Shown here in pieces: positions 1-64,000 of a stretch of 64,000 bases of DNA. How positions within the stretch are numbered: the stretch's first letter is position 1; each line of letters opens with the position of its first letter. The notes under the pieces were generated by a model that worked only from the letters and a program-made list of their open reading frames with translations, made no database searches and was not told the DNA's origin. Both the position numbers and the translations under genes were made by a program. The stretch is from the NCBI RefSeq assembly GCF_016865365.1, contig NZ_AP024469.1, forward strand, positions 372,001 to 436,000, in the 5' to 3' direction. Origin of the DNA: Geobacter sp. SVR (GTDB lineage Bacteria; Desulfobacterota; Desulfuromonadia; Geobacterales; Pseudopelobacteraceae).

Positions 1-1033
1 GGTATTTGTGGAAGGCATCGATGGCGGCCTGGGAAGGGGCCTTGAAATCGCAGCCTTCATGCTCGTTGAAGGGGATCAGGTTGACCTTGTTGGGTATGTC
101 GCTGATCAGGCGCAGCAACCGCTTGGCATCCTCCAGCGTATCGTTCAGCCCCCCCAAAAGGACATATTCGAAAGTCACCTTGCGGCGGCCGGGCAGCGGA
201 AATTCCCGGCAGGCCCGGAGCAATTCCTTGATCGGATAGCTGCGGTTGACCGGCATGATCCGGTTGCGCAATTCGTCGGTGGTGGCGTTCAGGGAAACCG
301 CCAGGTTGACGTTCGGTATCTCGCGCCCCAGACGGGCCATCTGCGGTACCAGTCCGCAGGTCGAGACGGTCACGCGGCGGTTGGAGAACTGCAATCCGTT
401 GCCGTCGATCATGATCTGAATGGCGGGGATGACATTGTCCAGGTTGTGCAGGGGTTCGCCCATGCCCATCAGCACGATGTTGCGGATCTCGGCCTGTGAC
501 TGCGAACGGTCGCCATCCTCGTCGTCTCCCCAGATATCATCCGCCGATTGGGGGGTGGGGGGATTGCGGGCGATGTCCCGCCGGACTGCCATGATCTGGT
601 TGACGATCTCAGCCGTGGTCAGGTTGCGGGTCAGCTTGAACGTGCCGGTCAGGCAGAATTCGCAGCCCATGGCACAGCCTGCCTGGGACGAGATGCAGAG
701 CGTGTTGCGCCCCTCGATCGGGATCAGCACCGATTCGACCGCATTACCGTCTCCCAGGTTGAAGAGATACTTGCGGGTGCCGTCGCTGCCCTCCTCGACC
801 GCCTCCGGCTCGAGGTTGCTGATAAAGGCCTTTTCGGTTAGTTCCCGGCGCAGCTCCTTGGAGATATTGGTCATCTCGTCGAAGGTGCGGGCATCCTGCT
901 GGTAGATCCATTTGAAGACCTGGGTGGCGCGGAAGCGCTCCTTGCCATGGCCCAGCAGGAAATGTTCCAGGGCCGGGAGGTTCAGGTTCTTCAGGTCGGT
1001 TTTGCATGCGGCTGTTGTCATCGTGCTATCCAT
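1..1033 (-). CDS. rlmN: 23S rRNA (adenine2503-C2)-methyltransferase RlmN, C-terminus cut by window edge
   Basis: Radical SAM enzyme that methylates C2 of A2503 in 23S rRNA (and A37 of some tRNAs). The minus-strand translation is open from about 1033 to the window edge with no stop. It contains the radical SAM triad as CAMGCEFC, the RlmN-type [12 protein letters not shown] stretch and the late [11 protein letters not shown] segment. By comparison with the usual length of about 350 residues, only the last few tens of residues should be missing. Start candidates are ATG at 1033 and ATG at 1021; neither has a strong ribosome-binding site, so the exact N-terminus is uncertain. The next gene on the same strand, mtgA, ends about 30 bases upstream, so the two may be co-transcribed. 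Confidence 0.93.
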
Positions 1034-1061
1034 TTGCGGTCTAAGTGAAGAAAAATGTTAT

Positions 1062-2009
1062 TTATTGCTTCTCCGGCGCCGCCTCGTGCGGGCCGGCTGC
1101 TGGTGCGGCTTCGTTCCCGGCGGGGGGCTCACCATTGCCGGGAATTTTTTCTGTTTCAGTGGCTGGCTGACGGTCAGGCGCGGGTGACGGCTCGAGCGGC
1201 TTTTGCGCCGAGGAGGTGGCCGTGAAGATCGCCTCCTTCTGGATGCTCTCATCCACCTTGCGCTGGAGCCGGCCTATATTGGGTGACTGGGCCAGGGCGG
1301 TCTGGTATTCGCTCTCGCTGAGCACGCCCTTCTGGCGCAGCAGCCTGAGGATCATGTCGGAACGTTTCAGCACGCGGTCCAGGTTTTTGTACGGGTTGTA
1401 GGCCAGCCGCGGGCCGGGCAGCATGGCTGCCAGAAAGGCACATTCCCGCGGGGTAAGAGCCGCGGCGGGCTTGCCGAAGTAGTATTGGGCTCCGTGGCCG
1501 ATGCCGTAGACCAGCGGTCCCAGTTCGGCCACGTTCAGGTACAGTTCGATGATGCGCCCTTTGGTCAGTTCCTGCTCCATCCGCCAGGCCAGATAGATCT
1601 CCTTGACCTTGCGGGTGATGGTCTTTTCGCGGGAGAGGAACAGGTTCTTGGCGGTCTGCTGGGTGATGGTGGAGGCTCCGCGCTTGAAGCTTTTCTTTTC
1701 CAGGTCGTACTTGATGGCCTCTTTGATAGCCTTCACGTCAAAGCCTTCGTGCTTGTAAAAATTGCTGTCCTCGGCCAGGATTACGGCCCATTTCATTTCG
1801 GCCGGAATACGGCCGGAAGAGGTCCAGTAGCGATTCGTCGGGCCGACGACAAAGGGAAGGTATTGGCCGTGCCAGTCCTTGACCTGTATGGTTGTCGTGT
1901 ATTTGCGGTTGGCCAGCCCGGACAGCGGCGGCATCAGCCATAAGGATACGCCGACGTAGGCGGCATATCCGACAATCAGGCAGATGAGGGCTATGATGAA
2001 TCTTTTCAC
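1062..2009 (-). CDS. mtgA: Monofunctional peptidoglycan transglycosylase (GT51)
   Basis: Polymerises lipid II into glycan strands at the outer face of the inner membrane. One N-terminal membrane helix (about residues 3-24) is followed by the GT51 domain with the catalytic-glutamate motif ILAEDSNFYKHEGFD, the STITQQTAKNLFLS motif and the RKVKEIYLAWRMEQ helix. There is no transpeptidase domain, so it is the monofunctional type. The C-terminal ~60 residues are a Pro/Ala/Glu-rich tail beyond the usual family end. I chose GTG at 2009 because AAGGA lies about 8 bases upstream; a TTG at 2060 would add a Gly/Thr-rich stretch lying in the preceding gene's terminator. It lies between rlmN and the flavoprotein gene on the same strand, separated from the latter by a hairpin. 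Confidence 0.92.
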   Translation of the reverse strand: MKRFIIALICLIVGYAAYVGVSLWLMPPLSGLANRKYTTTIQVKDWHGQYLPFVVGPTNRYWTSSGRIPAEMKWAVILAEDSNFYKHEGFDVKAIKEAIKYDLEKKSFKRGASTITQQTAKNLFLSREKTITRKVKEIYLAWRMEQELTKGRIIELYLNVAELGPLVYGIGHGAQYYFGKPAAALTPRECAFLAAMLPGPRLAYNPYKNLDRVLKRSDMILRLLRQKGVLSESEYQTALAQSPNIGRLQRKVDESIQKEAIFTATSSAQKPLEPSPAPDRQPATETEKIPGNGEPPAGNEAAPAAGPHEAAPEKQ

Positions 2010-2060
2010 GAATCTGTTCCTTGTTCCGGTACCTGTGCCGGATAAACGCCCTATGAACAA

Positions 2061-2092
2061 AATCCCCTGGGACAGGCGTTGTCCAGGGGATT
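2061..2092 (-). terminator. Hairpin terminator of the A-type flavoprotein gene
   Basis: Ten-base inverted repeat AATCCCCTGG (2061-2070) and CCAGGGGATT (2083-2092). Read on the minus strand it is followed by TTTGTTC, about 40 bases after the flavoprotein stop and just before the mtgA start. Confidence 0.7.
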
Positions 2093-2129
2093 TCCGTTGC
2101 GCGCCGACGAAGGGAGCCCCCGGGAGAGG

Positions 2130-3323
2130 TCACCCCTTTTTCAGGACTTCTTCGGCCAGGCTTCTGCCCAGTTCGGAGCATTGTTTCAATGCTTCGGCAG
2201 TGGGGGTGAAGATGGTCTTGACAATCGGTTCGGTGACTCTGAAGCCCATTGACTTGAGGCGCTCTTCCGCCATCTTGCAGGCCTCGCCGCTCCAGCCGTA
2301 GCTTCCGAACAGTCCCGCCAGATTCGTCTTGAGCTTGACGGTGCTCAGGTATGCCAGCACATCCCACATCGGCTTGGGAATATCCCGCGCGATGGTCGGA
2401 ATGCCGAAGATCAGGGCATCGGCATCTTCCATAAGGTTTCTGACCTCGTTTGAACTCAAATGGCTGATGTGGTAGCTGCTCACCTCTATGCCGTCGACAG
2501 CGGCGCCTTCGGCAACGGACCGGGCCATTATCTCGGTGTTGCCGTGTGGTGAGATGTACAGGATCACCACCTTTTTGGCCCAGGAGGTCGGCTTGCTCCA
2601 GCTCTCGAACTGCTCGATCGCCCGCCAGGGAGCTTTCCTGAGAATCGGCCCATGGCTGGGGCAGATCATGTCGATTACATCGTGGCGGATCTTTTCCACC
2701 GCCGAAAGTACCTTGTCTTTGAAGGGGCGGAAGATACAGTCGAAGTAGAAATGGCGGGCCGAGGTGAAATCCACATTCTCATCGTTGAAGACCTTGCCGG
2801 GAGAACAGTAGTGCGCTCCGAAGGCATCGCAGGTGAAGAGGATGTTCTCTTCCTCCAGCCGGGTGAACATCGTGTCGGGCCAGTGCAGAAATGGAGCGAT
2901 GATGAAGCGCAGCGTGCGCCCCCCCAGATCGAGGGTGTCGCCATCCTTGACCACCAGCGATTTGAACGGCCGGTGCAGCAGGTTGGTGAGAAAGTTCTTG
3001 CCGGCCATGGTGGATACCACGGTAGCTTGCGGGCACTGCTCCAACAGATAGGCCAGGGCGCCGGAATGATCCGGTTCAGTGTGGTTGGCGATGATGTAGT
3101 CAATGCCTTCGAGGGTTGTCAGGGCCTTGATCTTGTCCATGAATTCATCGGTCCGCTTTGCCTTGACCGTGTCGATGATCACGGTCTTTTCGGTGCCCTT
3201 GAGCAGGTACGAGTTGTAGGTGGTGCCGTGCTCGGTAGGGAACAGGTCATCAAATGTGCGCAGATCCGGGTCTTCCGAACCGATCCAGAAAAGTCCCGGT
3301 TTTATCTCTATGGGTGCGGACAT
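2130..3323 (-). CDS. A-type flavoprotein (flavodiiron protein, FprA/ROO-like)
   Basis: Cytosolic flavodiiron protein that reduces O2 to water and/or NO to N2O, giving oxidative or nitrosative stress protection in anaerobes. The 398-aa protein has an N-terminal metallo-beta-lactamase-like domain with diiron ligands H81-x-E83-x-D85, H147, D166 and H224. From about residue 252 a flavodoxin domain follows with the FMN loop ISPHGNTE. There is no fused rubredoxin or NADH-oxidoreductase domain, so an external rubredoxin-like donor is expected. ATG at 3323 is preceded by AAGGAG at good spacing; the 20 residues a longer frame would add have no family similarity. A minus-strand promoter near 3543-3570 implies a leader of about 200 bases. 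Its preference for O2 or NO cannot be read from sequence. Confidence 0.93.
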   Translation of the reverse strand: MSAPIEIKPGLFWIGSEDPDLRTFDDLFPTEHGTTYNSYLLKGTEKTVIIDTVKAKRTDEFMDKIKALTTLEGIDYIIANHTEPDHSGALAYLLEQCPQATVVSTMAGKNFLTNLLHRPFKSLVVKDGDTLDLGGRTLRFIIAPFLHWPDTMFTRLEEENILFTCDAFGAHYCSPGKVFNDENVDFTSARHFYFDCIFRPFKDKVLSAVEKIRHDVIDMICPSHGPILRKAPWRAIEQFESWSKPTSWAKKVVILYISPHGNTEIMARSVAEGAAVDGIEVSSYHISHLSSNEVRNLMEDADALIFGIPTIARDIPKPMWDVLAYLSTVKLKTNLAGLFGSYGWSGEACKMAEERLKSMGFRVTEPIVKTIFTPTAEALKQCSELGRSLAEEVLKKG

Positions 3324-3542
3324 CGGAGATCTCCTTGTGGGGAAAAAAGTATTTCCAGAGCCGGCCATCGTTGTGTCGGCCACTGCATATAATATGGCCT
3401 TCTACAATAGCAGAGGGCTCAAGTTGAGACAAGCTGCAAGTGAGCATCTGTTGCTGGCCATCCTGCATGTGCGTGAGCCGGCGCAGAGGTCTTGCAGGAC
3501 ATAAGATTGCCGTGCCGATAAAAAACCCGGCACAACTCATTA

Positions 3543-3570
3543 ATATTATAGTATAAACCATATTTGTCAA
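3543..3570 (-). promoter_or_regulatory. Sigma70-type promoter for the flavoprotein gene
   Basis: On the minus strand TTGACA (3570-3565) is followed after 16 bases by TAATAT (3548-3543); an overlapping TATAAT sits at 14 bases. Nothing else explains this A+T-rich block between two divergent genes. Confidence 0.55.
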
Positions 3571-3594
3571 AACAGCGCCATTGATCCGCGCCGG

Positions 3595-3623
3595 TTGACA
3601 CCGGCTGTGGCAGCTTCTACAAT
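3595..3623 (+). promoter_or_regulatory. Consensus sigma70 promoter of radA
   Basis: TTGACA (3595-3600), exactly 17 bases, then TACAAT (3618-3623). Transcription would start near 3630, leaving room for the AGGAG at 3640-3644 and the TTG start at 3650 but hardly for an ATG start at 3635. Confidence 0.75.
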
Positions 3624-3649
3624 CAATAAGATAGATGCAAGGAGAGGGC

Positions 3650-4999
3650 TTGAAACAGAAAACCATATTCACCTGTCAGAAGTGCGGCTGCCAATCTCCC
3701 AAGTGGCTGGGAAAATGTCCCGATTGCGGTTCATGGAACAGCATGGCCGAAGAAGTTACCGCTGCAGTGGGCGCGGTTTCTCCGGGAGCGGAGCGTTCAC
3801 GCCCGATACCGATCTGTGATGTCCCGGCACAGGTGGAATCCAGGCTTGTCACCGGCATTGCCGAACTGGACCGGGTCTTGGGCGGGGGAATCGTTCCCGG
3901 CTCGCTGGTGCTGATCGGTGGCGATCCAGGCATCGGAAAATCGACGCTGCTGCTGCAGGCCATGCATAATCTGGCAGAGGGGAGCGGCCCGGTTCTGTAT
4001 GTTTCAGGGGAGGAATCCGCATCGCAAACCCGCTTGCGAGGGGAGCGGCTGAAGGCCTCCCATCGCCAGTTGCTGGTGCTGGCGGAAAACTCGCTGGAGG
4101 CGATCCTGGGCCACGCCGCGACGCTCAAGCCTCGGGCGATGGTGGTCGATTCGATCCAGACCATCTGGACAACAGCTCTGGAGTCGGCCCCGGGCAGCGT
4201 CAGCCAGGTGCGGGAGTCGGCCGGCAAACTGATGATGATGGCCAAGGGCAGCGGAGTGCCTGTCTTCATTGTCGGACACGTTACCAAGGATGGCGCCATT
4301 GCCGGTCCGCGTGTGCTGGAACACATCGTCGACACGGTACTGTACTTCGAGGGGGACGGCAGCCACCCTTTCCGTATCCTGCGGGCCGTCAAGAACCGTT
4401 TCGGTTCCACTAACGAGATCGGGGTGTTCGAGATGAAGCAGGAGGGGTTGTGCGACGTGCCCAACCCGTCCGAGCTGTTCCTTTCGGAACGGCCGCTCGG
4501 AGCATCGGGGTCGGTGGTAACCACCTCCCTGGAAGGCAGCCGTCCTTTGCTGGTGGAACTGCAGGCCCTGGTGACGCAAACGTCTTTCGGTGTTCCCCGC
4601 CGTACCACCATCGGGGTGGATCACAACCGTCTGGCGTTGCTGGTGGCCGTGCTGGAGAAGAAGGTCGGCATGCACCTGACCGGTCAGGACATTTTTCTGA
4701 ATGCCGCCGGAGGCGCCCGGCTGAACGAGCCGGCTGCCGATCTGGCCATGATCATGGCGGTGGCTTCCAGTCATCTGGACAAGGCGATCGCTCCCCAGAC
4801 CGTGGTGCTGGGGGAGGTGGGACTGGCTGGCGAGGTGCGGGCCATCACGCAGCCTGAGCAGCGTATTGCCGAGGCTGAAAAACTGGGATTCAAAACCTGC
4901 ATTCTGCCGGCAGGCAATCTGAAACGGCTCAGAAGTGGAAAAATCAAGCTGCACGGTGTCTCCTCGGTCGATGAGGCGATGCAGCTGCTGATTCAGTGA
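3650..4999 (+). CDS. radA: DNA repair protein RadA (Sms)
   Basis: RecA-related ATPase/helicase that promotes branch migration in recombinational repair. The N-terminal zinc finger has C9-x2-C12 and C23-x2-C26, the Walker A is GDPGIGKST at residues 91-99, the RadA-specific KNRFG motif lies near residue 250, and a Lon-protease-like C-terminal domain contains GEVGLAGEVRAI. Full length at about 449 residues. I chose TTG at 3650 because AAGGAG ends 5 bases before it and a perfect promoter lies just upstream. The alternative ATG at 3635 overlaps that ribosome-binding site. dksA follows after about 80 bases with its own promoter. Confidence 0.96.
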   Translation: MKQKTIFTCQKCGCQSPKWLGKCPDCGSWNSMAEEVTAAVGAVSPGAERSRPIPICDVPAQVESRLVTGIAELDRVLGGGIVPGSLVLIGGDPGIGKSTLLLQAMHNLAEGSGPVLYVSGEESASQTRLRGERLKASHRQLLVLAENSLEAILGHAATLKPRAMVVDSIQTIWTTALESAPGSVSQVRESAGKLMMMAKGSGVPVFIVGHVTKDGAIAGPRVLEHIVDTVLYFEGDGSHPFRILRAVKNRFGSTNEIGVFEMKQEGLCDVPNPSELFLSERPLGASGSVVTTSLEGSRPLLVELQALVTQTSFGVPRRTTIGVDHNRLALLVAVLEKKVGMHLTGQDIFLNAAGGARLNEPAADLAMIMAVASSHLDKAIAPQTVVLGEVGLAGEVRAITQPEQRIAEAEKLGFKTCILPAGNLKRLRSGKIKLHGVSSVDEAMQLLIQ

Positions 5000-5020
5000 A
5001 CTCTCATTTTTTTACTGGAC

Positions 5021-5049
5021 TTGAACAACGGGAGTTACTAAAATTATAG
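5021..5049 (+). promoter_or_regulatory. Probable promoter of dksA
   Basis: TTGAAC (5021-5026), 17-base spacer, TTATAG (5044-5049), about 30 bases before the dksA start. A T-rich stretch at 5008-5013 just after radA may assist termination. Confidence 0.5.
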
Positions 5050-5077
5050 AATTCACGCCGAAGTCAGGAGTTGTGCT

Positions 5078-5434
5078 ATGAATGCGGAAAAGCTGGAATT
5101 TTTCAGAAACGTGCTGAGCGAAGAGATGAAGACGCTTTTGAGCGAGGCTGGCAAGACCGTTACGGAGATGACGTCTGATTCATCCAATTTCCCTGACCCC
5201 ACCGACAGGGCCACCCAGGAATCAGATCGCAACTTCGAATTGCGCATCAGGGATCGAGAACGCAGGCTGATCAATAAGATCAAGGATGCGCTTGAGCGCA
5301 TTGATAGCGGTGAATTCGGCATTTGCGAGGAATGCGGTGACGAGATTACCGAAGCTCGTCTCAAGGTGCGGCCGGTCACCACACTCTGCATAAACTGCAA
5401 AATGGAAGAAGAGCAAAAGGAAAAGCGTTTGTAG
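5078..5434 (+). CDS. dksA: DksA/TraR-family RNA polymerase-binding zinc finger protein
   Basis: Binds the RNA polymerase secondary channel and, in the family, acts with ppGpp on stable-RNA and amino-acid promoters. The 118-aa protein has an N-terminal coiled-coil region, the DNFPDPTDRA-like segment (here NFPDPTDRATQE) and a C4 zinc finger (CEECGDEI ... LCINCK), ending in a basic/acidic tail. AGGAG precedes the ATG. It lies 33 bases before the GAF histidine kinase, so the two may share a transcript. Short DksA proteins are common in deltaproteobacteria, often several per genome, so which paralog this is cannot be decided here. Confidence 0.9.
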   Translation: MNAEKLEFFRNVLSEEMKTLLSEAGKTVTEMTSDSSNFPDPTDRATQESDRNFELRIRDRERRLINKIKDALERIDSGEFGICEECGDEITEARLKVRPVTTLCINCKMEEEQKEKRL

Positions 5435-5467
5435 CTTCTGCATCTTCACTCCTGGCAGCGGGTGCCC

Positions 5468-6853
5468 ATGGCTGACGTCAGTACCCCTCATATCGGTGCA
5501 GCAGACAAAAAACTCAACGAGCTGGCTCTGCTGTACCAGTTCAGTAATACCCTCTTGTCCACCATCCGCCTCAACAAGCTGACCCATCTCATCCTTACCG
5601 CACTTATTTCAGGTCCATCCCCGATATTCGAACGCGCAATGCTCTTCATGCGCAACGAGAAGACAGAGGTCTTGCAGGGCATGCTGGGGGTGACTCCGGA
5701 CGCCGTCGAGGGTCTGGTTGTTGTCGGCGAGAGTGAAACATCGCTCAGCAGCCGCTGGGATATCAGCGATGAAGCCATGGCCCATCAGCGGGCCACGGAA
5801 TTTTGCTGCCGTGTAAGGGTTACCCGGATCGAAATTGATGAACAATGCCCGCTGATCAGACAGGTAGTTAAAGAGAACCGCCTGCATTACGCCGATCAGC
5901 CTGATGACGGCGAGCTTGGCTGTCCCGCCTGCGGAGCGATCAGGAGGCTGGGAGTCTCTGTTTTTGCGGCGGTCCCCCTGTTGTCACGGGACAAGAACCT
6001 CGGCATGATCGTGGTCGACAACCCGGTTTCCGCAACCCCGATCAGCCTGGACGACCTGCATTTCCTGAAGCTGTTCGCCAGCCAGGCCGGCATGGCGATC
6101 GAAAATTCGATGCTTTACAACCGCATTGAAGACGCCCATTCCAATCTGCAGGATGCCCGTGAACGGCTGATGCATGGGGAGCGGCTGGCTGCGATCGGCG
6201 AGATGGCTGCCAATCTGGCACATGAGCTGAAGAACCCGCTGGTAACCATCGGCGGATTTGCGGGAAGATTGCTCAAAGCATTGCCGGATGAAAGCCGGGA
6301 GCATCGCTATGCCGACACGATCGTTAGGGAGATCAGCCGCCTGGAGAAAATGCTGGCCGACATCCTGGCCTTCTCCCGCAAGCCGACCATCTGCTACAAT
6401 TACTGCGAACTCGGTGAAATACTGAGAGAATGTCTCGAAAATTGCGCCACCAGCCTGGAGGATAACAATATCCGCCTGAACGCCTCGTTTGGCGGCCATC
6501 CCTGGCCTGTTCTGGGGGATGCCTATCAGCTCAAGCAGGTTTTTCTGAACCTGATGCTCAATGCCTGCGAGGTGATGCCGGATGGCGGCGACATCCAGGT
6601 GGCGGTGGAAAAGGTAATTCTTGACAAAGAGCATGTTATGGTTAGCATAACTGATACCGGCGGTGGTATTTCACCGGAGATGCTGCCGAAGATCTTCAAT
6701 CCATTTTTTACTACCAAACGCCATGGCACCGGGCTCGGCCTGGCGATAGTCAACCGGATACTTTTGAATCACAAAGGGACCATTGAGGCGGCCAACGAAG
6801 GAAAAGGCGCGGCTTTCAGGGTCACCTTGCCACTGATGGAACTGGCTGAATAA
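5468..6853 (+). CDS. Soluble GAF-domain sensor histidine kinase
   Basis: Two-component sensor kinase without membrane helices. A GAF-type domain (about residues 15-205) is followed by a short coiled coil, a HisKA domain with [14 protein letters not shown] (phosphorylatable His near residue 255) and an HATPase domain with N, G1 (DTGGGI) and G2 (GTGLGL) boxes. A run of cysteines in the GAF part ([25 protein letters not shown]) suggests metal or redox sensing; this is inference. It follows dksA. No response regulator is adjacent, so it is an orphan kinase. ATG at 5468 is preferred to the GTG two codons earlier. Confidence 0.88.
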
Positions 6854-6862
6854 AAAACATAC

Positions 6863-6938
6863 GGGGATGTAGCTCAGCTGGGAGAGCGATGCGTTCGCAA
6901 CGCATAGGTCGACGGTTCGATCCCGTTCATCTCCACCA
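6863..6938 (+). tRNA. tRNA-Ala (anticodon CGC)
   Basis: Complete cloverleaf: acceptor GGGGATG / CATCTCC, D-arm GCTC/GAGC, anticodon stem ATGCG/CGCAT with loop TTCGCAA (anticodon CGC, reading GCG), T-arm GACGG/CCGTT with TTCGATC loop, and encoded 3' CCA. It starts 9 bases after the histidine kinase stop and is followed at once by a strong terminator. Confidence 0.95.
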
Positions 6939-6941
6939 ATA

Positions 6942-6985
6942 AAAACGAGGAGCTGCGATTGTTTCCGCACTCCTCGTTTTCATTG
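6942..6985 (+). terminator. Intrinsic terminator after tRNA-Ala
   Basis: Perfect stem AAAACGAGGAG (6942-6952) with CTCCTCGTTTT (6970-6980), extended inside by TGCG/CGCA, ending in a T-rich tail. Confidence 0.9.
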
Positions 6986-7087
6986 TGCCCTTCAATAAAA
7001 GTCCCGCCACTCTTAATTCTTCTTCCCATTTTCTGTCCTCTCCGAAATCCCTGACTTTAAAAGCATCCCTCTTGTCGTCAAATGCCA

Positions 7088-7126
7088 TTGACGGGAAATG
7101 CCAATAGCGGTAATGTGCATATACAC
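7088..7126 (+). promoter_or_regulatory. Promoter with overlapping palindrome, upstream of the His/Cys microprotein and UPF0251 genes
   Basis: TTGACG (7088-7093), 17-base spacer, TAATGT (7111-7116). A near-perfect dyad GTGCATATACAC (7115-7126, one mismatch) covers the end of the -10 and the predicted start, a good place for a repressor. The UPF0251 helix-turn-helix protein encoded downstream is an obvious candidate for autoregulation (inference). Confidence 0.5.
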
Positions 7127-7147
7127 AAAACACGGAGGTTATGTACC

Positions 7148-7306
7148 ATGCATAAAGCAGAAGACACAAGGAGCACTGCCGACGGTGTTGAGGCACCTTT
7201 GAAAGACCGACTGACGGATGAGGGGAAGAGTCACGACTCATGCTCCGGGCATGGCAGGAAATGTTGCGGAAACCATCACACCGGACACGGCTGCTGCGGT
7301 AAATAA
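7148..7306 (+). CDS. His/Cys-rich 52-aa microprotein, putative metal binding
   Basis: No family recognised. The 52-aa product has a charged N-terminal half and a C-terminal half dense in Cys, His and Gly (CSGHGRKCCGNHHTGHGCCGK), a composition typical of small soft-metal-binding peptides. ATG at 7148 is supported by CGGAGG nine bases upstream; a longer frame from 7082 would start inside the promoter. The UPF0251 regulator gene starts 17 bases downstream, so the two are almost certainly co-transcribed. A role in metal sensing, buffering or delivery is inference from composition and context. Confidence 0.7.
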   Translation: MHKAEDTRSTADGVEAPLKDRLTDEGKSHDSCSGHGRKCCGNHHTGHGCCGK

Positions 7307-7323
7307 GTAAGGAGCGTTTATCC

Positions 7324-7692
7324 ATGGCGCCGCGTCCCAAAAAGAATCGCATCTGCAATTGCCAGCTCCGTGAGTGCCACAAAAAGCTGTTCAAGCCGGC
7401 CGGTTCCAGGCTCTCTGATTTAGAGGTGGTGTGTCTTGATCACGATGAGCTGGAGGCATTCATTCTCTGTGATGACCGGGAACTCAACCAGGAGGACGCC
7501 GGACGGCACATGGGCGTATCCCGCGGTACAGTGCAACGGCTCTTGGCCAGGGCTAGAAAAAAGGTTGCCTCTGCGCTGGCAGAAGGAAAGGCGCTGTCGA
7601 TTGCACCTGTCCGGCATGCTGTTTCACCGCCGACGTGTACAGTCCATGACACTTCCTCCTGTTCCCAGGATTGCGCGTCAGACACTGTCTGA
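7324..7692 (+). CDS. UPF0251 (DUF134) family DNA-binding protein
   Basis: Small helix-turn-helix protein, predicted transcription regulator. The 122-aa sequence shows the family core FKPAG (residues 22-26), LDHDELEAFILCD, and a sigma-like HTH QEDAGRHMGVSRGTVQRLLARARKKVA, followed by ALAEGKAL typical of UPF0251. Extra cysteines occur near the N-terminus (CNCQLREC) and C-terminus (CTVHDTSSCSQDC), which could bind metal. Members of this family often sit near iron-molybdenum-cofactor-like or metal-handling genes; here the partner is the Cys/His-rich microprotein upstream. The downstream UPF0597 fragment overlaps or abuts its end. Confidence 0.87.
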   Translation: MAPRPKKNRICNCQLRECHKKLFKPAGSRLSDLEVVCLDHDELEAFILCDDRELNQEDAGRHMGVSRGTVQRLLARARKKVASALAEGKALSIAPVRHAVSPPTCTVHDTSSCSQDCASDTV

Positions 7693-7696
7693 CATC

Positions 7697-8227
7697 CCAC
7701 GAATCCACCCCAAAGGTTTAGCCTTCAATGAACATCTCGTCCCGTACTGTGTAGGCATGGCGAACTCCATTCCCGAAACCACAATTCTGAAGAGCATCGG
7801 ACTTTCCCATCTGGTAAATGCATATATCAAGAGTGTTACCGGCGATCTTGCACCTATCTGCGGTTGCGCCATCGCCGCAGGAGCTGGGGCTGCCGTTGCC
7901 ATGGTCTACCAGACCGCGGGCAAGGACATGCATGCGATCAATCTGGCGGTCAATACGCTGATAAGCGATCTGGGAGGCATGCTGTGCGATGGTGCCAAAG
8001 GAGGCTGTGCGCTCAAGGTGGTCAGTTCCGTCGATTCCGCCATACGCGCCGCATACATGGCACTCAATGGCCACGGGATTACGGATGAAGAGGGGTTTGT
8101 CGGAAAAAGCGCCGAGTAGACGATCAGGCACATGAGCACCATTGGCGAAATCGGCATGTCTCAGGTGGATGAGATAATGCTGGGAATTATGCTTGGCAAG
8201 AAAGGAGCCAGGTCGTCCCTCGGTTGA
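7697..8227 (+). pseudogene. Decayed UPF0597 / L-cysteine desulfidase-like (CyuA family) fragment
   Basis: Only the C-terminal third of a UPF0597 protein is readable: LSHLVNAYIKSVTGDLAPICGCAIAAG, followed by LGGMLCDGAKGGCALK and GITDEEGFVGKS, matching the family's cluster-binding cysteine region. The ~300 N-terminal residues are absent; upstream the same frame merely runs out of phase through the UPF0251 gene. Near the end an in-frame TAG (8117-8119) interrupts the domain, and family-like sequence continues in the same frame (TIRHMSTIGEIGMSQVDEIMLGIMLGKK) to TGA at 8225-8227. Both truncation and internal stop point to a non-functional remnant. An ATG at 7757 could still give a ~120-aa product. 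Confidence 0.8.
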
Positions 8228-8265
8228 GTTTGCACCTCGACGATTATGGCTGACTCCATCAGCAG

Positions 8266-8310
8266 GAAAGCGGGAAGTGCCCTTATTGTGGTGCTCCCCG
8301 CTTTTTTTTT
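8266..8310 (+). terminator. Intrinsic terminator after the UPF0251 / pseudogene unit
   Basis: Stem AAAGCGGG (8267-8274) with CCCGCTTT (8297-8304), extended inside by imperfect pairing of AAGTGC with GTGCTC, ending in nine T residues. Confidence 0.88.
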
Positions 8311-8412
8311 GCCCTCTTCGGGAGCATTACGTCCCGAAGCGGTTGCCAGTCAACGGTTTGGAGGTATGCTTAACAGACATACTGGTGTTCAGTTCGGGTC
8401 AGGAGGTGCCCA

Positions 8413-8859
8413 GTGGGTTCGTCCCTGCGTGTGAAATCAAATAATTCCCTTAACGGTAATAACCCCTGGTATGGGGTGACTGTTCCGGAAAATGCTTCCC
8501 TGAACGTGGCACATGAACGCATCGTCGAGGTTACCGCTCGTGCCTTCAGCCACTTCTCGGAAAATGGATCGGCCACGCCTGAATACGGAAAACGGCTCAC
8601 GAGGGAGCTGATGGCACACATGTCGCTGCTTTTGGTGCGGAAACCGGAGCATGTACTCTGTGCCCTGGAGGTCCTGCTCGACAATTACCGGTACTATTGT
8701 CGCAGGGTCAAGGAATGGACGCTTCTGGACATGACGATCGAGATGCTTGTGAAAAACAGCGAGTGCCACTCGCCAGAATGTGTCGAAATAGTGTCAAACA
8801 TCCGGGCGCTGGTGGAAAGGCGGGCATTGATGGCTCTCCTCGCCGGCCCGTCGGCATAG
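8413..8859 (+). CDS. Hypothetical 148-aa helical protein
   Basis: No family recognised. A GTG start at 8413 follows a perfect AGGAGG at 8401-8406, which is the main reason for calling it. The product is soluble, predicted mostly helical, with a conserved-looking core (YGKRLTRELMAHMSLLLVRKPEHVLCALEVLLDNYRYYCRRVKEW) and no signal peptide or membrane segment. It stands alone between two terminators. Function unknown. Confidence 0.65.
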   Translation: MGSSLRVKSNNSLNGNNPWYGVTVPENASLNVAHERIVEVTARAFSHFSENGSATPEYGKRLTRELMAHMSLLLVRKPEHVLCALEVLLDNYRYYCRRVKEWTLLDMTIEMLVKNSECHSPECVEIVSNIRALVERRALMALLAGPSA

Positions 8860-8891
8860 GCACTGGAGAGCGCATCGGAGCATAAGGGCCG

Positions 8892-8922
8892 GCCGCCGGA
8901 TATTGTCTTCATATCCGGCGGC
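8892..8922 (+). terminator. Hairpin after the 148-aa gene
   Basis: Perfect 12-base inverted repeat GCCGCCGGATAT (8892-8903) / ATATCCGGCGGC (8911-8922), 32 bases after the stop. No T tract follows, so termination is likely but not certain. Confidence 0.5.
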
Positions 8923-8940
8923 AGCGTTCACAATGCCCGG

Positions 8941-8984
8941 AAACAACAGCGGGGAACCCATCAAGAGGTTCCCCGCTGTTGTTT
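8941..8984 (-). terminator. Terminator of the HU gene
   Basis: Perfect 18-base inverted repeat, 8941-8958 with 8967-8984 (AAACAACAGCGGGGAACC and its complement), 36 bases beyond the HU stop on the minus strand. Its symmetric A/T ends allow action in both directions. Confidence 0.85.
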
Positions 8985-9019
8985 CCGGTGGTGTTGTCCA
9001 CCATGTGATTCGAGGTGGC

Positions 9020-9286
9020 TTAGAGCCCCTTCAGGTCCTTGCCGGCGCTGAATTTCCCGCTCTTGGAGGCTGCAATCTTGATTTCAGCCCCGGTCTGCGG
9101 GTTGCGGCCGGTGCGTGCTGCACGCTCGGATACGCTGAACGTGCCGAATCCGGGGAAGGTGACCTTGTCGCCGGCTTTGAGAAGTTCAGCGACGGTACCG
9201 GTGAAAGCGTCGACGGCTTCGGCTGCTGCAGCCTTGGTCAAGCCTGTTTTGGTTGCTACTGCTGCTACAAATTCTGCTTTGGTCAT
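9020..9286 (-). CDS. hup: HU-family DNA-binding protein
   Basis: Nucleoid-associated histone-like protein that bends DNA as a dimer. The 88-aa sequence is full length, with MTKAEFVAAVATKTGLTKAAAAEAVDAF at the N-terminus, the beta-arm start FPGFGTFSVSERAARTGRNPQTG and the basic C-terminal helix KSGKFSAGKDLK. A GGAGG lies just upstream of ATG. It is monocistronic, with a strong terminator. Geobacter genomes usually encode several HU/IHF paralogs; this one has an Ala-rich dimer helix. Confidence 0.95.
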   Translation of the reverse strand: MTKAEFVAAVATKTGLTKAAAAEAVDAFTGTVAELLKAGDKVTFPGFGTFSVSERAARTGRNPQTGAEIKIAASKSGKFSAGKDLKGL

Positions 9287-9322
9287 ATGGTGTTGCCTCC
9301 TTGTGTTGATGGCTGGCCGTTC

Positions 9323-9562
9323 TCAGAACTGGCAGTCCAAATTACTGGCAACCCTGGTGGGCTGCCAGATTTTATCAGGTATAAGATTGAGGTTCTTTTT
9401 GCACCATTTCTGGCACTCGGACTTGAGTCTGAACTGCAGTGCGTGCTGCACGTTCCTCGTTACATAGTTTGTAAAATCACCGAAAGGTTCCGGTTTTTCT
9501 ATTGCAAAAATCCCGGGCAGGCTTGCTACCTCGGGAATCCAAACGTATTTCCCTGCGCTCAT
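9323..9562 (-). CDS. Possible small hypothetical protein (79 aa or longer, maybe a remnant)
   Basis: No family recognised. The 79-aa frame from ATG at 9562 reads like a real soluble protein, with segments PEPFGDFTNYVTRNVQ and CQKWCKKNLNLIPDKIWQP, balanced composition and no low-complexity sequence. GGAGG lies only one base before ATG, too close for a normal start. The same frame stays open upstream to a TGA at 9665-9667 and also reads plausibly (KPPVFASLRPEPVKEGFFGG), but has no standard start there. It may therefore be a 5'-truncated remnant or use a start I cannot identify. Confidence 0.4.
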   Translation of the reverse strand: MSAGKYVWIPEVASLPGIFAIEKPEPFGDFTNYVTRNVQHALQFRLKSECQKWCKKNLNLIPDKIWQPTRVASNLDCQF

Positions 9563-9606
9563 TCCTCCAAAAAATCCTTCCTTTACCGGTTCAGGTCGTA
9601 AAGACG

Positions 9607-9635
9607 CAAAAACGGGGGGCTTGATGAGCTCCCCG
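9607..9635 (-). terminator. Minus-strand hairpin with T tract
   Basis: On the minus strand CGGGGAGCT, loop CATCA, AGCCCCCCG, then TTTTT. It lies inside the open frame running into the 9562 ORF rather than after a gene, so it could be an attenuator or could end an antisense transcript. Confidence 0.5.
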
Positions 9636-9767
9636 CTTCGCCAATGCTTGTTAGTGCCTTGTACTCACAAGCGTGTATGACGTGATGTATAGCATGCAAC
9701 CTCCCAGATATCAAGCGGCCTTCGTTCAAAATCCTTTTATAGCTTTAAAAAATGCTAATAAGGTCAG

Positions 9768-9797
9768 TTGACTTTGCCGAAATCGATTGTTTAATTG
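9768..9797 (+). promoter_or_regulatory. Possible promoter of the 12-heme cytochrome gene
   Basis: TTGACT (9768-9773), 18-base spacer, TAATTG (9792-9797), in an A+T-rich block about 85 bases before the start codon. Weak match. Confidence 0.3.
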
Positions 9798-9883
9798 TGT
9801 GTGAATCTTAACAAAGCAACGATGACGACCGCCTGCAGGATCGAGCATCGGAGCAGTTCATAAGACCGCAAAGGGGATAGCTC

Positions 9884-10795
9884 ATGAAACCACCACAACG
9901 GGATCGCTTCAGAATATTCCGGGCAGTCTCGGCATCGGCGGTACTTTTCCTGCTGATTTTTTCCGGTTTCATTCAGCTGTCTGCGGTAAGACAGGCAGAA
10001 TCGGCACCCACTGCGGCCCAGCAAAGCCTCAGCGGCCAGGTCGTTGCACTGCCAAAAGCGTCAACCGCCCTTTATGCGGCTGAGCCGGAAGCGCTGACTA
10101 CGGTCCAGTGCGGACAGTGCCATATCTCCATTTTCAGAGATCTCAAGATCGATGGTGGTCGACACAGATTTTCCTGCCAGGAATGTCACAAGAAACTCCA
10201 CGAATACAATCCGGTGAAGGGGAATTGGCAGGAGCTGATGCCCAGGTGCGGAAATTGCCACGCCACCCCCCATGGCGAAAAGCTGGTTGCCTGCACGAAC
10301 TGCCACGACAATCCGCATGCCATTGCCAAAGTTCCCCTGTCCAAAGCCATGCTGGACTCATGCACGATATGCCACCGTGAGGCCGGCGAACAGTTGCAGA
10401 AGTTTCCCAGTGCACACAGCAAGCTGTCCTGCAACGCATGCCATACGAGCCACGGATACAAGCCCGATTGCAGCGCCTGCCACAAGCCCCATCTGAAGGA
10501 CCAGGATTTCAAAACCTGCACTCCGTGCCATCCGGTGCATATGCCGCGCGAGATCGTTTTCAAGCAGGACGGGGATGTCAGGACATGCAGTGCCTGCCAC
10601 AGCACGATATACGAAAAATGGAGCAAAACGCGGAGCAAGCATGGGCAGGTCAACTGCGCATCATGCCATAAAAAACACCGCTCCGTACCGAGCTGCGAGT
10701 CCTGTCATGCCAAGCCGCATAACGAGCAATTGCTTCAGAAATACCCGAAGTGCCTGACCTGCCATCAGGACGCGCACGATCTGCCGGTCAAGTGA
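9884..10795 (+). CDS. Dodecaheme c-type cytochrome
   Basis: Exported electron-transfer protein with twelve CXXCH heme-binding motifs in 303 residues, starting with CGQCH near residue 76 and ending with CLTCH near residue 290. A single hydrophobic segment at about residues 16-36 is a signal peptide or membrane anchor; there is no lipobox. Many extra His residues between motifs (for example HPHGE- and HAIAK-like stretches) can serve as distal heme ligands. Heme density (one per ~20 residues after residue 75) suggests an extended multiheme wire in the periplasm. The 64-aa gene downstream appears co-transcribed. Which conduit it serves is unknown. Confidence 0.92.
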   Translation: MKPPQRDRFRIFRAVSASAVLFLLIFSGFIQLSAVRQAESAPTAAQQSLSGQVVALPKASTALYAAEPEALTTVQCGQCHISIFRDLKIDGGRHRFSCQECHKKLHEYNPVKGNWQELMPRCGNCHATPHGEKLVACTNCHDNPHAIAKVPLSKAMLDSCTICHREAGEQLQKFPSAHSKLSCNACHTSHGYKPDCSACHKPHLKDQDFKTCTPCHPVHMPREIVFKQDGDVRTCSACHSTIYEKWSKTRSKHGQVNCASCHKKHRSVPSCESCHAKPHNEQLLQKYPKCLTCHQDAHDLPVK

Positions 10796-10865
10796 TCCGA
10801 CCGGGGTGCAACAGGGACTGAACGATCTCAGGGTGTCACAAAGCCCACTTCCGAAAGGAGCAACA

Positions 10866-11060
10866 ATGGATAGAAACACCATCATGTACATTCTGAAAGA
10901 AATCATCAAATTGTCCGACAACATCGAAACAAAGCTGATTGCCATCAAGAACAATGTCAGCGACGAAAACTCTGCCGATCATGAATACATCGAAAATATC
11001 CAGAGTCATGTCGAGGAGATACGGTATACGATAGCCGACTATAAAGCCGAGATCCAATGA
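10866..11060 (+). CDS. Small acidic helical protein (64 aa), partner of the 12-heme cytochrome gene
   Basis: No family recognised. Strong AAAGGAG ribosome-binding site 6 bases before ATG at 10866. The product is short, cytosolic (no signal peptide), Ile/Glu/Asp-rich and predicted as two amphipathic helices (TIMYILKEIIKLSDNIETKL and SADHEYIENIQSHVEEIRYTI). It lies 70 bases after the cytochrome stop, with a hairpin only after it, so co-transcription is likely. Function unknown. Confidence 0.7.
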   Translation: MDRNTIMYILKEIIKLSDNIETKLIAIKNNVSDENSADHEYIENIQSHVEEIRYTIADYKAEIQ

Positions 11061-11074
11061 GAAGTATTCGATAG

Positions 11075-11099
11075 GCGCCTGGTCTGTGGGGACAGGCGT
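11075..11099 (+). terminator. Weak hairpin after the 64-aa gene
   Basis: CGCCTG (11076-11081) pairs with CAGGCG (11093-11098); no T tract. Confidence 0.3.
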
Positions 11100-11218
11100 C
11101 GTGTTGCATGGCACCTGAGTGAATCTGCTGGGGATGGGGGTGGATTGCACCATTTCTGTGGTGGACAGTGTGACAGATCAGGGGACGTGCATCAACCGGC
11201 GGCGGAGTGGGAAGCGGA

Positions 11219-11503
11219 TCAGCGATCGGCTATTTTCACTATCCAGCCCTCGTCCCTGCGCTCGATCGAATCGATGGTGCTGTTTGGAGGAATGGCGCGC
11301 ATGGCTGCTTCGAAGGTAGTGCCGGTATACATGGTGCGATTCTGACACTGGGCGTCGTCGTCGATTGCAGCATCAGAGGGCTTGGCAACGGGTTTTGCCG
11401 CAAGTTCGGCAAGGGCTTTCTGCAGTTCCAGCAGGCTGTCCTCGAGTTTCGTAAGGTTTTCCCGCAGGTACAGCAGACGAAGTTCGTTGAGTTGATCGCC
11501 CAT
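11219..11503 (-). CDS. Hypothetical coiled-coil protein (94 aa)
   Basis: No family recognised. ATG at 11503 has GGAGG six bases upstream. The N-terminal half is a heptad-like Leu-rich coiled coil (LNELRLLYLRENLTKLEDSLLELQKALAEL); the C-terminal half (TFEAAMRAIPPNSTIDSIERRDEGWIVKIADR) reads like a small beta-rich domain. No export signal. It is divergent from the deacetylase-family gene with a ~200-base gap and appears to be monocistronic. Confidence 0.65.
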   Translation of the reverse strand: MGDQLNELRLLYLRENLTKLEDSLLELQKALAELAAKPVAKPSDAAIDDDAQCQNRTMYTGTTFEAAMRAIPPNSTIDSIERRDEGWIVKIADR

Positions 11504-11705
11504 GTCATACCTCCACGTTGAGTATATCATTGCAGATTCCACTCGCAAGGCGTCCACCGAAACATATCATCTTCGTTGCCACACAGCTCAGCCCTTCCGT
11601 CGATCGTTCTCCGGTCCCACGTTCCGCCATGATTGGCCATAGACGGATGTATGAAAATAGTGCACTATGGCCCGCACCGGTTTTCAGTAATGCCAAGGAA
11701 CAGTC

Positions 11706-12857
11706 GTGCCTGTCCCCCGCACTGCCCTGATATATTCGCCCCTGTTTGGAAGCTACAGTTACGGCGATGATCATCCCTTCAAACTGCAGCGCTATCATCT
11801 CGCTCGTGATCTGATGGATGCCTATGGGCTGTTGGATCTGCCGGAGATGGAGATCCGCGATTGTCGTCCGGTGGATGAACAATTGGTTCTCAGCTTCCAT
11901 GACGCGGCCTACATCGATCGATTGAAGGAGTTCAGTCTGTCGGATGAGCCCCGGGCCGATTTCCTTTTCGGGCTGGGTGATGCCGACTGCCCCGTCTTCA
12001 AAGGACTGTATGAATGTGCCGCCCTGGGGGCCGGAGCAACCTGGGAGGCGGCACGCCTGGTTGAAGAGGAGGGCTTCGAAGTCGCCTTCAACCTTGCCGG
12101 CGGTTGGCATCACGCCCATCGTAGCCGGGCCTCGGGATTCTCCTATCTGAACGATGCGGTACTGGCGATAAACTGGCTGGTGGCTCGTGGCCGGCGGGTC
12201 GTGTATCTGGATATCGACGCCCATCATGGCGACGGTGTGCAGGAGGGTTTCTACGACAGCGACCAGGTACTGACCATCTCGCTACACGAAAGCGGTATCT
12301 ACTTTTTTCCCGGCACCGGTTTCGAGGAGGAAACCGGCGAAGGACGTGGATGCGGCTATACCGTCAATCTGCCGTTGATCGCCCATACTGACGATGCAAT
12401 ATACATGAAGGCCTTCGACGAGATCGTCTATCCGCTGATTGCCGCCTATGATCCGGATGTGATCGTGACCCAGATCGGCGCCGATACCTTTCGCACCGAT
12501 CCGCTCACGCGCCTGGAGATCACCACCCACAGCTACGGATATATAATGCGCAAGCTCAAGGCGCTCAAGATCCCCTGGGTGGCGCTGGGCGGCGGCGGAT
12601 ACGACCTGATGAACACGGCCCGGGCCTGGAGCATCGCCTGGGCCGTCATGAACGGTGTCGAACTGGACCCACGCCTGCCCGATTCCTTTGTCAGAAAGGT
12701 AAAGCCGCTGGGATATCCTCACCGGGCCCTGCTCGATGCAATGCACTGGTCCGAAGAGCAGGAGCGCAATATCGCACTGGAAGCTGCCGAGAAGAGCATC
12801 GCCAGAATAAAGGAGCTGATTTTTCCGGTGATAATCGGAAGGTACAGCCCCGCGTGA
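11706..12857 (+). CDS. Histone deacetylase-family amidohydrolase (AcuC/HDAC-like)
   Basis: Zinc-dependent deacetylase of the arginase/HDAC fold; bacterial members act on acetyl-lysine (AcuC on acetyl-CoA synthetase) or on acetylpolyamines. All catalytic elements are present: H135-H136 in GGWHHAH, zinc ligands D171, H173 (LDIDAHHGDG) and D260 (QIGADTF), and the transition-state tyrosine Y299 in GGGGY. 383 aa, full length. GTG at 11706 has AAGGA at good spacing. The neighbour downstream is a TPR protein, not an acetyl-CoA synthetase, so the substrate is open. Confidence 0.9.
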   Translation: MPVPRTALIYSPLFGSYSYGDDHPFKLQRYHLARDLMDAYGLLDLPEMEIRDCRPVDEQLVLSFHDAAYIDRLKEFSLSDEPRADFLFGLGDADCPVFKGLYECAALGAGATWEAARLVEEEGFEVAFNLAGGWHHAHRSRASGFSYLNDAVLAINWLVARGRRVVYLDIDAHHGDGVQEGFYDSDQVLTISLHESGIYFFPGTGFEEETGEGRGCGYTVNLPLIAHTDDAIYMKAFDEIVYPLIAAYDPDVIVTQIGADTFRTDPLTRLEITTHSYGYIMRKLKALKIPWVALGGGGYDLMNTARAWSIAWAVMNGVELDPRLPDSFVRKVKPLGYPHRALLDAMHWSEEQERNIALEAAEKSIARIKELIFPVIIGRYSPA

Positions 12858-12879
12858 GGATTCCGGGCAGTTCCTTCCA

Positions 12880-12904
12880 AATGCCGCACACCACAGGCGG
12901 CATT
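12880..12904 (+). terminator. Hairpin after the deacetylase gene
   Basis: Eight-base repeat AATGCCGC (12880-12887) / GCGGCATT (12897-12904), about 25 bases after the stop; no T tract. Confidence 0.45.
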
Positions 12905-12981
12905 CGACGTGTGCCTATCTTTGCGGATTTTCGTTTTCATATGAAGGCACCACAAACTTTCATACTGCACAGGATAAACAA

Positions 12982-13890
12982 ATGAACGCCACTACCGAAG
13001 CTGAGCCCACCCGCCTGAAAGGCATCCGCTATTTTTCGCCATCGGCCGGATATGTCCTGACAGGTCGGGATGGCCTTGTCCACCTTCCTTGGGAAGGCCG
13101 GCCCCCCATCCCGCTCCTGGAGGAGGAATATCCGGCGGCGGAGAAGGCGGGAGGGCCTGATTACGACATGGTCGGACGCGGCATCTACCAGGCTTTGCGG
13201 CTCGATCCCGAGTGTGCTTTCGCCGTACACTATGCGGAAGTGCTGAAGGAGGCCTATCCCCACATCGTTTCTGAATTGGGGGGGCAGGTCATCATGCTTG
13301 AGGCTAAGGAGGTCGATACTCCCTATCTCGATCGTAAGATCAATTTTCTCAAGATCCTGTCCTTGCTGGATCAGGACAATCCCGGCTTATTGGTTGAGAT
13401 CGCGGTTACATTCATGGAGAGGGGATCGCGCCTCTCGACCTTGCACCTGGCCGTGGACAGCTGGTACCAGGCGGAGAAATATCTGAAAAAAGCCCTTGAG
13501 CTCGATTCGGGGCTGCACCATGCGGCCTATGCCTATGGAGAAACGCTCTATGTGCTGGGACGCTATCAAGCCGCGGCCGAAATCTGGCAGAGTGTCGCTG
13601 CCGGCTTCGGTGTGGAGGAAAAACGTCGGTTCGAGGCCCGCATCGCTTCGATTCTTTCCGGCAGGGTTCCACTCGTGCCGCCAGTGGATTACCTTACGGC
13701 TCTTTCGGTGGCGGTGGAGCAGCATGATGCCGGACATAACGACGAGGCAGCCGCCATCATTGAGGATGTGCTGGCGGACCAGATATTTGCCGAGCAGTTT
13801 CCGCTGAGCGAAATCTATTATCTGCTCGGAACCTGTTACCAGGAATTGGGCTTGGCTGCCGAGGCGGCCGAGGCCTTCAAAAGGTCATAG
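12982..13890 (+). CDS. TPR-like hypothetical protein (302 aa)
   Basis: No named family recognised. The N-terminal ~110 residues form a distinct domain (LKGIRYFSPSAGYVLTGRDGLVHLPW). The C-terminal two thirds contain TPR-like helix pairs, clearest at AEKYLKKALELDSGLHHAAYAYGETLYVLGRYQAAAEIW and EIYYLLGTCYQELGLAAEAAEAF. No signal peptide, so a cytosolic scaffold is likely. AGGA lies about 8 bases before ATG. The 34-aa membrane microprotein gene starts 17 bases after its stop. Confidence 0.75.
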   Translation: MNATTEAEPTRLKGIRYFSPSAGYVLTGRDGLVHLPWEGRPPIPLLEEEYPAAEKAGGPDYDMVGRGIYQALRLDPECAFAVHYAEVLKEAYPHIVSELGGQVIMLEAKEVDTPYLDRKINFLKILSLLDQDNPGLLVEIAVTFMERGSRLSTLHLAVDSWYQAEKYLKKALELDSGLHHAAYAYGETLYVLGRYQAAAEIWQSVAAGFGVEEKRRFEARIASILSGRVPLVPPVDYLTALSVAVEQHDAGHNDEAAAIIEDVLADQIFAEQFPLSEIYYLLGTCYQELGLAAEAAEAFKRS

Positions 13891-13907
13891 AAGGTAAAGG
13901 AGTCAAT

Positions 13908-14012
13908 ATGTTCGGTTTCAGCATGGCGGACTGGATTTTTATCGGATTTATCCTGGCGGTAATCTATGTATGCGTTGCCATTAGCGCCTGGATTCAAAAA
14001 AAGAAGGGATGA
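13908..14012 (+). CDS. Single-helix membrane microprotein (34 aa)
   Basis: Not a recognised family. Sequence MFGFSMADWIFIGFILAVIY, then a short hydrophobic end and the tail WIQKKKG: one transmembrane helix (about residues 8-28) and a positive cytosolic C-terminus. The ATG is preceded by AAAGGAG with ideal spacing, strong evidence that it is translated. Coupled to the TPR protein gene (17-base gap). Probably a small regulator or anchor of a membrane complex (inference). Confidence 0.65.
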   Translation: MFGFSMADWIFIGFILAVIYVCVAISAWIQKKKG

Positions 14013-14154
14013 TATTCTCGCCTGTTATTGAACGGCAACCGGTGCCGGTGCTCGGATTTCCTGATGCGCCATGCGTGTCGCAATCGGTGCTTCCCCCTTC
14101 CCTCTCCGGTTTTTTGTTTCAAGCCTTGTCGAAAATCAGCTATAGTGGGGCATT

Positions 14155-14541
14155 ATGGGCCGAATTCTGCTGATTGATGATGACCAGGGCTTCACCAGCT
14201 TCCTCTCCGGCTACATTCGCGAAACCTACCCCCTGCTGCAGGTGGAGATCTGCAATAATCCCGTTACCGCCTTGCACCGCATAAAGGCCGGTTGTTACGA
14301 TCTGTTGCTGATCGATCTGGAGATGCCATCCCTGGATGGCCTCAAACTCCTGGGATTCGCCATCCAGGCCGGCATGGACAAGAACCGGATCGTGATCCTC
14401 TCCGGGAGAGAGGCGGACGTGCTGCACCAGCTCTGCCCCATGGGTACGTGCCTGGCCGTGCTGAACAAGTTCGAAGCCCGGCAGAAGGCTGTCCTGGACA
14501 TGATCTTCAGCTCCCTCCAAAAGAAATCCGGAGGAACCTGA
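14155..14541 (+). CDS. Single-domain response regulator (CheY-like)
   Basis: Phosphoacceptor receiver with no output domain, 128 aa. Acidic pocket D8/D9/D10, phosphorylation site D54 in LLIDLEMPSLDG, and the conserved K105 in LNKFE are all present. It probably acts by protein-protein contact in a phosphorelay. No kinase gene is adjacent; the orphan kinase at 5468-6853 is one possible partner in the region (speculation). The start ATG follows GGGG, a weak ribosome-binding site. Confidence 0.85.
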   Translation: MGRILLIDDDQGFTSFLSGYIRETYPLLQVEICNNPVTALHRIKAGCYDLLLIDLEMPSLDGLKLLGFAIQAGMDKNRIVILSGREADVLHQLCPMGTCLAVLNKFEARQKAVLDMIFSSLQKKSGGT

Positions 14542-14871
14542 CAGGCATGACCGATCTGTCCGAAACTACCGCCGCACCGATGCTGATCGTAACCCTGCTG
14601 TGCCGCAAGCCCATGGCGGCTGTCCCGCCCATGTGCGCCACGTCCGGCACGAACTCCCCGCTCTTACCGCTTGCCGCGCATGCTTCCTCGATATGTTATG
14701 CGGAAATAACGCAGATTCCTGGGCTGACCCTGCTCGAGCTGATGGTTGCATCGCTGTCGGCTCCATTCTACCGGTGCCGGGCTTTCGCCGCCAGAACGGG
14801 CTTCCTCCGCCCTGTCGCCTTCTGTTGATGCAATGCATCGTATCCATGTACCACCCATAAGGAGAGACTCC
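14542..14871. other. Intergenic region before the OmpA lipoprotein gene
   Basis: Open frames exist on both strands (for example from ATG 14547) but their translations have no domain character. I see no terminator or strong promoter, and call nothing here. Confidence 0.4.
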
Positions 14872-15735
14872 ATGTTGAAGCGCATCATCTATCTTTCAGC
14901 GGCATCCCTGACTGTTATCGCCCTGAACGGGTGCCTGGTCGCGGAGAGCAGGTATCTGCAGAAGGTCGGGGAAGCCGATACCCTGACCCGCGAGCTCGAC
15001 GACCTGAAGCAGCAGCACGCAAAGCTGACATCGGAGAACAATGCCCTGAAAGGCGAGTATGACAGGCTCAAGGGCGAGGCAGGCGGTCTGTCACGGGACA
15101 AGCAGGCACTGGCAGGGGAAAAGAAGGAGTTGGAGAGTCTGTTGGCTGCCAAAACCGACACCTTGTCCCGCAGCATCAGCGATCTGCGTCAGAAGATGGC
15201 AGCCCTGGAAGCGGAGAATCAGGGACTCAGAACAGATATAGCCATGCTGCAAAAGACCAAAGAAGAGAAAGTCCGTGAGGTCAGTGGCACCTACGAGCAG
15301 TTGCTGCAGAACATGAAAAACGAGATTGCCCAGGGCCAGGTGACGATTTCCGAGCTCAAGGGCAAGCTGACCGTCAACATGGAAGCGGCAATTCTGTTCG
15401 ATTCGGGCAAGGCTGACATCAAGCCGGATGGGTTGGTGATTCTGCAGAAGATGGTGGACACCCTCAAGGGGGTACAAGACAAGGCGATCCGCATCGAGGG
15501 CCACACTGACAATGTCCAGATCAACGGTGCGCTGACGCGGATTTTTCCGACGAACTGGGAGCTTTCGGCTTCGCGTGCCATCAATGTCACCAAGTATCTG
15601 CAACAGCAGGGACTGGATCCCACAAATCTCTCTGCCGCTGCTTTCGGTGAAAACAGGCCCGTGGCCGACAACGACACCAGGGAAGGGCGTGCCAAGAACC
15701 GGCGGATCGAAATCACGCTGGTGGCCAAGGACTGA
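14872..15735 (+). CDS. OmpA-family peptidoglycan-binding lipoprotein with coiled coil
   Basis: Links the outer membrane to the cell wall. The signal peptide ends in a lipobox around IALNGC (Cys near residue 22). Residues ~35-165 are a long coiled coil (repeated LxxLKxE-type heptads, many Lys/Glu). From about residue 175 an OmpA C-terminal domain follows: ILFDSGKADIKPDG, IEGHTDNV and ENRPVADNDTREGRAKNRRIEI carry the peptidoglycan-binding Asp and Arg. GGAGA precedes ATG at 14872. The stop overlaps the next ATG by one base (TGATG), so it is translationally coupled to the Smr-domain gene. Confidence 0.9.
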   Translation: MLKRIIYLSAASLTVIALNGCLVAESRYLQKVGEADTLTRELDDLKQQHAKLTSENNALKGEYDRLKGEAGGLSRDKQALAGEKKELESLLAAKTDTLSRSISDLRQKMAALEAENQGLRTDIAMLQKTKEEKVREVSGTYEQLLQNMKNEIAQGQVTISELKGKLTVNMEAAILFDSGKADIKPDGLVILQKMVDTLKGVQDKAIRIEGHTDNVQINGALTRIFPTNWELSASRAINVTKYLQQQGLDPTNLSAAAFGENRPVADNDTREGRAKNRRIEITLVAKD

Positions 15736-16451
15736 TGGCCAGGAAGAAAGCGCCGGAAAACAGACCGAAGGAGGCGCCTTTCCGCGCCACCCCTTTCAGC
15801 GCACTCAAGGGGATCAGCATATCTGCTCCTCCGGCTAAGCAGGAACCTTCACGGCCGCCTGTGGTGCAGCCACCGACTGCCATCACCGACGATAGCGCGC
15901 TATTTCTGCAGGCCATGGAAGGGGTCCGCAAGGTCGATGGCGACCGTAAGGGGGCTGATGGAGCCGAGGCGAAAAAGACGCGGCCCGATACGGTGAAACC
16001 GCCTGTTGCCGTTCCGGCAGAAGTCGATCGGGTTGAACGCGAAACGTTCGCTCAGGCAATTGGCCGCCTCAAGCTGGACAAGACCTTCAGCGAGCAGGTG
16101 CCCGAGGACGAAGAATTGAAGCCCTTGGGGGGCAATCGTCTGCGTCAGTTGAAGAGAGGTGTCATAACCCTCGATCGGCAGCTCGATCTGCATGGCCTGA
16201 CCCGTGAGGAGGCATTGGAAGCGCTTTCACGCTTTCTGAAAAGTGCTGGTGCGCATGGAGAGAAGGCGGTCCTGGTTATTACCGGCAAGGGCAATAATTC
16301 CCCCGGAGAGCCGGTATTGCAGCAGGCCGTGGCAGGCTGGCTGAGGGAAACCGGCCGCCAGTTCGTGGTGGAATTCGCGCCAGCACCGCGCGAGATGGGT
16401 GGCAGCGGAGCTTTCGTGGTGTTTTTGCGACCAGTCAAGCCAATCGTTTGA
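15735..16451 (+). CDS. Smr-domain (MutS2 C-terminal type) protein
   Basis: Predicted nuclease or DNA/RNA-binding protein, 238 aa. The N-terminal ~130 residues are charged and Pro-rich, likely disordered; the C-terminal Smr domain has LDLHGLTREEAL and the VITGKG motif, with the closing FVVEFAPAPREMGGSGAFVVFLR. No MutS part, so it belongs to the stand-alone Smr group. It overlaps the upstream OmpA lipoprotein stop by one base; a hairpin follows. Confidence 0.88.
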   Translation: MARKKAPENRPKEAPFRATPFSALKGISISAPPAKQEPSRPPVVQPPTAITDDSALFLQAMEGVRKVDGDRKGADGAEAKKTRPDTVKPPVAVPAEVDRVERETFAQAIGRLKLDKTFSEQVPEDEELKPLGGNRLRQLKRGVITLDRQLDLHGLTREEALEALSRFLKSAGAHGEKAVLVITGKGNNSPGEPVLQQAVAGWLRETGRQFVVEFAPAPREMGGSGAFVVFLRPVKPIV

Positions 16452-16473
16452 AATGGAGAACGGAAATTTAAGG

Positions 16474-16507
16474 AAATAGCCCCGGTTCGCCAGGGCTTAT
16501 TATTTTG
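16474..16507. terminator. Bidirectional hairpin between convergent genes
   Basis: AAATAGCCC and GGGCTTATTATTTT flank a ~10-base loop; A-rich on one side and T-rich on the other, placed between convergent Smr and DUF4124 genes. Confidence 0.6.
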
Positions 16508-16538
16508 GAGAGAAAATTCGGCCAGTCGATAAGCGTTT

Positions 16539-16958
16539 TCATTCCCCTTCTGCGGCCCTCCTTGCTTCTCTTGCCTGTCGGCGCTGCTCTCTTCTTGCTT
16601 CCCTTTCGAAAGAATTCTTCTGAGGCTGCGGTGCTACGACCTGCGGCTTGATGCTGACCGTCTCATCAGGTTTTGCCTTCTGTACGATGGCGGCGGGCTG
16701 AGGCTGTTGTGGCGGCGTCGGCACTTCCGGCTTGGCTTGGGGGGAGGTGGGCTGGGCTGCGGACTTAGTTTGAGGAGTCGTTGTGAAATCTGCCTGTTCC
16801 GGATACAGTGATTTGGCTCTGGCCCGATACCGGGCAGGAATTTCGTAGGCTTTATTGGCGTAATGCGTGATACCTGTTGTATCGGTCCAGGAGTAAACCA
16901 TTCCATAGGCGGCGGAATTGGAAATGAGTATCAGAAAAACAAATAGATTTTTTCGCAT
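16539..16958 (-). CDS. DUF4124-domain exported protein
   Basis: Small envelope protein of unknown role. The N-terminal signal peptide (RKNLFVFLILISNSAAYG) is followed by the DUF4124 signature YSWTDTTGITHYANKAYEIPARYR, then a Pro/Gln/Lys-rich linker and a very basic Arg/Glu tail (REARREQRRQAREARRA). ATG at 16958 is chosen because the signal peptide begins there; a longer frame to 17000 would add a non-signal stretch. 139 aa. Divergent from the porin gene. Confidence 0.8.
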   Translation of the reverse strand: MRKNLFVFLILISNSAAYGMVYSWTDTTGITHYANKAYEIPARYRARAKSLYPEQADFTTTPQTKSAAQPTSPQAKPEVPTPPQQPQPAAIVQKAKPDETVSIKPQVVAPQPQKNSFEREARREQRRQAREARRAAEGE

Positions 16959-17368
16959 CGCTTTTGTATCTCTTTCGCTGAATGATAAAGATGTCTTCAC
17001 CGGCCAAGGATCTACTTTTTTCGTACAGCAGAATGCATGGCCATGGCAAACGAATTACAGCAAGTATATAAAATACTCCGGATCGGCCGACAGCGGGCAA
17101 GGAGCCACATGCAAGGGTGGGTGAGCCAAATCGCGTACAGGGCACAGCCGATGTCGCCATATGGCTTGATGGGTTGTTCTTCATGCACAGGAAGTACCGG
17201 AGATAAGCGTTTGTTTTTTACATGAATACGTTCTTGGTCTCCTCTATGCGCTGCTTGGCACATTTGTAGCAGGGCGTCAAAGGTTCGTCCATCCGCTAAT
17301 TCCAGAGAATTCGTTAGTATAAAAAACACTTGTTATGTATGTGCTTACTTCAGGATAGGAGGGCTTTT
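16959..17368. other. Divergent intergenic region, DUF4124 / porin
   Basis: No credible gene. It contains A+T-rich blocks such as AGTATATAAAATACT near 17059 that could act as promoters, but no clear -35/-10 pair or riboswitch core. Confidence 0.4.
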
Positions 17369-18715
17369 ATGAAAAAACTGCTTTACCATTTGTTGCCGGC
17401 ATTATTGCTGTCGGCCATGCCTGCCGCTGCCCTGGCAGACACCTCGGTTGATTCAACGACTATCGTGCGATTTTTCCAGGATGGCCGTACCGGTTCCACC
17501 AAAGATTTCGTAGCGCCGGCAACCGAGTTTCTGACCCTTGACGCTGACAAGCTCGGGGATGGCAAGCTCTCGGTGCATCTGTACGGGTGGGGGCGTGTGG
17601 ATCTGGCGGACAAGAGCTTCAACAACAACACCTTTGATGGTAGCATCACCTATGCCTACGCCAACTACCGCTTCGATCAGGCCAATGCCCAGATCCGTGC
17701 CGGGCGCTTTTTCGTCAACGAGGGAATCGTCAACGAGCAGGTGGATGGCCTTAGTGCACGGACCGACCTGCCTCTGGGATTCGGTATTTCCGCCTTTGGT
17801 GGCGCTACCGTTCACACCGCTCATATGGCGAATGAAAGTACCGACGGCAAAGGTGATGGCATCATAGGTGGGCGGTTGAATTACCGCTACAAAGGAATGT
17901 TGGAGCTGGGAGTATCCGGCGTGTATGAAAGCGATGCCCCCCATCTCACCAGCCCTGCCAATATAGCGCTTGAAAACGAGGGTAAGTTCGGCAGTCACAG
18001 GCTCGTAGGGGGCGATGTATGGTTTTCTCCCCACCGTGTTTTCGACATCATGGGGCACACCAGCTACAACACTGAAACCAAGGCAGTCGCCGAGCACAGC
18101 TATCTGCTGAACGTCAGGCCAATCAGCAACCTGGTCTTGACGGGCGAATTCAACGAATACCATAACCGCGACATGTTCTTCAGTTCGATCCTTTTTGCCA
18201 GCATGGTCGACCGGCTGAACGAGCGCTCCCGTTCCATTGGCGGCCGCGCATCCTATGAGTTCAACAAATTCTTCGAACTCAGCGGTGATTACAAACACTA
18301 TACCCGGGATATCGGTCAAGCCGATCGTTTTGGCGGCGATGCCCGCCTGACGTTGCTCGACAAAACTGTTCGGGCTGGCCTCGGCTACCATTATCTACGC
18401 TCGGGCGCCAACTTCGCCCTTTTTCCCGCGCCGAACGCATCCGGTTCCTTCCACGAAGCGCGTGTCTATGCCATGCATGATACCAAGGGATATTTCTCCG
18501 CCATTGACGCCATCGGTTACTTCTTCAAGCAGAATATCAACGGCAGGCCGAGCGCCTGGGAAGTCATCGGTTCGCTGGGCTACCATATCACCCCTGCGCT
18601 GGCACTCTCTGGTGATATCAGCTACGGCCAGAATCCGCAGTTCGTTGATGAGTTGAAGGGGCTGATACGACTGACATACAACATGAATTACGCGTCAAAA
18701 GGAGGCTCGAAATGA
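17369..18715 (+). CDS. Outer-membrane beta-barrel protein of a porin-cytochrome conduit
   Basis: Predicted transmembrane barrel that would hold multiheme cytochromes across the outer membrane. A clear signal peptide (cleaved after AAALA) precedes alternating amphipathic strands such as KLSVHLYGWGRVDL, SITYAYANYRFDQANAQIRAGRFFVNEG and AWEVIGSLGYHITPALALSGDISYGQ, ending in an aromatic-rich strand. 448 aa, no cysteines for heme. GGAGG precedes ATG at 17369. The next gene, a pentaheme lipoprotein, overlaps its stop by 4 bases, and an octa-motif lipoprotein follows: the composition expected for a Geobacter porin-cytochrome (ext-like) complex. Exact ortholog not determined. Confidence 0.85.
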   Translation: MKKLLYHLLPALLLSAMPAAALADTSVDSTTIVRFFQDGRTGSTKDFVAPATEFLTLDADKLGDGKLSVHLYGWGRVDLADKSFNNNTFDGSITYAYANYRFDQANAQIRAGRFFVNEGIVNEQVDGLSARTDLPLGFGISAFGGATVHTAHMANESTDGKGDGIIGGRLNYRYKGMLELGVSGVYESDAPHLTSPANIALENEGKFGSHRLVGGDVWFSPHRVFDIMGHTSYNTETKAVAEHSYLLNVRPISNLVLTGEFNEYHNRDMFFSSILFASMVDRLNERSRSIGGRASYEFNKFFELSGDYKHYTRDIGQADRFGGDARLTLLDKTVRAGLGYHYLRSGANFALFPAPNASGSFHEARVYAMHDTKGYFSAIDAIGYFFKQNINGRPSAWEVIGSLGYHITPALALSGDISYGQNPQFVDELKGLIRLTYNMNYASKGGSK

Positions 18716-19185
18716 AACGCTTCACCATGATGTTCCCTATCCTGGCTCTGGCCGGGTTGCTTGTTACGATTGCGGCCTGTGCCCAGATGAAAACCTTGCC
18801 GAGTCTTCCGGCCTCCCATCCTGAAGAGCTTGCCGCCGGGCGGGTAAGCTGCGCTGAGTGCCACGAGGATCAGCAAAAGGGGACCATGAAGCCGTTTGCC
18901 AACTTCAACCATACTACGGCGTTCGTTAAGAACCACCGTTTCTATGCCTCTTCGGACGACCGCCTTTGCGCCACCTGCCACAAGCAGGCATTCTGCAGTG
19001 ACTGCCATACCAACCAAGTGGAAATGAAGCCTTCCATAAAATATGGGTACCGTCCCGATCGCGAAATGCCTCACCGCGGGGACTTTCTGACAATTCACAA
19101 GATTGAAGGCAAGGTTGACCCGTCCAGCTGCTATCGTTGCCACGGCAGGGCCAACAATGCACGCTGCATAGCCTGCCATCGATAG
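18712..19185 (+). CDS. Pentaheme c-type cytochrome lipoprotein
   Basis: Electron carrier of the porin-cytochrome conduit. The 157-aa protein has a lipoprotein signal (LLVTIAAC, Cys near residue 23) and five CXXCH motifs: CAECH, CATCH, CSDCH, CYRCH and CIACH. Extra His residues (NFNHTTAFVKNHRF) can supply distal ligands. ATG overlaps the porin stop (ATGA), implying coupled translation and stoichiometric assembly. The larger cytochrome gene starts 8 bases downstream. Confidence 0.9.
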   Translation: MKRFTMMFPILALAGLLVTIAACAQMKTLPSLPASHPEELAAGRVSCAECHEDQQKGTMKPFANFNHTTAFVKNHRFYASSDDRLCATCHKQAFCSDCHTNQVEMKPSIKYGYRPDREMPHRGDFLTIHKIEGKVDPSSCYRCHGRANNARCIACHR

Positions 19186-19193
19186 GAGAAACC

Positions 19194-20225
19194 ATGCATA
19201 TCTTTAAACTCATCTCGATAGCTGTAGCAAGCTTGGCACTTTTTGCCTGCGGGAAGGAAGTTTCTTCCAACGGCAGTGCGAGTCATCCATCTAATGCTGA
19301 TTGGGTTACCAAGCAGCATCCGTCAAAGTTTGTTGACAATGGCGTCTCCACACCCTGCGCCTCCTGCCATGGGACAGATTTGTCGGGCGGGATCTCCAAG
19401 GTCAGCTGTATGTCAGCCACACCGGTTATCGGTTTCTCCTGTCACGCTACCAGTCCAGTAGATAGTCCCACTGGATGTATATCGTGCCATGGGGGGCTGC
19501 CTGAAGGTCCCGATGGTTTGGTTTTCCCCAACAGACAGCGCGCCCATGGTGTGCATACCGCTTTGCCAGGTGTAACCTGCGTCGCATGCCACAACGGCCT
19601 CGGAACCGGTACTCCTCATCATGCCGACGGCACGCAGGTTGTCAGCTTCTCGGCAGACTTCAATGCCCAGTCAGGGGTCGGTTCCTATACTCCCATCAAC
19701 CCCAGCATTCTTACTAATGGCGGTACCTGTTCGAATGTCAGCTGCCACGGTGGCAAGTCAACGCCCGAATGGTCCGAAAAGCTTGCATTCGTCAACAACA
19801 ACAACGTTCTCTGTCTCAAGTGCCATGAGTCGGGCACTGCCCTGGGGTCGCCGCAATTCAACAGCTTCTATTCCGGAAATCCCAACCAGGTTCCGACAGG
19901 GTTGCCTGAAAATACCGTTGCGACCTTGCATGAGTTCCATCTGAATCCTGCTGATGTGAAATTTAGGGCTCAGAGTGTTACTGGCACCGATACGGCCAAG
20001 GCACAGGGATATGCAGTCAACGGAACAATTTATTGCACCGATTGCCACAGTCTCAGCAGCTTGAAAGATGCATCAACCCATTACGGCGGACTCGCAAATC
20101 GGCCTGTGTCCCTGCGGAACCCCAGTGCTACCATCAGTAATGAGAACATGTCCTATGATGCCGTGACAACTAAATGCAGTAATGTCCTCTGTCATATCAG
20201 CGGATTTTCACCGACCTGGAAGTAG
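19194..20225 (+). CDS. Multiheme c-type cytochrome lipoprotein of the CxxxxCH/CXXCH type
   Basis: Likely cell-surface member of the conduit, 343 aa. The signal peptide ends at a lipobox LALFAC. Five standard CXXCH motifs (CASCH, CISCH, CVACH, CLKCH, CTDCH) alternate with two CX4CH motifs (CSNVSCH and CSNVLCH), the arrangement known from the Geobacter CxxxxCH...CXXCH domain. A further C-x10-C-H occurs at residues 65-77 (CMSATPVIGFSCH), so up to eight hemes are possible. AGGAG precedes ATG at 19194. A strong hairpin follows, making porin, pentaheme and this gene one transcription unit. Confidence 0.9.
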   Translation: MHIFKLISIAVASLALFACGKEVSSNGSASHPSNADWVTKQHPSKFVDNGVSTPCASCHGTDLSGGISKVSCMSATPVIGFSCHATSPVDSPTGCISCHGGLPEGPDGLVFPNRQRAHGVHTALPGVTCVACHNGLGTGTPHHADGTQVVSFSADFNAQSGVGSYTPINPSILTNGGTCSNVSCHGGKSTPEWSEKLAFVNNNNVLCLKCHESGTALGSPQFNSFYSGNPNQVPTGLPENTVATLHEFHLNPADVKFRAQSVTGTDTAKAQGYAVNGTIYCTDCHSLSSLKDASTHYGGLANRPVSLRNPSATISNENMSYDAVTTKCSNVLCHISGFSPTWK

Positions 20226-20250
20226 TCCGTTCTTTTTCTTCGATGGCTGC

Positions 20251-20281
20251 GAGGCCCCTCCCGACACTAGGGAGGGGCCTC
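20251..20281 (+). terminator. Terminator of the porin-cytochrome operon
   Basis: Perfect 12-base stem GAGGCCCCTCCC (20251-20262) / GGGAGGGGCCTC (20270-20281), 25 bases after the stop; little T tract but very stable. Confidence 0.75.
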
Positions 20282-20760
20282 GTGTCGTTATATGGCCGGT
20301 TTGCGTATTTTCCTTTTGTGACCACTGCCACTCCTTCTGTAGTCTCGATTCCATGTGAGAAAGTCTGGTCCGTCGTCTTACCGCAATCACGTGATAGCCT
20401 GTCTTCGGTACCTCTCGGCGCCTCTATGCTTCCAGGTTGTATACGATCCCATATCATCTTAATGATGGCGGGCCAGTTCCGGCGCTGTGGTGCGGTTAGC
20501 GATTCAATTTGGCCCAAGACGTGCAGTACAGTGTACATGTATCGCAGGGATGAGTGGGATATGGGTGGGTGTAACAAAGTTTTTTGATCCATAAATCAGC
20601 CCCTTTCCTGTCTGGCAAAAGGCCCGGAGTGTGAGAAGGTTCCGTGCTTTGGCGATATGATGAGATGTGCGGCCGGCTATTTCGCTGTCTATATCGTTAG
20701 GCACTGTCGACAGACATATCGTAATAATGTCGCTAACTGAGAAAGAAGAAGGAAATCGTA
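20282..20760. other. Gene-poor region between conduit operon and surface lipoproteins
   Basis: Frames of up to ~115-130 codons exist on both strands but show no domain, signal peptide or ribosome-binding site. A+T-rich sequence near 20680-20750, just before the next gene, probably holds its promoter; no clear consensus. Confidence 0.4.
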
Positions 20761-21426
20761 ATGCACAAAAGTAAACACATGAATTACCTGAAAGTCGCGT
20801 TTTTTGTAGCCATGGTTGTTTTGTTGCTCGCCGGGTGTGGCGGTGGTTCGGGCGGTCCCGCTCCGACCTCAGGAACAATAACAGGTAAAATCACTCTCAA
20901 TGCCAATGGACTCAATGGCGTGACAATCGCAGTTACAGGTTCGGAGACCGCAACTCTTGTCACCGATGGCAGTGGAGCCTATTCAAGTAGCAGTATGCTG
21001 AACGGCACGTATACGGTAACACCCTCGCACCCGGACTACACGTTTTCGCCGGCAAGCCAGACAGTTACCGTGGCCGGTGGTTCAGCATCAGCGGTCTTCA
21101 CCGCAACCGCCCCGAATACCATATCCGGCAAAATAAGTCTGGGCGACGGCAGTGGTGTTCCCGGAGTTACAATGCTCCTCAGAGCTATGTCGGAGACTAC
21201 CGGGCAACCTATTGATGGCGCACCCACAGTCAGCACGACGACATCGACCAGCGGCACGTACAGTATCACCGCAGTCAAGGATGGCTTCTACCAGCTGATA
21301 CCCTCGCGCGCCGGCTATAACTTCACGGGAGATTCAAACATTCGCATTAACGGCGCGGACGTAGTGAAAGACGCGACCGCTGCCCTGGCTTCTGGGGGAG
21401 CGGGCGGCATAAATATACATTGGTAA
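20761..21426 (+). CDS. Surface lipoprotein with carboxypeptidase-regulatory-like (Ig) domains
   Basis: Exported lipoprotein, 221 aa. The signal peptide ends at LLLAGC (Cys near residue 25) followed by a Gly/Ser linker. Two beta-sandwich repeats follow: GTITGKITLNANGLNGVTI...YTVTPSHPDYTFSP and NTISGKISLGDGSGVPGVTM...YQLIPSRAGYNF, the CarboxypepD_reg-like pattern seen in many Geobacter surface proteins. No catalytic domain. AGAAGGA precedes ATG. It sits between two cytochrome operons and upstream of a related lipoprotein; a role as scaffold or matrix protein is inference. Confidence 0.8.
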   Translation: MHKSKHMNYLKVAFFVAMVVLLLAGCGGGSGGPAPTSGTITGKITLNANGLNGVTIAVTGSETATLVTDGSGAYSSSSMLNGTYTVTPSHPDYTFSPASQTVTVAGGSASAVFTATAPNTISGKISLGDGSGVPGVTMLLRAMSETTGQPIDGAPTVSTTTSTSGTYSITAVKDGFYQLIPSRAGYNFTGDSNIRINGADVVKDATAALASGGAGGINIHW

Positions 21427-21529
21427 TACGAGGAAGGTGTGTAGGCCCGGAAGAACGAGCGGCCGGTCACACTGCGACAATTAGGAAACGATCCACATTT
21501 TTTAAATAAAACAGAAGGAGGAGTTCCGT

Positions 21530-23560
21530 ATGAGAATCAACTGGAAAAGGCTTGTGTCAGGAGCCTTGCTCATCGCCTCTCTGTCACTCATTCTTTTTGG
21601 ATGCAGTGACATGGGGAGCGCTCCTGAGGCGAAAGCGCCCACAAAGGCCATTGGCGGAGTAGTGTCCAATCCGGACACCGGTCTGCCGCTTCCCGGCGTA
21701 ACGGTAACCGCGTACGCTGTCGTAGGTGGTGTGACAGCGACAACACCGTTGAGCACCCCGGCCAGTACGACAACCAATGTCAATGGGAAGTACACCTTAT
21801 ATATCCCTGAGAATTTTGCGGGAACGGTTGCTGTGGAAGCATCGCTCTCAGGCGCCTCAAAAGTGGCCGCCAAGTCAGGGAAGCAGGTTTCGCTCTCGAG
21901 TGTCCGGAGGATAAGAGCTTTCCTTCCCAACATCAAGAAAGAGCAGCTTATACTCCCGCCGGTCATGATAAGCCTCGCAACGGAAATGGTTGCTCTCTAT
22001 GTTGAGCAAAATAAAAGCGGCCATTTCACCCCTGTGAACATTCAGACAGCGATCAGCGTGTTGGAGATGTTTTTTGGCGCCAACTTTACTGAGATCCCTC
22101 CTCCGTCGAGCACCGGCTCAATTGTGAGCAGAGCACAGCAAGACTTGACCGTAATGATCCGGGCCATCAGCCAAGTCGTCAGCTCGGCAGGCGATGTGGC
22201 TACTCTGATCGTCGTCGATTCATCTAATATGATCGGCTTGGGTGGCAAGGCCAGCGAGATTAATGCAGCAATTAATGCCGCCAGGACCGAGTTGGTGGCA
22301 AGCGGCGTACTACCGACTGCCTATGCAACGACGGCTCTCACTACCACGGTCACACAGTCTGCAACCACTCAAGTATCCGAGACTCTGGCTGATTCCGTCC
22401 CGTCGGCGCCAACCGGTCTCAGTGGCTCAGCAGACTCGACCACGGCAACTCTTACCTGGAACCTTGTTGCCGGAGCCAGCAGCTACCTGATCTACAGGGA
22501 CGGTGTCTACATCAACTCAATTGTACCCTCTGAGTCTCCGACCACCACCATCGGCTACACAGACACCAGCCTGGCATCCTCAACGGAATACACCTATGAG
22601 GTTAAGGCCCATAATTCGGCGGGCAATTCTGCCTCAGCCCCGGTTAAGCTTACGACGTTGCCGGCAGCCAAAACTTATACCGTAAGCGGCGTTGTAACCT
22701 TTGCCGATGGATCAAAAATCCCGGGAGTGAAAGTTACTCTTACGGGTGATGCAACCGGCACGACAACCACCGATGCAGCCGGCGCCTACTCTTTCACGGT
22801 CAAAAACGGCACCTATACCATAACGCCGCTCCTGACGTCTCTCAACCCGGCGAGTATCCAGGTTGCGGTTGCAAACGGCAATAAGAGTGGGCAGGACTTT
22901 ATTTCGACACTGACAGGCGGCGGGGTCACCACGGTAATTACCAACCCAGACGGTTCAGTCACCACCACGACCACGTATCCGAACGGCACAGTATCAGTTT
23001 CCACGACTTACCCGAACGGCACAGTATCAGTTTCCACGACTTACCCGAACGGTACGATATCGGTTTCTACGACTTACCCGAACGGTACGATCTCTGTTTC
23101 AACGACCTATCCCGATGGATCCGTCACTACCTCAACGACCTATCCCAATGGATCCGTCACCACCTCAACCACCTATCCCAACGGAACAGTGATCAGCACG
23201 ATTACCTATTCGGACGGGTCCGTCATTACCACAACCACCTATCCGAATGGTTCAGTCACCACCACAACCACCTATCCGAATGGGTCCATTTCCGGCTCCT
23301 TGGTTGATGGGTATCTGGTGTCGGGCACGGTTGTCGACAACAGTAATGCTGCGTTGCTCGGAGTAACCGTGACCATTACCGATGGATCGTACACCGCAAC
23401 AGCGGTTACCGGCCCCTTCGGCACATATACCTTCCGCGGCGTGCCGGCCGGCAGTTACAGCATCACGCCTGTGCTCGCGCCCTACACCTTTGTGATGGCA
23501 ACGGGGATTACGGTCAGTACAAGCAACGTAACGGGGCAAAATTTTACTGCGGGGCCATGA
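21530..23560 (+). CDS. Large surface lipoprotein with FN3 domain and 11-residue tandem repeats
   Basis: 676-aa exported protein. Lipobox LILFGC near residue 25; a carboxypeptidase-regulatory-like domain (AIGGVVSNPDTGLPLPGVTV); an alpha-helical middle part; an FN3 domain (about 285-385, SAPTGLSGSADSTTATLTW...YEVKAHNSAGN); a second regulatory-like domain (YTVSGVVTFADGSKIPGVKV); ten perfect-length 11-residue repeats of the form TTYPNGTVSVS (residues ~481-590); and a final regulatory-like domain. Strong AGGAGG before ATG. Architecture is typical of adhesins or extracellular matrix proteins. Located directly upstream of the decaheme lipoprotein. Confidence 0.8.
   Translation: MRINWKRLVSGALLIASLSLILFGCSDMGSAPEAKAPTKAIGGVVSNPDTGLPLPGVTVTAYAVVGGVTATTPLSTPASTTTNVNGKYTLYIPENFAGTVAVEASLSGASKVAAKSGKQVSLSSVRRIRAFLPNIKKEQLILPPVMISLATEMVALYVEQNKSGHFTPVNIQTAISVLEMFFGANFTEIPPPSSTGSIVSRAQQDLTVMIRAISQVVSSAGDVATLIVVDSSNMIGLGGKASEINAAINAARTELVASGVLPTAYATTALTTTVTQSATTQVSETLADSVPSAPTGLSGSADSTTATLTWNLVAGASSYLIYRDGVYINSIVPSESPTTTIGYTDTSLASSTEYTYEVKAHNSAGNSASAPVKLTTLPAAKTYTVSGVVTFADGSKIPGVKVTLTGDATGTTTTDAAGAYSFTVKNGTYTITPLLTSLNPASIQVAVANGNKSGQDFISTLTGGGVTTVITNPDGSVTTTTTYPNGTVSVSTTYPNGTVSVSTTYPNGTISVSTTYPNGTISVSTTYPDGSVTTSTTYPNGSVTTSTTYPNGTVISTITYSDGSVITTTTYPNGSVTTTTTYPNGSISGSLVDGYLVSGTVVDNSNAALLGVTVTITDGSYTATAVTGPFGTYTFRGVPAGSYSITPVLAPYTFVMATGITVSTSNVTGQNFTAGP
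22970..23299 (+). repeat. Ten in-frame 33-bp tandem repeats
   Basis: Ten units of exactly 33 bases encode variants of T-T-Y-P-[ND]-G-[TS]-[VI]-x-x-[ST]; a degenerate eleventh (NPDGSVTT) precedes at about 22937-22969. Units 1-4 are nearly identical in DNA, units 5-10 more diverged, consistent with recent expansion at the 5' end. Confidence 0.92.
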
Positions 23561-23762
23561 CCTAACCCGTCTTGGTATCACTGTTAATTGTAATGGATGT
23601 AACAAACTGGGAGTTGCTCGAAACATCATGAAAAGAAAGGGGGGGGATTGAGAAGGCGTAATACCAGAAGCAATTTGCAATGAAGTTTTGATGTGAACAG
23701 AAGCCAGATTCAAGTATTAACGAACCACAGGTTCGGAAGCCCAATCTAGTAAAGGAGAAAGC
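23561..23762. other. Intergenic region upstream of the decaheme lipoprotein
   Basis: 202 bases, A+T-rich with a run of eight G at about 23640-23647. No terminator hairpin is obvious, so partial read-through from the repeat lipoprotein gene is possible. Confidence 0.4.
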
Positions 23763-26246
23763 ATGATGAGAAAAAGCACAAGTATGCTGCACTGTCTGCT
23801 GGTTGCCCTGTTTTTATTGGCAATGGCAGGCTGCGGCGCAAACAACGTGGCTGGCACCGCAGACAGCAGCCCGAAGACGGGCGCCTTGAAGGCCTCGCTC
23901 GATCTGCCGACATCTAAGGTTGCCCAGTTGGCAGTCGGCGGTATCGCTACGGTCGAGTTCACGGTAACCGGTTCCGGGAGCAACGGCCCCCTGCCGGTCG
24001 TGAAGAAGTCCTTCGCTGCCTCGGCCACATCAGGCCAGGTTGACGGCATTTATCCCGGCACGGTTGCGGTTGCCGTGTATGCCAAGGACGCCAGCGGCAA
24101 CACCCTGCTCGAAGGCTTTGCCCTCAACGCCACCGTAGCCTCCGGCGCCACCACCGATGTGGGTGCAATCAAGATGTCTCCGGTCGTTACGAAAGCTCAG
24201 GACACCCCCTGTATCGGCTGCCACGAAACCACCCTGGACAAAACCGGGCAGAGTGTCGTTGCGCTCTACAAGCAGTCAGGCCACTACACGAACAGTAACC
24301 AGGTTCCCCTGACCAGCGGCGGGACGAAGCAGCCCGGCTGCGCCGGCTGCCACGATTCTTCGCATAACAACCCGACACCCGACGCCAGCGGTCGGTGCGG
24401 TGACTGCCACAGCTCCGTCAACGCGAACCATGAAGGTAATACTGTCTACGTTCAGGATGTGAATGGCGGCGTCAGGAATAACTGCGGCACTTGCCACCAG
24501 CCGCACAACCCCCTCGGCCCGATCGTGGGCGGCAGCTGCGTGAAGTGCCATGCCGTCGGTCAGAATAAGTTCAACGGCGGCGTCGCCGGTCTTGTCAACG
24601 ACAACAACGGCGTGCGCGCCATTGTCCCTGAATTCGGCAAGAATTCTCACCACGTCAGTGGTCGTACTGTAACCGACGCTGACTGCGCGGTCTGTCACTT
24701 GGAAGGCAAGGTCGTCAATGGCGCCATTGCGGTGGATACGAACTTCCACATGAAAGACAGCAAGATCTATCTGCGCGATGGCGGCGGTGTTACCAGCTTC
24801 GCCAGCGAGATCGGCGGAGACAAGCGCAGCACCTACACCGGCAACCTCAAAGGCTTTGTCTGGGATCCGGCCAACCCGGACCACAACCTGATGGACCAGT
24901 TCTGCTTCTCGTGCCACAACAGCAACGGTGCACTGTCCGCCGTCGGCATCGCTTCCGGCAACAGCGCAACCAATCCGTTCAACAGTGGCCTGACCAATGC
25001 TTATGACCAGTTGAAGCGTCCGGCTGTCGTGGCTGTCTACGATCAGTTCAGCCCCAGCAATCCCTCGCATCACGCCGTCCGCGGCAAGAAGTATCAAACC
25101 AGCAAGAAACGTATCGAAATGACATCCGCTGAAAATGCGGCTTTCACCACCTACTCCGGCAACACCGCCGTAGACGGCGTTACCGCCGCCAACGGCCAGT
25201 GGAAGTACCCCGGCACCAAGCGCAAGACCATCTATGAAGCCGGTCGTTTCGCAGCCGGCTACAGCCCGCTCGGTACCACCACCTCGGTGCGTGACGACTC
25301 GACACTCCACTGCGGCGATTGCCACACTGTCGGACAGTGGAAAGCCGGCACCGTTCCGGTCGTCAAGGCCGACGGCACCGTCGACACCACCGCCAGCGCA
25401 TCCGTTGCCATCGGCGCCCACGGCTCGGCCAACGAGTACATGCTGCGCAACCGCCTCGGCACCGACGCGCTGCACAACATCACCAGCAACACTGCCGGCA
25501 CCTATGTCTGCTTCATCTGCCATAACCTGAGCACCTACTACGGTAGCACGCACTTCCAGGGCAACAACTCCTGCAACAGCGGCAACGCCAACTCGGCCGG
25601 CATGACCGGCTACGGCGGCGGCTTTGTTGCCAGCACCGGGCCCCGCGTGCCCAACATGGTCGGTTCTTCCGGCTACGGCAACGTGTTCGGCTACACCTGT
25701 GCCCACTGCCACAACGGTGGCACCGGACAGCAAGGCGGTTCCTTCGGCGCCATCCACGGCGTAGCCGCCACCACCACGTACGGCACCTACAGCACCAACA
25801 ACAACACCGCTGCCAGTGCTGCTGGCGAATTCAACATTGTGGCCAAGAAGTCCTATCGCTTCATGGGCGGTCTCTCCAATAAGTACCAGGGCGGCGGCAG
25901 CGACAGCAGGTGGGAGGCAACTCTGACCGCCAACCGCTTCGAAGGGTGCTACAACCATGACACGGCCGAAACGACCACTCCCAAGACTCTCTGGGGCTAC
26001 AAGGCCGGCACCGGCACCGCCGGCGTTACCAAAACCGGCCCGCAGACCAGCACCAACGGTGTTGTTGACGAGGCAGCCGAAAATCCTGCTACCTCCGGCT
26101 CAGCACCGTATGTTTCCGGCAGCGGTATGACCGGCTCTTGGGGCGCATGCAGCCACCACAAAGGCACCTCGACCTCCGGCGCGCCGACTGCGCCCGCACG
26201 GCAGTCAACCAGTTCCGGCGTGTTGCAGCGGCCGCTCAACTACTAA
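23763..26246 (+). CDS. Decaheme c-type cytochrome lipoprotein (827 aa)
   Basis: Large probable outer-surface cytochrome. Lipobox LAMAGC near residue 22. Residues ~35-140 form a heme-free beta-rich (Ig-like) domain; ten CXXCH motifs then follow: CIGCH, CAGCH, CGDCH, CGTCH, CVKCH, CAVCH, CFSCH, CGDCH, CFICH and CAHCH. Long Gly/Asn/Thr-rich spacers separate them. Two C-terminal near-motifs (GCYNHD, ACSHHKG) lack the CXXCH form. AAAGGAG precedes ATG. The size, lipobox and sparse hemes recall Geobacter outer-surface cytochromes, but I cannot equate it with OmcZ, OmcS or OmcB. Two terminators follow. Confidence 0.9.
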   Translation: MMRKSTSMLHCLLVALFLLAMAGCGANNVAGTADSSPKTGALKASLDLPTSKVAQLAVGGIATVEFTVTGSGSNGPLPVVKKSFAASATSGQVDGIYPGTVAVAVYAKDASGNTLLEGFALNATVASGATTDVGAIKMSPVVTKAQDTPCIGCHETTLDKTGQSVVALYKQSGHYTNSNQVPLTSGGTKQPGCAGCHDSSHNNPTPDASGRCGDCHSSVNANHEGNTVYVQDVNGGVRNNCGTCHQPHNPLGPIVGGSCVKCHAVGQNKFNGGVAGLVNDNNGVRAIVPEFGKNSHHVSGRTVTDADCAVCHLEGKVVNGAIAVDTNFHMKDSKIYLRDGGGVTSFASEIGGDKRSTYTGNLKGFVWDPANPDHNLMDQFCFSCHNSNGALSAVGIASGNSATNPFNSGLTNAYDQLKRPAVVAVYDQFSPSNPSHHAVRGKKYQTSKKRIEMTSAENAAFTTYSGNTAVDGVTAANGQWKYPGTKRKTIYEAGRFAAGYSPLGTTTSVRDDSTLHCGDCHTVGQWKAGTVPVVKADGTVDTTASASVAIGAHGSANEYMLRNRLGTDALHNITSNTAGTYVCFICHNLSTYYGSTHFQGNNSCNSGNANSAGMTGYGGGFVASTGPRVPNMVGSSGYGNVFGYTCAHCHNGGTGQQGGSFGAIHGVAATTTYGTYSTNNNTAASAAGEFNIVAKKSYRFMGGLSNKYQGGGSDSRWEATLTANRFEGCYNHDTAETTTPKTLWGYKAGTGTAGVTKTGPQTSTNGVVDEAAENPATSGSAPYVSGSGMTGSWGACSHHKGTSTSGAPTAPARQSTSSGVLQRPLNY

Positions 26247-26254
26247 CCTCCAGC

Positions 26255-26284
26255 CCGCCGGAAGGGATCAGTCCCTTCCGGCGG
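26255..26284 (+). terminator. Terminator after the decaheme cytochrome
   Basis: Perfect 12-base stem CCGCCGGAAGGG (26255-26266) / CCCTTCCGGCGG (26273-26284). Confidence 0.75.
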
Positions 26285-26310
26285 CATTTGCTATGTTGTG
26301 ACGATTAACG

Positions 26311-26337
26311 CCGGCGCCTCGTGCGCCGGTTTTTTTT
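26311..26337 (+). terminator. Second intrinsic terminator
   Basis: CCGGCGC (26311-26317) / GCGCCGG (26323-26329) followed by eight T. Confidence 0.88.
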
Positions 26338-26597
26338 GGTGAGAGAGGCATACCGAAGGCTGAACTGCCACAAAGAACACAAAATACGCAAAAAGCTGAA
26401 GTTGCCTCATGCACGAAATATCCTCCGAAATATTTGCGGTCATCGAGTGTCGTCTTGAATGTTTTGCTTCGCCTTTAGTCTTCGGCCTTCAATCCTGTTT
26501 TTCGGTTCCAATTCCAAGGCCATTTTGCTATTATTTCACATTTGAATACAGACAACTACTCAGACACCAAGCCGTGGTTAATGGAGGGGTGGCCCGC
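26338..26597. other. Leader region of the cytochrome-maturation run
   Basis: A+T-rich sequence after the terminators and before the ResB-like gene; it probably contains the main promoter, but I could not pick a convincing -35/-10 pair. Confidence 0.4.
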
Positions 26598-27770
26598 ATG
26601 CCGCATAATAGCAACGAATCGTCGCTGAAGAGACTTTTGACAGTATCCCCTTGGTTCCCGCTGGTCTTTTTCGTCCTTCCTGCCTTGGTTGTGCTGTTCA
26701 ACTATTTTCCACGGCTGCGGGTAATCCCGTTCGGGCCGAATCTTCTCCTGCTCAATAACGTTGCCTTTCTGGCGCTGATGTTACTCAGGCTGGTCCGTGC
26801 CCTGGCGCTGCTGAAGACGCCCATGCCCCACGCCGGTGCCCCACGCCCGGAAGGGGAAGGAGACATGCGTCCCGGCCCCGCCGGCGCCGTAAGGAAAGAG
26901 CTGTCCGCCGCCGGATATTGTTTTGACGAGTCCGGTTCCTTCGGTGAAAAACGGAACGCCGCCACCATGGCAACTGCGATCCTCTACGCCGGGCTGACGC
27001 TCGCCTTTCTGGTAGGGTTTGTGGATTATTCCCGGCAGTATTCCAACGTAGTGCTCCTGGGAGTGGGCAACCCGATGAAGCTGAGTGAGGACGAGGAAGG
27101 TGTCATGATCGGCCAGGGATTTTTCTCCAGCACCCGCGGATTGCCGCAGCTACAGGTGATGAGGCAGATTCTGCCGAGCAGGGAGTGGCCCAAGGGAGCG
27201 ACCGAAATCGTTCTGTGTGACAACAGTAACAAAGAGGTGGCCCGGAAGATCGTGGCCTGGGAGGGGCAACCGCTCGTCTACGGCGGATTCGAATTCCATA
27301 TGGGGCGTTTTCTTCATGACATCAATCTGGTCATCACAACCGTCGATCGCGACAAGCTCGAGTTTGATAATTTCATAAAACTCCTGCCGATGCCCTCGCC
27401 GGAACCGCCGTATACCCACTGGCAACGTTTTACCGGTTATCGCGGTACGTGGCTCGTACGCTACGATCCGGTCGGCAAGGCCATTCGCTTGACCATGAAG
27501 AACAAAGAAGGCGCCACCCTGGCAGACGGCGTCACTATCTTTCAAAAGGACCAACAAAAGACCATAGGACCTTTTGTGGTCAAGATCGGTACCATGGGCG
27601 ACTGGTCGGAACTGCATGTCGTGCGCCATCGGCATATGACGCTGGTGTTTGCCGGTGTGACCCTGGCCTTCATAGGGCTGGTGCTCAGGCTCCTCTTCCG
27701 GCCGCAGCTCGTCTGGCTGCAGGAGACGGTGGAGGGGACGAGGGTGTGGACAGCGGGGAAAGGATTATAA
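26598..27770 (+). CDS. ResB-like cytochrome c biogenesis protein (short form)
   Basis: Membrane protein of the system II (Ccs) cytochrome c maturation type, about 390 aa. Four predicted membrane helices: two near the N-terminus (WFPLVFFVLPALVVLFNYF and LLLLNNVAFLALMLLRLV), one near residue 140 (TAILYAGLTLAFLVGFV) and one near the C-terminus (LVFAGVTLAFIGLVLRLLF), with a periplasmic beta-rich part between the last two. ATG at 26598 has GGAGGG nine bases upstream; longer frames add an unlikely leader. The CcsB gene follows without any gap, the usual resB-ccsB order. Confidence 0.8.
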   Translation: MPHNSNESSLKRLLTVSPWFPLVFFVLPALVVLFNYFPRLRVIPFGPNLLLLNNVAFLALMLLRLVRALALLKTPMPHAGAPRPEGEGDMRPGPAGAVRKELSAAGYCFDESGSFGEKRNAATMATAILYAGLTLAFLVGFVDYSRQYSNVVLLGVGNPMKLSEDEEGVMIGQGFFSSTRGLPQLQVMRQILPSREWPKGATEIVLCDNSNKEVARKIVAWEGQPLVYGGFEFHMGRFLHDINLVITTVDRDKLEFDNFIKLLPMPSPEPPYTHWQRFTGYRGTWLVRYDPVGKAIRLTMKNKEGATLADGVTIFQKDQQKTIGPFVVKIGTMGDWSELHVVRHRHMTLVFAGVTLAFIGLVLRLLFRPQLVWLQETVEGTRVWTAGKGL

Positions 27771-28607
27771 ATGGCTTACTGGGAAACGATTTTCTTCTGG
27801 GTTACGCTGGTACTGTTCTCTTTGGCAACCGGTGGCTACATCTATTCCATCGTTTTCAAGAATCCGGCGTTCATGCCCAAGATGACCTGGCTGGTTGCAC
27901 TGGGTCTCGTGGCACTGACGGTTGCTATCGGCGCCCGCTTCCAGGCCACTGGGCATCTGCCTTGGTCCGGAGATTACGAGAGCAGTCTCATGGGAGGATG
28001 GTTTATAATTGGCGGAGCTTTGTTGGTGGGGTGGCGAAACCCGAAGCTACAGGGATTTTCCATGGCGACAACGCCTCTGGTGATCTTTCTCATGGCCTAT
28101 GGCTACATGCAGAGCCCGGAACTTACCCCCATGGCGGCCAGTCTGAAGACTATCTGGCTCTATATTCATGTTTACTTCGCCTGGCTCGCCTTTGGCGCCT
28201 ATGCCCTGGCCATGGCGGCCGGTGTACTCTTTCTGCTGAAGAAACGCGATGCCGCACGGCCAATACAAAACCCGGCCTATGACCGTTTTCCTTCCCTGGC
28301 CAGTCTGGACGAACTGATTTTTCGCTATGTAGTGTTCGGCTTCATCACTGATACGATCATGATCGCTGCCGGCGCGGTTTGGGCCAAGGATCTCTGGGGC
28401 AGCTACTGGAGCTGGGATCCGGTCGAAACCTGGTCGCTGGTTTCCTGGCTGATCTACGGCATCGCCATCCATCTGCGCGTCACGTTCGGCTGGCGGGAGA
28501 ACCGGCTGGCCTGGTTAGTCATCTCGGCACTATCGACCGTAATCATTACCTTCTTCGGTATCAATCTGGTGGTAAGCTCCAGTTTACACGCGTTCAAGGT
28601 GCGGTGA
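27771..28607 (+). CDS. ccsB: Cytochrome c biogenesis protein CcsB/CcsA (WWD family), copy 1
   Basis: Heme-handling subunit of system II cytochrome c synthase. 278 aa, about eight membrane helices, with the tryptophan-rich WWD motif WGSYWSWD at residues 209-216 and candidate heme-ligand histidines H62 (GHLPW) and H133 (YIHVYFAWLAFG). Starts immediately after the ResB-like stop. A close paralog lies at 31251-32081. The surrounding multiheme cytochromes are the expected clients. Confidence 0.92.
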   Translation: MAYWETIFFWVTLVLFSLATGGYIYSIVFKNPAFMPKMTWLVALGLVALTVAIGARFQATGHLPWSGDYESSLMGGWFIIGGALLVGWRNPKLQGFSMATTPLVIFLMAYGYMQSPELTPMAASLKTIWLYIHVYFAWLAFGAYALAMAAGVLFLLKKRDAARPIQNPAYDRFPSLASLDELIFRYVVFGFITDTIMIAAGAVWAKDLWGSYWSWDPVETWSLVSWLIYGIAIHLRVTFGWRENRLAWLVISALSTVIITFFGINLVVSSSLHAFKVR

Positions 28608-28677
28608 GAAAGGCATAAACAGACTGGAGACTAAGGGTGAAAATTTAACTCTTCAGTTTTCAGCTGATTCTAAAGAC

Positions 28678-30030
28678 ATGCTCAAAAAAGTGACGAAATT
28701 CCTCAGTTCTCTCAAGTTTACCATCTGGCTAATCAGTCTGCTGAGTTTCATGTTCCTGCTAGGTCTCTGGATACCGCAGAAACGGCTGGTCAGAGAGATG
28801 TATGTTCAATGGCACACCAATGCGCCCAACTTAGTAACGTTCCTCGATACCCTCCAGTTGACGGACATTTACGCATCTCCGATCATGCTGACCCTCTGGA
28901 CGCTCTTTTTCATCAACCTGGCGCTGGTCATGTGGCAGCGTCTGCCATTGATCAAAAGCCGTATTGCCATTTCCGACAGTAAAATCGCCGACCCAGAGAT
29001 GGCGCCCGGCTATCCTTTTCGGGCCTGCTATTCTTTGCCGGAGCAACTGCTCGATACTGCCATCACGGAGCGCCTCCGTAAGCGAAGGTATACAATTCTG
29101 GGTGACTCCTCAGGATTCTACGGGGTCAAGAACCGCTTGTCGCCAATAGCGTTCGGCTTGTTTCACTTGAGTTTTTTTCTGATACTTCTGGGGGGGCTTA
29201 CCAGCATCTACACCGAGTTCATCGGCTATTTGGAACTGGCTGAGGGAGAGGAGTTTCACGGTGATATCGATCGCTACGTTCAGCGCCCGGTTCCCAAGAT
29301 GCCGAAGCTCGGCACCCCACCGCAAGTGGCTTTTGCAATCAAAAGCATTGTGCCGACAGCGTCCGGGTTTACCGAGACGGGACTCAAGGTGCAGATAGCG
29401 GATGCAAAAGGTGAAACGCACAAACTCGATATAAACAAGCCCTACAATGTTGACAGCAGCAGTTTTGTGCTCAAGTACCTGGGAGTGGCGCCGCTGTTTG
29501 TCCTCAAGGACGCATCAGGCAAGGAACTCCAAGGCGCCTATCTGAAACTGGATGTGCTCAAGGGGAAAAAGGGCACCTTTTACATGGGAGGGTATGAGTT
29601 CCAGACCCTTTTTTACCCCGACTACGTGGTGAGCAACGGTGAACATACGACCAAGTCATCGGAGTTCAAAAATCCCACCTTTAGAATTGCTGCAGGGAAA
29701 GATGGAAAGCTGATTGCCGAGGGGGTGGTTTCGGTAGGAGGGGAACTGCAGTTTGACGGTCAGCGCCTTGAGCTGCGGGAACTTCCCTTCTGGGTTCGTT
29801 TTTTCGTCACCAAGGATCAAGGGATTCCGATCATTTATACCGGGCTTTTTATTGCTTCACTGGCGATAGTCTGGCGTTTTCTGTTCTTTAAGCGGGAGCT
29901 GGTTGGCGCCGTGAGAGTGCGGGACGGCCAACGGTTACTTCTGGTCGCGTGCCGGTCGGAATTTTACAAAAGTTTGGCGGAAGAAGAATTCGAGAAACTG
30001 TTTGGAGAACTGCTCAAGGCCGAAGGCTGA
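28678..30030 (+). CDS. resB: ResB-family cytochrome c biogenesis protein (long form)
   Basis: Partner of CcsB in apocytochrome/heme ligation. 450 aa with ResB topology: helices near residues 12-30 and 60-80, a third near 160-182 (LFHLSFFLILLGGLTSI), a long periplasmic domain and a last helix near 380-400 (PIIYTGLFIASLAIVWRFLFF). The motif KFTIWLISLLSFMFLLGLWIPQ resembles the family N-terminus. ATG at 28678 has no strong ribosome-binding site. It is 70 bases after ccsB copy 1 and upstream of a WG-repeat lipoprotein. Confidence 0.87.
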   Translation: MLKKVTKFLSSLKFTIWLISLLSFMFLLGLWIPQKRLVREMYVQWHTNAPNLVTFLDTLQLTDIYASPIMLTLWTLFFINLALVMWQRLPLIKSRIAISDSKIADPEMAPGYPFRACYSLPEQLLDTAITERLRKRRYTILGDSSGFYGVKNRLSPIAFGLFHLSFFLILLGGLTSIYTEFIGYLELAEGEEFHGDIDRYVQRPVPKMPKLGTPPQVAFAIKSIVPTASGFTETGLKVQIADAKGETHKLDINKPYNVDSSSFVLKYLGVAPLFVLKDASGKELQGAYLKLDVLKGKKGTFYMGGYEFQTLFYPDYVVSNGEHTTKSSEFKNPTFRIAAGKDGKLIAEGVVSVGGELQFDGQRLELRELPFWVRFFVTKDQGIPIIYTGLFIASLAIVWRFLFFKRELVGAVRVRDGQRLLLVACRSEFYKSLAEEEFEKLFGELLKAEG

Positions 30031-30114
30031 AGAAACGGGCTGAAGCCGGAAGACTGGCGATAAGGCTGGAACATCAGCCTCCAGGCGTCAAGGTAATACA
30101 AAGGAGCTAACTGC

Positions 30115-31200
30115 ATGAAATATTCAATGATAATTGTACTGATGTTGTTGGCAATCTGTGCCGGCTGCCAGAGAAGTAACACCAGCGTGGTCAATTCGAA
30201 GGACACCTCCCGTTTGCTAGTCAAACAGAATGGAAAATTCGGTTATTGCGATCGCAACGGAAACATGGTGATTCAGGCCCAATTTGAAAGCGCCTCGATC
30301 TTTTCCGAAGGGCTGGCAGCAGTGAGCCAGAACGGCAAGACCGGCTTTATCGATACCAGCGGCAAGATGGTCATCGAACCTCGATTCGACGGAGCTTCAT
30401 TCTTTCGAGAAGGAAAAGCGGCGGTGCAGTTTGGCGATCGTTGGGGGTATATAGATAAAACCGGAAAAAACGTCAGCGAGTATAATTTCATTGCTACATC
30501 GGCTTTTTTTGAAAAACTGGCGTCCGTGGTTGTAATATCCGATCCCAAGGTAGGTGAAGCCAAGGCAGGATTCATCAACGAACAGAACAAATTAACCATC
30601 ACACCGCAATTTGACGACGCCACCTATTTTTCGGAAGGGCTGGCCGCTGTGAAGCTAGGCGGCAAATACGGCTATGTGGATGCAACTGGAAAGACAGCAA
30701 TTCCTGTAGCTTTTGACGAGGCCGGTCCGTTTCGGGACAAGCGGGCAAGGGTGAAAATCAATGGGAAATATGGGATCGTCGGTTTCATCGATCGCGATGG
30801 GAAAATTGCCATCACACCTCAGTATGGTGAAGCCACAGACTTCCATGAGGGGATTGCCGCAGTGCGCAATCGAGGTGCCCGGGAAGACAAATGGCTGCTG
30901 ATCGATACGACAGGTGCCAAGGCCGTAGACCAGGAGTTCGACGCACCGACCATATTCAGCGAGGGGTTGGCACCATTTGTCGAGAATAAAAAAGTCGGCT
31001 ACTTGGATAAGACCGGAAAAGTCGTGATCAAGCCTCAGTTCGAGGCAGGCTCGATCTTCTTCGAGGGGGTGGCTCCAGTCAGGCAGGATGGCAAGCTCGG
31101 ATTCATCGATAAAAGCGGTGCCATGGTCATCAAACCGGTTTTCGAGTGGGATCAGCGCACCATCGACATGTACCTGACCTATTATGCAATGATAAAATAG
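30115..31200 (+). CDS. WG-repeat lipoprotein
   Basis: Exported lipoprotein, 361 aa, lipobox AICAGC (Cys near residue 18). Nine WG/KWG-type repeats of about 35-40 residues follow, each with the pattern G-[FY]-x-D-x-x-G-K-x-x-I-x-P-x-F-[ED]-x-A-x-x-F-x-E-G-x-A-x-V (for example YIDKTGK, FIDTSGK, YLDKTGK). The fold is probably a beta-propeller-like or solenoid array for protein contacts. Strong AAAGGAG before ATG. Position between resB and a second ccsB suggests a role in cytochrome maturation or a surface client, which is inference. Confidence 0.85.
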   Translation: MKYSMIIVLMLLAICAGCQRSNTSVVNSKDTSRLLVKQNGKFGYCDRNGNMVIQAQFESASIFSEGLAAVSQNGKTGFIDTSGKMVIEPRFDGASFFREGKAAVQFGDRWGYIDKTGKNVSEYNFIATSAFFEKLASVVVISDPKVGEAKAGFINEQNKLTITPQFDDATYFSEGLAAVKLGGKYGYVDATGKTAIPVAFDEAGPFRDKRARVKINGKYGIVGFIDRDGKIAITPQYGEATDFHEGIAAVRNRGAREDKWLLIDTTGAKAVDQEFDAPTIFSEGLAPFVENKKVGYLDKTGKVVIKPQFEAGSIFFEGVAPVRQDGKLGFIDKSGAMVIKPVFEWDQRTIDMYLTYYAMIK

Positions 31201-31250
31201 ACAAAATTTAATCGAAAATAGATGCGAGATGAGGAGTGAATGAGGTAGCA

Positions 31251-32081
31251 ATGGCACAAGGCGAGACCGTATGTTTTTGGATTACTTTGACATGTTACGC
31301 GATAGCAAGTGGTGGGTACATCCAGTCGTTTGTCTTAAATAGCCAACGTTTGCTGCCGAAGTTGACCGTTCTGGTGGCAGTCGGTCTGGTTATCCACAGC
31401 TGCGCCATCGGGTTCCGCTATTTGAACACCGGGCATCTCCCGTGGGCAGGAGACTATGAGAACGCGCTCATGGGTGGATGGTTCATTATTGTCGGCACCC
31501 TGTTCGCCACTTTGCGCAATCGATCCCTGCAAGGATTGGGGGCTAGCACCATGCCACTGGTTATCATTATGATGTTGTACGGATTCGTGCGCCATCCGGT
31601 GATGACGCCGATGGCGGAAAATCTTAAGAGCTACTGGCTGTACGTGCATGTCTACTTCGCGTGGCTGGCCTTCGGGTCATATGCTCTGGCAATGGCGACC
31701 GGCGTTATTTATCTGCTCAAAAAGAAAGATGGCGGCTGTAATCAGTTCTATGGGCGCTTCCCTTCACTCGAGCGTCTGGATGAGCTAATTTTCCGGTACA
31801 TGGTATTCGGATTTGTCACAGATTCGATTATGATCACGTCCGGAGCGTTCTGGGCCAAGGATATCTGGGGCAGCTATTGGAGCTGGGATCCAGTGGAAAC
31901 GTGGTCACTTATTGCCTGGTTGACCTACGGCAGTTGCATCCACATGCGAGTTATCTTTGGCTGGCGGAATGCGCGCCAGGCATGGATGGCGGTCGCCGCA
32001 CTAAGTACCGTCATTATCGCCTTCTTTGGCGTCAGTCTTATGGCTGGGAGTCAACACGTATTCAATCAGCCGATGAGATGA
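31251..32081 (+). CDS. ccsB: Cytochrome c biogenesis protein CcsB/CcsA (WWD family), copy 2
   Basis: Paralog of the protein at 27771-28607, 276 aa. Same length, order of helices and WWD motif (WGSYWSWDPVETWSL), and the same GHLPW and YVHVYFAWLAFG histidine segments. The start ATG at 31251 is fixed by alignment (MAQGETVCFWITL versus MAYWETIFFWVTL); the GTG at 31236 would add five residues. No ResB partner is directly downstream; the next ResB-like gene is at 37251. A second specificity, for example for particular cytochromes, is possible. Confidence 0.92.
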   Translation: MAQGETVCFWITLTCYAIASGGYIQSFVLNSQRLLPKLTVLVAVGLVIHSCAIGFRYLNTGHLPWAGDYENALMGGWFIIVGTLFATLRNRSLQGLGASTMPLVIIMMLYGFVRHPVMTPMAENLKSYWLYVHVYFAWLAFGSYALAMATGVIYLLKKKDGGCNQFYGRFPSLERLDELIFRYMVFGFVTDSIMITSGAFWAKDIWGSYWSWDPVETWSLIAWLTYGSCIHMRVIFGWRNARQAWMAVAALSTVIIAFFGVSLMAGSQHVFNQPMR

Positions 32082-32149
32082 GTAAATAGAAAGAGAAAGA
32101 GCGAGAGTCCTCGTTTTTTCCCGTCTGTATTTAGAAAGGTTCGAATGCA

Positions 32150-32605
32150 ATGGATTCATTCAATCAGTATCTGACCCATCTACTGTTGCAGTCGCCAGGG
32201 TTGGGCGTAGCCGTAATGATGAACAACTATTTTCACGACGTGGCCACGGCACTAATGATCGGAAGCGCATGTGCCCTTCATGCGATTATCAGGATACAGA
32301 CATCAATGAATACCCCGATAGGAACTCTGTTTTTTCTCAAAACATACAAACAGATGGTGAAGCTTTTCCGGTTCTCATTTTGGTGGATCATCATCGGTGG
32401 CGTGCCACGCACCATTTTCTATGCCAGTTTCGAATGGAATCACTTTGCCGACAAGCAGCAGGTTCCGGCACTGATGGTGAAGCACATCCTCATGGCTGCT
32501 GCTGTCATCTATGGCATCATTGCCTGGAGACGGCTGAAGGTGAAGGTGGCGGTGTTGCAGGAATCGCTACCGATGGAAATGCAGAAAAATTTTGTTGAGG
32601 GCTAA
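32150..32605 (+). CDS. Small multi-pass membrane protein of unknown function
   Basis: No family recognised. 151 aa with three to four hydrophobic segments: FHDVATALMIGSACALHAII, FRFSFWWIIIGGVPRTIFYA and VKHILMAAAVIYGIIAW. Conserved-looking His residues lie in or next to helices (NNYFHD, CALHAI, FEWNH, MVKHIL), suggestive of heme or metal contact (inference). It sits between ccsB copy 2 and the ABC/DUF2318 module in the same direction. Confidence 0.75.
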   Translation: MDSFNQYLTHLLLQSPGLGVAVMMNNYFHDVATALMIGSACALHAIIRIQTSMNTPIGTLFFLKTYKQMVKLFRFSFWWIIIGGVPRTIFYASFEWNHFADKQQVPALMVKHILMAAAVIYGIIAWRRLKVKVAVLQESLPMEMQKNFVEG

Positions 32606-32679
32606 GCATTGAGGGTTGAGAAAACCTATCATCATGCAGTTCTTATCTCTCAACCTCTAACCCCCAACGGTTTTTAAAG

Positions 32680-33909
32680 ATGTTACTCCGTATTCTCAAA
32701 AATTCCTTCCTCAAACGCCCTAAGGCGGTCTTTCTGGTACTCCTCTCCATAACGATGGGGGCAGCCGTTGCGACGGCCTTCCTCGGCATAGCCGGCGAGG
32801 TATCCCACAAAATGGCGCTGGAACTGCGCAGCTACGGTGCCAATATTCTGTTGGAGCCTGCAGCGGCTGATGGCGGCGGTTCTCTGCGTGAGGGTGATCT
32901 GCCCAAGATTAAGACCGTTTTCTGGAAATACAACATCACTGGTTTTACTCCCTACCTGTTCGGGGTGGTTGACCTTTCGTCCGACCAAAAGCACGAGCGG
33001 GGGGTGATCTCCGGTACCTGGTTCAGCAAACAGCTTGAGGTGGAGGGAGAGGATTCGAGCGTACAAGGGGTCAAGATCATTGCTCCTTGGTGGGAGGTAC
33101 AGGGGACATGGCCATCCGCTCCCGATGAGGCGATCATAGGTGCCGGATTGGCGCGCCGGCTCGGTGCCGGCCTTGGTCAGGATGTTTCGGCATCCGCTCA
33201 TGGGCGAACACAGCGATTTCATGTAGTGGGAATCGTTACAACCGGCGGCTTTGAAGAAGAGCAGCTTTTTGCGCCATTAATCACCGTCCAGGAACTCCTG
33301 CAGAAGCCCGGCCAGATCTCCCGGGTTCTGGTGAGCGCGCTTACGGTGCCCATGGACGACTTTGGCCGTAAAGACCCGGCCACCATGACCAAAGACGAGT
33401 TCGAGAAATGGTATTGCACCGCCTATGTGACCTCCGTAGCCAAGAATGTGGAGGAGGTCATGGCCGGCAGCCGGGCCAAGCCGATCTGGCAAATCGCCAG
33501 CGCCGAGGGGGAATTGCTGAAGAAGCTGAACGGCGTGATGATCTTCCTGACAATCTTGGCCCTTGGCGCAGCCGCCACTGCTGTTTCTACCAGCCTAATG
33601 GCATCCATGGCCGAGCGCGGCCCGGAAATCGCTCTGATGAAGGCAGTGGGGGCCGACCGATTCCAGATCAGCGCCATCTTTTTGGGAGAAATACTGGCAA
33701 TATCCCTGGTTGGCGGTTTAGTTGGGTATCTTATTGGTGACCGGCTTGGGGCACTTATCAGCCACACGGTCTTCAATTCCACGATAGTGTCTCCACTCTG
33801 GCTCTTCCCTACTGCCATAGTCTCGGCCTTGGTTGTGGCTATTATCGGCAGCATAGCCCCTCTGCGGCATGCCCTGCTGATCGAGCCGGTGAAGGTGTTG
33901 AAAGGCTGA
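32680..33909 (+). CDS. ABC transporter permease, FtsX/MacB type (first)
   Basis: 409-aa inner-membrane permease with an N-terminal helix (AVFLVLLSITMGAAVATAFLGIAG), a large MacB-type periplasmic domain, and three C-terminal helices typical of FtsX (GVMIFLTILALGAAATAVSTSL...ERGPEIALMKAVGA). Together with the second permease (33978) and the ATPase (35177) it makes a complete heterodimeric exporter-like or mechanotransmission ABC system. In Campylobacter jejuni the p19/Ftr1 iron locus has the same pair next to a DUF2318 protein; that comparison, from recall, suggests an iron-related role. Confidence 0.85.
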   Translation: MLLRILKNSFLKRPKAVFLVLLSITMGAAVATAFLGIAGEVSHKMALELRSYGANILLEPAAADGGGSLREGDLPKIKTVFWKYNITGFTPYLFGVVDLSSDQKHERGVISGTWFSKQLEVEGEDSSVQGVKIIAPWWEVQGTWPSAPDEAIIGAGLARRLGAGLGQDVSASAHGRTQRFHVVGIVTTGGFEEEQLFAPLITVQELLQKPGQISRVLVSALTVPMDDFGRKDPATMTKDEFEKWYCTAYVTSVAKNVEEVMAGSRAKPIWQIASAEGELLKKLNGVMIFLTILALGAAATAVSTSLMASMAERGPEIALMKAVGADRFQISAIFLGEILAISLVGGLVGYLIGDRLGALISHTVFNSTIVSPLWLFPTAIVSALVVAIIGSIAPLRHALLIEPVKVLKG

Positions 33910-33977
33910 AGTTAGCTAGGCAGAATGTTTTAATTCTTCTTCTTTAGCTCTTAGTCAGTCTCCCGAAAAGGTTTTGC

Positions 33978-35144
33978 ATGAACAAACGTCGCTGGCTCGT
34001 ACATATCGTCGCACGTGCCCTGGCCCATCGCAAAGGGCGTACGATCCTGCTACTGGCCGTCCTTACCATGGCATCCAGCCTGGCCACGGCCCTGGGGATC
34101 GTCTCATCCTCCATGGGCAAGAGGGTGGCGGAAGAGGTGCGAAAATACGGTGCCAATCTGGTTATCGTCCCCGAAATGGCACGTCTGAACGTGGGAAGCG
34201 GCGGGCTCAATTTCGGAGAGATCAGCGAACCGGAATACCTGGAGCAACATAAGGTGGAGAATGCTCTGGCCAAAAGCGGCCTAAAAGCCGGCCGTTCATT
34301 CCACCTTCGTGGTGCATTGCATTTCAGGAAGGGTGACGTCATGGTGGAAGGGATCAATTTTGCCGATATCCGCCAGTTGTTCCCCTGGTGGCAGATCAGG
34401 GGGCAATGGCCGACTGTGGGCGAAGCTGTGGTGGGACATGACGTTGCTGACCGCTATGGCATGAAAACCGGAGAAACGGTGGAACTGACCGGACCGGAGC
34501 AGACTGTACGACTGCGTATCTCGGGTATCGTCTCAACGGGTGGCGAGGAAGACGACCTGCTTTTCCTGGCCTTGCCGGAGCTCCAACGGGTATTGGGGCT
34601 TGAGGATCGCTTGACCTCCGTGCGTCTGCTGGTCACCGCAGAGGGGGACAGCCACAGTCTTGGCTCGAGGGCGGCGGCGCTTCAGAGCCTCTATTCCGGA
34701 GCCAGGGTTACGGAGGTGCGCCAGATTGCCCGTACCAGTGAAGGACTGTTGGTCAAGGTTAAGCTGCTGATGTTGCTGGTTACCGCCGTGGTGTTGATAT
34801 CGGCAGGCAGCAGTGTGACCGGGACCATGAGCACTACGGTACTGGAGAGGAGCAAGGAAATCGGACTGATGAAGGCCATGGGGGGCACTCGTTGGGGTGT
34901 GATGCTCATATTTTGCAGTGAAGCGGCCATGCTGGGCATCCTCGGAGGCATTGCCGGTTATTTTTTCGGCAGCGTCATAGCACAGTTCATCACCCGCACA
35001 GTTTTTTCGGCGCCTGCTGAATTCGCTCCGTGGTTCGCTGGCATTTCCCTGCTGGTTAGCCTGTTCCTGGCGCTGCTGGGGAGTCTGGGGCCGATGGTTT
35101 CGGTGTTCAGGTTGGATCCGGTAAGAAGTCTCAGGGGCGAATAA
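33978..35144 (+). CDS. ABC transporter permease, FtsX/MacB type (second)
   Basis: 388-aa permease paralogous to the one upstream: N-terminal helix (TILLLAVLTMASSLATALGIVSSS), MacB-like periplasmic core (residues ~45-240), then three helices with the conserved TTVLERSKEIGLMKAMGGTRWGV stretch. AAAAGG lies 6 bases before ATG. Sixty-eight bases separate it from the first permease; the ATPase gene starts 32 bases downstream. A heterodimer with the first permease is expected. Confidence 0.87.
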   Translation: MNKRRWLVHIVARALAHRKGRTILLLAVLTMASSLATALGIVSSSMGKRVAEEVRKYGANLVIVPEMARLNVGSGGLNFGEISEPEYLEQHKVENALAKSGLKAGRSFHLRGALHFRKGDVMVEGINFADIRQLFPWWQIRGQWPTVGEAVVGHDVADRYGMKTGETVELTGPEQTVRLRISGIVSTGGEEDDLLFLALPELQRVLGLEDRLTSVRLLVTAEGDSHSLGSRAAALQSLYSGARVTEVRQIARTSEGLLVKVKLLMLLVTAVVLISAGSSVTGTMSTTVLERSKEIGLMKAMGGTRWGVMLIFCSEAAMLGILGGIAGYFFGSVIAQFITRTVFSAPAEFAPWFAGISLLVSLFLALLGSLGPMVSVFRLDPVRSLRGE

Positions 35145-35176
35145 AACGGATTGCACCGCACGATTTTGCGGTTCAG

Positions 35177-35875
35177 ATGGAAAGGGTTCCCGTGATATCC
35201 AACATGATAGAAACCAAGGGCTTGACGCGCAGCTACGGTGACATTTGCGCCCTTAAGCCACTTGACCTACAGGTGTCTGAAGGGGAATGGCTGTCGGTCA
35301 TGGGGCATTCCGGTTCAGGCAAGAGTACCTTCATGAACCTGATCGGCGGGCTTGACCGGCCCAGCGGCGGCTCGCTGAGAGTTGGCGGGGAAGACATGCT
35401 GAGCCTCAACGAGGACGGCCTGGCCCGTTTCCGCCGCGAGTTTGTCGGCATCATCTTTCAGCAACATCACTTGATACCTTATCTGACTGCAGTCGAAAAC
35501 GTCATGATGGCACAGTACTTCCACAGTGTCCCCGACGAATCTGAGGCCGTCACCGCCCTGGAGCGCGTTGGACTGGGACACCGGCTGAAGAACCGGCCAG
35601 GCGAGCTTTCCGGGGGGGAACAGCAGCGGGTCTGCATCGCACGGGCGATCATCAACAGTCCCAAGCTGCTCCTTGGGGACGAACCGACCGGAAACCTCGA
35701 TCACAAGAGCACGATCATGGTTATGGAACTGCTCAGGGAATTGCGGGCCGAGGAGCGTTTCACTGTCATCATGGTCACTCACAATCAGGAGGTTGCCGGT
35801 TGGGGGGATCGCACCATCTATCTGGATGATGGGGTGCTGGTGCGTGAAGAAAAGTCGAAAGTTTCTGACTCCTGA
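35177..35875 (+). CDS. ABC transporter ATP-binding protein (LolD/MacB class)
   Basis: Energises the two FtsX permeases upstream. Walker [11 protein letters not shown]-loop [11 protein letters not shown], signature LSGGEQQRV, Walker [13 protein letters not shown] and the switch histidine in VTHNQE are all intact. ATG at 35177 is reported; a GTG at 35192 preceded by GGAAAGGG is an equally good start and shortens the protein by five residues. The gene ends inside a short heptad-repeat spacer before the DUF2318 gene. Confidence 0.92.
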
Positions 35876-35897
35876 CTTTTGGATTCTGAATTCCTTT
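35863..35897 (+). repeat. Degenerate 7-bp tandem repeats in an operon spacer
   Basis: TTCTGAC, TCCTGAC, TTTTGGA, TTCTGAA, TTCCTTT run head to tail from 35863, overlapping the ATPase stop codon. Similar but looser heptad-like sequences occur in the other spacers of this run (28625-28672, 32636-32665, 33930-33965). Confidence 0.45.
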
Positions 35898-35913
35898 CCT
35901 CATAGGTCTTACA

Positions 35914-37254
35914 ATGGCACTTATATACAAACTGATACCCAACCTGTTGGCATTCGGAGGAGTTATACTCCTGCTGATGAGGGGCTGCGCTGGGATGCGC
36001 AAGAGGGTGGCAATTGCCGGATGTGCCAGTTTTATTGCTGCCATGGCAGCGACATTTCCCTTTGTGCGGATGGCGGGTGAGACTGCCGTATTCAACCTGG
36101 TGAAAATGTCCTTGGGAGTGAGCTTTCTGTGGTTGTGGGGGGTGGCAGCTGTGACGCTCTATAGTGCTACCTCCCGCAGCCTTCAGAGGAGGCTGGGCGA
36201 GCGGATTGCCGCTACTGCCGCAGGGGCGATAACCGGAGCATTGATTGCCGGAACACTGGCCGGCATCATCAGCGGCCTTCGCCTGGTGGGAGCCGAAAAA
36301 GCGCCGACGGTGTTCGCACTGGCTACCAGCGCTGCCATTGCGATAACGCTCCTGCTTCTGGTATTTGAACAGATGATTCCGCGACCTCTTGTCGTGTCTC
36401 CGGCTTCTCTGGTGGCGTCTGTGTTGGGGCTATTGTTCTTCAACTCTTCAGCCATGCTCCGCCTTGATCTATTTGCGCCACTGACCATGAGGGTGATGAA
36501 GTTCGCTCATGATTTCGTGCACCAGTTTTTCGAATCCATGTTGATCCCAGATCATCTCTTTTTCAGCACTACGCTCTGGAATTACATTGGATTCTTGTTC
36601 GGCAACGAGGTTGGCTTCTGGGGGGCTTTGATTATCTGGCTGACTCCTCCTCTTCTGATCCTTGCTGCTCATGCCTTCGATCCCCTACCATCGGTTGCCC
36701 ATATCCGTCAGGGCGCCCGTCGACGCAGGCTGATTGCAGATGCCATCGCCATGCGCCGGCTCCGCATGATTGTACCGGGCCTGGCGCTGGTCATGTTCGC
36801 CGGCGCGATCTATCAAAGCCGTTTTCCCACGGTCGAATACTGGGATCCGAAACCACTAGCGATTTCGGCAAGCCCTTCCGGCGAGATCATCATCCCCATC
36901 AAAGGGGATACGGATCTGGAGGATGGCAAGCTTCACAAATACATCTACTCGCAAGGGGGTAGGACGGCGCGTTTTTTTGTCCTGGTGAAGCCAAACGGGG
37001 AGTGGACGGTGGACCTCGATGCCTGCGCCATCTGCAAACCGGACGGCTATGGTCAGGCAGAAGGGACAGTGATCTGCTACTACTGCAAGACGCTGATACC
37101 TCTTGACACGGTCGGCAAGCCCGGGGGCTGCAATCCGGTTCCGATGCGGTTTACAGCCAAGGAGGACGGCATCCATATCGATGCGCTGGCGCTCATCAAC
37201 AGTTGGGATAATACGGTGCAGGCGACAACGCGGGGCCAGGAGGGTGGCAAATGA
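35914..37254 (+). CDS. DUF2318-domain membrane protein, putative iron-transport component
   Basis: 446 aa: about eight N-terminal membrane helices, then a C-terminal extracytoplasmic DUF2318 domain. The latter has paired cysteine motifs C-x2-C (CAIC and CYYC) and the family ending IPLDTVGKPGGCNPVPM, proposed to bind metal or act in redox. Homologs are found with P19/Ftr1-type iron uptake, for example next to two FtsX permeases and an ATPase in Campylobacter. Here Ftr1 and P19 themselves are not present in the window. The stop overlaps the next start (ATGA), so it is coupled to a ResB-like gene. Confidence 0.85.
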   Translation: MALIYKLIPNLLAFGGVILLLMRGCAGMRKRVAIAGCASFIAAMAATFPFVRMAGETAVFNLVKMSLGVSFLWLWGVAAVTLYSATSRSLQRRLGERIAATAAGAITGALIAGTLAGIISGLRLVGAEKAPTVFALATSAAIAITLLLLVFEQMIPRPLVVSPASLVASVLGLLFFNSSAMLRLDLFAPLTMRVMKFAHDFVHQFFESMLIPDHLFFSTTLWNYIGFLFGNEVGFWGALIIWLTPPLLILAAHAFDPLPSVAHIRQGARRRRLIADAIAMRRLRMIVPGLALVMFAGAIYQSRFPTVEYWDPKPLAISASPSGEIIIPIKGDTDLEDGKLHKYIYSQGGRTARFFVLVKPNGEWTVDLDACAICKPDGYGQAEGTVICYYCKTLIPLDTVGKPGGCNPVPMRFTAKEDGIHIDALALINSWDNTVQATTRGQEGGK

Positions 37255-38483
37255 AACGTTATTCCGACGCCATCTGGAGGCTTCTTTCGTCACGCCTGCT
37301 GACTCCGCTGGTGATCGGCCTGTTTCTGCTGTTGTATATCGCCATCGCATTCAGAACCGAGGATGCCTTGATGGCCCTGATCACGGTTACCCGCTCCACC
37401 CCCTTGCTGATTGCCCTGTTCGCCCTGATCCCGCTCAACAGGTTGTTGCGCCTGATACAAGAGATCCGTGACCATTTTGCCTTGCAGCGTCTTATACGGG
37501 GTATAAGCTCGGATTTCCGCCCCGAACTGTTTGACGAAGCAGTGGAGATGGAAGGCTCGGCAGTTCCGTTTGCTGATGTCGGTCGCCGCTTGACCGCGTC
37601 CGGATACACAATCTCCGAAAAAGGAACCATTCTATCCGCATGGAGAGGGATCGGCATTTTTCCTGCCCGCTTCATGTTTCTCGGCGCCACCGCGCTGCTC
37701 TTCTGCGGTATCCTCTTGAGCCTTGGCGGACGGATGTCATACCGGGCAACGCTTATCGAAGGCGAACCGCTGCCAGTAAAAGAAGGAGAGCCGGCGGGCG
37801 GGCTTGTGGGGATAATCCTTACAGAAGAAAATGGTCTGTTTCTGGGGAAAAAGTTGGCAATAGAAGTTTCTCCTCAAGGTGACAGACAAGCGAAACGTAT
37901 TTTCGGTCTCTATCCTCCAGCCCGTTGGCGGGGATCGTTCGTCTATCCGCGCTATCTGGGGATCGGTCTGTATTATCGTCTCTCAGCACCGGATCTGCCG
38001 GATGCCTATGGAGCACACGATGTCCTCAGCATTCATCCGGCGGGCAAGGAGGACAGCAGGCAGGTGCCAGGAACTCTTTACCGTCTGGTCTTCAGCCTAG
38101 CCCAGCCGGATGACGGCAGTGATCCATACGTGACCGGGCGCATGACGGTCCGCTTCAAGCTGCTGAAAGGAGCGGAGCTTCTGTTTGAGGGTTCGGCGCC
38201 TAGGGGCGGAAGCTTTTCCCGCGATGGATACCACCTGGAGTTCCCTGATATACGGCGTTTGGTAATAACTGACTTCATTCATGACCACGGGGTGATGCTC
38301 ATCTGGTCGGCGATGGCACTTTATACGGCTGCCCTTCTGTTCTGGCTTTTTGTGTGCCTGGCCTGTCCCCGGCGCGAGATCGTTTTTGTCCGCGACGGCG
38401 ACAAAGTGTTGACCGCCTCACGTGCCGAGGGGCGCAGAAGAAAGCATGTGGGAGTATTCCATGAAGCGCTGGACATGCTGTAG
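37251..38483 (+). CDS. ResB-like membrane protein coupled to the DUF2318 gene
   Basis: 410 aa with ResB-like topology: two N-terminal helices (LVIGLFLLLYIAIAF and LLIALFALIPLNRLL), a third near 140 (FMFLGATALLFCGILLSLGG), a periplasmic beta-rich domain, and a last helix (MLIWSAMALYTAALLFWLFVCLAC) followed by a cytosolic basic tail. It is closest in layout to the short ResB-like protein at 26598. AGGAGG precedes ATG, which overlaps the DUF2318 stop by four bases. The physical and translational link of a heme-ligation factor with an iron-handling module is unusual. Confidence 0.75.
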   Translation: MKRYSDAIWRLLSSRLLTPLVIGLFLLLYIAIAFRTEDALMALITVTRSTPLLIALFALIPLNRLLRLIQEIRDHFALQRLIRGISSDFRPELFDEAVEMEGSAVPFADVGRRLTASGYTISEKGTILSAWRGIGIFPARFMFLGATALLFCGILLSLGGRMSYRATLIEGEPLPVKEGEPAGGLVGIILTEENGLFLGKKLAIEVSPQGDRQAKRIFGLYPPARWRGSFVYPRYLGIGLYYRLSAPDLPDAYGAHDVLSIHPAGKEDSRQVPGTLYRLVFSLAQPDDGSDPYVTGRMTVRFKLLKGAELLFEGSAPRGGSFSRDGYHLEFPDIRRLVITDFIHDHGVMLIWSAMALYTAALLFWLFVCLACPRREIVFVRDGDKVLTASRAEGRRRKHVGVFHEALDML

Positions 38484-38517
38484 TCGGGATTCAATCCCGG
38501 ATATGACAGAGTGGTTT

Positions 38518-38534
38518 CCGGCGTGATACGCCGG
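38518..38534 (+). terminator. Hairpin after the last ResB-like gene
   Basis: CCGGCGT (38518-38524) / ACGCCGG (38528-38534) with a 3-base loop; no T tract. Confidence 0.4.
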
Positions 38535-38656
38535 TTCCGGAAGTCGATGTACTTACAATTCCGGTGGCAACGCGATGGTGCTGTTAATGGAGCTTTGTGG
38601 GGTTCCAACGATACATGGCATAGGCATAATTGTAGCATTGGGAGGTCCTAGCTGAC

Positions 38657-39670
38657 GTGAAATACTCGCAACTTCTGAAAATCGGCGCCGCAACGGTCAG
38701 GTCAAACATTACGGGGGCTCGAATTCCGCTTAACGTGATGATCTCCGTTACCAATCGCTGCCCTGCCCGATGCAGCTACTGCAATATACCGAACAGGCCT
38801 CAGCGTGAGATGAGCACTGAGGAACTTATTTCTCTTTTTGATCAGTTAAAGCACCTTGGGACGCAACGGATTGCGCTCTGGGGGGGAGAGCCTCTTGTCA
38901 GGGACGACATCGGTTTCCTGATCGACTATGCCAGAAACCGATGCGGTTTTTTCGTAAGTATCGACAGTAACGGGTATCTACTGAAAAAGAAATGGGAAGC
39001 TGTCCGGAATCTCGACGTACTCGTCATGAGTTTTGACGGACCCCGGGAGGTCCAGGACCGTAACCGTGAACCGGGAAGTTTTGACAAGGTAATGGAATCA
39101 TTGGAATGGGCTTCCCCCCTGATGCGTGTATTCACCATTACCGTTCTCACCAGGGAGAACCTGGGCCACATTGATTTCATCCTTGAACAGGCAAGACGCT
39201 GTGGTTTCTTCACGTCGTTCCAGTTGCTCCATCACACGAAATCACTCGCATCCGATGAAGAGGATACGCTGCTGCCTTCCAACACCGAATATCAGGAGGC
39301 AATTCGCCTGCTGATCGAGCGAAAGCGGCAGGGATACCCTATTGTCTCGACGATTCCGTATCTCAGATATCTCCTGAAATGGGACGACTACTCCCGGCCC
39401 ACATCATCAGTAGGAAAGGGACTGATCTGCCGGGCTGCGCAACTCTACTGCAATGTCGATACGGACGGATCCGTCTATCCCTGTTCATGTCTGGTTGAGC
39501 AGGTGCCGGCTAAAAATTTTCTCGACGTGGGATTTGAAGAAGCCTTTCGCTTTTCATCCCGTGGCGGGTGCCAGGCCTGTATCGCCTCCTGCTTCAACGA
39601 ATACAACCTTATGCATTCGTTGAATATGCAGGTTATCTGGAGTTGGTTTCAGCACACGAAAAAGACGTAG
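38657..39670 (+). CDS. Radical SAM protein with SPASM-like C-terminus
   Basis: 337 aa. The radical SAM cluster motif is C35-x3-C39-x2-C42 (CPARCSYC) with the GGEPL motif near residue 76. The C-terminal part carries cysteines arranged as in SPASM/twitch domains (LICRAAQLYCNVDTDGSVYPCSC and CQACIASC) for one or two extra Fe-S clusters. GTG at 38657 follows GGGAGG at a somewhat long 11 bases. It opens the glycan cluster. Related proteins modify peptides, sugars or lipids (HpnH-like enzymes belong to the same wider group); the substrate here is unknown. Confidence 0.85.
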   Translation: MKYSQLLKIGAATVRSNITGARIPLNVMISVTNRCPARCSYCNIPNRPQREMSTEELISLFDQLKHLGTQRIALWGGEPLVRDDIGFLIDYARNRCGFFVSIDSNGYLLKKKWEAVRNLDVLVMSFDGPREVQDRNREPGSFDKVMESLEWASPLMRVFTITVLTRENLGHIDFILEQARRCGFFTSFQLLHHTKSLASDEEDTLLPSNTEYQEAIRLLIERKRQGYPIVSTIPYLRYLLKWDDYSRPTSSVGKGLICRAAQLYCNVDTDGSVYPCSCLVEQVPAKNFLDVGFEEAFRFSSRGGCQACIASCFNEYNLMHSLNMQVIWSWFQHTKKT

Positions 39671-39720
39671 AAAGGCTCTATTGCAATGCGCCTCTCGGCT
39701 CTTGGGAGGTCAGGAGACAT

Positions 39721-40455
39721 ATGAAACAACCGTTTATCGCCGCAATAGTTCTTGCAGCTTGCGCACTTGCCGCGCTTGCCGTCCATGTCGCCAGTCGCCA
39801 GGCCCGCAATTACGGCCCTGTGTCCTCTTTTGTCGCCGGCAAGGGGAGCATCGCGATGGTTCAGACGACTACCGCCCTGTATCGCCTGTGGGAAACGAAA
39901 GCTGTTCGTGGCAGGACAGTTGTGCACCTGGGGAAATTTCTCCACTATATGGGTGATGACTCGTCAAGCGGTTATGCCGTTTCTCAGGCTGCTCCGCCTG
40001 CCCCGTATCCTCTGAAGGTGACGAAATCCACGCCCCTCGGAGGCGAAGAGATAACATACCGCAATTTTTTGCGGGCAACCATGGCGGGGGGGATAGCGCG
40101 AAAAATCATTAACGTGCTGCCTCCGGAGGAGTTCCGGAAACGGTTTGGGGCAAAAGCCGATCTTGCTCCGGAAGTGTTCGAGTACGAGTATGTGTCGCCG
40201 CGAATTGTTGCCATGCGCATCGCCCCCCAGCACGAGCCGGTACTCCTGAACATCGATGCATCGTTCTTTGCGGACGAGACTGTTCCCGCCGTGATCGAAA
40301 TGTTGCGGAGATCGGGGGTGACTGCCGATGTGGTTACGGTCTGCCTGGCGGAAGATTCCCCCGATGTGACCGAAAGCAGCCGGGAAAAAGCGCGAGAATT
40401 CATGCAAACGATTAAGGCAGCCGGCTGGAGCGTTGCAGGAGAGGGAGCACATTGA
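39721..40455 (+). CDS. Exported hypothetical protein
   Basis: No family recognised. 244 aa with an N-terminal signal-anchor (PFIAAIVLAACALAALAVHVA) and a soluble periplasmic body. The end (EPVLLNIDASFFADETVPAVIEMLRRSGVTADVVTVCLAEDSP) suggests an alpha/beta domain, perhaps a hydrolase- or polysaccharide-deacetylase-like fold, unproven. AGGAG lies 5 bases before ATG at 39721. The stop overlaps the ATG of the next gene (TGATG). Confidence 0.7.
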   Translation: MKQPFIAAIVLAACALAALAVHVASRQARNYGPVSSFVAGKGSIAMVQTTTALYRLWETKAVRGRTVVHLGKFLHYMGDDSSSGYAVSQAAPPAPYPLKVTKSTPLGGEEITYRNFLRATMAGGIARKIINVLPPEEFRKRFGAKADLAPEVFEYEYVSPRIVAMRIAPQHEPVLLNIDASFFADETVPAVIEMLRRSGVTADVVTVCLAEDSPDVTESSREKAREFMQTIKAAGWSVAGEGAH

Positions 40456-41729
40456 TGAATCGTGAATTCTCGGGATGGTATGAAATCGATAATGACCGGT
40501 TTCTGCTGGGGCTGGCGATTATTACCGCAGTTGCCGTGGTGTTGCGCAGTTATGGGATCGGAGCGGCTCCTATGACCTCGGATGATGTCGGGGCGGTTGC
40601 TTCCGCCTTCGATTTCGTGCGAGACGGACGTTACGGTCCGACCATGTGGCAGCACCCGAAGCTGCGCGACATTCTCAATTTTATCTTCCTGAACCTTTTA
40701 GGTGGAGGCGCAGGGGGGGTCAAGGGGGCGAGCATCGTCCTTGGGACGCTGTCGGTGCCTCTCATCGGGACGGTGACCAGCCGTCTCTCCGGCTCACACA
40801 TCATGGGGTTGCTGGCAGCGTTGTTTCTCGCCGTTGATTCCGTCCACATTGATTTCTCCCGCCAAGCTATCCAGGAGGTTCACCTTCCGTTTTTTGTCCT
40901 GTCCGCGCTTTTGGTCATGCTTATCTATCGCAGTAACCGAAAGTCCCATCTGTTGGTTATATCGGGAATTCTCTTCGGCCTGGCTCTTGCCGTAAAGTGG
41001 TCTGCCCTCTTTCCTCTTGCTGCAACAGCAGCCTTTCTTCTTTTTGAGTGTGCGAAAGATGACCTGCCGTTTCATGATAAATGCAGTGACATAGCTTTCA
41101 TTGTGGTGTCGTTGGTTGTTCTTCCAGCAGCGGTATACTTTCTCACCTATGTCCCATGGTTTGTGCGGGGTGGGCATGATCTGTGGGACTGGCTGGCAGC
41201 CCAACGTCTCATGGCCAGGGAAAATGTGATCCATCAAGGATTTCAGGCGTATACCAATGAACTGACGTCATATCCGGTACTCTGGTTTCTCAAACCGGTA
41301 AACTGGGCCGACTTCACCTTCTTTGCAGGGCATCCGGTAGTGTTCGTTGCCATTTCCAATCCGTTGGTCTGGATGCTGACCCTCCCTGCATTTGCCCTTC
41401 TTCTGTACAACGGCATCAAGGAGAAGGCGCCGAATCTCCTCTTTCTTTCATTGCTCTTCTGGGGTGCATATCTTCCTCTTGCTCTCGCACGCAGACACAT
41501 CTGGCTCAACAGCTCCTTTGCCGTAACCCCCTTTGCATTCATGGGAGTCGCCTATTTCATCATTACTTGGCTCAAGCGGATACCATACCGGAATCTTCTC
41601 TGCTCCCTCTACCTGGCTGCAATGCTGCTTACTGCCGTGCCACTATATTTTCTCGCCATAGGTAAAGGATACGGCAACCCGATCCTGCATCCCGTCGTGG
41701 AACTCTTCAGGCCTGCCAATGAGCGGTAA
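40455..41729 (+). CDS. GT-C/PMT-type membrane glycosyltransferase
   Basis: 424 aa, about ten membrane helices. The first extracytoplasmic loop carries the acidic MTSDDVGAVASAFDFVRDG motif where PMT/ArnT enzymes bind metal and polyprenyl-phosphate sugar. Later loops keep VDSVHIDFSRQAIQEVHLPF, a PMT-type feature. It would transfer a sugar from a lipid carrier to an acceptor outside the membrane. ATG overlaps the previous stop, and the FAD-protein gene begins 11 bases before its own stop: tight operon packing. Confidence 0.82.
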   Translation: MNREFSGWYEIDNDRFLLGLAIITAVAVVLRSYGIGAAPMTSDDVGAVASAFDFVRDGRYGPTMWQHPKLRDILNFIFLNLLGGGAGGVKGASIVLGTLSVPLIGTVTSRLSGSHIMGLLAALFLAVDSVHIDFSRQAIQEVHLPFFVLSALLVMLIYRSNRKSHLLVISGILFGLALAVKWSALFPLAATAAFLLFECAKDDLPFHDKCSDIAFIVVSLVVLPAAVYFLTYVPWFVRGGHDLWDWLAAQRLMARENVIHQGFQAYTNELTSYPVLWFLKPVNWADFTFFAGHPVVFVAISNPLVWMLTLPAFALLLYNGIKEKAPNLLFLSLLFWGAYLPLALARRHIWLNSSFAVTPFAFMGVAYFIITWLKRIPYRNLLCSLYLAAMLLTAVPLYFLAIGKGYGNPILHPVVELFRPANER

Positions 41730-43041
41730 GCACATCGTCATCGTCGGCGCCGGCATCACCGGTTTGTCGCTGGCCTATCATCTCAGCAGAGATGGTCATC
41801 AAGTTGTGCTGGTGGAAAAAGAGAACAGCGTGGGGGGACTGGCGAGAAGCTTCTCCTACGACGGTTTTGTTTTCGACATCGGGCCGCACCGTTTCCATAC
41901 CGATATCCCGGAGATCAACAGCTTTATCGAAGAGGTGCTGGACGTACATTTACGCCGCGTTCTCAGGAAGAGCGGCGTTTACATGTTCGGAACCTATTTC
42001 GACTGGCCCTTGGCACTCCGGTCCATGATCGGGCTTCCCCTCGGGGTGCTGATTCGGGTTGCGGGAGACTTTTTCAGGAAGCGTAACCGGGAGAGCGGTA
42101 ATTTCGAGGACTATATCGTTGGCAGGTACGGGCGGACCCTCTACGAGATCTTTTTTCGCCCCTACACTGAGAAGTTTCTCCTGATGGCGTGCCGCGATAT
42201 CTCGCGCGACTGGGCCATCACCGGCATAGATCGGGCGGTGATCGACAAGAAGGCGCAGTTCAACGATCTGCTGTCGCTGGCGAAAAGTCTGCTCGGGAAA
42301 AAAACGCCCATGCGCTTCATCTATCCGACCGGGGGGGGGATTCAGGTTTTTTGCGACATTTTGCGCGAAAAATTTGTTTCATTCAGAGGTAGGGTAATAA
42401 CAGGTGCCACCATCGGACAGATACACCGCTCCGGAAGCGCTGTTAGCGGCGTATCGATTGGGGGCGAGATCTTGCCGTGCGACGACTTGGTCTGGACTGG
42501 CGGCTTGAACGATCTTCTTTTTCTTCTGGATGAGCCGTCGTCGAATCTCCGGTATCTGGATATGGTAGTCTACAATTTTCGCTTGAAGAGTTCACCGTTG
42601 CTCGATTATCAGTGGTGTTATTACGGCGCCGACGATATTCCGTTCAACAGGATTTCCCTGCCGACTCTTTTCGATCCTTCCCTGGCTCCGCCCGGGCATG
42701 GAGGGTTGTGCGTCGAGGTAACCTGCCGGGAGGGGGATGACGTCTGGACCCAGCCGCAGAAGCGGGAGAGTGCCATCCGGGATTATTTGGTTCGCACGGG
42801 GGGTGTCGCTTGTGAAAGCGACTTCGTCGGGTGCGGTATCGAAAGGATCGAAAAGGCGTATCCGGTTTATTCCAGTGGTTACCGGGCAGAACTCGAACAG
42901 GTGCGGTCGAGAATCAATCGCTACGAAAACGTTAGGCTGCTGGGCCGAACCGGCGCTTTCTGGTACAACAACATGGATCATTCCATCGAGGCCGCCTTGG
43001 CCTGCCACCGGGAAATGGCGGACAAGTACGGGAAGAACTAG
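41719..43041 (+). CDS. FAD-dependent amine oxidase / UDP-galactopyranose mutase-like protein
   Basis: 440 aa. Rossmann FAD motif VIVGAGITGLSLAYHL with the following E and GG of LVEKENSVGGLARSF, then FDIGPHRFHTDIPEI, a hallmark of the protoporphyrinogen-oxidase-like flavoproteins found in polysaccharide clusters, and a C-terminal FAD contact (LGRTGAFWYNNMDHSIEAAL). It may rearrange or oxidise a nucleotide sugar or lipid-linked sugar; a UDP-galactopyranose mutase role is only one possibility. Start overlaps the GT-C gene. Confidence 0.83.
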   Translation: MSGKHIVIVGAGITGLSLAYHLSRDGHQVVLVEKENSVGGLARSFSYDGFVFDIGPHRFHTDIPEINSFIEEVLDVHLRRVLRKSGVYMFGTYFDWPLALRSMIGLPLGVLIRVAGDFFRKRNRESGNFEDYIVGRYGRTLYEIFFRPYTEKFLLMACRDISRDWAITGIDRAVIDKKAQFNDLLSLAKSLLGKKTPMRFIYPTGGGIQVFCDILREKFVSFRGRVITGATIGQIHRSGSAVSGVSIGGEILPCDDLVWTGGLNDLLFLLDEPSSNLRYLDMVVYNFRLKSSPLLDYQWCYYGADDIPFNRISLPTLFDPSLAPPGHGGLCVEVTCREGDDVWTQPQKRESAIRDYLVRTGGVACESDFVGCGIERIEKAYPVYSSGYRAELEQVRSRINRYENVRLLGRTGAFWYNNMDHSIEAALACHREMADKYGKN

Positions 43042-43119
43042 GGACAAATACGAACAGTACGTCATGAACCCTCATTTGTCATTGATGCAGTATTAATTTC
43101 AACATAATCGAGTACAAGT

Positions 43120-44214
43120 ATGATTCCACTTTTCAAGGTGCATATGCCGCATTCCGTAACAGAGCCTCTCAATGAGACCATTCTGTGCGGTTTTATCGGT
43201 GAAGGTCCTAAAGTTAAAACGTTTGAGGAAGCGCTTGGCAGTTATTTCGAAAACACCTTCACACTAACGTTGAACAGCTGCACGTCGGCCATTCATCTAG
43301 CTTTGAGGCTCGCTGGCGTGGGATGGGGTGACGAGGTGATAACAACGGCCATGACCTGTACGGCAACAAATGAACCGATCCTGGCCAACGGGGCAAAAAT
43401 TGTTTGGGCCGATATCGATCCGAAAACGGGTAATATGGATCCGGCTTCACTCAAGCGCAAAATTACAGAGAAAACCAAGGCTGTCATTGTTGTGCATTGG
43501 GGGGGGCTACCCGTTGATCTTGATGAAATAAACGCCATCGCGAAGGCAGCCGATATCAAGGTTATCGAAGATGCAGCCCATGCCTGCGGGGCCGAGTACA
43601 AAGAGCAGAGGCTCGGCCGACATTCGGATTTCGTTTGTTTTTCCTTTCAGGCCATCAAGCATATCACCACAGTCGATGGCGGCGCCCTACTCTGTAAGTC
43701 CGAAGAAGATTATCAGCGCGGAAAGCTGCTCCGCTGGTACGGCATCGACCGTGAACAGCCCCGTGCCGATTTTCGTTGCGAGGCGGACATCGTAGAATGG
43801 GGCTACAAATTTCATATGAACGATGTTGCGGCGACGATCGGCCTTGTCCAACTACCGCACCTCGATTCCATATTGAAACAAAGGCGCCAGTTAGCCGGGT
43901 TTTACGACACGAACCTGTGCGATGTGCCGGGGGTAAGACTTTGTCATTGGCCCCAGGACCGACTCTCGGCATTTTGGCTTTACACGCTGTTTGTGGAAAA
44001 ACGTGAGTCATTCATGCAAGCGCTCAAGGAACGTGGAGTATCCACCTCTCAGGTTCATGCCAGAAATGACAGCCATACTATGTTCCGCGAGTTCCGTACC
44101 CCCTTGCCCGGTGTTGATGAGTTTACCCGAGATATGATCTGCATCCCGATGGGGTACTGGGTCGGTGAGGCGGAGCGGCAACAGATAGTAGAGGCGATTC
44201 GTCGCGGATGGTGA
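43120..44214 (+). CDS. DegT/DnrJ/EryC1-type sugar aminotransferase
   Basis: PLP-dependent aminotransferase that makes amino sugars from keto-sugar nucleotides. 364 aa; the PLP lysine is K180 (FSFQAIKHITTVDGGAL), with the NSCTSAIHLAL substrate/cofactor loop at residues 52-62 and the WADIDPKTGNMDP motif near 96-108. Start ATG at 43120 has no clear ribosome-binding site. The end overlaps the next ATG. It implies an aminodeoxy sugar in the glycan made here. Confidence 0.93.
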   Translation: MIPLFKVHMPHSVTEPLNETILCGFIGEGPKVKTFEEALGSYFENTFTLTLNSCTSAIHLALRLAGVGWGDEVITTAMTCTATNEPILANGAKIVWADIDPKTGNMDPASLKRKITEKTKAVIVVHWGGLPVDLDEINAIAKAADIKVIEDAAHACGAEYKEQRLGRHSDFVCFSFQAIKHITTVDGGALLCKSEEDYQRGKLLRWYGIDREQPRADFRCEADIVEWGYKFHMNDVAATIGLVQLPHLDSILKQRRQLAGFYDTNLCDVPGVRLCHWPQDRLSAFWLYTLFVEKRESFMQALKERGVSTSQVHARNDSHTMFREFRTPLPGVDEFTRDMICIPMGYWVGEAERQQIVEAIRRGW

Positions 44215-45389
44215 CTGCAGACCTGATTGGGACGAAATCGAACCTCCCTGGGCGTTTGGCCATCATCACCCATGAATATTTTCCGGTCTTGAGCGGTGGT
44301 ACGATCATGGCGGAAAAGCTTGCGATGGAACTCACCCGTATGGGATGGGAAGTGGATATTCTCACCACACGGATTGGAGAAGAGTATCCACGACACCAGC
44401 AGTGCGGCGGCTTCCAGGTGTATCGTTTTCCAACAGCGCGACAATCGAGAGGTGACGCAACCTTTTTCGAGCATGCAAGCTATTTCGGTATGGGGTTGCC
44501 GCAGATGCTGGCCCATGCCCGGAAGCGGCGTTACACGCTATTGTTTCCCATTTTTGCCATTCCATCCGGGCTGATCGGCATCATTATGTCGAGACTGCTC
44601 CGCATTCCATCTGTCGTATTTGTTGACGCAGCGGACACACCGGGTCTCGAATCGGCAATGAAGACCTATGTGCAATATCTGGCCCCGGTCTTCCGCACGG
44701 TGGTCAATCGTTCACACGCAGTCGTCGTCTGCGAGGGGCTGGAGGACCTGGTCGAACCATTCCTCAACCACCGGCGTTTTGTCGCGATTCCCAATGGCAC
44801 TACGCTGCCAACGGTACAGGCGCACCCGAACCGGAACGGTTCCCCTCTCCAGTTGCTTTCTATCGGCAGGCTCGTGCTCCGCAAGGGGTTTCAGGAGATC
44901 ATCAAGGCGCTCGGCATGGTGCGGCGAGAGCGCGATGACTTCCACCTGCGGATTGTCGGCTATGGCCGGGCCGAAGATGAAATACGCCAGGTTCTGGAAG
45001 AGCATGACATTGGCGACAATGTGTCGCTGCTGGGGCGGGTTGAATATGGGCAACTCGGCGAATATTTCCTCAACTCGGACGCATATCTGTTCTACGGGGA
45101 CCGGGAAGGCTCTTCGCTCGCAATGATCGAGGCCGGCGCATACGGATTGCCGGTCATAGCCAGCGACCACCCGGGCAACCGCACCTACGTGAAACATGGC
45201 GAGAGCGGTTTTCTGGTCGAGTACCGAAACCCGGAAGCCTTGGCGCGGTCCATCCTTTTCATGCTTGAACACCGGGATGCATTACCCGGCATGGGGCGAT
45301 GCAGTCGCGCCATTGCCGAAACATACACATGGGCCAACGTTGCACGGCGCTACGATCTGGTCCTGCGCGACGTCCTGCGGGGGCCGTGA
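44208..45389 (+). CDS. GT4-family glycosyltransferase
   Basis: Cytosolic GT-B fold enzyme, 393 aa. N-terminal domain with HEYFPVLSGGTIMAEKLAMEL; C-terminal GT4 donor domain with LLSIGRLVLRKGFQEIIKAL, LGRVEYGQLGEYFLNSDAYLF and the E-x7-E type segment REGSSLAMIEAGAYGLPVIAS. Overlaps the aminotransferase stop by 7 bases and shares one base of stop/start with the methyltransferase downstream. Sugar and acceptor unknown. Confidence 0.92.
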   Translation: MVTADLIGTKSNLPGRLAIITHEYFPVLSGGTIMAEKLAMELTRMGWEVDILTTRIGEEYPRHQQCGGFQVYRFPTARQSRGDATFFEHASYFGMGLPQMLAHARKRRYTLLFPIFAIPSGLIGIIMSRLLRIPSVVFVDAADTPGLESAMKTYVQYLAPVFRTVVNRSHAVVVCEGLEDLVEPFLNHRRFVAIPNGTTLPTVQAHPNRNGSPLQLLSIGRLVLRKGFQEIIKALGMVRRERDDFHLRIVGYGRAEDEIRQVLEEHDIGDNVSLLGRVEYGQLGEYFLNSDAYLFYGDREGSSLAMIEAGAYGLPVIASDHPGNRTYVKHGESGFLVEYRNPEALARSILFMLEHRDALPGMGRCSRAIAETYTWANVARRYDLVLRDVLRGP

Positions 45390-46105
45390 TGCTCCCGCCT
45401 CGCTATCTCCTGCGTGAGGATGTGGTACTGCGCCGGATCGACCACTCAGGAAACAGCTCAATCGCCGACATCGGCTGTGGCGGTGCCGAGATCCTCATTC
45501 CTTTGTCCCGTCTGGGCCACCATGGCATTGGATATGACCCTTCTCCCGTTGCCCGTGCATGTGCGCGACAACGTCTTGCGGAAACTGAAGCGAAGGGGTT
45601 TACGATCATTGACGCCTGGCCTTCAGGCATGCGCTTCGAGGTTGTGTTGCTTCTGGAGGTGCTTGGCTATGCGGATGACCAGGTTGAGCTGCTGTCGGCA
45701 TGCCGGAAGCTACTCGTGCCGGGTGGAACGCTATTTGTCTCCTTCGTACGCACCGGGGCGGGATATGACCCATTGGTAGTACAGCAGATGAGGTGCTTTT
45801 CATCCGTGGAAGTGAGAACTTTTCTTAAAGATGCCGGTTTCCGAGATATCGAGATAGTAAATTATGGTTATCCGCTTGCAAACACCATGGTGGGTATTAT
45901 GAACGCTCTCCATGGATTCAGTGTCCGCCGCACCCAAAGCCGGGGAGGGCGGGTAGAAACAGGGCTCTTTCACCGTTCGAAATGGCTTGCCCCACTCGGC
46001 ATCATAAGCAATCGTTGGACCATCAAACCTTTTGTGTTGCTGCAACGCTTGTTCGCGCATACGGAGCAGGGGAACGGCTTTGTTGTCCGTGCAAAAGTCG
46101 GATAG
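45389..46105 (+). CDS. SAM-dependent methyltransferase
   Basis: 238 aa class I methyltransferase. Motif I is ADIGCGGAEILIPLSRLGHHGIGYDPS near residues 24-52, then LLLEVLGYADDQVELLSACRKLLVPGGTLFVSF (motifs II-III). The C-terminal part is basic and may contact the membrane. ATG at 45389 overlaps the GT4 stop (TGATG). In this setting it probably methylates a sugar or lipid-linked glycan. Confidence 0.85.
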   Translation: MLPPRYLLREDVVLRRIDHSGNSSIADIGCGGAEILIPLSRLGHHGIGYDPSPVARACARQRLAETEAKGFTIIDAWPSGMRFEVVLLLEVLGYADDQVELLSACRKLLVPGGTLFVSFVRTGAGYDPLVVQQMRCFSSVEVRTFLKDAGFRDIEIVNYGYPLANTMVGIMNALHGFSVRRTQSRGGRVETGLFHRSKWLAPLGIISNRWTIKPFVLLQRLFAHTEQGNGFVVRAKVG

Positions 46106-47072
46106 CCATGGGGGAGCCTCCTCGAACCAGCGAGGGGTAGCATATTGGAAACCGATACGTCGGTTTCTTGCTCTGTGTGCAACAGTGCTCTGTCTTGCGT
46201 ATTTCGGAGTGGAAGCGGCGCGCTACTCCGATGCGGTCATGAAGCTCCGCTGGACATGGTTGCTTGTCGCGACGATGTCGGGTGCATTGCTTATGCAGAT
46301 CGGTTGTGCATTGCTGGACGCCTGGTCGTGGAGATGGCTGCTGAAACTTTTTGAAGTGCCGACTACTCTGCGGCAATCGCTGGCGGTTTTCAGCATGGCG
46401 CAGGCAGCGAAGTATCTTCCCGGCAACATTGCGCAACATGTCGGACGTGTTGTGCTCGCAAGGCAGGCGGGGTGGCATTCCGAGCGGGTTATTCTTTCCG
46501 TCTTGATCGAAAATTTGTTTGCCCTTGGCGCCGGGGGGGTGCTGTCAGTCTCCGGACTGATGATCTCAACCGGGCCTATTGACGACAGTCGGCGGCTCAT
46601 TGTCGCGGCAGCAGTCATGACGTTGGGGTGGCTGGTGATGGCGATTCTCTTCCGTCGTACGCTTGCCGATCCTCCAATGTTTCTGCGCAAGTGTCTCACC
46701 CTCGATGCTCCCTTGCCGATCAGCCACCGTGATCTTGTGCTCTATCTCGGCATCCACCTAGTCAGCTTCATTTTCATGGGATGCAGTCTGATACTTCTTC
46801 TGTGGGGGCTTGCAGGCAATTGCCCCCCTGCCATCTGGCTTGTGCCATGCGGTGTGGCCGTGGCATGGATTGCCGGATTCGTCATCCCCGGTGCTCCTGC
46901 CGGGCTTGGAATTCGTGAGGCGGTGCTCACGCTGTTTTTAAGTCCGCACATTGAAATCGGGGTCGTCATATCAGCAGCCCTGCTTTGGCGGGTCATTTCC
47001 CTCGTGGCGGATGCGTTTCTGGCGGGTGTCGGCTTTTCACTGAGCCGTACCCCGGGTGATACGCCGGCCTGA
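46089..47072 (+). CDS. Flippase-like membrane protein (lysylphosphatidylglycerol synthase TM / UPF0104 family)
   Basis: About 327 aa, eight or so membrane helices. The family pattern is clear in QSLAVFSMAQAAKYLPGNIAQHVGRVVLARQAG and in the C-terminal GAPAGLGIREAVLTLFL. Members are often found with glycosyltransferases and are thought to move or accept lipid-linked sugars. Start uncertain: GTG at 46089 lies inside the methyltransferase gene; no ATG fits between there and the first helix. Confidence 0.82.
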   Translation: MQKSDSHGGASSNQRGVAYWKPIRRFLALCATVLCLAYFGVEAARYSDAVMKLRWTWLLVATMSGALLMQIGCALLDAWSWRWLLKLFEVPTTLRQSLAVFSMAQAAKYLPGNIAQHVGRVVLARQAGWHSERVILSVLIENLFALGAGGVLSVSGLMISTGPIDDSRRLIVAAAVMTLGWLVMAILFRRTLADPPMFLRKCLTLDAPLPISHRDLVLYLGIHLVSFIFMGCSLILLLWGLAGNCPPAIWLVPCGVAVAWIAGFVIPGAPAGLGIREAVLTLFLSPHIEIGVVISAALLWRVISLVADAFLAGVGFSLSRTPGDTPA

Positions 47073-47215
47073 CAACAAGACCGGAAAAGACATTCGCAAG
47101 TAGTTTCGTCAGCCGAACTATAGTCTGTGAAACTATTTGCCATATCCTGATAGCGTGGTTACTCAAGTCGCCAGGATAGATTCTGTTAACTTCTACCAAG
47201 CGGTGTGATTCCAGC

Positions 47216-49675
47216 ATGACCTTACTAAAACTTCTACCGGCTTTTTGGGGCCTTGTTCTACTCGTTTCATTCATTGGCTATGGTGCATTGCTGCGACGGC
47301 TCCTGTTTACCGCCGATGACTGCGGATGGGCAAATCAGGCAGCCTGGGGCATGGCATGTGTCGTTGTGGCTGGCGGAGTTTTTAACCTTCTCAATGCGAT
47401 TTCACGCCCTCTCCTTCTTATACTTGTTACCTGCGGCGTCGTAATGACTGTTCTTGATCTCCTTGTACGGCGCACCTCTGTAACAGACCGGTTCAGCTCG
47501 TTTCGAGCATACATGCGGGAACATCCTATCGCATGTGCCCTGAAGCTGGCTTGCCATGGCGCTATCATAGCCCTGGCTGCCATCCAGTATCTGGCTTCGA
47601 CCGACCTGATCCCCGTTGCTGAACATTCCGGAACGTATAATTTGATGGATAATCTTGAGGGATATTTCATCTTCCCCAAGCAGATGTTGGACGCAGGCGG
47701 CATAACCCCCGATCCCTTCAATAATCTGCGCCTGCAAAACGGGCTCGGCGGTCAAAGCATACTGCATGCGCTTGTTCTCGCGTTGTTCGATTTCAAGAAC
47801 ATCGATATTGTAGACGGCGGAGTGGCCCTGATCATCGGTCTCGGGTTGATTTGGCGCATTGCGAAGGAACGAGGACTTGTCTTTCCATGGCAATGCCTGC
47901 TCGCACTTTTTTTCCTCTGTGTCCCGTACTATCCGGAACTGCGTATCAACAGCTCCAGCTTCACGACGGGTATGGTGATGTTTCTGGCGCTGTTTGCCTT
48001 TCTCGACCAGGATGGAATCCATGATGACAAGCCTGCCGGTAACGCTGCGCTGGTCGGCTTGCTTGCTGCCTGTGCGTTTGCTCTTAAAACAAATCTGGTC
48101 CCTCCATGCGTGCTGATCATTTTTTTCTCGTATCTCTGGTACCTGATTGATTCCCGTGGAAAGAAAGAAGCGATACTTGAAGCGGCACTCGTACCGCTTA
48201 GTGTCTTTCTGCTGCTGCTGCCCTGGATGCTTTCTCTCCTGCGGACTTCGGGAACCATGCTCTACCCGATTCTGGGAAGGGGTTTTGACGAATACGCCTA
48301 CGGAAATTTTCCTTCCGAAGACTTCGCCGACGGATTGACGCTCGGGCGTGAGCTGGTGATCATCATAAGCTGGATATGTTCTGACTCTCTTAGCGTTCTC
48401 TTTGTTCTGGCAGGGGGTGTTGCGCTCGGGATCGCACGGATGAAGCGCCGCGCAACGGTTCAGTCATTCGTGCTGGGCAGTATCATATCGGTCTTCATTA
48501 TCATGCTTAAATCAGATTTAAGCAATCTCGGCCCATTTAAGCGATACCTTTTTGTTTGTATCTTTATTTCACTCATTACTGTGCTTGCCTCGCTCCTGGA
48601 GAAATTGTCTCTCATTGGAGCAACCACCCGTACCCTAAAGCAGTATGTCGCAGAGATATTTAGTGACACAAACACGGCCATTGGTGCAGCCTGCGTTTCC
48701 GCTGCGTGCCTCGTGCTGCTGGTCTTTAACGCCGACTCTGCCCTATCGATGTATAGGGGGATGATCCACAGTATTACCGATGCTGATGATTGGGGAGGAG
48801 GGGCAAGTGCAGGACTTATTGAACGCCATAAGAAGGCTCAGGCTACCGTGCCACCAGGTGAAAAGATCCTGTCGCGCGATGATGATACGCTTCGTTTCGA
48901 TTTCAGCAGGAACAGGATCTGTTTCATAAACGATCCGGGCGGCTGCAGCCCTCCGCCAGGTATGCCTTACTTCCAAGGACCTGAAGCGGTCGCCGCCTAC
49001 CTGCTCTCCCATGATATACGCTATGTTGCCTACGATTATAAAGACCAGGCCGGATTTCCGGTAATCCAGAACCTCTGGCGGCATAAGCCGTCCCGGCCCT
49101 ATTATCACCGAATCACAGAAAGGGCTAAAGTTGCCCTTGATCGCGTTTTCGGAGAACTTGGCGCGACGAGAAAACGGATTTTCGACGACGGTTCGCTGTT
49201 TGTTCTCGATTTGAAGACTTCGGCAGAGACCGCCAGCGAATACCACGAACCGAATTATTTTCAGATCGGCAAAATCCTGACGCCGGCGTGGGCGGATACG
49301 CGAGGATTCGACAGAAACAAAGTCTGGACAGATGGCCACGGAGTTATCGAGAATATTAACTATCAGCCCGAGCCGCGTGATAACATGCTCATTCTCAACA
49401 CGTTCGGTTTTCACCCCTGGGAAGGGGACATGCAAAAACTGAAACTTGTTGTTTCTGCCAATGGCATACCGCTTAGATTTTTAAAACATTCGCGGAAATC
49501 GTATTTTTTTTCTCTTGAGTCGGTTCGCTCTCCAATCACGAGCATTGCCATAGATTCTGCGACATTTGTGGCGCGTAACGAGAACGTCCATATCGGCAAG
49601 GCCGACGACCGGGTTGCACGTGGAATCGACTTCGATACCATCGAGATTTCAAATAGCGAGGAGTATGTTCCGTAG
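47216..49675 (+). CDS. Large GT-C-like membrane protein (819 aa)
   Basis: No precise family recognised. At least twelve membrane helices in residues 1-510, then a soluble, probably periplasmic C-terminal domain of about 300 residues. The first long loop (HSGTYNLMDNLEGYFIFPKQMLDAGGI) sits where GT-C enzymes bind lipid-sugar donors. The sequence is visibly more A+T rich than the flanks, hinting at horizontal acquisition. 143 bases separate it from the flippase-like gene, so a promoter may lie there. Confidence 0.75.
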   Translation: MTLLKLLPAFWGLVLLVSFIGYGALLRRLLFTADDCGWANQAAWGMACVVVAGGVFNLLNAISRPLLLILVTCGVVMTVLDLLVRRTSVTDRFSSFRAYMREHPIACALKLACHGAIIALAAIQYLASTDLIPVAEHSGTYNLMDNLEGYFIFPKQMLDAGGITPDPFNNLRLQNGLGGQSILHALVLALFDFKNIDIVDGGVALIIGLGLIWRIAKERGLVFPWQCLLALFFLCVPYYPELRINSSSFTTGMVMFLALFAFLDQDGIHDDKPAGNAALVGLLAACAFALKTNLVPPCVLIIFFSYLWYLIDSRGKKEAILEAALVPLSVFLLLLPWMLSLLRTSGTMLYPILGRGFDEYAYGNFPSEDFADGLTLGRELVIIISWICSDSLSVLFVLAGGVALGIARMKRRATVQSFVLGSIISVFIIMLKSDLSNLGPFKRYLFVCIFISLITVLASLLEKLSLIGATTRTLKQYVAEIFSDTNTAIGAACVSAACLVLLVFNADSALSMYRGMIHSITDADDWGGGASAGLIERHKKAQATVPPGEKILSRDDDTLRFDFSRNRICFINDPGGCSPPPGMPYFQGPEAVAAYLLSHDIRYVAYDYKDQAGFPVIQNLWRHKPSRPYYHRITERAKVALDRVFGELGATRKRIFDDGSLFVLDLKTSAETASEYHEPNYFQIGKILTPAWADTRGFDRNKVWTDGHGVIENINYQPEPRDNMLILNTFGFHPWEGDMQKLKLVVSANGIPLRFLKHSRKSYFFSLESVRSPITSIAIDSATFVARNENVHIGKADDRVARGIDFDTIEISNSEEYVP

Positions 49676-49973
49676 CTGCTCGGAAAATGATGGGATGGGT
49701 CGACGCAAGTATGTCTCATGTAATTTAGAAATGAACTAATAACAGGTCTTTGAGGAGGGGGGCCTCGTTATTCACTCTATTCACCTTCCGTATTAGGGTG
49801 TAATTGTCGTAATCAGTAGCATCCAAGCAGCGCTTCAGACTCAGAGATATTTGCCGCCGAATGTTTTCCAGGGGGGACTACTTTGCTGATATATGCTACA
49901 AATAGCGCGAGATAGCGGCTGATAAATGAAGGAAAGACATACCAATGTCTATAAGTGCATTTGAGAGAGTCCG
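49676..49973. other. Intergenic region in the glycan cluster
   Basis: 298 bases without a supported gene. I see a small GGAGGGGGGCCTC partial hairpin near 49753 and nothing else. Confidence 0.4.
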
Positions 49974-51509
49974 ATGAAGCGTTCGCTAGTTCATTTTCTG
50001 GATGGTGGCGATGCCTGTGAGTGTAAACTTGTCTTCACATTCTGTCTTGCCGCCATGCTCAGGGTTTTTCTTTTTTGCGCTGCATTTCCAGTTTTTAATC
50101 CCGTGGATGAACTGCAGCACTTCGATGCGGTTGTCAAGTACGCCAACGGTTCAATTTACCAACATGACAACAAGAGTTCCCGCCTGGAGCTGCGGACTGC
50201 CAAGTCGCTGGTGCTTTACGGTTCACCCGAGTATCTGGAGCGAGTCCCGAAAGATGCGCTACCACCTTTCAGGGAAATGGTTGGTCCTCAGTTCGATCCA
50301 ATGGTAAATAAGATTTCATCGATGGCAGCTGAAAGCTACGCAAACCATGAAATGCATTCACCGCCGCTCTATTATTTTGTTGCAGGGAAGTGGCTTGAGC
50401 TCGGCGATATGCTCAAGATGAGCGAAGGCTTACTGCCGTATTGGGTTAGATTTCTGAATGTGCCGTTGTACGGCGTCATGGTATGGCTTGCCTATCTGTT
50501 CTGCAAAAGCCTGTTCACCACAGATCGCGTCTTGCGTATTGGCGTTCCCCTAGTACTGTCCGCATTTCCAAACGATATATTTTACTCCATAAACAACGAT
50601 GTTTTCTCCCCGCTGGCCTGCCTGGTCGCCTTTTACCTATTGCATCAGGTGCATGCTCATGACAAGTCGCCAGGATATTATATTCTGACGGGGATCGGGG
50701 TGTCGTTCACTCTGCTTGTCAAGCTGACAAACATGCCAGTGTTCCTGCTATGCGGAGCTTTTGTAATCATTCTGTTATACCGCAAGGTTGCATCCCGCCA
50801 GCCCCTCTCGGCATTTGTGCCCCATTTTACGCTACTATGCCTGTGCAGTATTGCGCCGCTCCTCTTATGGATGGCGTGGAATTATCACGAATTGGGCGAC
50901 CTCACCGGTGCCTCTGAAAAATTACGAATTCTCGGGTGGACGAGAAAACCTTTCTGGGAGTGGTTCTCCCATCCCATGTTCACCGTGGCCGGCTTGGACA
51001 ACCTGATCGGAAATCTCAGGCTGCTTGGGGCGACCTTCTGGCGGGGTGAACTGGTAGTATGGCAAGGCGTCAATGATTCTCCCTTTCTGGCGGACCTCTT
51101 GTATACCATCTCGTCAGTGCTGTTTGTTGCCGCCGGGATTGCCGGTTTGTGGTCCAGCAGGCAAGAGGGGCTTTCAACTCCGTTTGTGGCTAAATCTGCC
51201 ATTTTATTGCTGCTACTTCTTTTTCTTTGTTTTTTGGCTATCTTGTCGATTCAGTTCGATTTTGGAGATTGCCCCACGCCGTCACGGGAAAATCCCTATT
51301 TCAATAAAGGAAGACTTATCCTTGGTGGCCTAGTACCGTTTGTCATTTTTTATGTCGATGGATTGCGCCGCCTGCTCTCCATGATAAACCCGAAGGCAAA
51401 CCCGTTGTATGCAACGGGTGCTCTCAGCGTACTCATCTTGCTGATCTCAACCATTTCGTCATCCCGGGTGTTCGGAAGTGAATGGAACTGGTTTCGACTG
51501 CTACATTGA
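49974..51509 (+). CDS. GT-C-like membrane glycosyltransferase (511 aa, first of pair)
   Basis: Multi-pass membrane protein. The first periplasmic loop has NPVDELQHFDAVVKYANG, an Asp-Glu pair in the donor-binding position of GT-C enzymes, similar to DUF2142-type proteins. Twelve or more helices; later segments include SINNDVFSPLACLVAFYLLHQ and KLTNMPVFLLCGAF. GAGAGAG precedes ATG. The neighbour at 51519 shows the same layout and nearly the same length, so the pair probably arose by duplication. Confidence 0.75.
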   Translation: MKRSLVHFLDGGDACECKLVFTFCLAAMLRVFLFCAAFPVFNPVDELQHFDAVVKYANGSIYQHDNKSSRLELRTAKSLVLYGSPEYLERVPKDALPPFREMVGPQFDPMVNKISSMAAESYANHEMHSPPLYYFVAGKWLELGDMLKMSEGLLPYWVRFLNVPLYGVMVWLAYLFCKSLFTTDRVLRIGVPLVLSAFPNDIFYSINNDVFSPLACLVAFYLLHQVHAHDKSPGYYILTGIGVSFTLLVKLTNMPVFLLCGAFVIILLYRKVASRQPLSAFVPHFTLLCLCSIAPLLLWMAWNYHELGDLTGASEKLRILGWTRKPFWEWFSHPMFTVAGLDNLIGNLRLLGATFWRGELVVWQGVNDSPFLADLLYTISSVLFVAAGIAGLWSSRQEGLSTPFVAKSAILLLLLLFLCFLAILSIQFDFGDCPTPSRENPYFNKGRLILGGLVPFVIFYVDGLRRLLSMINPKANPLYATGALSVLILLISTISSSRVFGSEWNWFRLLH

Positions 51510-51518
51510 GGAGATTGC

Positions 51519-53048
51519 ATGGTCCGTAACGAGTCTTCAGATGAAGTTCAGTCACTTGCCGAAACCGTCAAGACCGTTGCGCCGGCCAGCGCGGCGCCAG
51601 ACCCGTTTTCCGGCGAGCGGGTGAGGTCCTGGATAGCAGTTGCCATTCTGGTCTATTTCGGCTTTCGACTTTTCTACTACGCCACAAGCATCTCCCCTTA
51701 CGTGCCCCCCGACGAGATAACCCATCTCGGAAAATGCAGGATTTTCTCCACGTTCCTTTTCCTTGCGGAAAACTCATCCGAATCCTATCAGTACGGGCTG
51801 GTGACCAATACCCCCTGGCTCTACTACTGGATCATGGGTAAACTCCTGCACCTCAATTTCTTTGGGCTCTCCGACCTGGTGTTTCTGCGCCTTATGAACA
51901 TCCCGTTAGCGTTCGGGACGGTTTACTATGTCTGGCGACTGTTGAAGTTGTTGACGGACGACCGCCTGGCACAGGTGCTGCTGCTGACGGCAATGACCAA
52001 CACTATGATGTTCACCTTCCTCTCGGCGTCGGTTTCCTATGACAACCTGGCAAATCTGCTGGCGGCCATGTCCATCTACTATGCGTGCGTTTTCGTCAGG
52101 ACGCGCTTGGGGGATGCGCTGGCGATGTCTCTCGTTTGCCAGTTGGCGGGGTGTTTGACAAAAAATGCCCTGCTGCCTTTTGTGCTGATTCTGAACATCC
52201 TCGTTCTTGCATATGGGATAAAAGATATCAATAAACTGCCGGTCGCTTTGAGAGATTGGTTCAAGGGATCGGGGAAGCGTGCCATTGTCCTGTGTATGGC
52301 GCTGGCAATCGGGCTGGTACTGAACGCCCAGTTGTATGGCGGCAACTATCTTCGCTATGGAAAGCTCGATCCGGAGACGTTCGATGTGCTCCCGCTTGAA
52401 CAGGCGCTTCAGTATCGTCTGGCCGCCCGGACGCACATCTTTGACCGATTCCGCGAAGGGCGTCTCTCTCTCGAGCAGGCCTTTGCCATGGCCAACCGGA
52501 TCGAACACCCCGGCGATCGGGCGGACACGGTATATTTGATTGAAAATTATGTGGAGATGAAAAATCGAGGCATCCCCCTTATGGGACTAGGAGAATATCT
52601 GCCACTCTGGATCAGTCAAATGGCCGCAGGTACTTTCGGTATTTTTGGTCATCTGCAAATACCCAACTATTGGCCATTCATTGCGCCGTTTTTTCTGCTG
52701 GCACTGCTGGCCGTCATTGCTTTCGTCATGCGCTGGCGGCCGCGCGACGGGGGCAGGATTGCAGCTGGCCTAATCATAGTTGTTTTGGCCTATTCCTTCA
52801 TCCTCCTGTATTTCGTAAATTACAGAACCTACCGTGAGACCGGTGCATTTGGCATGGCGCTGCAGGGACGCTACATTTTTCCGGTAATCGGCCCCGTCTA
52901 TGTACTTGCAAGCTGCTATCTGATGCGATTGTCTCAGGGGCGGAGAGCACGGCTGGGGCTGTTGGGGCTGGCGGTGTTCATTTTCGTGATAAGTGATTTT
53001 CCATTTTTTCGGGTCGCCTCGACCCCTGAGTGGTTTATCCGACCCTAA
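51519..53048 (+). CDS. GT-C-like membrane glycosyltransferase (509 aa, second of pair)
   Basis: Paralog-like neighbour of the preceding gene: first loop PYVPPDEITHLGKCRIFSTF carries the D-E pair, followed by about twelve helices and ending RVASTPEWFIRP. GAGGAG lies 8 bases before ATG, and the gap to the previous stop is 9 bases, so it is co-transcribed. It converges with a minus-strand GT2 gene only 18 bases away with no clear terminator between. Confidence 0.77.
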   Translation: MVRNESSDEVQSLAETVKTVAPASAAPDPFSGERVRSWIAVAILVYFGFRLFYYATSISPYVPPDEITHLGKCRIFSTFLFLAENSSESYQYGLVTNTPWLYYWIMGKLLHLNFFGLSDLVFLRLMNIPLAFGTVYYVWRLLKLLTDDRLAQVLLLTAMTNTMMFTFLSASVSYDNLANLLAAMSIYYACVFVRTRLGDALAMSLVCQLAGCLTKNALLPFVLILNILVLAYGIKDINKLPVALRDWFKGSGKRAIVLCMALAIGLVLNAQLYGGNYLRYGKLDPETFDVLPLEQALQYRLAARTHIFDRFREGRLSLEQAFAMANRIEHPGDRADTVYLIENYVEMKNRGIPLMGLGEYLPLWISQMAAGTFGIFGHLQIPNYWPFIAPFFLLALLAVIAFVMRWRPRDGGRIAAGLIIVVLAYSFILLYFVNYRTYRETGAFGMALQGRYIFPVIGPVYVLASCYLMRLSQGRRARLGLLGLAVFIFVISDFPFFRVASTPEWFIRP

Positions 53049-53066
53049 GTACTGCTGGCATCAGGT

Positions 53067-54023
53067 TCACGAGCCGAAGTCACGCCCACTGATCTCCAGT
53101 TTTTTCACCCGGTACTGCACATCCTCCATCAGGCGTCTGTTTACCGCCAGCAGGTCCGCCAGGAACGCGGTCAGCATGGTCTGGAAGCCTATACCCAGAA
53201 GAATCGCCGCCAGAATCAGTGACTGGACGTGCCCTCTCCCTTCTCCCGCCAGCAGGTAATGCAGGTAGCGGCACCCGATCAGAAATCCGACCCCGGCGCA
53301 ACAGAGCCCGATCGACATGAAAAAGCGGAAGGCCTTGTAGACGACGAAGATGCGGGCCATGGTGATGCACGATTTCCGTATGTACGACGGGATGCCTTTC
53401 AGCAGCCGGGAGGGGCGTAACTCACCGTTGACGCGCACCGGCACCGAGGTGATGGCGATGTTCTTCTGCCCGGCCTGGATAATGGTTTCCAGGGTGTAGG
53501 TATAATCGTTGAACACGTTGAAGCGCAGGGCCGCCTCACGACTCATGGCGCGGAAGCCACTCGGGGCGTCCGGGATGGAGGTGCTGCTGACGAGTCTCAC
53601 AACGGCGCTGCCCGCCTTCTGGAGCAGTTTCTTGATGCCGGAAAAGGAGTCTATCGTACCGATGGGGCGGGCTCCCACCACCACGTCGGCCTTGCCCTCC
53701 AGAATCGGGACGACGAGCAGCGGAATGTCGGCTGCCACGTATTGGTTGTCGGCATCAGTATTGACGATCACGTCCGCGCCCAGCTTGACGGCGGCATCGA
53801 GCCCCGCTAGAAAGGCCCTGGCTAGCCCCTGGTTATTGGTGAAGCTGACTAAGTGATCCACCCCGTGCTTGCGAGCAATTTCCACCGTGTTGTCCGTGCT
53901 GCCGTCGTTGATGACCAGCCATTCGACGGTCTCGAAACCCGGAAGTTGGCGCGGCAGGTCCGCCAGGGTTATGGGGAGGATTTCTGCCTCATTGAGACAG
54001 GGTATCTGAATTATGAGTTTCAT
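53067..54023 (-). CDS. GT2 glycosyltransferase, dolichyl/polyprenyl-phosphate mannosyltransferase-like, with TM tail
   Basis: 318 aa. N-terminal GT2 catalytic domain: QIPCLNEAEILPITL, VINDGSTDNT, NTDADNQY (DXD) and GARPIGTIDSFSGIKKLLQKAGS. Two C-terminal membrane helices (FFMSIGLCCAGVGFLIGCRYL and LILAAILLGIGFQTMLTAFLADLLAV) anchor it. Such enzymes make the polyprenyl-phosphate sugar used by GT-C transferases, several of which are neighbours. Starts at ATG 54023, 22 bases after the GT-C gene upstream on this strand. Confidence 0.9.
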   Translation of the reverse strand: MKLIIQIPCLNEAEILPITLADLPRQLPGFETVEWLVINDGSTDNTVEIARKHGVDHLVSFTNNQGLARAFLAGLDAAVKLGADVIVNTDADNQYVAADIPLLVVPILEGKADVVVGARPIGTIDSFSGIKKLLQKAGSAVVRLVSSTSIPDAPSGFRAMSREAALRFNVFNDYTYTLETIIQAGQKNIAITSVPVRVNGELRPSRLLKGIPSYIRKSCITMARIFVVYKAFRFFMSIGLCCAGVGFLIGCRYLHYLLAGEGRGHVQSLILAAILLGIGFQTMLTAFLADLLAVNRRLMEDVQYRVKKLEISGRDFGS

Positions 54024-54045
54024 TGTTATCCAATATTAGAGTTTT

Positions 54046-55668
54046 TTACATTCCAAATCTTCGACGGTAGACGGTGATGAACGATTCGGACACGGGGGTG
54101 TAGCCAGTCGCCTGAGCACCCCAGTAATAGCGCGACGCTCCTCCAGTGTCGGAGATTTCGGTGATGCCGGTTCGTTCATAGAATTCCCTGATGTATTGCC
54201 CCCCCCATTCGATGACAGCCCGTTGCGAGTCCGGCCTTACCAGCCACGAATAGTCCACGTTGACCGCCACGATGTATCTCGGCCGCACGGCTTCGATCTC
54301 TCTGACCATAGCTTGCTGCATCGCTTCGGCATTACGGTGATTTTCCATCAGGCCATACATGTATATATGACCAGTGGCTGACATGCGCCCGGCATAGAAG
54401 CATATCTCGGGCTCTGAACCCAGGACCGCAATCCTATCCTCCGGTGAGGTATGTTCCCTGAGGTAGTGTGCAATGACCGGTGCCTCCGGGAAGGGGTTAA
54501 CACCATATGTAGCACGACTCACCTCTTCAGGGGAGAGAATGAAAAAATGCGAACGTTCGCTGAAAAGCCCATAGGCGATTGCCAGGAAAAAAAGGATAGC
54601 CGGGCCGTATGGCACTAGCCGTCCTTGCAGATCAGGGGGCATGACGTGCGGAACGGAGGTCAGCGCATATCCGATCAGGATCGAAACTGCGGGTAGCGTC
54701 ATGACAAAATAATGCTCGCGAAAATGCAGACCTGGACAGACCGCTAGAATGGAGCTGATGACGAGACCAATAACAAATGGACGCAGATTGCGGTTTCCTC
54801 TCTTTGAGACCAGAAAAACGAAACCGGCGATGGCCATGAGCCAGAGCGGAAGTTGGACCATGAATTTGACTAACGCCGTCATCAGGTTGTAGATCGCCGT
54901 ATCAAGCGGTACACCGGCAGCGTAGGTACTCGCGTAGGTGACGGTCCAAAACCAGAATTTTTCGAGTGCCCCGACTTGTGACAGCCAGAAAACTATGAGG
55001 ACGAATGGCAGGACCAGGCCGGCTAGGAAGAGCAAGCAGCTGCGTGTCAACGCTGTCGGCGAAACGGATGGGTTCAATCTGCCGTGCCGGATAAGGAGGA
55101 CAAGCCCGAAAATCGCCAAGAAAGCAGCATGCTGCTTTGTCGCGAATGCGAGCCCGAAACAGAGTCCGCTCACGAACAAAATGGGAGAGCGGGGGCATTC
55201 AAGACTGCGCAGCAGCAGGACTAAACCGGCTAGGGAAAAGAAAACGACAAGGTGAGTGGCATGGGCAAAGGCACCCAGAACAGATTGGCTGAGGGAGAGG
55301 AGTGCATAACTTGCACAGGCGATGAGTGCGGCGTTATTGTCCAGCAATCGCCGAGTCAGGAGATATACAAGAAAAATGTTGAGAACATTGACCAGTAACA
55401 AACCTGCGTGAATGCCCGAAGCTGTCTGGCCGAAAATCGTCATGAACAGGGCATACATTAGCCCTGCACCGGGCAACTTCATGGTGTAGACACTGGCATA
55501 GGGAGGGATGCCCTTGAGCAGAAGCTGCCCCATATAGGCGTATTCCCCCTCGTCCCGCTCAAGCGGGACCGGCAGGAGGCGAATGCGGACATAGGCGACC
55601 ACAGCGAGAACAACCAGCAGCAGAATCACATATGGGTATGTCGAAGCGCTTTTCGCTCCATCTCTCAT
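54046..55668 (-). CDS. ArnT/PMT-type (GT39/GT83-like) membrane glycosyltransferase
   Basis: About 540 aa, eleven or more helices. The first loop has the hallmark ERDEGEYAYMGQLLLKGIPPY motif of ArnT/PMT enzymes; a C-terminal periplasmic domain (from ~400) follows. ATG at 55668 is preferred because GAGGA lies 6 bases upstream; ATG at 55674 is too close to it. Only a few bases separate it from the stop of the TPR GT-C gene, so the two are coupled. Likely uses the lipid-sugar made by the adjacent GT2. Confidence 0.85.
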   Translation of the reverse strand: MRDGAKSASTYPYVILLLVVLAVVAYVRIRLLPVPLERDEGEYAYMGQLLLKGIPPYASVYTMKLPGAGLMYALFMTIFGQTASGIHAGLLLVNVLNIFLVYLLTRRLLDNNAALIACASYALLSLSQSVLGAFAHATHLVVFFSLAGLVLLLRSLECPRSPILFVSGLCFGLAFATKQHAAFLAIFGLVLLIRHGRLNPSVSPTALTRSCLLFLAGLVLPFVLIVFWLSQVGALEKFWFWTVTYASTYAAGVPLDTAIYNLMTALVKFMVQLPLWLMAIAGFVFLVSKRGNRNLRPFVIGLVISSILAVCPGLHFREHYFVMTLPAVSILIGYALTSVPHVMPPDLQGRLVPYGPAILFFLAIAYGLFSERSHFFILSPEEVSRATYGVNPFPEAPVIAHYLREHTSPEDRIAVLGSEPEICFYAGRMSATGHIYMYGLMENHRNAEAMQQAMVREIEAVRPRYIVAVNVDYSWLVRPDSQRAVIEWGGQYIREFYERTGITEISDTGGASRYYWGAQATGYTPVSESFITVYRRRFGM

Positions 55669-55677
55669 CCTCATTCC

Positions 55678-57477
55678 TCACCGATTTTTCTTCATTCTCC
55701 GGTATTCCCGTTCTTCCTTTTCCGCATCCGCCTGTCTGTTCATCATCTTGTACAGAAGCGCCAGATTGTAGGGTATGGCGGGATTGCCGGATTCCAGAGA
55801 GCGGGCTTTTTCGAAATAGGTGAGGGCGCCATTCAGATTTCCCTTTTCAGCCATAATGCCTCCCAAGTCGATCAGAGCCGGCACAAAGGTGGGTTCCATG
55901 CGCAAGGCCGCCCGGAAGAGCCGTTCCGCGCCGGCCAGATCCCCCCTGGCGGTCAGCTCTTCTCCCTGACGGCAGAGAGCAAGCGCCCGTTCCGTAAGCA
56001 TACTGAAAACCAGTGGGTTGATAGCCAGCGCCCTGTTACGGAAGCTCTGCGCCATTGCTTGATCCCCCATCTCCTCGCGAATCTTTGCGGACATGACCAG
56101 AGCTTCGAGGTTGGCTGGTTCCTGTTCCAGTTTCCTGGCTAGGAAGGGCAGGGCTTTGGCCGGCTTTCCCATGTCGATGAACATGGATGCAGATCCCATC
56201 AGCATCTCGACGTTTAAGTCCTTTTTGCCCGCGGCTTCCATCAGGTATGGTTCGGCAGCAGCAAATTCCCCCCGGTCGAAATGAAAAATACCGAGCCTCT
56301 GGAAACCGATGCTCATTGCCGGAGCATCCGCAACCATCCGGCTGAACAAAGTCTGCTCATTGCGCCAGTAGCCGTTCCTGTGGATGTCGAGCGCACCGTA
56401 GGTAATGAGCAGCAGGCCGAGCAGGGCAAGGGCCACTTTTCGTGGAGTGGAGCAGATGGCCCAGGCAAGCGCCAGACTGAAGCCGAAGGAAGCGAAGTAG
56501 GCATAGCGGTCAGCCATTTTGGTGATGCCGAGGGGCAGAATGGTGGATACCGGCAGGAGAAAGAGGAAAAAGACGATGGCAGCGTAGAGAAGCTCGCGTT
56601 TTCCTCGAAAACGATAAACCGCACCAGCAATGAGCGCGAGCAGACCAATGTCGCTCAGCAGCGACAGTATGCCCGGTCTATCGGCAACATCGTACATGAC
56701 CTTGATGTTGAACGGGTTGAGCATGTTCCAGAGATATGAGACGTATACCTGAGGGGCTGTCCAGACTGCACCGGTCAGATCGAGCCTGTTCACGATCCCC
56801 GCGCTCTGGACAGTAAACGCCCGCAACGAAAGGTAAACGCAGATCGCGGCCCCATAGGGTGCATATGTTCGCCACCCTGGTTTGTCCGAGGAGATGACCC
56901 GATCGTGCATGATGAAGATCACCGGCAGAAGGAGCGCGAATTCCTTGGAGAATATGGCTGGGACAAAGCACGCCAGAGCCGGCAGGTAGCGTTTGTTGAC
57001 ATGAAACAGCAGTGACAGTAATGCAAAGCAGGCGCAGAGCAGAGTATTGCGGCCCCCTGCGTGAAAATTGACAGTTTCGCCCGCTATCGGATGTAGCGCA
57101 AAGAGCAGCGCGGCGGCAAGCGCCAAGTCCTCCCGCGAAAACAGGCGCGCAACGACCCGGTAAAACAGCAAGGCCGTTGCGATATGCAGAAGGATATTGG
57201 TCAGAGTGAATCCGATGGGATTGAGCCCCCAAACTGCCCGGTCAATTGTAAAGGAAACATAGGTCAAAGGCCGGTAATACCCCGTGGGGCCGTCGGACAT
57301 GTCTTCGGAGACGAAGAATTTTGGAATGTTGGCAAGACTGGACGTAAGCGGATTATTGGCAATGATGTCGAAATCATCCCAGACGAAACCATGCCCGAGA
57401 ATGCTGCCGTATACCGCCGCAACCAGGATTGTGATGATACCCAGGGCATAGATGCGGCGTTGCGGAAAGTCGATCAT
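55678..57477 (-). CDS. GT-C membrane protein fused to TPR repeats (TMTC-like)
   Basis: 599 aa. N-terminal ~370 residues hold about ten helices with the TMTC-type first loop [17 protein letters not shown] and the [10 protein letters not shown] motif; the C-terminal ~220 residues are TPR repeats ([76 protein letters not shown]). The same architecture is known in protein O-mannosyltransferases of the TMTC class, so protein glycosylation is a reasonable inference. Overlaps the upstream GT2 gene by four bases (ATGA). Confidence 0.87.
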
Positions 57478-58283
57478 GATCTCATATCCTTTTGTGTGAA
57501 TGATTGCATGGTGGAGTCAGGATAACGAAGGGGGCCCACGTTGCGCTTCGGTCTATATCGCACCGACGACATCACCCCCCACCTGTTCAGCCTGAACTGC
57601 AGTGCCGTCCCCAGTACCCCCAGCCCATAGATTACGCTGCGCCGGAAGTTGATGGAGGATGCTTCCCCGAAGTATTTGGTGGGGCAGGAGAGTTCACCGA
57701 CCTTGAAATCGAACCAGACCATCTGGGCAATCATCTGGTTATCAAAGACAAAGTCATCCGAATTCACGTCCAGCGGCAGTTTTTCCAGCACATCCCGTGA
57801 AAAGGCCCGATAACCGGTGTGATACTCCGAGAATTTCTGGCCTAAGAGGATGTTTTCAACACAGGTAAGAAAGCGGTTGGCGATGTATTTGTAGAGCGGC
57901 ATGCCCCCCTTGAGCGCTCCAGTCCCAAGAATGCGGGAAGCGAGTACAGCGTCGAACTCCCCGTAGGCGATCATGGCAGCCATGGCAGTGACGAGCCGCG
58001 GTGTATACTGGTAGTCGGGGTGAACCATGACCACAATGTCGGCCCCTCTTTCCAGAGCGGTGCGGTAGCAGGTCTTCTGGTTGCCGCCATAACCGGTATT
58101 GTTTTTATGGATTATCGTGGTAATTCCCAGCTTTTGCGCCAGTTCAGCCGTTTTATCCCGGCTGCAGTCGTCCACCAGCACAATGTCATCGACCTCGGGA
58201 GGAATTTCCCGCCACGTATTCTCCAGGGTTTTCTCCGCATTATAGGCCGGCAGCACCACAACTATCTTTTTCCCGTTAATCAT
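57474..58283 (-). CDS. GT2 glycosyltransferase, polyprenyl-phosphate sugar synthase-like
   Basis: 269 aa soluble or peripheral enzyme. [26 protein letters not shown] and MVHPDYQY (the DXD-equivalent) define the catalytic core; the later [16 protein letters not shown] is the family acceptor loop. ATG at 58283 is preferred, with AGGAG 7 bases upstream; ATGs at 58289 and 58301 are alternatives. First gene of a four-gene minus-strand unit (GT2, TMTC-like, ArnT-like, GT2). Confidence 0.9.
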
Positions 58284-58580
58284 CCACATGCTCCTGGACA
58301 TCCATCGTTCCGGCGGTTACGCACATCTATTCCGTCCATCGGTTCAATGGCTTTCGCACAACGTCTTCATCTATAACTCAAAATTGCGTCTCAAGGTAGC
58401 ATGGTTCCCGTACGGACGGCAAGGACTACTGGATGGAGGCGGGATACGTCCCCCTGCTGGCCGGAGGGATGAATGTATTGAAAATATCGGGAGTTTAGGG
58501 CTATAGTATAGCCGTGTGCACATGGAAAAAGGATTCATTGCAGCCAGTGCGTCCTTAAAGGGTTTAAAAGGGAGATCCTC
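58284..58580. other. Divergent promoter region, glycan unit / B12-radical SAM unit
   Basis: About 300 bases between divergent units. It holds the plus-strand promoter at 58478-58507. A 20-codon frame from ATG 58522 to TAG 58584 exists but lacks a ribosome-binding site. Confidence 0.45.
58478..58507 (+). promoter_or_regulatory. Promoter of the first B12-radical SAM gene
   Basis: TTGAAA (58478-58483), 18-base spacer, TATAGT (58502-58507), about 70 bases before the predicted translation start. Confidence 0.55.
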
Positions 58581-60053
58581 ATAGAAACAGCCGCCAGACC
58601 CAGGAAAGTCCTGTTTGTAACTCCCCCTTACCATAGTGGTGTGGATGAAATTGCTGGTCGCTGGATTCCCCTCGGCCTGCTCTATCTGGCCGGTGCCGTT
58701 CGCCAGGCTAATCTGGAGGCGGAAATCTACGATGCCATGGCCAAAGGGCACGGCTATCCGGAGATTGAAGGCCGTTTGCGTGCCTCCAGGGCGGATTACG
58801 TAGCCTCCACCGCGATCACCGCCACCATTAACGAAGCCGTCAAAACTCTCGAACTGGCAAAAAGGATCAAGCCGGATACCGTCACCATCCTGGGAGGGAT
58901 ACACCCGACCTTCATGTACGAGGAGGTGCTTTCGGGCTCTGCCGCCGTGGATTACGTCGTCATCGGCGAGGGGGAGGCGACGCTCCGCCACTTGCTGGAG
59001 GTACTGGAGGGTGGCGGAGACCCGGCAACGGTTCCCGGCGTCGCCTTCCGGCGGAGGGGCGAGCTCGTCGCCACCGGCCGGCGCCCGTTGATCGAGGCTA
59101 TCGATGACCTGCCGGTTGCCTGGGATCTTCTCGATTGGGACAATTATCCGAGCCTGGTGATCCCCGGTGCGCGCATGGGAGCAATCAGCACCTCACGCGG
59201 CTGCGGCCACGGCTGCCGATTCTGCTCGCAACAGATGTTCTGGGAGAAGTCCTGGCGCGCGCGCGATCCCCGCACGGTGGCTGACGAACTGGAACACCTG
59301 TACGGAACGTACCGGCTGAACGTTTTTCTGATTACCGATGAATACCCCACCAGCAGCCGGGAACGATGGGAAGCACTCCTCGACGAGATCATCGCCAGGG
59401 ACCTGCCGGTCCATCTGCTGATGGAAACCCGGGCCGCTGACATAATCCGGGACAGGGATATCATCGGGAAGTACCGAAAAGCGGGAGTCATCTATATTTC
59501 TCTGGGTATCGAAACAGCGGACCAGTCCGTTCTCGATGGGCTTGGAAAAGAGCAGACAGTGGAGGAAGCGCGGCAGGCATTCGATATCCTCCGCCAGCAG
59601 GAGATCGTGTCCGAGGCATCCTTTATGGTCGGCTTTCCCGGCGAAACCTCCGACAGCATCAAAAGGACCATGCAGCTGGCCCAGGATTTCAACCCGGACA
59701 TCGCCAACTTTTTCACCTATATCCCCTGGCCCTATGCGGATGGATACGACGAGCTCAAGCCGCTCATCCGGGTGCACGAGTACGGAAAATACAACATGGT
59801 CGATCCGGTCATCGAACCGAGCGCCATGAGCATGCTTCAGGTGGAAGTCGCCATAGCGGACGGCTATCGCCGTTTTTACATGGGCAAGATCATGGAATAC
59901 ATGACCATGAAGGCGACCTTCAAGCGGGATTACCTGATGCGCATCACCAAGCTGTTCATGGGCAGCTCGTTCGTCATGAGGAAGCTTGGAATCGGCATGC
60001 TCGGCAAGATCCCGGCCAAGGTGGCGGAAGTGAAAAGGAAATTCCGGGAGTGA
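58581..60053 (+). CDS. B12-binding-domain radical SAM protein 1 (no standard start codon at the homologous position)
   Basis: About 490 aa. N-terminal cobalamin-binding-like Rossmann domain (KVLFVTPPYHSG, ILGGIHPTFMYEE), radical SAM cluster C-x3-C-x2-C in TSRGCGHGCRFCSQQMFW (about residues 206-220) and a TIM-barrel body. The DxHxxG B12 motif is not seen. Its paralog is at 62393-63859. The frame needed for the conserved first strand begins upstream of the first standard start (GTG 58641). AGGGAG at 58569-58574 is placed for a codon at 58581, which is ATA. Either a rare ATA start is used or the protein starts at GTG 58641 without its first strand. Related enzymes methylate or couple unactivated carbons in lipids, sugars and tetrapyrroles. 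Confidence 0.83.
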   Translation: METAARPRKVLFVTPPYHSGVDEIAGRWIPLGLLYLAGAVRQANLEAEIYDAMAKGHGYPEIEGRLRASRADYVASTAITATINEAVKTLELAKRIKPDTVTILGGIHPTFMYEEVLSGSAAVDYVVIGEGEATLRHLLEVLEGGGDPATVPGVAFRRRGELVATGRRPLIEAIDDLPVAWDLLDWDNYPSLVIPGARMGAISTSRGCGHGCRFCSQQMFWEKSWRARDPRTVADELEHLYGTYRLNVFLITDEYPTSSRERWEALLDEIIARDLPVHLLMETRAADIIRDRDIIGKYRKAGVIYISLGIETADQSVLDGLGKEQTVEEARQAFDILRQQEIVSEASFMVGFPGETSDSIKRTMQLAQDFNPDIANFFTYIPWPYADGYDELKPLIRVHEYGKYNMVDPVIEPSAMSMLQVEVAIADGYRRFYMGKIMEYMTMKATFKRDYLMRITKLFMGSSFVMRKLGIGMLGKIPAKVAEVKRKFRE

Positions 60054-60067
60054 GATGAGGGGGAATC

Positions 60068-60376
60068 GTGCGGCCGCTTGAACTTGCTGATAAGATTGAC
60101 CAGGGACAGTCTCCCGTAGTGGTTGATGTCCGTACCGGCTTCGAGTACCGCTCCGGTCATATTCCCGGGGCGATCAGCGCGCCGATATGGAAAATCCTGT
60201 TGCGGCTCGCCCCGCTTCCGCGGGACAGAAACGTTGAGCTGGTCGTGTTGTGCGAGCTCGGCCCGCGTGCCTGGATGGGAAAGATCCTGCTCGGTTTCCT
60301 CGGCTTTCGCACGATCACACTGCTTGAAGGGCACATGGCCGGCTGGCGGCGCGCAAAACTACCTTTGGCCATGTGA
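60068..60376 (+). CDS. Rhodanese-like domain protein
   Basis: 102 aa single rhodanese domain: VVDVRTGFEYRSGHIPGAISAP at residues ~18-39 and the active-site loop LCELGPRAWMG with catalytic Cys near residue 62. It may carry sulfane sulfur or act as a phosphatase-like regulator. GTG at 60068 follows GAGGGGG. It is 14 bases after the radical SAM gene and 13 bases before the response regulator, so part of one operon. Confidence 0.85.
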   Translation: MRPLELADKIDQGQSPVVVDVRTGFEYRSGHIPGAISAPIWKILLRLAPLPRDRNVELVVLCELGPRAWMGKILLGFLGFRTITLLEGHMAGWRRAKLPLAM

Positions 60377-60389
60377 TCGGAGATATCGG

Positions 60390-61112
60390 ATGTTCCCACC
60401 AACCGGAAACCAGGGTACCGTGCTGATCGTGGAAGACGATCGCAATACGGCCGCTCTGGTTGCAACATATCTCGAACGTGAGGGATTCTCCACGGTGGTT
60501 GTCCACGATGGCGGCCGGGCTCTGCAGGCTGCCGGCCAATGCAACCCGATTTTCGTGATTCTGGACGTCATGCTGCCCACCATGGACGGCTGGGAGATCT
60601 GCCGGGCCCTGCGCAGGAATTCCGATGTGCCGGTGCTTATGCTGACGGCTCGGGAAGAGGAGATCGACCGGGTCACGGGGCTGGCGATGGGTGCCGACGA
60701 TTACGTGGTCAAACCCTTCAGCCCCCGTGAACTGGTGGAACGGGTCAAGGCGATCCTGCGCCGCAGCAGGCCGGCCATCCCGCGTCCGGCCGCCACTCTT
60801 TCCTTCGGCGGTTTGGAGCTCGATTCCGAGAAACACAAGGTAACCCGCGACGGCCGCCCGATTATGCTGACTTCATCGGAGTTCAAGATCCTGAGGGCGC
60901 TGATGGGATCGCCGGGAAAGGCCTTCTCCCGGGAGGAACTGCTGGATCAGTGCTACCGTCAGGGGGAAGCGGTCATCGACCGGGTCATCGACGTCCATAT
61001 CGGCAAGCTCCGGCAGAAGATCGAGGACGACCCTTCCCAGCCCCGTTTCATCCAGACGGTGCGGGGACACGGATACAGGTTCAGCGAAGAAGAGGGGGAG
61101 CGGGAAGCATGA
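60390..61112 (+). CDS. OmpR-family response regulator
   Basis: 240 aa. Receiver with phosphoacceptor D59 (VILDVMLPTMDG) and K108 (VVKPFSPRE), then a winged-helix DNA-binding domain from about residue 140 (LTSSEFKILRALMGSPGKAFSREELL, VDVHIGKLRQKIEDDP, VRGHGYRF). ATG at 60390 has CGGAG upstream; the longer frame overlaps the rhodanese gene. Stop overlaps the kinase ATG (ATGA). The four TTTAC repeats at 11-bp spacing downstream of this operon are a likely binding site. Confidence 0.93.
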   Translation: MFPPTGNQGTVLIVEDDRNTAALVATYLEREGFSTVVVHDGGRALQAAGQCNPIFVILDVMLPTMDGWEICRALRRNSDVPVLMLTAREEEIDRVTGLAMGADDYVVKPFSPRELVERVKAILRRSRPAIPRPAATLSFGGLELDSEKHKVTRDGRPIMLTSSEFKILRALMGSPGKAFSREELLDQCYRQGEAVIDRVIDVHIGKLRQKIEDDPSQPRFIQTVRGHGYRFSEEEGEREA

Positions 61113-62191
61113 GGCAGCGCCTGCTCTGGAAGTTGCTGGTCGGACACATCGTCCCTGTCTTTGCGATCTTCGGCGTGGTGGTCTGGCATGCCATTGACCG
61201 CAGGGCAGCCGACTATTACCGGGTGCTTGTGGAGCGCCAGGATGTCGCGTCGGCCGAGGCGCACCGCGCCTTCCTTTCCGGCATTCACCACGACCTGGTC
61301 TGGGGCATTCTTGCCACCCTGGCCATTACCCTGCTTCTGACGTCCCTCCTGACCAGATGGGTCTTGCGCCCGCTGTTGCAGATCACCGCCATCACCAAAA
61401 AGGTTGCCGACGGCGACTATTCCGGCCGGGTAAACGCGGCGTCACGCTATGAAGGGGGGCAACTCGCCGATGCCTTCAACCATATGGCCGACAACCTGGA
61501 GGCGATCGAACGGCTGCGCAAGACCATGGTGGCCGACATCGCTCACGAACTGCGGACTCCCCTCACCAATCTGCGCGGTTATCTCGAAGGCTTGAGCGAC
61601 TCCGTCATCCCCCCCACCCCCGAAACCTTTCGAATGCTGGAACAGGAGGTCCTGCGGCTGGTGAATCTGGTGGAGGATCTCCAGCAGTTGGCCAGGGCGG
61701 ATGCAGCCAGGGCTTTTCTGGACCGCCGCAAGCTGTCCCTCCATGAACTGCTCGGCCAGATCATGGATCTGTACCGGCCGAACTTCCAGGAGAAGCAGAT
61801 CGTGGTGCAATGGCAACTCGAACCGGGGAGCGATGCGGTGACGGCAGACCGTGACAAGCTGCTGCAGGCGATCCGCAATCTGACCGACAATGCCTGGAAA
61901 TATACGCCGCGCCAGGGGACCGTTGCGATTTCAACCCTGCGAACCGAAGGCGGCATCAAGACCGTCTTTACCAACAGCGGCTCGGTAATCGCGGCACATG
62001 ACATCCCCTTCCTGTTTGAGCGTTTCTTCCGGGCGGATCGTTCGCGTTCCCGGGATGCGGGAGGGGCCGGTATCGGGCTGGCGATCGTCAAGGAGCTGAT
62101 CGAGGCGCATGGAGGCACGGTGGGTGTCGAAAGCGATGAAAACGGCACCCGTGTATGGTTCACACTCCCTGTCCAGGATGAACCGGCCTAG
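61109..62191 (+). CDS. Membrane sensor histidine kinase (BaeS-like)
   Basis: 360 aa. Two membrane helices (about 10-30 and 64-85) enclose a very short periplasmic loop of about 35 residues; HAMP (85-137), HisKA with H146 (VADIAHELRTPLTNLRG) and HATPase with intact N-box and GAGIGLAIVKELIEAHGG. The small sensor loop suggests it senses the membrane itself or a partner protein rather than a large ligand. Coupled to the response regulator by a 4-base overlap. Confidence 0.93.
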   Translation: MRQRLLWKLLVGHIVPVFAIFGVVVWHAIDRRAADYYRVLVERQDVASAEAHRAFLSGIHHDLVWGILATLAITLLLTSLLTRWVLRPLLQITAITKKVADGDYSGRVNAASRYEGGQLADAFNHMADNLEAIERLRKTMVADIAHELRTPLTNLRGYLEGLSDSVIPPTPETFRMLEQEVLRLVNLVEDLQQLARADAARAFLDRRKLSLHELLGQIMDLYRPNFQEKQIVVQWQLEPGSDAVTADRDKLLQAIRNLTDNAWKYTPRQGTVAISTLRTEGGIKTVFTNSGSVIAAHDIPFLFERFFRADRSRSRDAGGAGIGLAIVKELIEAHGGTVGVESDENGTRVWFTLPVQDEPA

Positions 62192-62257
62192 CCGGAGGTC
62201 GGCCTTCGGGAGGCGACAAGCCATAGTAGCTTGCCAGCGGGACATTTTTCCCTCCTC

Positions 62258-62311
62258 TTTACCGAATCTTTACAATTCCATTACTCTGCCTTTACCCTGA
62301 TTTGTTATTAT
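62258..62311 (+). promoter_or_regulatory. Four 11-bp-spaced direct repeats plus -10: predicted OmpR/PhoB-type activator site
   Basis: TTTAC at 62258, 62269 and 62291 and ATTAC at 62280 form a phased array with exactly 11-bp periodicity; a TTTCC at 62247 may be a fifth. TATTAT (62306-62311) follows the last repeat by 10 bases, as in PhoB-activated promoters where the box replaces the -35. No good -35 is present. Directly downstream of the OmpR-type operon and upstream of the second radical SAM gene. Confidence 0.65.
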
Positions 62312-62392
62312 CGCGATGGATTTGAGAACCGTTTTCGAAAACGCTCGGGCCGTGTCATACCGCCCGGCAGCACAACCAGAATGGGAGAAAGA

Positions 62393-63859
62393 ATGAGCAA
62401 GATCCTCTTTATAACAGCTCCGTACCACTGCTGGGGAGTACAGGTTGTCGGCAACTGGCCCCCTCTTCATATGGCCTATCTGGCCGGTGCCGCACTCGAC
62501 GCGGGACATGAAGCCGGGATTTTCGACGCCATGAACAAGGGGCTCGGGTTTGACGATATCCGCGAGGAGATCGAACGGGTTCAGCCCGATTATGTCATGT
62601 CCCTGGACTATCTGCCGGTCACCGGCGCCATCAGCACCGCCACGGTCCCCGACTCCCTCAGGATTCTGGATATTGCCAAAGAGGTAAACCCCGCCATCGT
62701 CACCCTGCTGGGGGGGCCCCATCCCACCTTCATGTTCGGTGAGATCCTCGAATACGAGAAGAACCACGTGGATTTTATCATCAAAGGGGAGCCGGAGCAC
62801 ATCCTGAAGCAGCTGTTGGCGGCCATTCCGGAAGGAACGGGGAAAAGCGTCAAGGGGATTGCCTACCGCGAAGGGTCGGAGATCGTCAGTACCGAAAACC
62901 AGCACCACATCGTCGAACTGGACTCCCTGAATCCGGCCTGGCACCTGTTGGATTGGGACGACTATCACTATCGCGTCGAGCCGGAGGGCAGGATGGCTTC
63001 CATCCTCACGTCCCGCGGCTGCGACATGGGCTGTGCGTTCTGCAGCCAGCGGATGTTCTGGCGGGAGGACTGGCGCTGCCGCAAGCCGGAGAACGTCATC
63101 GAGGAGATGGCCCATCTGATCGAAACCTACCAGATCGACTATTTCACCCTGATCGATGCCTATCCTACCAAACACCGGGACCGCTGGGAGCTGTTTCTGG
63201 ATCTTCTGATCGAGCGGAATTTCGGAGTCCGTCTGCTCATCGAGACCCGCGTGGAAGACATCATCCGTGATGCGGATATCCTGCACAAATACCGGGATGC
63301 CGGCATCATCCACATCTATATCGGCGCGGAGAGCGCCGACAAGGACACCCTGAACAGCCTCAACAAAGGGACCAGTTTCGAGCAGAACAAGCAGGCCCTG
63401 GACCTGTGCCGCGAGGCGGGCATCATCACCGAGGCGTCGTTCATGATCGGCTTCACCAATGAAACCTGGGACTCCATCGAGAACACCATCGATTCGGCCA
63501 AGTACTTGAATCCCGACATCGCCGTATTCCCGGTGGTGACCCCCATGCCCTTTACACCGCTCTTCAAGGATATGAAGGATCGCATCCGAGTGTGGGACTA
63601 CTCGAAATACAATCTGGTAACACCCATCGTTGAGCCGCTTGAAATGACCATGGATGAGATCACCCAGGCCCTGGGCACCTGCTACATGCGTTTCTACAGC
63701 GACAAGGTGCAGGAGATCGTGGCGCTGGAGGATGGATTCAAGCGCCGCTACATGCTGAGCGCATTCAAGCTCATGATGAAAGACCACGGCAAGCACTTCG
63801 ATTTCGCCGGTTCTGAAATGCCGATGCACTTTTCGACGGATGTTTTCAAGAGCTACTGA
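62393..63859 (+). CDS. B12-binding-domain radical SAM protein 2
   Basis: 488 aa paralog of the protein at 58581. N-terminal cobalamin-binding-like fold (KILFITAPYHCWG, TLLGGPHPTFMFGE), radical SAM cluster C210-x3-C214-x2-C217 (TSRGCDMGCAFCSQRMFW), then DAYPTKHRDRW and IETRVEDIIRD strands shared with the paralog. No DxHxxG motif, so B12 binding is predicted only from fold. ATG at 62393 has GGGAG 5 bases upstream and agrees with the conserved first strand. It has its own promoter with an OmpR-type repeat array and its own terminator. Substrate unknown; lipid or glycan modification fits the neighbourhood. Confidence 0.88.
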   Translation: MSKILFITAPYHCWGVQVVGNWPPLHMAYLAGAALDAGHEAGIFDAMNKGLGFDDIREEIERVQPDYVMSLDYLPVTGAISTATVPDSLRILDIAKEVNPAIVTLLGGPHPTFMFGEILEYEKNHVDFIIKGEPEHILKQLLAAIPEGTGKSVKGIAYREGSEIVSTENQHHIVELDSLNPAWHLLDWDDYHYRVEPEGRMASILTSRGCDMGCAFCSQRMFWREDWRCRKPENVIEEMAHLIETYQIDYFTLIDAYPTKHRDRWELFLDLLIERNFGVRLLIETRVEDIIRDADILHKYRDAGIIHIYIGAESADKDTLNSLNKGTSFEQNKQALDLCREAGIITEASFMIGFTNETWDSIENTIDSAKYLNPDIAVFPVVTPMPFTPLFKDMKDRIRVWDYSKYNLVTPIVEPLEMTMDEITQALGTCYMRFYSDKVQEIVALEDGFKRRYMLSAFKLMMKDHGKHFDFAGSEMPMHFSTDVFKSY

Positions 63860-63882
63860 TAAATAAACCCATATAGTAACAA

Positions 63883-63919
63883 CAACGGCCCGACGAGCAA
63901 TTTCGTCGGGCCGTTGCTT
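63883..63919 (+). terminator. Intrinsic terminator after the second radical SAM gene
   Basis: Perfect 14-base stem CAACGGCCCGACGA (63883-63896) / TCGTCGGGCCGTTG (63903-63916), then CTTT. The remaining ~80 bases to the window end show no gene. Confidence 0.9.
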
Positions 63920-64000
63920 TACATGGTGTCTGGCAGTTGACCTATCTCAGATCCATTTCCAGTTTTGGTCATGCAAAAAAATGCCCCCGCTTCTTGCGAA

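Follow-up and report, generated by a model that had tools for sequence, protein, structure and literature searches.

A conserved ResB/CcsB gene module with an FtsX-ATPase-FtrD set in Geobacterales and its co-occurrence with tailed multihaem cytochromes

Geobacterales produce cytochromes that carry tens of haems; many of these serve metal or electrode respiration, and their assembly is poorly known. Part of the locus described here resembles System II (ResBC, CcsBA)—its ResB2 has the transmembrane histidine (TM-His), CcsB1 and CcsB2 are of the CcsA/ResC type, and CcsB1 has the WWD motif and conserved histidines (PMC6299221, in excerpt; PMC10663686). In Wolinella, dedicated haem lyases act on unusual sites, namely NrfI (CXXCK) and CcsA1 (CX15CH) (PMC12285233 and PMC7096707, in excerpt); the module would resemble them in being an extra synthase of the System II type whose multihaem client has an unusual site. 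The remainder recalls fetMP-fetABCDEF of Campylobacter, with two FtsX permeases, an ATPase and a DUF2318 protein bearing CxxC-x13-CxxC-x14-C (PMC6083913 and PMC10783030, in excerpt), and this FtsX-FtsX-ATPase-DUF2318 combination had been linked to P19/Ftr1 iron uptake in Campylobacter by the original prediction, which was made from the DNA of the locus. The authors of the Fet work predict a relay of reducing power that starts at FetBCD and passes through FetA (PMC10783030, in excerpt). The permeases further resemble those of the MacB or type VII ABC transporters (LolCDE, HrtBA), in which FtsX and MacB_PCD domains go with a cognate ATPase (PMC5985334, in excerpt).

Organisation of the locus and its relation to iron uptake

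The window, a stretch of 64,000 nt from Geobacter sp. SVR (NZ_AP024469.1:372,001-436,000) whose positions are used throughout, contains eleven co-oriented genes on the + strand at 26598-38483 (Table 1). All eleven lie where the original prediction had placed them, and its inventory of three ResB-like proteins, two CcsB proteins, two FtsX permeases, an ATPase and a DUF2318 protein holds, although it accounts for nine of the genes and left the WG-repeat and 4-TM proteins unnamed. The DUF2318 (FtrD) gene is indeed translationally coupled to a ResB-like gene through a shared ATGA at 37251-37254. The module was also said to sit directly beside large multihaem cytochrome operons, and it does adjoin a multihaem cytochrome gene; a terminator-like hairpin intervenes, so the cytochrome gene is beside the module and not clearly in its transcript. 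Because terminator-like matches in the window total 24 against 20.1 expected by chance, only the sequence of this hairpin itself supports a terminator at 26310, and since the window scan gave fewer sigma-70 promoter matches than chance (8 versus 11.3 expected), we claim no promoter.

Table 1. Features of the module and of the cytochrome gene upstream, in window positions
Feature	Position	Strand	Remarks
Multihaem cytochrome c gene	23763..26246	+	827 aa, 10 CXXCH, lipoprotein-like start; predicted module client
C-terminal tail domain of upstream cytochrome	25698..26243	+	last CXXCH...AIHG...SYRFMGG...CY...CSHH...RPLNY-end; no Pfam/NCBIfam family
Terminator-like hairpin, eight T	26310..26338	+	between cytochrome gene and module
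ResBL1	26598..27770	+	PF05140 23.0 bits, under 24.6 cut-off; remote ResB homologue without TM haem-ligand His
CcsB1, CcsA/ResC type	27771..28607	+	PF01578; TIGR03144; WWD motif and conserved His
ResB2	28678..30030	+	PF05140, 82 bits; TM-His = H163
WG-repeat protein	30115..31200	+	lipoprotein-like start; same neighbourhood in many relatives
CcsB2, second CcsA/ResC type	31236..32081	+	Pfam/NCBIfam matches
TM4, 4-TM orphan membrane protein	32150..32605	+	no family; invariant H29, H112, MMNNY.HD motif
FtsX1, MacB/FtsX-type permease (FetB-like)	32680..33909	+	FtsX/MacB_PCD
FtsX2, MacB/FtsX-type permease (FetC-like)	33978..35144	+	FtsX/MacB_PCD
ABC ATPase (FetD/LolD-like)	35177..35875	+	Pfam/NCBIfam, ATPase tree
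FtrD-like (FetA-like)	35914..37254	+	PF10080 (formerly DUF2318); membrane domain and predicted Rieske-like periplasmic domain
ResBL3	37251..38483	+	remote ResB homologue without TM-His; 4-nt overlap with FtrD

The eleven genes gave no Pfam match to FTR1, P19, YHS or thioredoxin families, nor to MacA/TolC or ResA/CcdA types. As predicted, the locus lacks Ftr1 and P19; the genome's only matches to FTR1 (at 1657650) and to PF10634 (P19; at 1656684) sit on the same chromosome in a separate fet cluster, which also has a YHS gene and an AhpC/TSA-type gene. Since this genome keeps a fet cluster of its own, the module is a paralogue and not a broken importer, and the idea of a decayed fet cluster was dropped once the separate one was found. 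More widely, no FTR1 match was found in 43 of the 46 module-bearing genomes, many of them drafts. Scans for Fur boxes used a consensus from which the Fur box of this genus may differ. With up to three mismatches they found nothing in either the window or the genome's own fet cluster, and this setting was thus uninformative. Looser scans returned two 4-mismatch sites at the fet locus, one upstream of its first gene (L050:13529) and one at L050:2895, where ten shuffles gave none, and a single 5-mismatch site in the window, at 31553 inside CcsB2; the best matches in the three intergenic stretches covered had 8-10 mismatches to this consensus, which may not be that of the genus. Together with the way the module follows a class of cytochromes, these findings speak against the proposal that it supplies iron, and we consider iron uptake unlikely; the other part of that proposal, handling or reduction of haem, is a possible role.

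Homologies and predicted folds of the component proteins

Neither Pfam nor NCBIfam matched ResBL3—one of 41 family members touches PF05140, with an E value of 0.0097—and profile comparison by hhalign relates both ResBL3 (98.2%) and ResBL1 (97.9%) to ResB. Residues 3-344 of CcsBA form the top row for the predicted ResBL3 model (Z 8.5, rmsd 5.1, 224 aligned), which is only modestly over background, the next unrelated row reaching Z 6.7. These profiles, and for ResBL3 also the predicted structure, support membership of both proteins in the ResB superfamily and hence the ResB-like label they had been given; treating the two as a single family was dropped (hhalign 11%). They differ from ResB2 at the haem ligand. 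H163 of ResB2 is kept in 23 of 23 rows, whereas the TM-His1 region in TM3 has no histidine in 41 rows of ResBL3 (141-163) or in 18 rows of ResBL1 (120-145); histidines at its edges are single ones at ResBL3 136 and 140 and at ResBL1 119, plus position 164 of ResBL3 in 11 of 41 rows. H133, H234, H273 and the WWD tryptophans of CcsB1 occur in 14 of 14 rows, and its TIGR03144 score (176.5 bits) falls just under the cut-off of 187.6.

Rieske centres are bound by CxH and CxxH motifs. The periplasmic part of FtrD bears CxxC-x13-CxxC-x14-C, and CxxC/CxxC stands in place of the C-x-H and C-x2-H ligands in 38 of 38 rows. For the predicted model of residues 323-438 (pLDDT 82), the best VIA match was 1vm9 (Z 8.7, rmsd 3.0, 103 aligned), and ranks 1-15 were all Rieske-type ferredoxins, at Z values of 8-9 that are only modestly over background; Foldseek E values for Rieske proteins were weak (at least 0.097), and no Foldseek match fell below 0.03. 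We accordingly describe this domain as a predicted Rieske-like fold with cysteine ligands. The membrane half of FtrD, with invariant M192, M195, H199, H203 and H214, was not reached by profile alignment with FetA, and Foldseek and VIA gave only scattered transporter or helical rows for it.

LolD is the best NCBIfam model for the ATPase, under its cut-off, and in the ATPase tree the protein is a weakly supported neighbour of the Ftr1-type clade (80/74). Searching the PDB by sequence returned four MacB/YbbP-type permeases for FtsX1, one chance-level row (E 0.14) and nothing useful for TM4, and nothing useful for ResB2, ResBL3, FtrD or the cytochrome. Of eight loci with distant paralogues of TM4, each covered over 10 kb, four contain a CcsA gene; haem b binding by TM4 is no more than a conjecture.

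Distribution of the module and of tailed cytochromes

The core series FtsX-FtsX-ATPase-FtrD-ResB-like is conserved in the Geobacterales. A strong ResBL3 match, taken as the mark of the module, was found in 46 of 141 genomes of the order (a weak match in G443 was dropped), and strong matches to window-class FtrD (45 genomes) and TM4 (43, after six weak matches were dropped) all fall within these 46; the sets of 57 and 141 genomes both include that of Geobacter sp. SVR. All 40 named loci (L055-L094) keep the core, with FtrD and ResBL3 adjoining through the 4-nt overlap when the start codon closest to the aligned start is used. Control loci with FtrD of other classes (n = 24) had ResB in none, ResBL3 in none and CcsB in two, which, given the constancy of core and overlap, argues that the association is not due to chance. 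The linkage in relatives that the original prediction had proposed to examine is thus conserved. Across at least three gene orders the ABC/FtrD and ccs halves stay together; ResB2 was out of range or absent in 5 of the 36 module loci longer than 19 kb, which do not represent 36 genomes because the 19 relatives (L031-L049) and the 40 named loci overlap in genomes (for example, L034/L063). Plasmids searched for ResBL3 gave no match. By eye, LuxE-like and B12-type radical SAM genes were noted in L115, L117 and L031, and an additional FtsX-ATPase pair with a HlyD-like protein in L038.

The upstream cytochrome ends in a tail whose conserved form, in a family of such cytochromes, is GGIHG...RF...CY...CxxH...RPxxY-COOH. 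Between the tyrosine and the second cysteine of CY...CxxH lie 9-83 residues, and L173 has CY...CGQH. This variable spacing and the CxxH (not CH) are, to our knowledge, unlike any known haem c motif. The tail is encoded beside the predicted synthase genes, and haem attachment at it is conjectural.

We modelled the tail over 136 positions from 16 sequences of 14 genomes, all cytochromes beside or near modules (downstream in L136). Across the order it was present in 41 of 46 module genomes against 3 of 95 others, and in 27 of 32 against 3 of 95 once the 14 genomes behind the model were removed (L062 and G475 were treated as one genome, as were L080 and G469, because their contigs and coordinates agree). 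Good genomes had it in 37 of 40 cases with the module and 0 of 63 without; within genus g7, whose 39 genomes were counted fully, the figures were 15 of 17 and 0 of 22 (Fisher test), while genus g17 was counted only among 19 listed genomes. The three genomes with a tail and no detected module (G032, G467 and G473) are 83-85% complete, and five have a module and no detected tail, of which G042, G048 and G512 are at least 95% complete. Across the phylum (395 genomes) the tail model matched four, three of which belong to the order; the fourth, G371, matches at positions 1-95 (E 9.5e-6) and has no CY...CxxH tail. It accounts for one of two exceptions (L175) among loci L144-L184, where the tail was confirmed in 39 of 41, the other being L183 of G500, whose match is truncated by the end of a contig to 28 of the 136 positions.

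The window and ten relatives selected for their long contigs each have, upstream of the module and on its strand, an ORF that bears 10-28 CX2-4CH motifs; the distances of ~0.1-4 kb are approximate, being counted from the end of the retrieved segment close to the module. An ORF with at least four such motifs occurs within ~20 kb in 6 of the 24 control FtrD loci. Of 90 distinct ORFs that contain three or more CXXCH, 40 carry the tail, in loci many of which were chosen for it, and some giant cytochromes near modules are without it.

Candidate functions and comparison with described systems

Because the module occurs almost only in genomes with tailed cytochromes, it probably builds or delivers these proteins. 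We lean towards a maturation machine of the System II type that is dedicated to multihaem cytochromes with this tail. ResB2 with CcsB1 and CcsB2 would carry haem over the membrane and attach it, as their families and intact His and WWD residues suggest; ResBL1 and ResBL3 may be adaptors without haem, which keep hold of the apocytochrome with its tail and provide the docking place for the ABC/FtrD half, forming a physical complex. The FtsX1-FtsX2-ATPase-FtrD set, of the FetBCD-FetA kind and without an iron permease partner, may have been redeployed as a redox/ATP arm in which ATP drives movement of the MacB-like periplasmic domains. Along such an electron path, the all-Cys domain of FtrD could pass electrons or exchange thiols, so that the two tail cysteines, the haem iron or both stay reduced; alternatively, the arm may work on the tail. 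Either way, a special haem or cross-link could form at CY...CxxH. Against this reading stand the variable spacing and unusual form of CY...CxxH, the genomes in which tail or module was detected without the other, the cut tail match of G500, the module loci with no ResB2 in range, the hairpin between cytochrome gene and module in the window, the untailed giant cytochromes near modules, and the modest fold scores of FtrD and ResBL3. The boldest form of this proposal—a new form of System II, driven by ATP, that would use a Rieske-like all-Cys subunit and two non-haem ResB adaptors to install a haem or another Cys-linked modification at an undescribed C-terminal CY-Xn-CxxH—is tentative, and we would sooner doubt than assert it.

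It seems unlikely that the tail is instead a recognition tag for export or sorting, by which the MacB/Lol-type ABC transporter, FtrD and the ResB-like proteins would extract tailed cytochromes or move them to the outer membrane or surface, coupled to haem loading. Sorting tags likewise sit at the very C-terminus, where 39 of 40 distinct tails end in Y, and the LolD-like ATPase score, the extra FtsX-ATPase pair of L038 and the periplasmic tasks of MacB-family proteins, which include extracting lipoproteins and exporting toxins (PMC5985334, in excerpt), are all in keeping with export. Yet such a role leaves the FtrD-ResB-like coupling, the all-Cys redox domain and ResB2/CcsB unexplained, and a non-systematic look at the loci saw no outer-membrane channel gene as a constant partner.

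We regard as improbable a general handling of haem or iron at the assembly site, in which the ABC/FtrD half would bring, extract or reduce iron or haem b for ResB2-CcsB with no tail-specific role. Its appeal lies in HrtB, a MacB-type permease linked to haem removal (PMC5985334, in excerpt), in the reported link of MacAB-TolC to protoporphyrin efflux (PMC4263509), in the two invariant histidines of TM4 and in the His/Met cluster of the FtrD membrane domain, outside the FetA alignment; but the two other ResB/CcsA pairs of this genome have no PF10080 match nearby, the module tracks tailed cytochromes and not cytochromes generally, and no good match to the Fur-box consensus used precedes it. A Fet paralogue merely placed beside ccs genes by descent, for which sequence kinship to the genome's own fet cluster and the position of the ATPase in the tree could be cited, is hardly credible and largely refuted by the missing Fet partners in the locus, the rarity of FTR1 in module genomes, and a ResB linkage and overlap that outlast changes of gene order.

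The module, read as a maturation machine, is a conserved candidate for cytochrome assembly with a predicted client signature, and it ties an ABC transporter of the iron-uptake type to that process. The cytochrome tail, the loss of TM-His in two ResB-like proteins and the Rieske-like domain go beyond the original prediction; the last gives DUF2318/FtrD a fold hypothesis that is relevant to the Fet iron system too, and knock-outs with mass spectrometry can now put the candidate machine to the test.

Compared with System II, the module adds an ABC transporter, FtrD, TM4 and two ResB paralogues that have lost the TM-His, and gave no Pfam match to ResA/CcdA types. Whereas Campylobacter Fet includes FetM/Ftr1, FetP/P19, YHS and the thioredoxins FetE/F, the module has none of these, is coupled to ResB-like genes, has no good match to the Fur-box consensus used, and its FtrD membrane half does not align to FetA. 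Unlike MacAB-TolC, the module of the window gave no Pfam match to MacA or TolC; its partner proteins are FtrD and the ResB-like ones. FtrD, predicted to share the fold of Rieske ferredoxins, differs from them in its CxxC/CxxC and fifth cysteine and in its membrane anchor. Unlike the NrfI and CcsA1 lyases, finally, the module comprises eleven genes, has several possible clients per genome and would serve a CY...CxxH tail of variable spacing.

Gene content and conservation of the module

The genes run in the order ResBL1, CcsB1, ResB2, a WG-repeat protein, CcsB2, TM4 (a membrane orphan of 151 aa), FtsX1, FtsX2, an ATPase, FtrD (PF10080, the former DUF2318), and ResBL3, where ResBL1 and ResBL3 are remote homologues of ResB. 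All eleven are co-oriented, as originally noted, and the proposed translational coupling of the DUF2318 gene to a ResB-like gene is borne out by their ATGA overlap. A spacer of 351 nt separates the module from an upstream gene for an 827-aa protein with 10 CXXCH motifs and a lipoprotein-like start.

Features of the window, of the single 4.72-Mb contig of the Geobacter sp. SVR genome, and of related loci (coordinates without prefix are those of the window)
Feature	Location	Description
Window	G000:C1:372001-436000	
Module	26598-38483	eleven genes, + strand
ATGA	37251-37254	common to FtrD end and ResBL3 start
Tail	25698-26243	C-terminal domain of the 827-aa cytochrome
Hairpin	26310-26338	GC-rich, then eight T; between 827-aa cytochrome gene and module
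Radical SAM gene	38657-39670	after the module
Cytochrome genes	17330-20225	461-aa protein without family, five- and seven-haem cytochromes; upstream of the module; possible outer-membrane conduit
676-aa protein	21530-23560	carboxypeptidase-regulatory domains, tandem TYPNGTVSVST-type repeats
PF00850 protein	11706-12857	histone-deacetylase family
FTR1, fet cluster	own genome, 1657650	
P19, fet cluster	own genome, 1656684	
Extra FtsX/ATPase genes	L034:9843-12147	
Extra FtsX/ATPase genes	L038:10280-13422	

Of the 57 genomes searched, Geobacter sp. SVR among them, 49 have a PF10080 match. From the length of the open frame and the score we distinguish three classes of match: small ones, those of ~490-520 aa, and the window class of 440-484 aa, present in 20 of the 57. 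The linkage of DUF2318 to a ResB-like gene is conserved in relatives—window-class FtrD follows the ATPase and precedes ResBL3 in all 19 compared, and the FtrD stop shares a 4-nt overlap with a ResBL3 start at all 40 module loci from a scan of named genomes. The names attached to these 40 are without exception Geobacter-like, Geobacteraceae, or Desulfuromonadales/Desulfuromonadaceae, and include Geomonas, Geotalea, Oryzomonas, Geomobilimonas, and Geomesophilobacter. Among 141 genomes of the order Geobacterales, strong matches were found for ResBL3 in 46, and for window-class FtrD and TM4 in 45 and 43, all inside those 46; 395 genomes of the phylum yielded only three strong ResBL3 matches, all from the order, and three weak ones (best E 7.6e-5).

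Across 36 module loci of more than 19 kb, drawn from two overlapping sets, ResBL3 occurs 36 times, ResB2 and TM4 31 times each, CcsB 30, and ResBL1 28. At 24 control loci, whose FtrD belongs to the other classes, ResB2-like, ResBL1, ResBL3, and TM4 genes were each found at none, and CcsB at two. ResB2 was not found in five of the 36 (L044, L064, L080, L068, L083); L044 and L064 come from one genome, G035, where ResBL1-CcsB1-ResB2-WG-TM4 lies ~15-21 kb off on the same contig and strand, and at L080 ResBL1 lies further along. The halves of the module occur in varying order, the ABC half for example preceding ResBL1-CcsB1-ResB2-WG at L060, L062, L063, L075, and L077, and their proximity has therefore been kept through rearrangement.

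In some genomes (L031, L032, L043, L047, L085, L090, L093), B12-type radical SAM-like genes separate ResB2 from TM4 and also follow ResBL3. Certain modules have acquired a further FtsX-like/ATPase pair accompanied by a DUF4418 protein, or FtsX and ATPase genes accompanied by a protein judged HlyD-like by eye. Distant TM4 paralogues (HD...RTFTY...KH; L115-L122) are found close to genes of the B12-type radical SAM-like kind; CcsA is nearby in 4/8 loci, and there is also a LuxE-like gene; this is an unexplained cluster linked to cytochrome biogenesis, its gene names assigned partly by eye.

The ResB-type proteins and FtrD

Profile-profile comparison related ResB2 to ResBL3 (98.2%) and ResBL1 (97.9%), these two being hardly related to each other (11%). 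The AlphaFold2 model of ResBL3 (pLDDT 91.5) had CcsBA, twice, and CcmF as best PDB matches (Foldseek E 6e-5, 7e-4, 2e-3; TM-scores low), and VIA-align 2 aligned 224 residues with 7s9y residues 3-344 (Z 8.5, rmsd 5.1), compared with Z 6.7 for the next unrelated row. TM-His1 of the ResB/CcsB part in System II is a haem ligand required for haem transport, according to PMC6299221 and PMC12285233. Histidine occupies this position in 23/23 ResB2 rows and was found neither at ResBL3 residues 141-163 (41 rows) nor at ResBL1 residues 120-145 (18 rows), so ResB2 alone among the three has the canonical haem-site residue.

In FtrD, C371, C374, C388, C391, C406, and H341 are invariant (38/38), as are H199, H203, H214, M192, and M195 in the membrane half; alignment to FetA, whether from Geobacter sp. 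SVR or from relatives, is restricted to residues 251-429. Residues 323-438 of the FtrD model (pLDDT 82) resemble Rieske ferredoxins, which fill ranks 1-15 (1vm9: Z 8.7, rmsd 3.0, 103 aligned), with weak Foldseek E values of at least 0.097. We read the modelled domain as a Rieske-like fold with Cys replacing His, and FtrD would thus be predicted to hold a redox or metal centre. In Pfam, PF10080 already bears the name of a membrane iron-sulfur containing protein.

Relation to iron uptake

PMC6083913 gives the DUF2318 motif as CxxC-x(13)-CxxC-x(14,15)-C and states that DUF2318 genes almost always map to fet clusters, an association that does not hold in this order. The idea that the module supplies iron is not borne out: Geobacter sp. 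SVR has a separate fet cluster (FTR1, P19, FetA with YHS, two FtsX, ATPase, and an AhpC/TSA-thioredoxin-type gene), and FTR1 was matched in 11 of 141 genomes of the order and 3 of 46 module genomes. The ATPase tree splits module (20 rows, 93/97), Ftr1-type (6 rows, 99/99), and small-FtrD-type (12 rows, 98/95) sequences, the first two being weakly supported sisters (80/74). With a Fur-box consensus that may not be this genus's, a Fur-box-like site with 4 mismatches was found upstream of the fet cluster, and none under 8 mismatches in the intergenic DNA on either side of the module. The module is unlikely to be the iron system. A third DUF2318 system, widespread in Geobacterales and distinct from both, has a small FtrD, in most cases next to one FtsX permease and an ATPase, and lacks Ftr1 (L001-L030, L051, L095-L108).

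Tailed cytochromes as predicted clients

A same-strand ORF with 10-28 CX2-4CH motifs lies ~0.1-4 kb upstream of the module in 11/11 cases (the window and ten relatives picked for long contigs); any ORF with four or more such motifs occurs within ~20 kb at 6/24 control loci. These cytochromes share an ending—the last CXXCH, GIHG (AIHG in the window), RF-xG, CY, CxxH, and mostly a terminal RPxxY—and none of 16 tails matched a Pfam/NCBIfam family. A model of the tail matched 44/141 genomes, 41/46 with the module versus 3/95 others (Fisher p 3e-26), or 27/32 versus 3/95 without the 14 genomes behind the model (p 2e-19), p-values that ignore relatedness, for which contrasts within genera are the better control: 15/17 versus 0/22 in g7, and, among the genomes listed, 9/9 versus 1/10 in g17. 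When the count is restricted to genomes of at least 90% completeness and no more than 5% contamination, the tail occurs in 37/40 with and 0/63 without the module. G032, G467, and G473 (L178-L182; 83-85% complete) have the tail with no module detected, for which missing contigs or module-independent maturation could account. Several genomes have further matches on other contigs or distant from the module (for example, six matches in all in G469 and a second one in G019, 150 kb off), and the module would therefore act in trans.

Of the loci picked up by the tail search, 41 were inspected (some repeat a gene), and CY and CxxH were seen in 39, the exceptions being G371, from outside the order, and G500, cut by a contig end. 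The spacing from Y to the second Cys is 9-83 residues, and Y is the last residue in 39/40 distinct tails. Such variable spacing, and CxxH instead of CH, make a conventional haem c site less likely; the tail may receive a haem, be cross-linked, or serve as a sorting tag. It is absent from other large cytochromes near modules, such as the huge ORFs (56, 37, 27, and 24 CX2-4CH motifs) flanking modules in two g17 genomes (L123-L126).

Among the matches listed for ResB/CcsB/CcsA with Geobacter, Geomonas, Geotalea, FtsX, or cytochromes, a scope outside which preprints and most subscription papers fall, no description of the module was found; within the same scope, papers containing DUF2318 concern Campylobacter, Avibacterium, and a metagenomic method. 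We regard the module as a new form both of System II maturation and of the Fet ABC type, possibly with a new cofactor site. It combines a synthase, non-haem ResB paralogues, a MacB-type ABC, and a putative redox FtrD, and it tracks cytochromes with a special cysteine tail; the best interpretation is a machine dedicated to maturing these cytochromes, the analogues being NrfI and CcsA1 (PMC12285233, PMC7096707) and the part that FetA/FetBCD are predicted to play in providing reducing power (PMC10783030).
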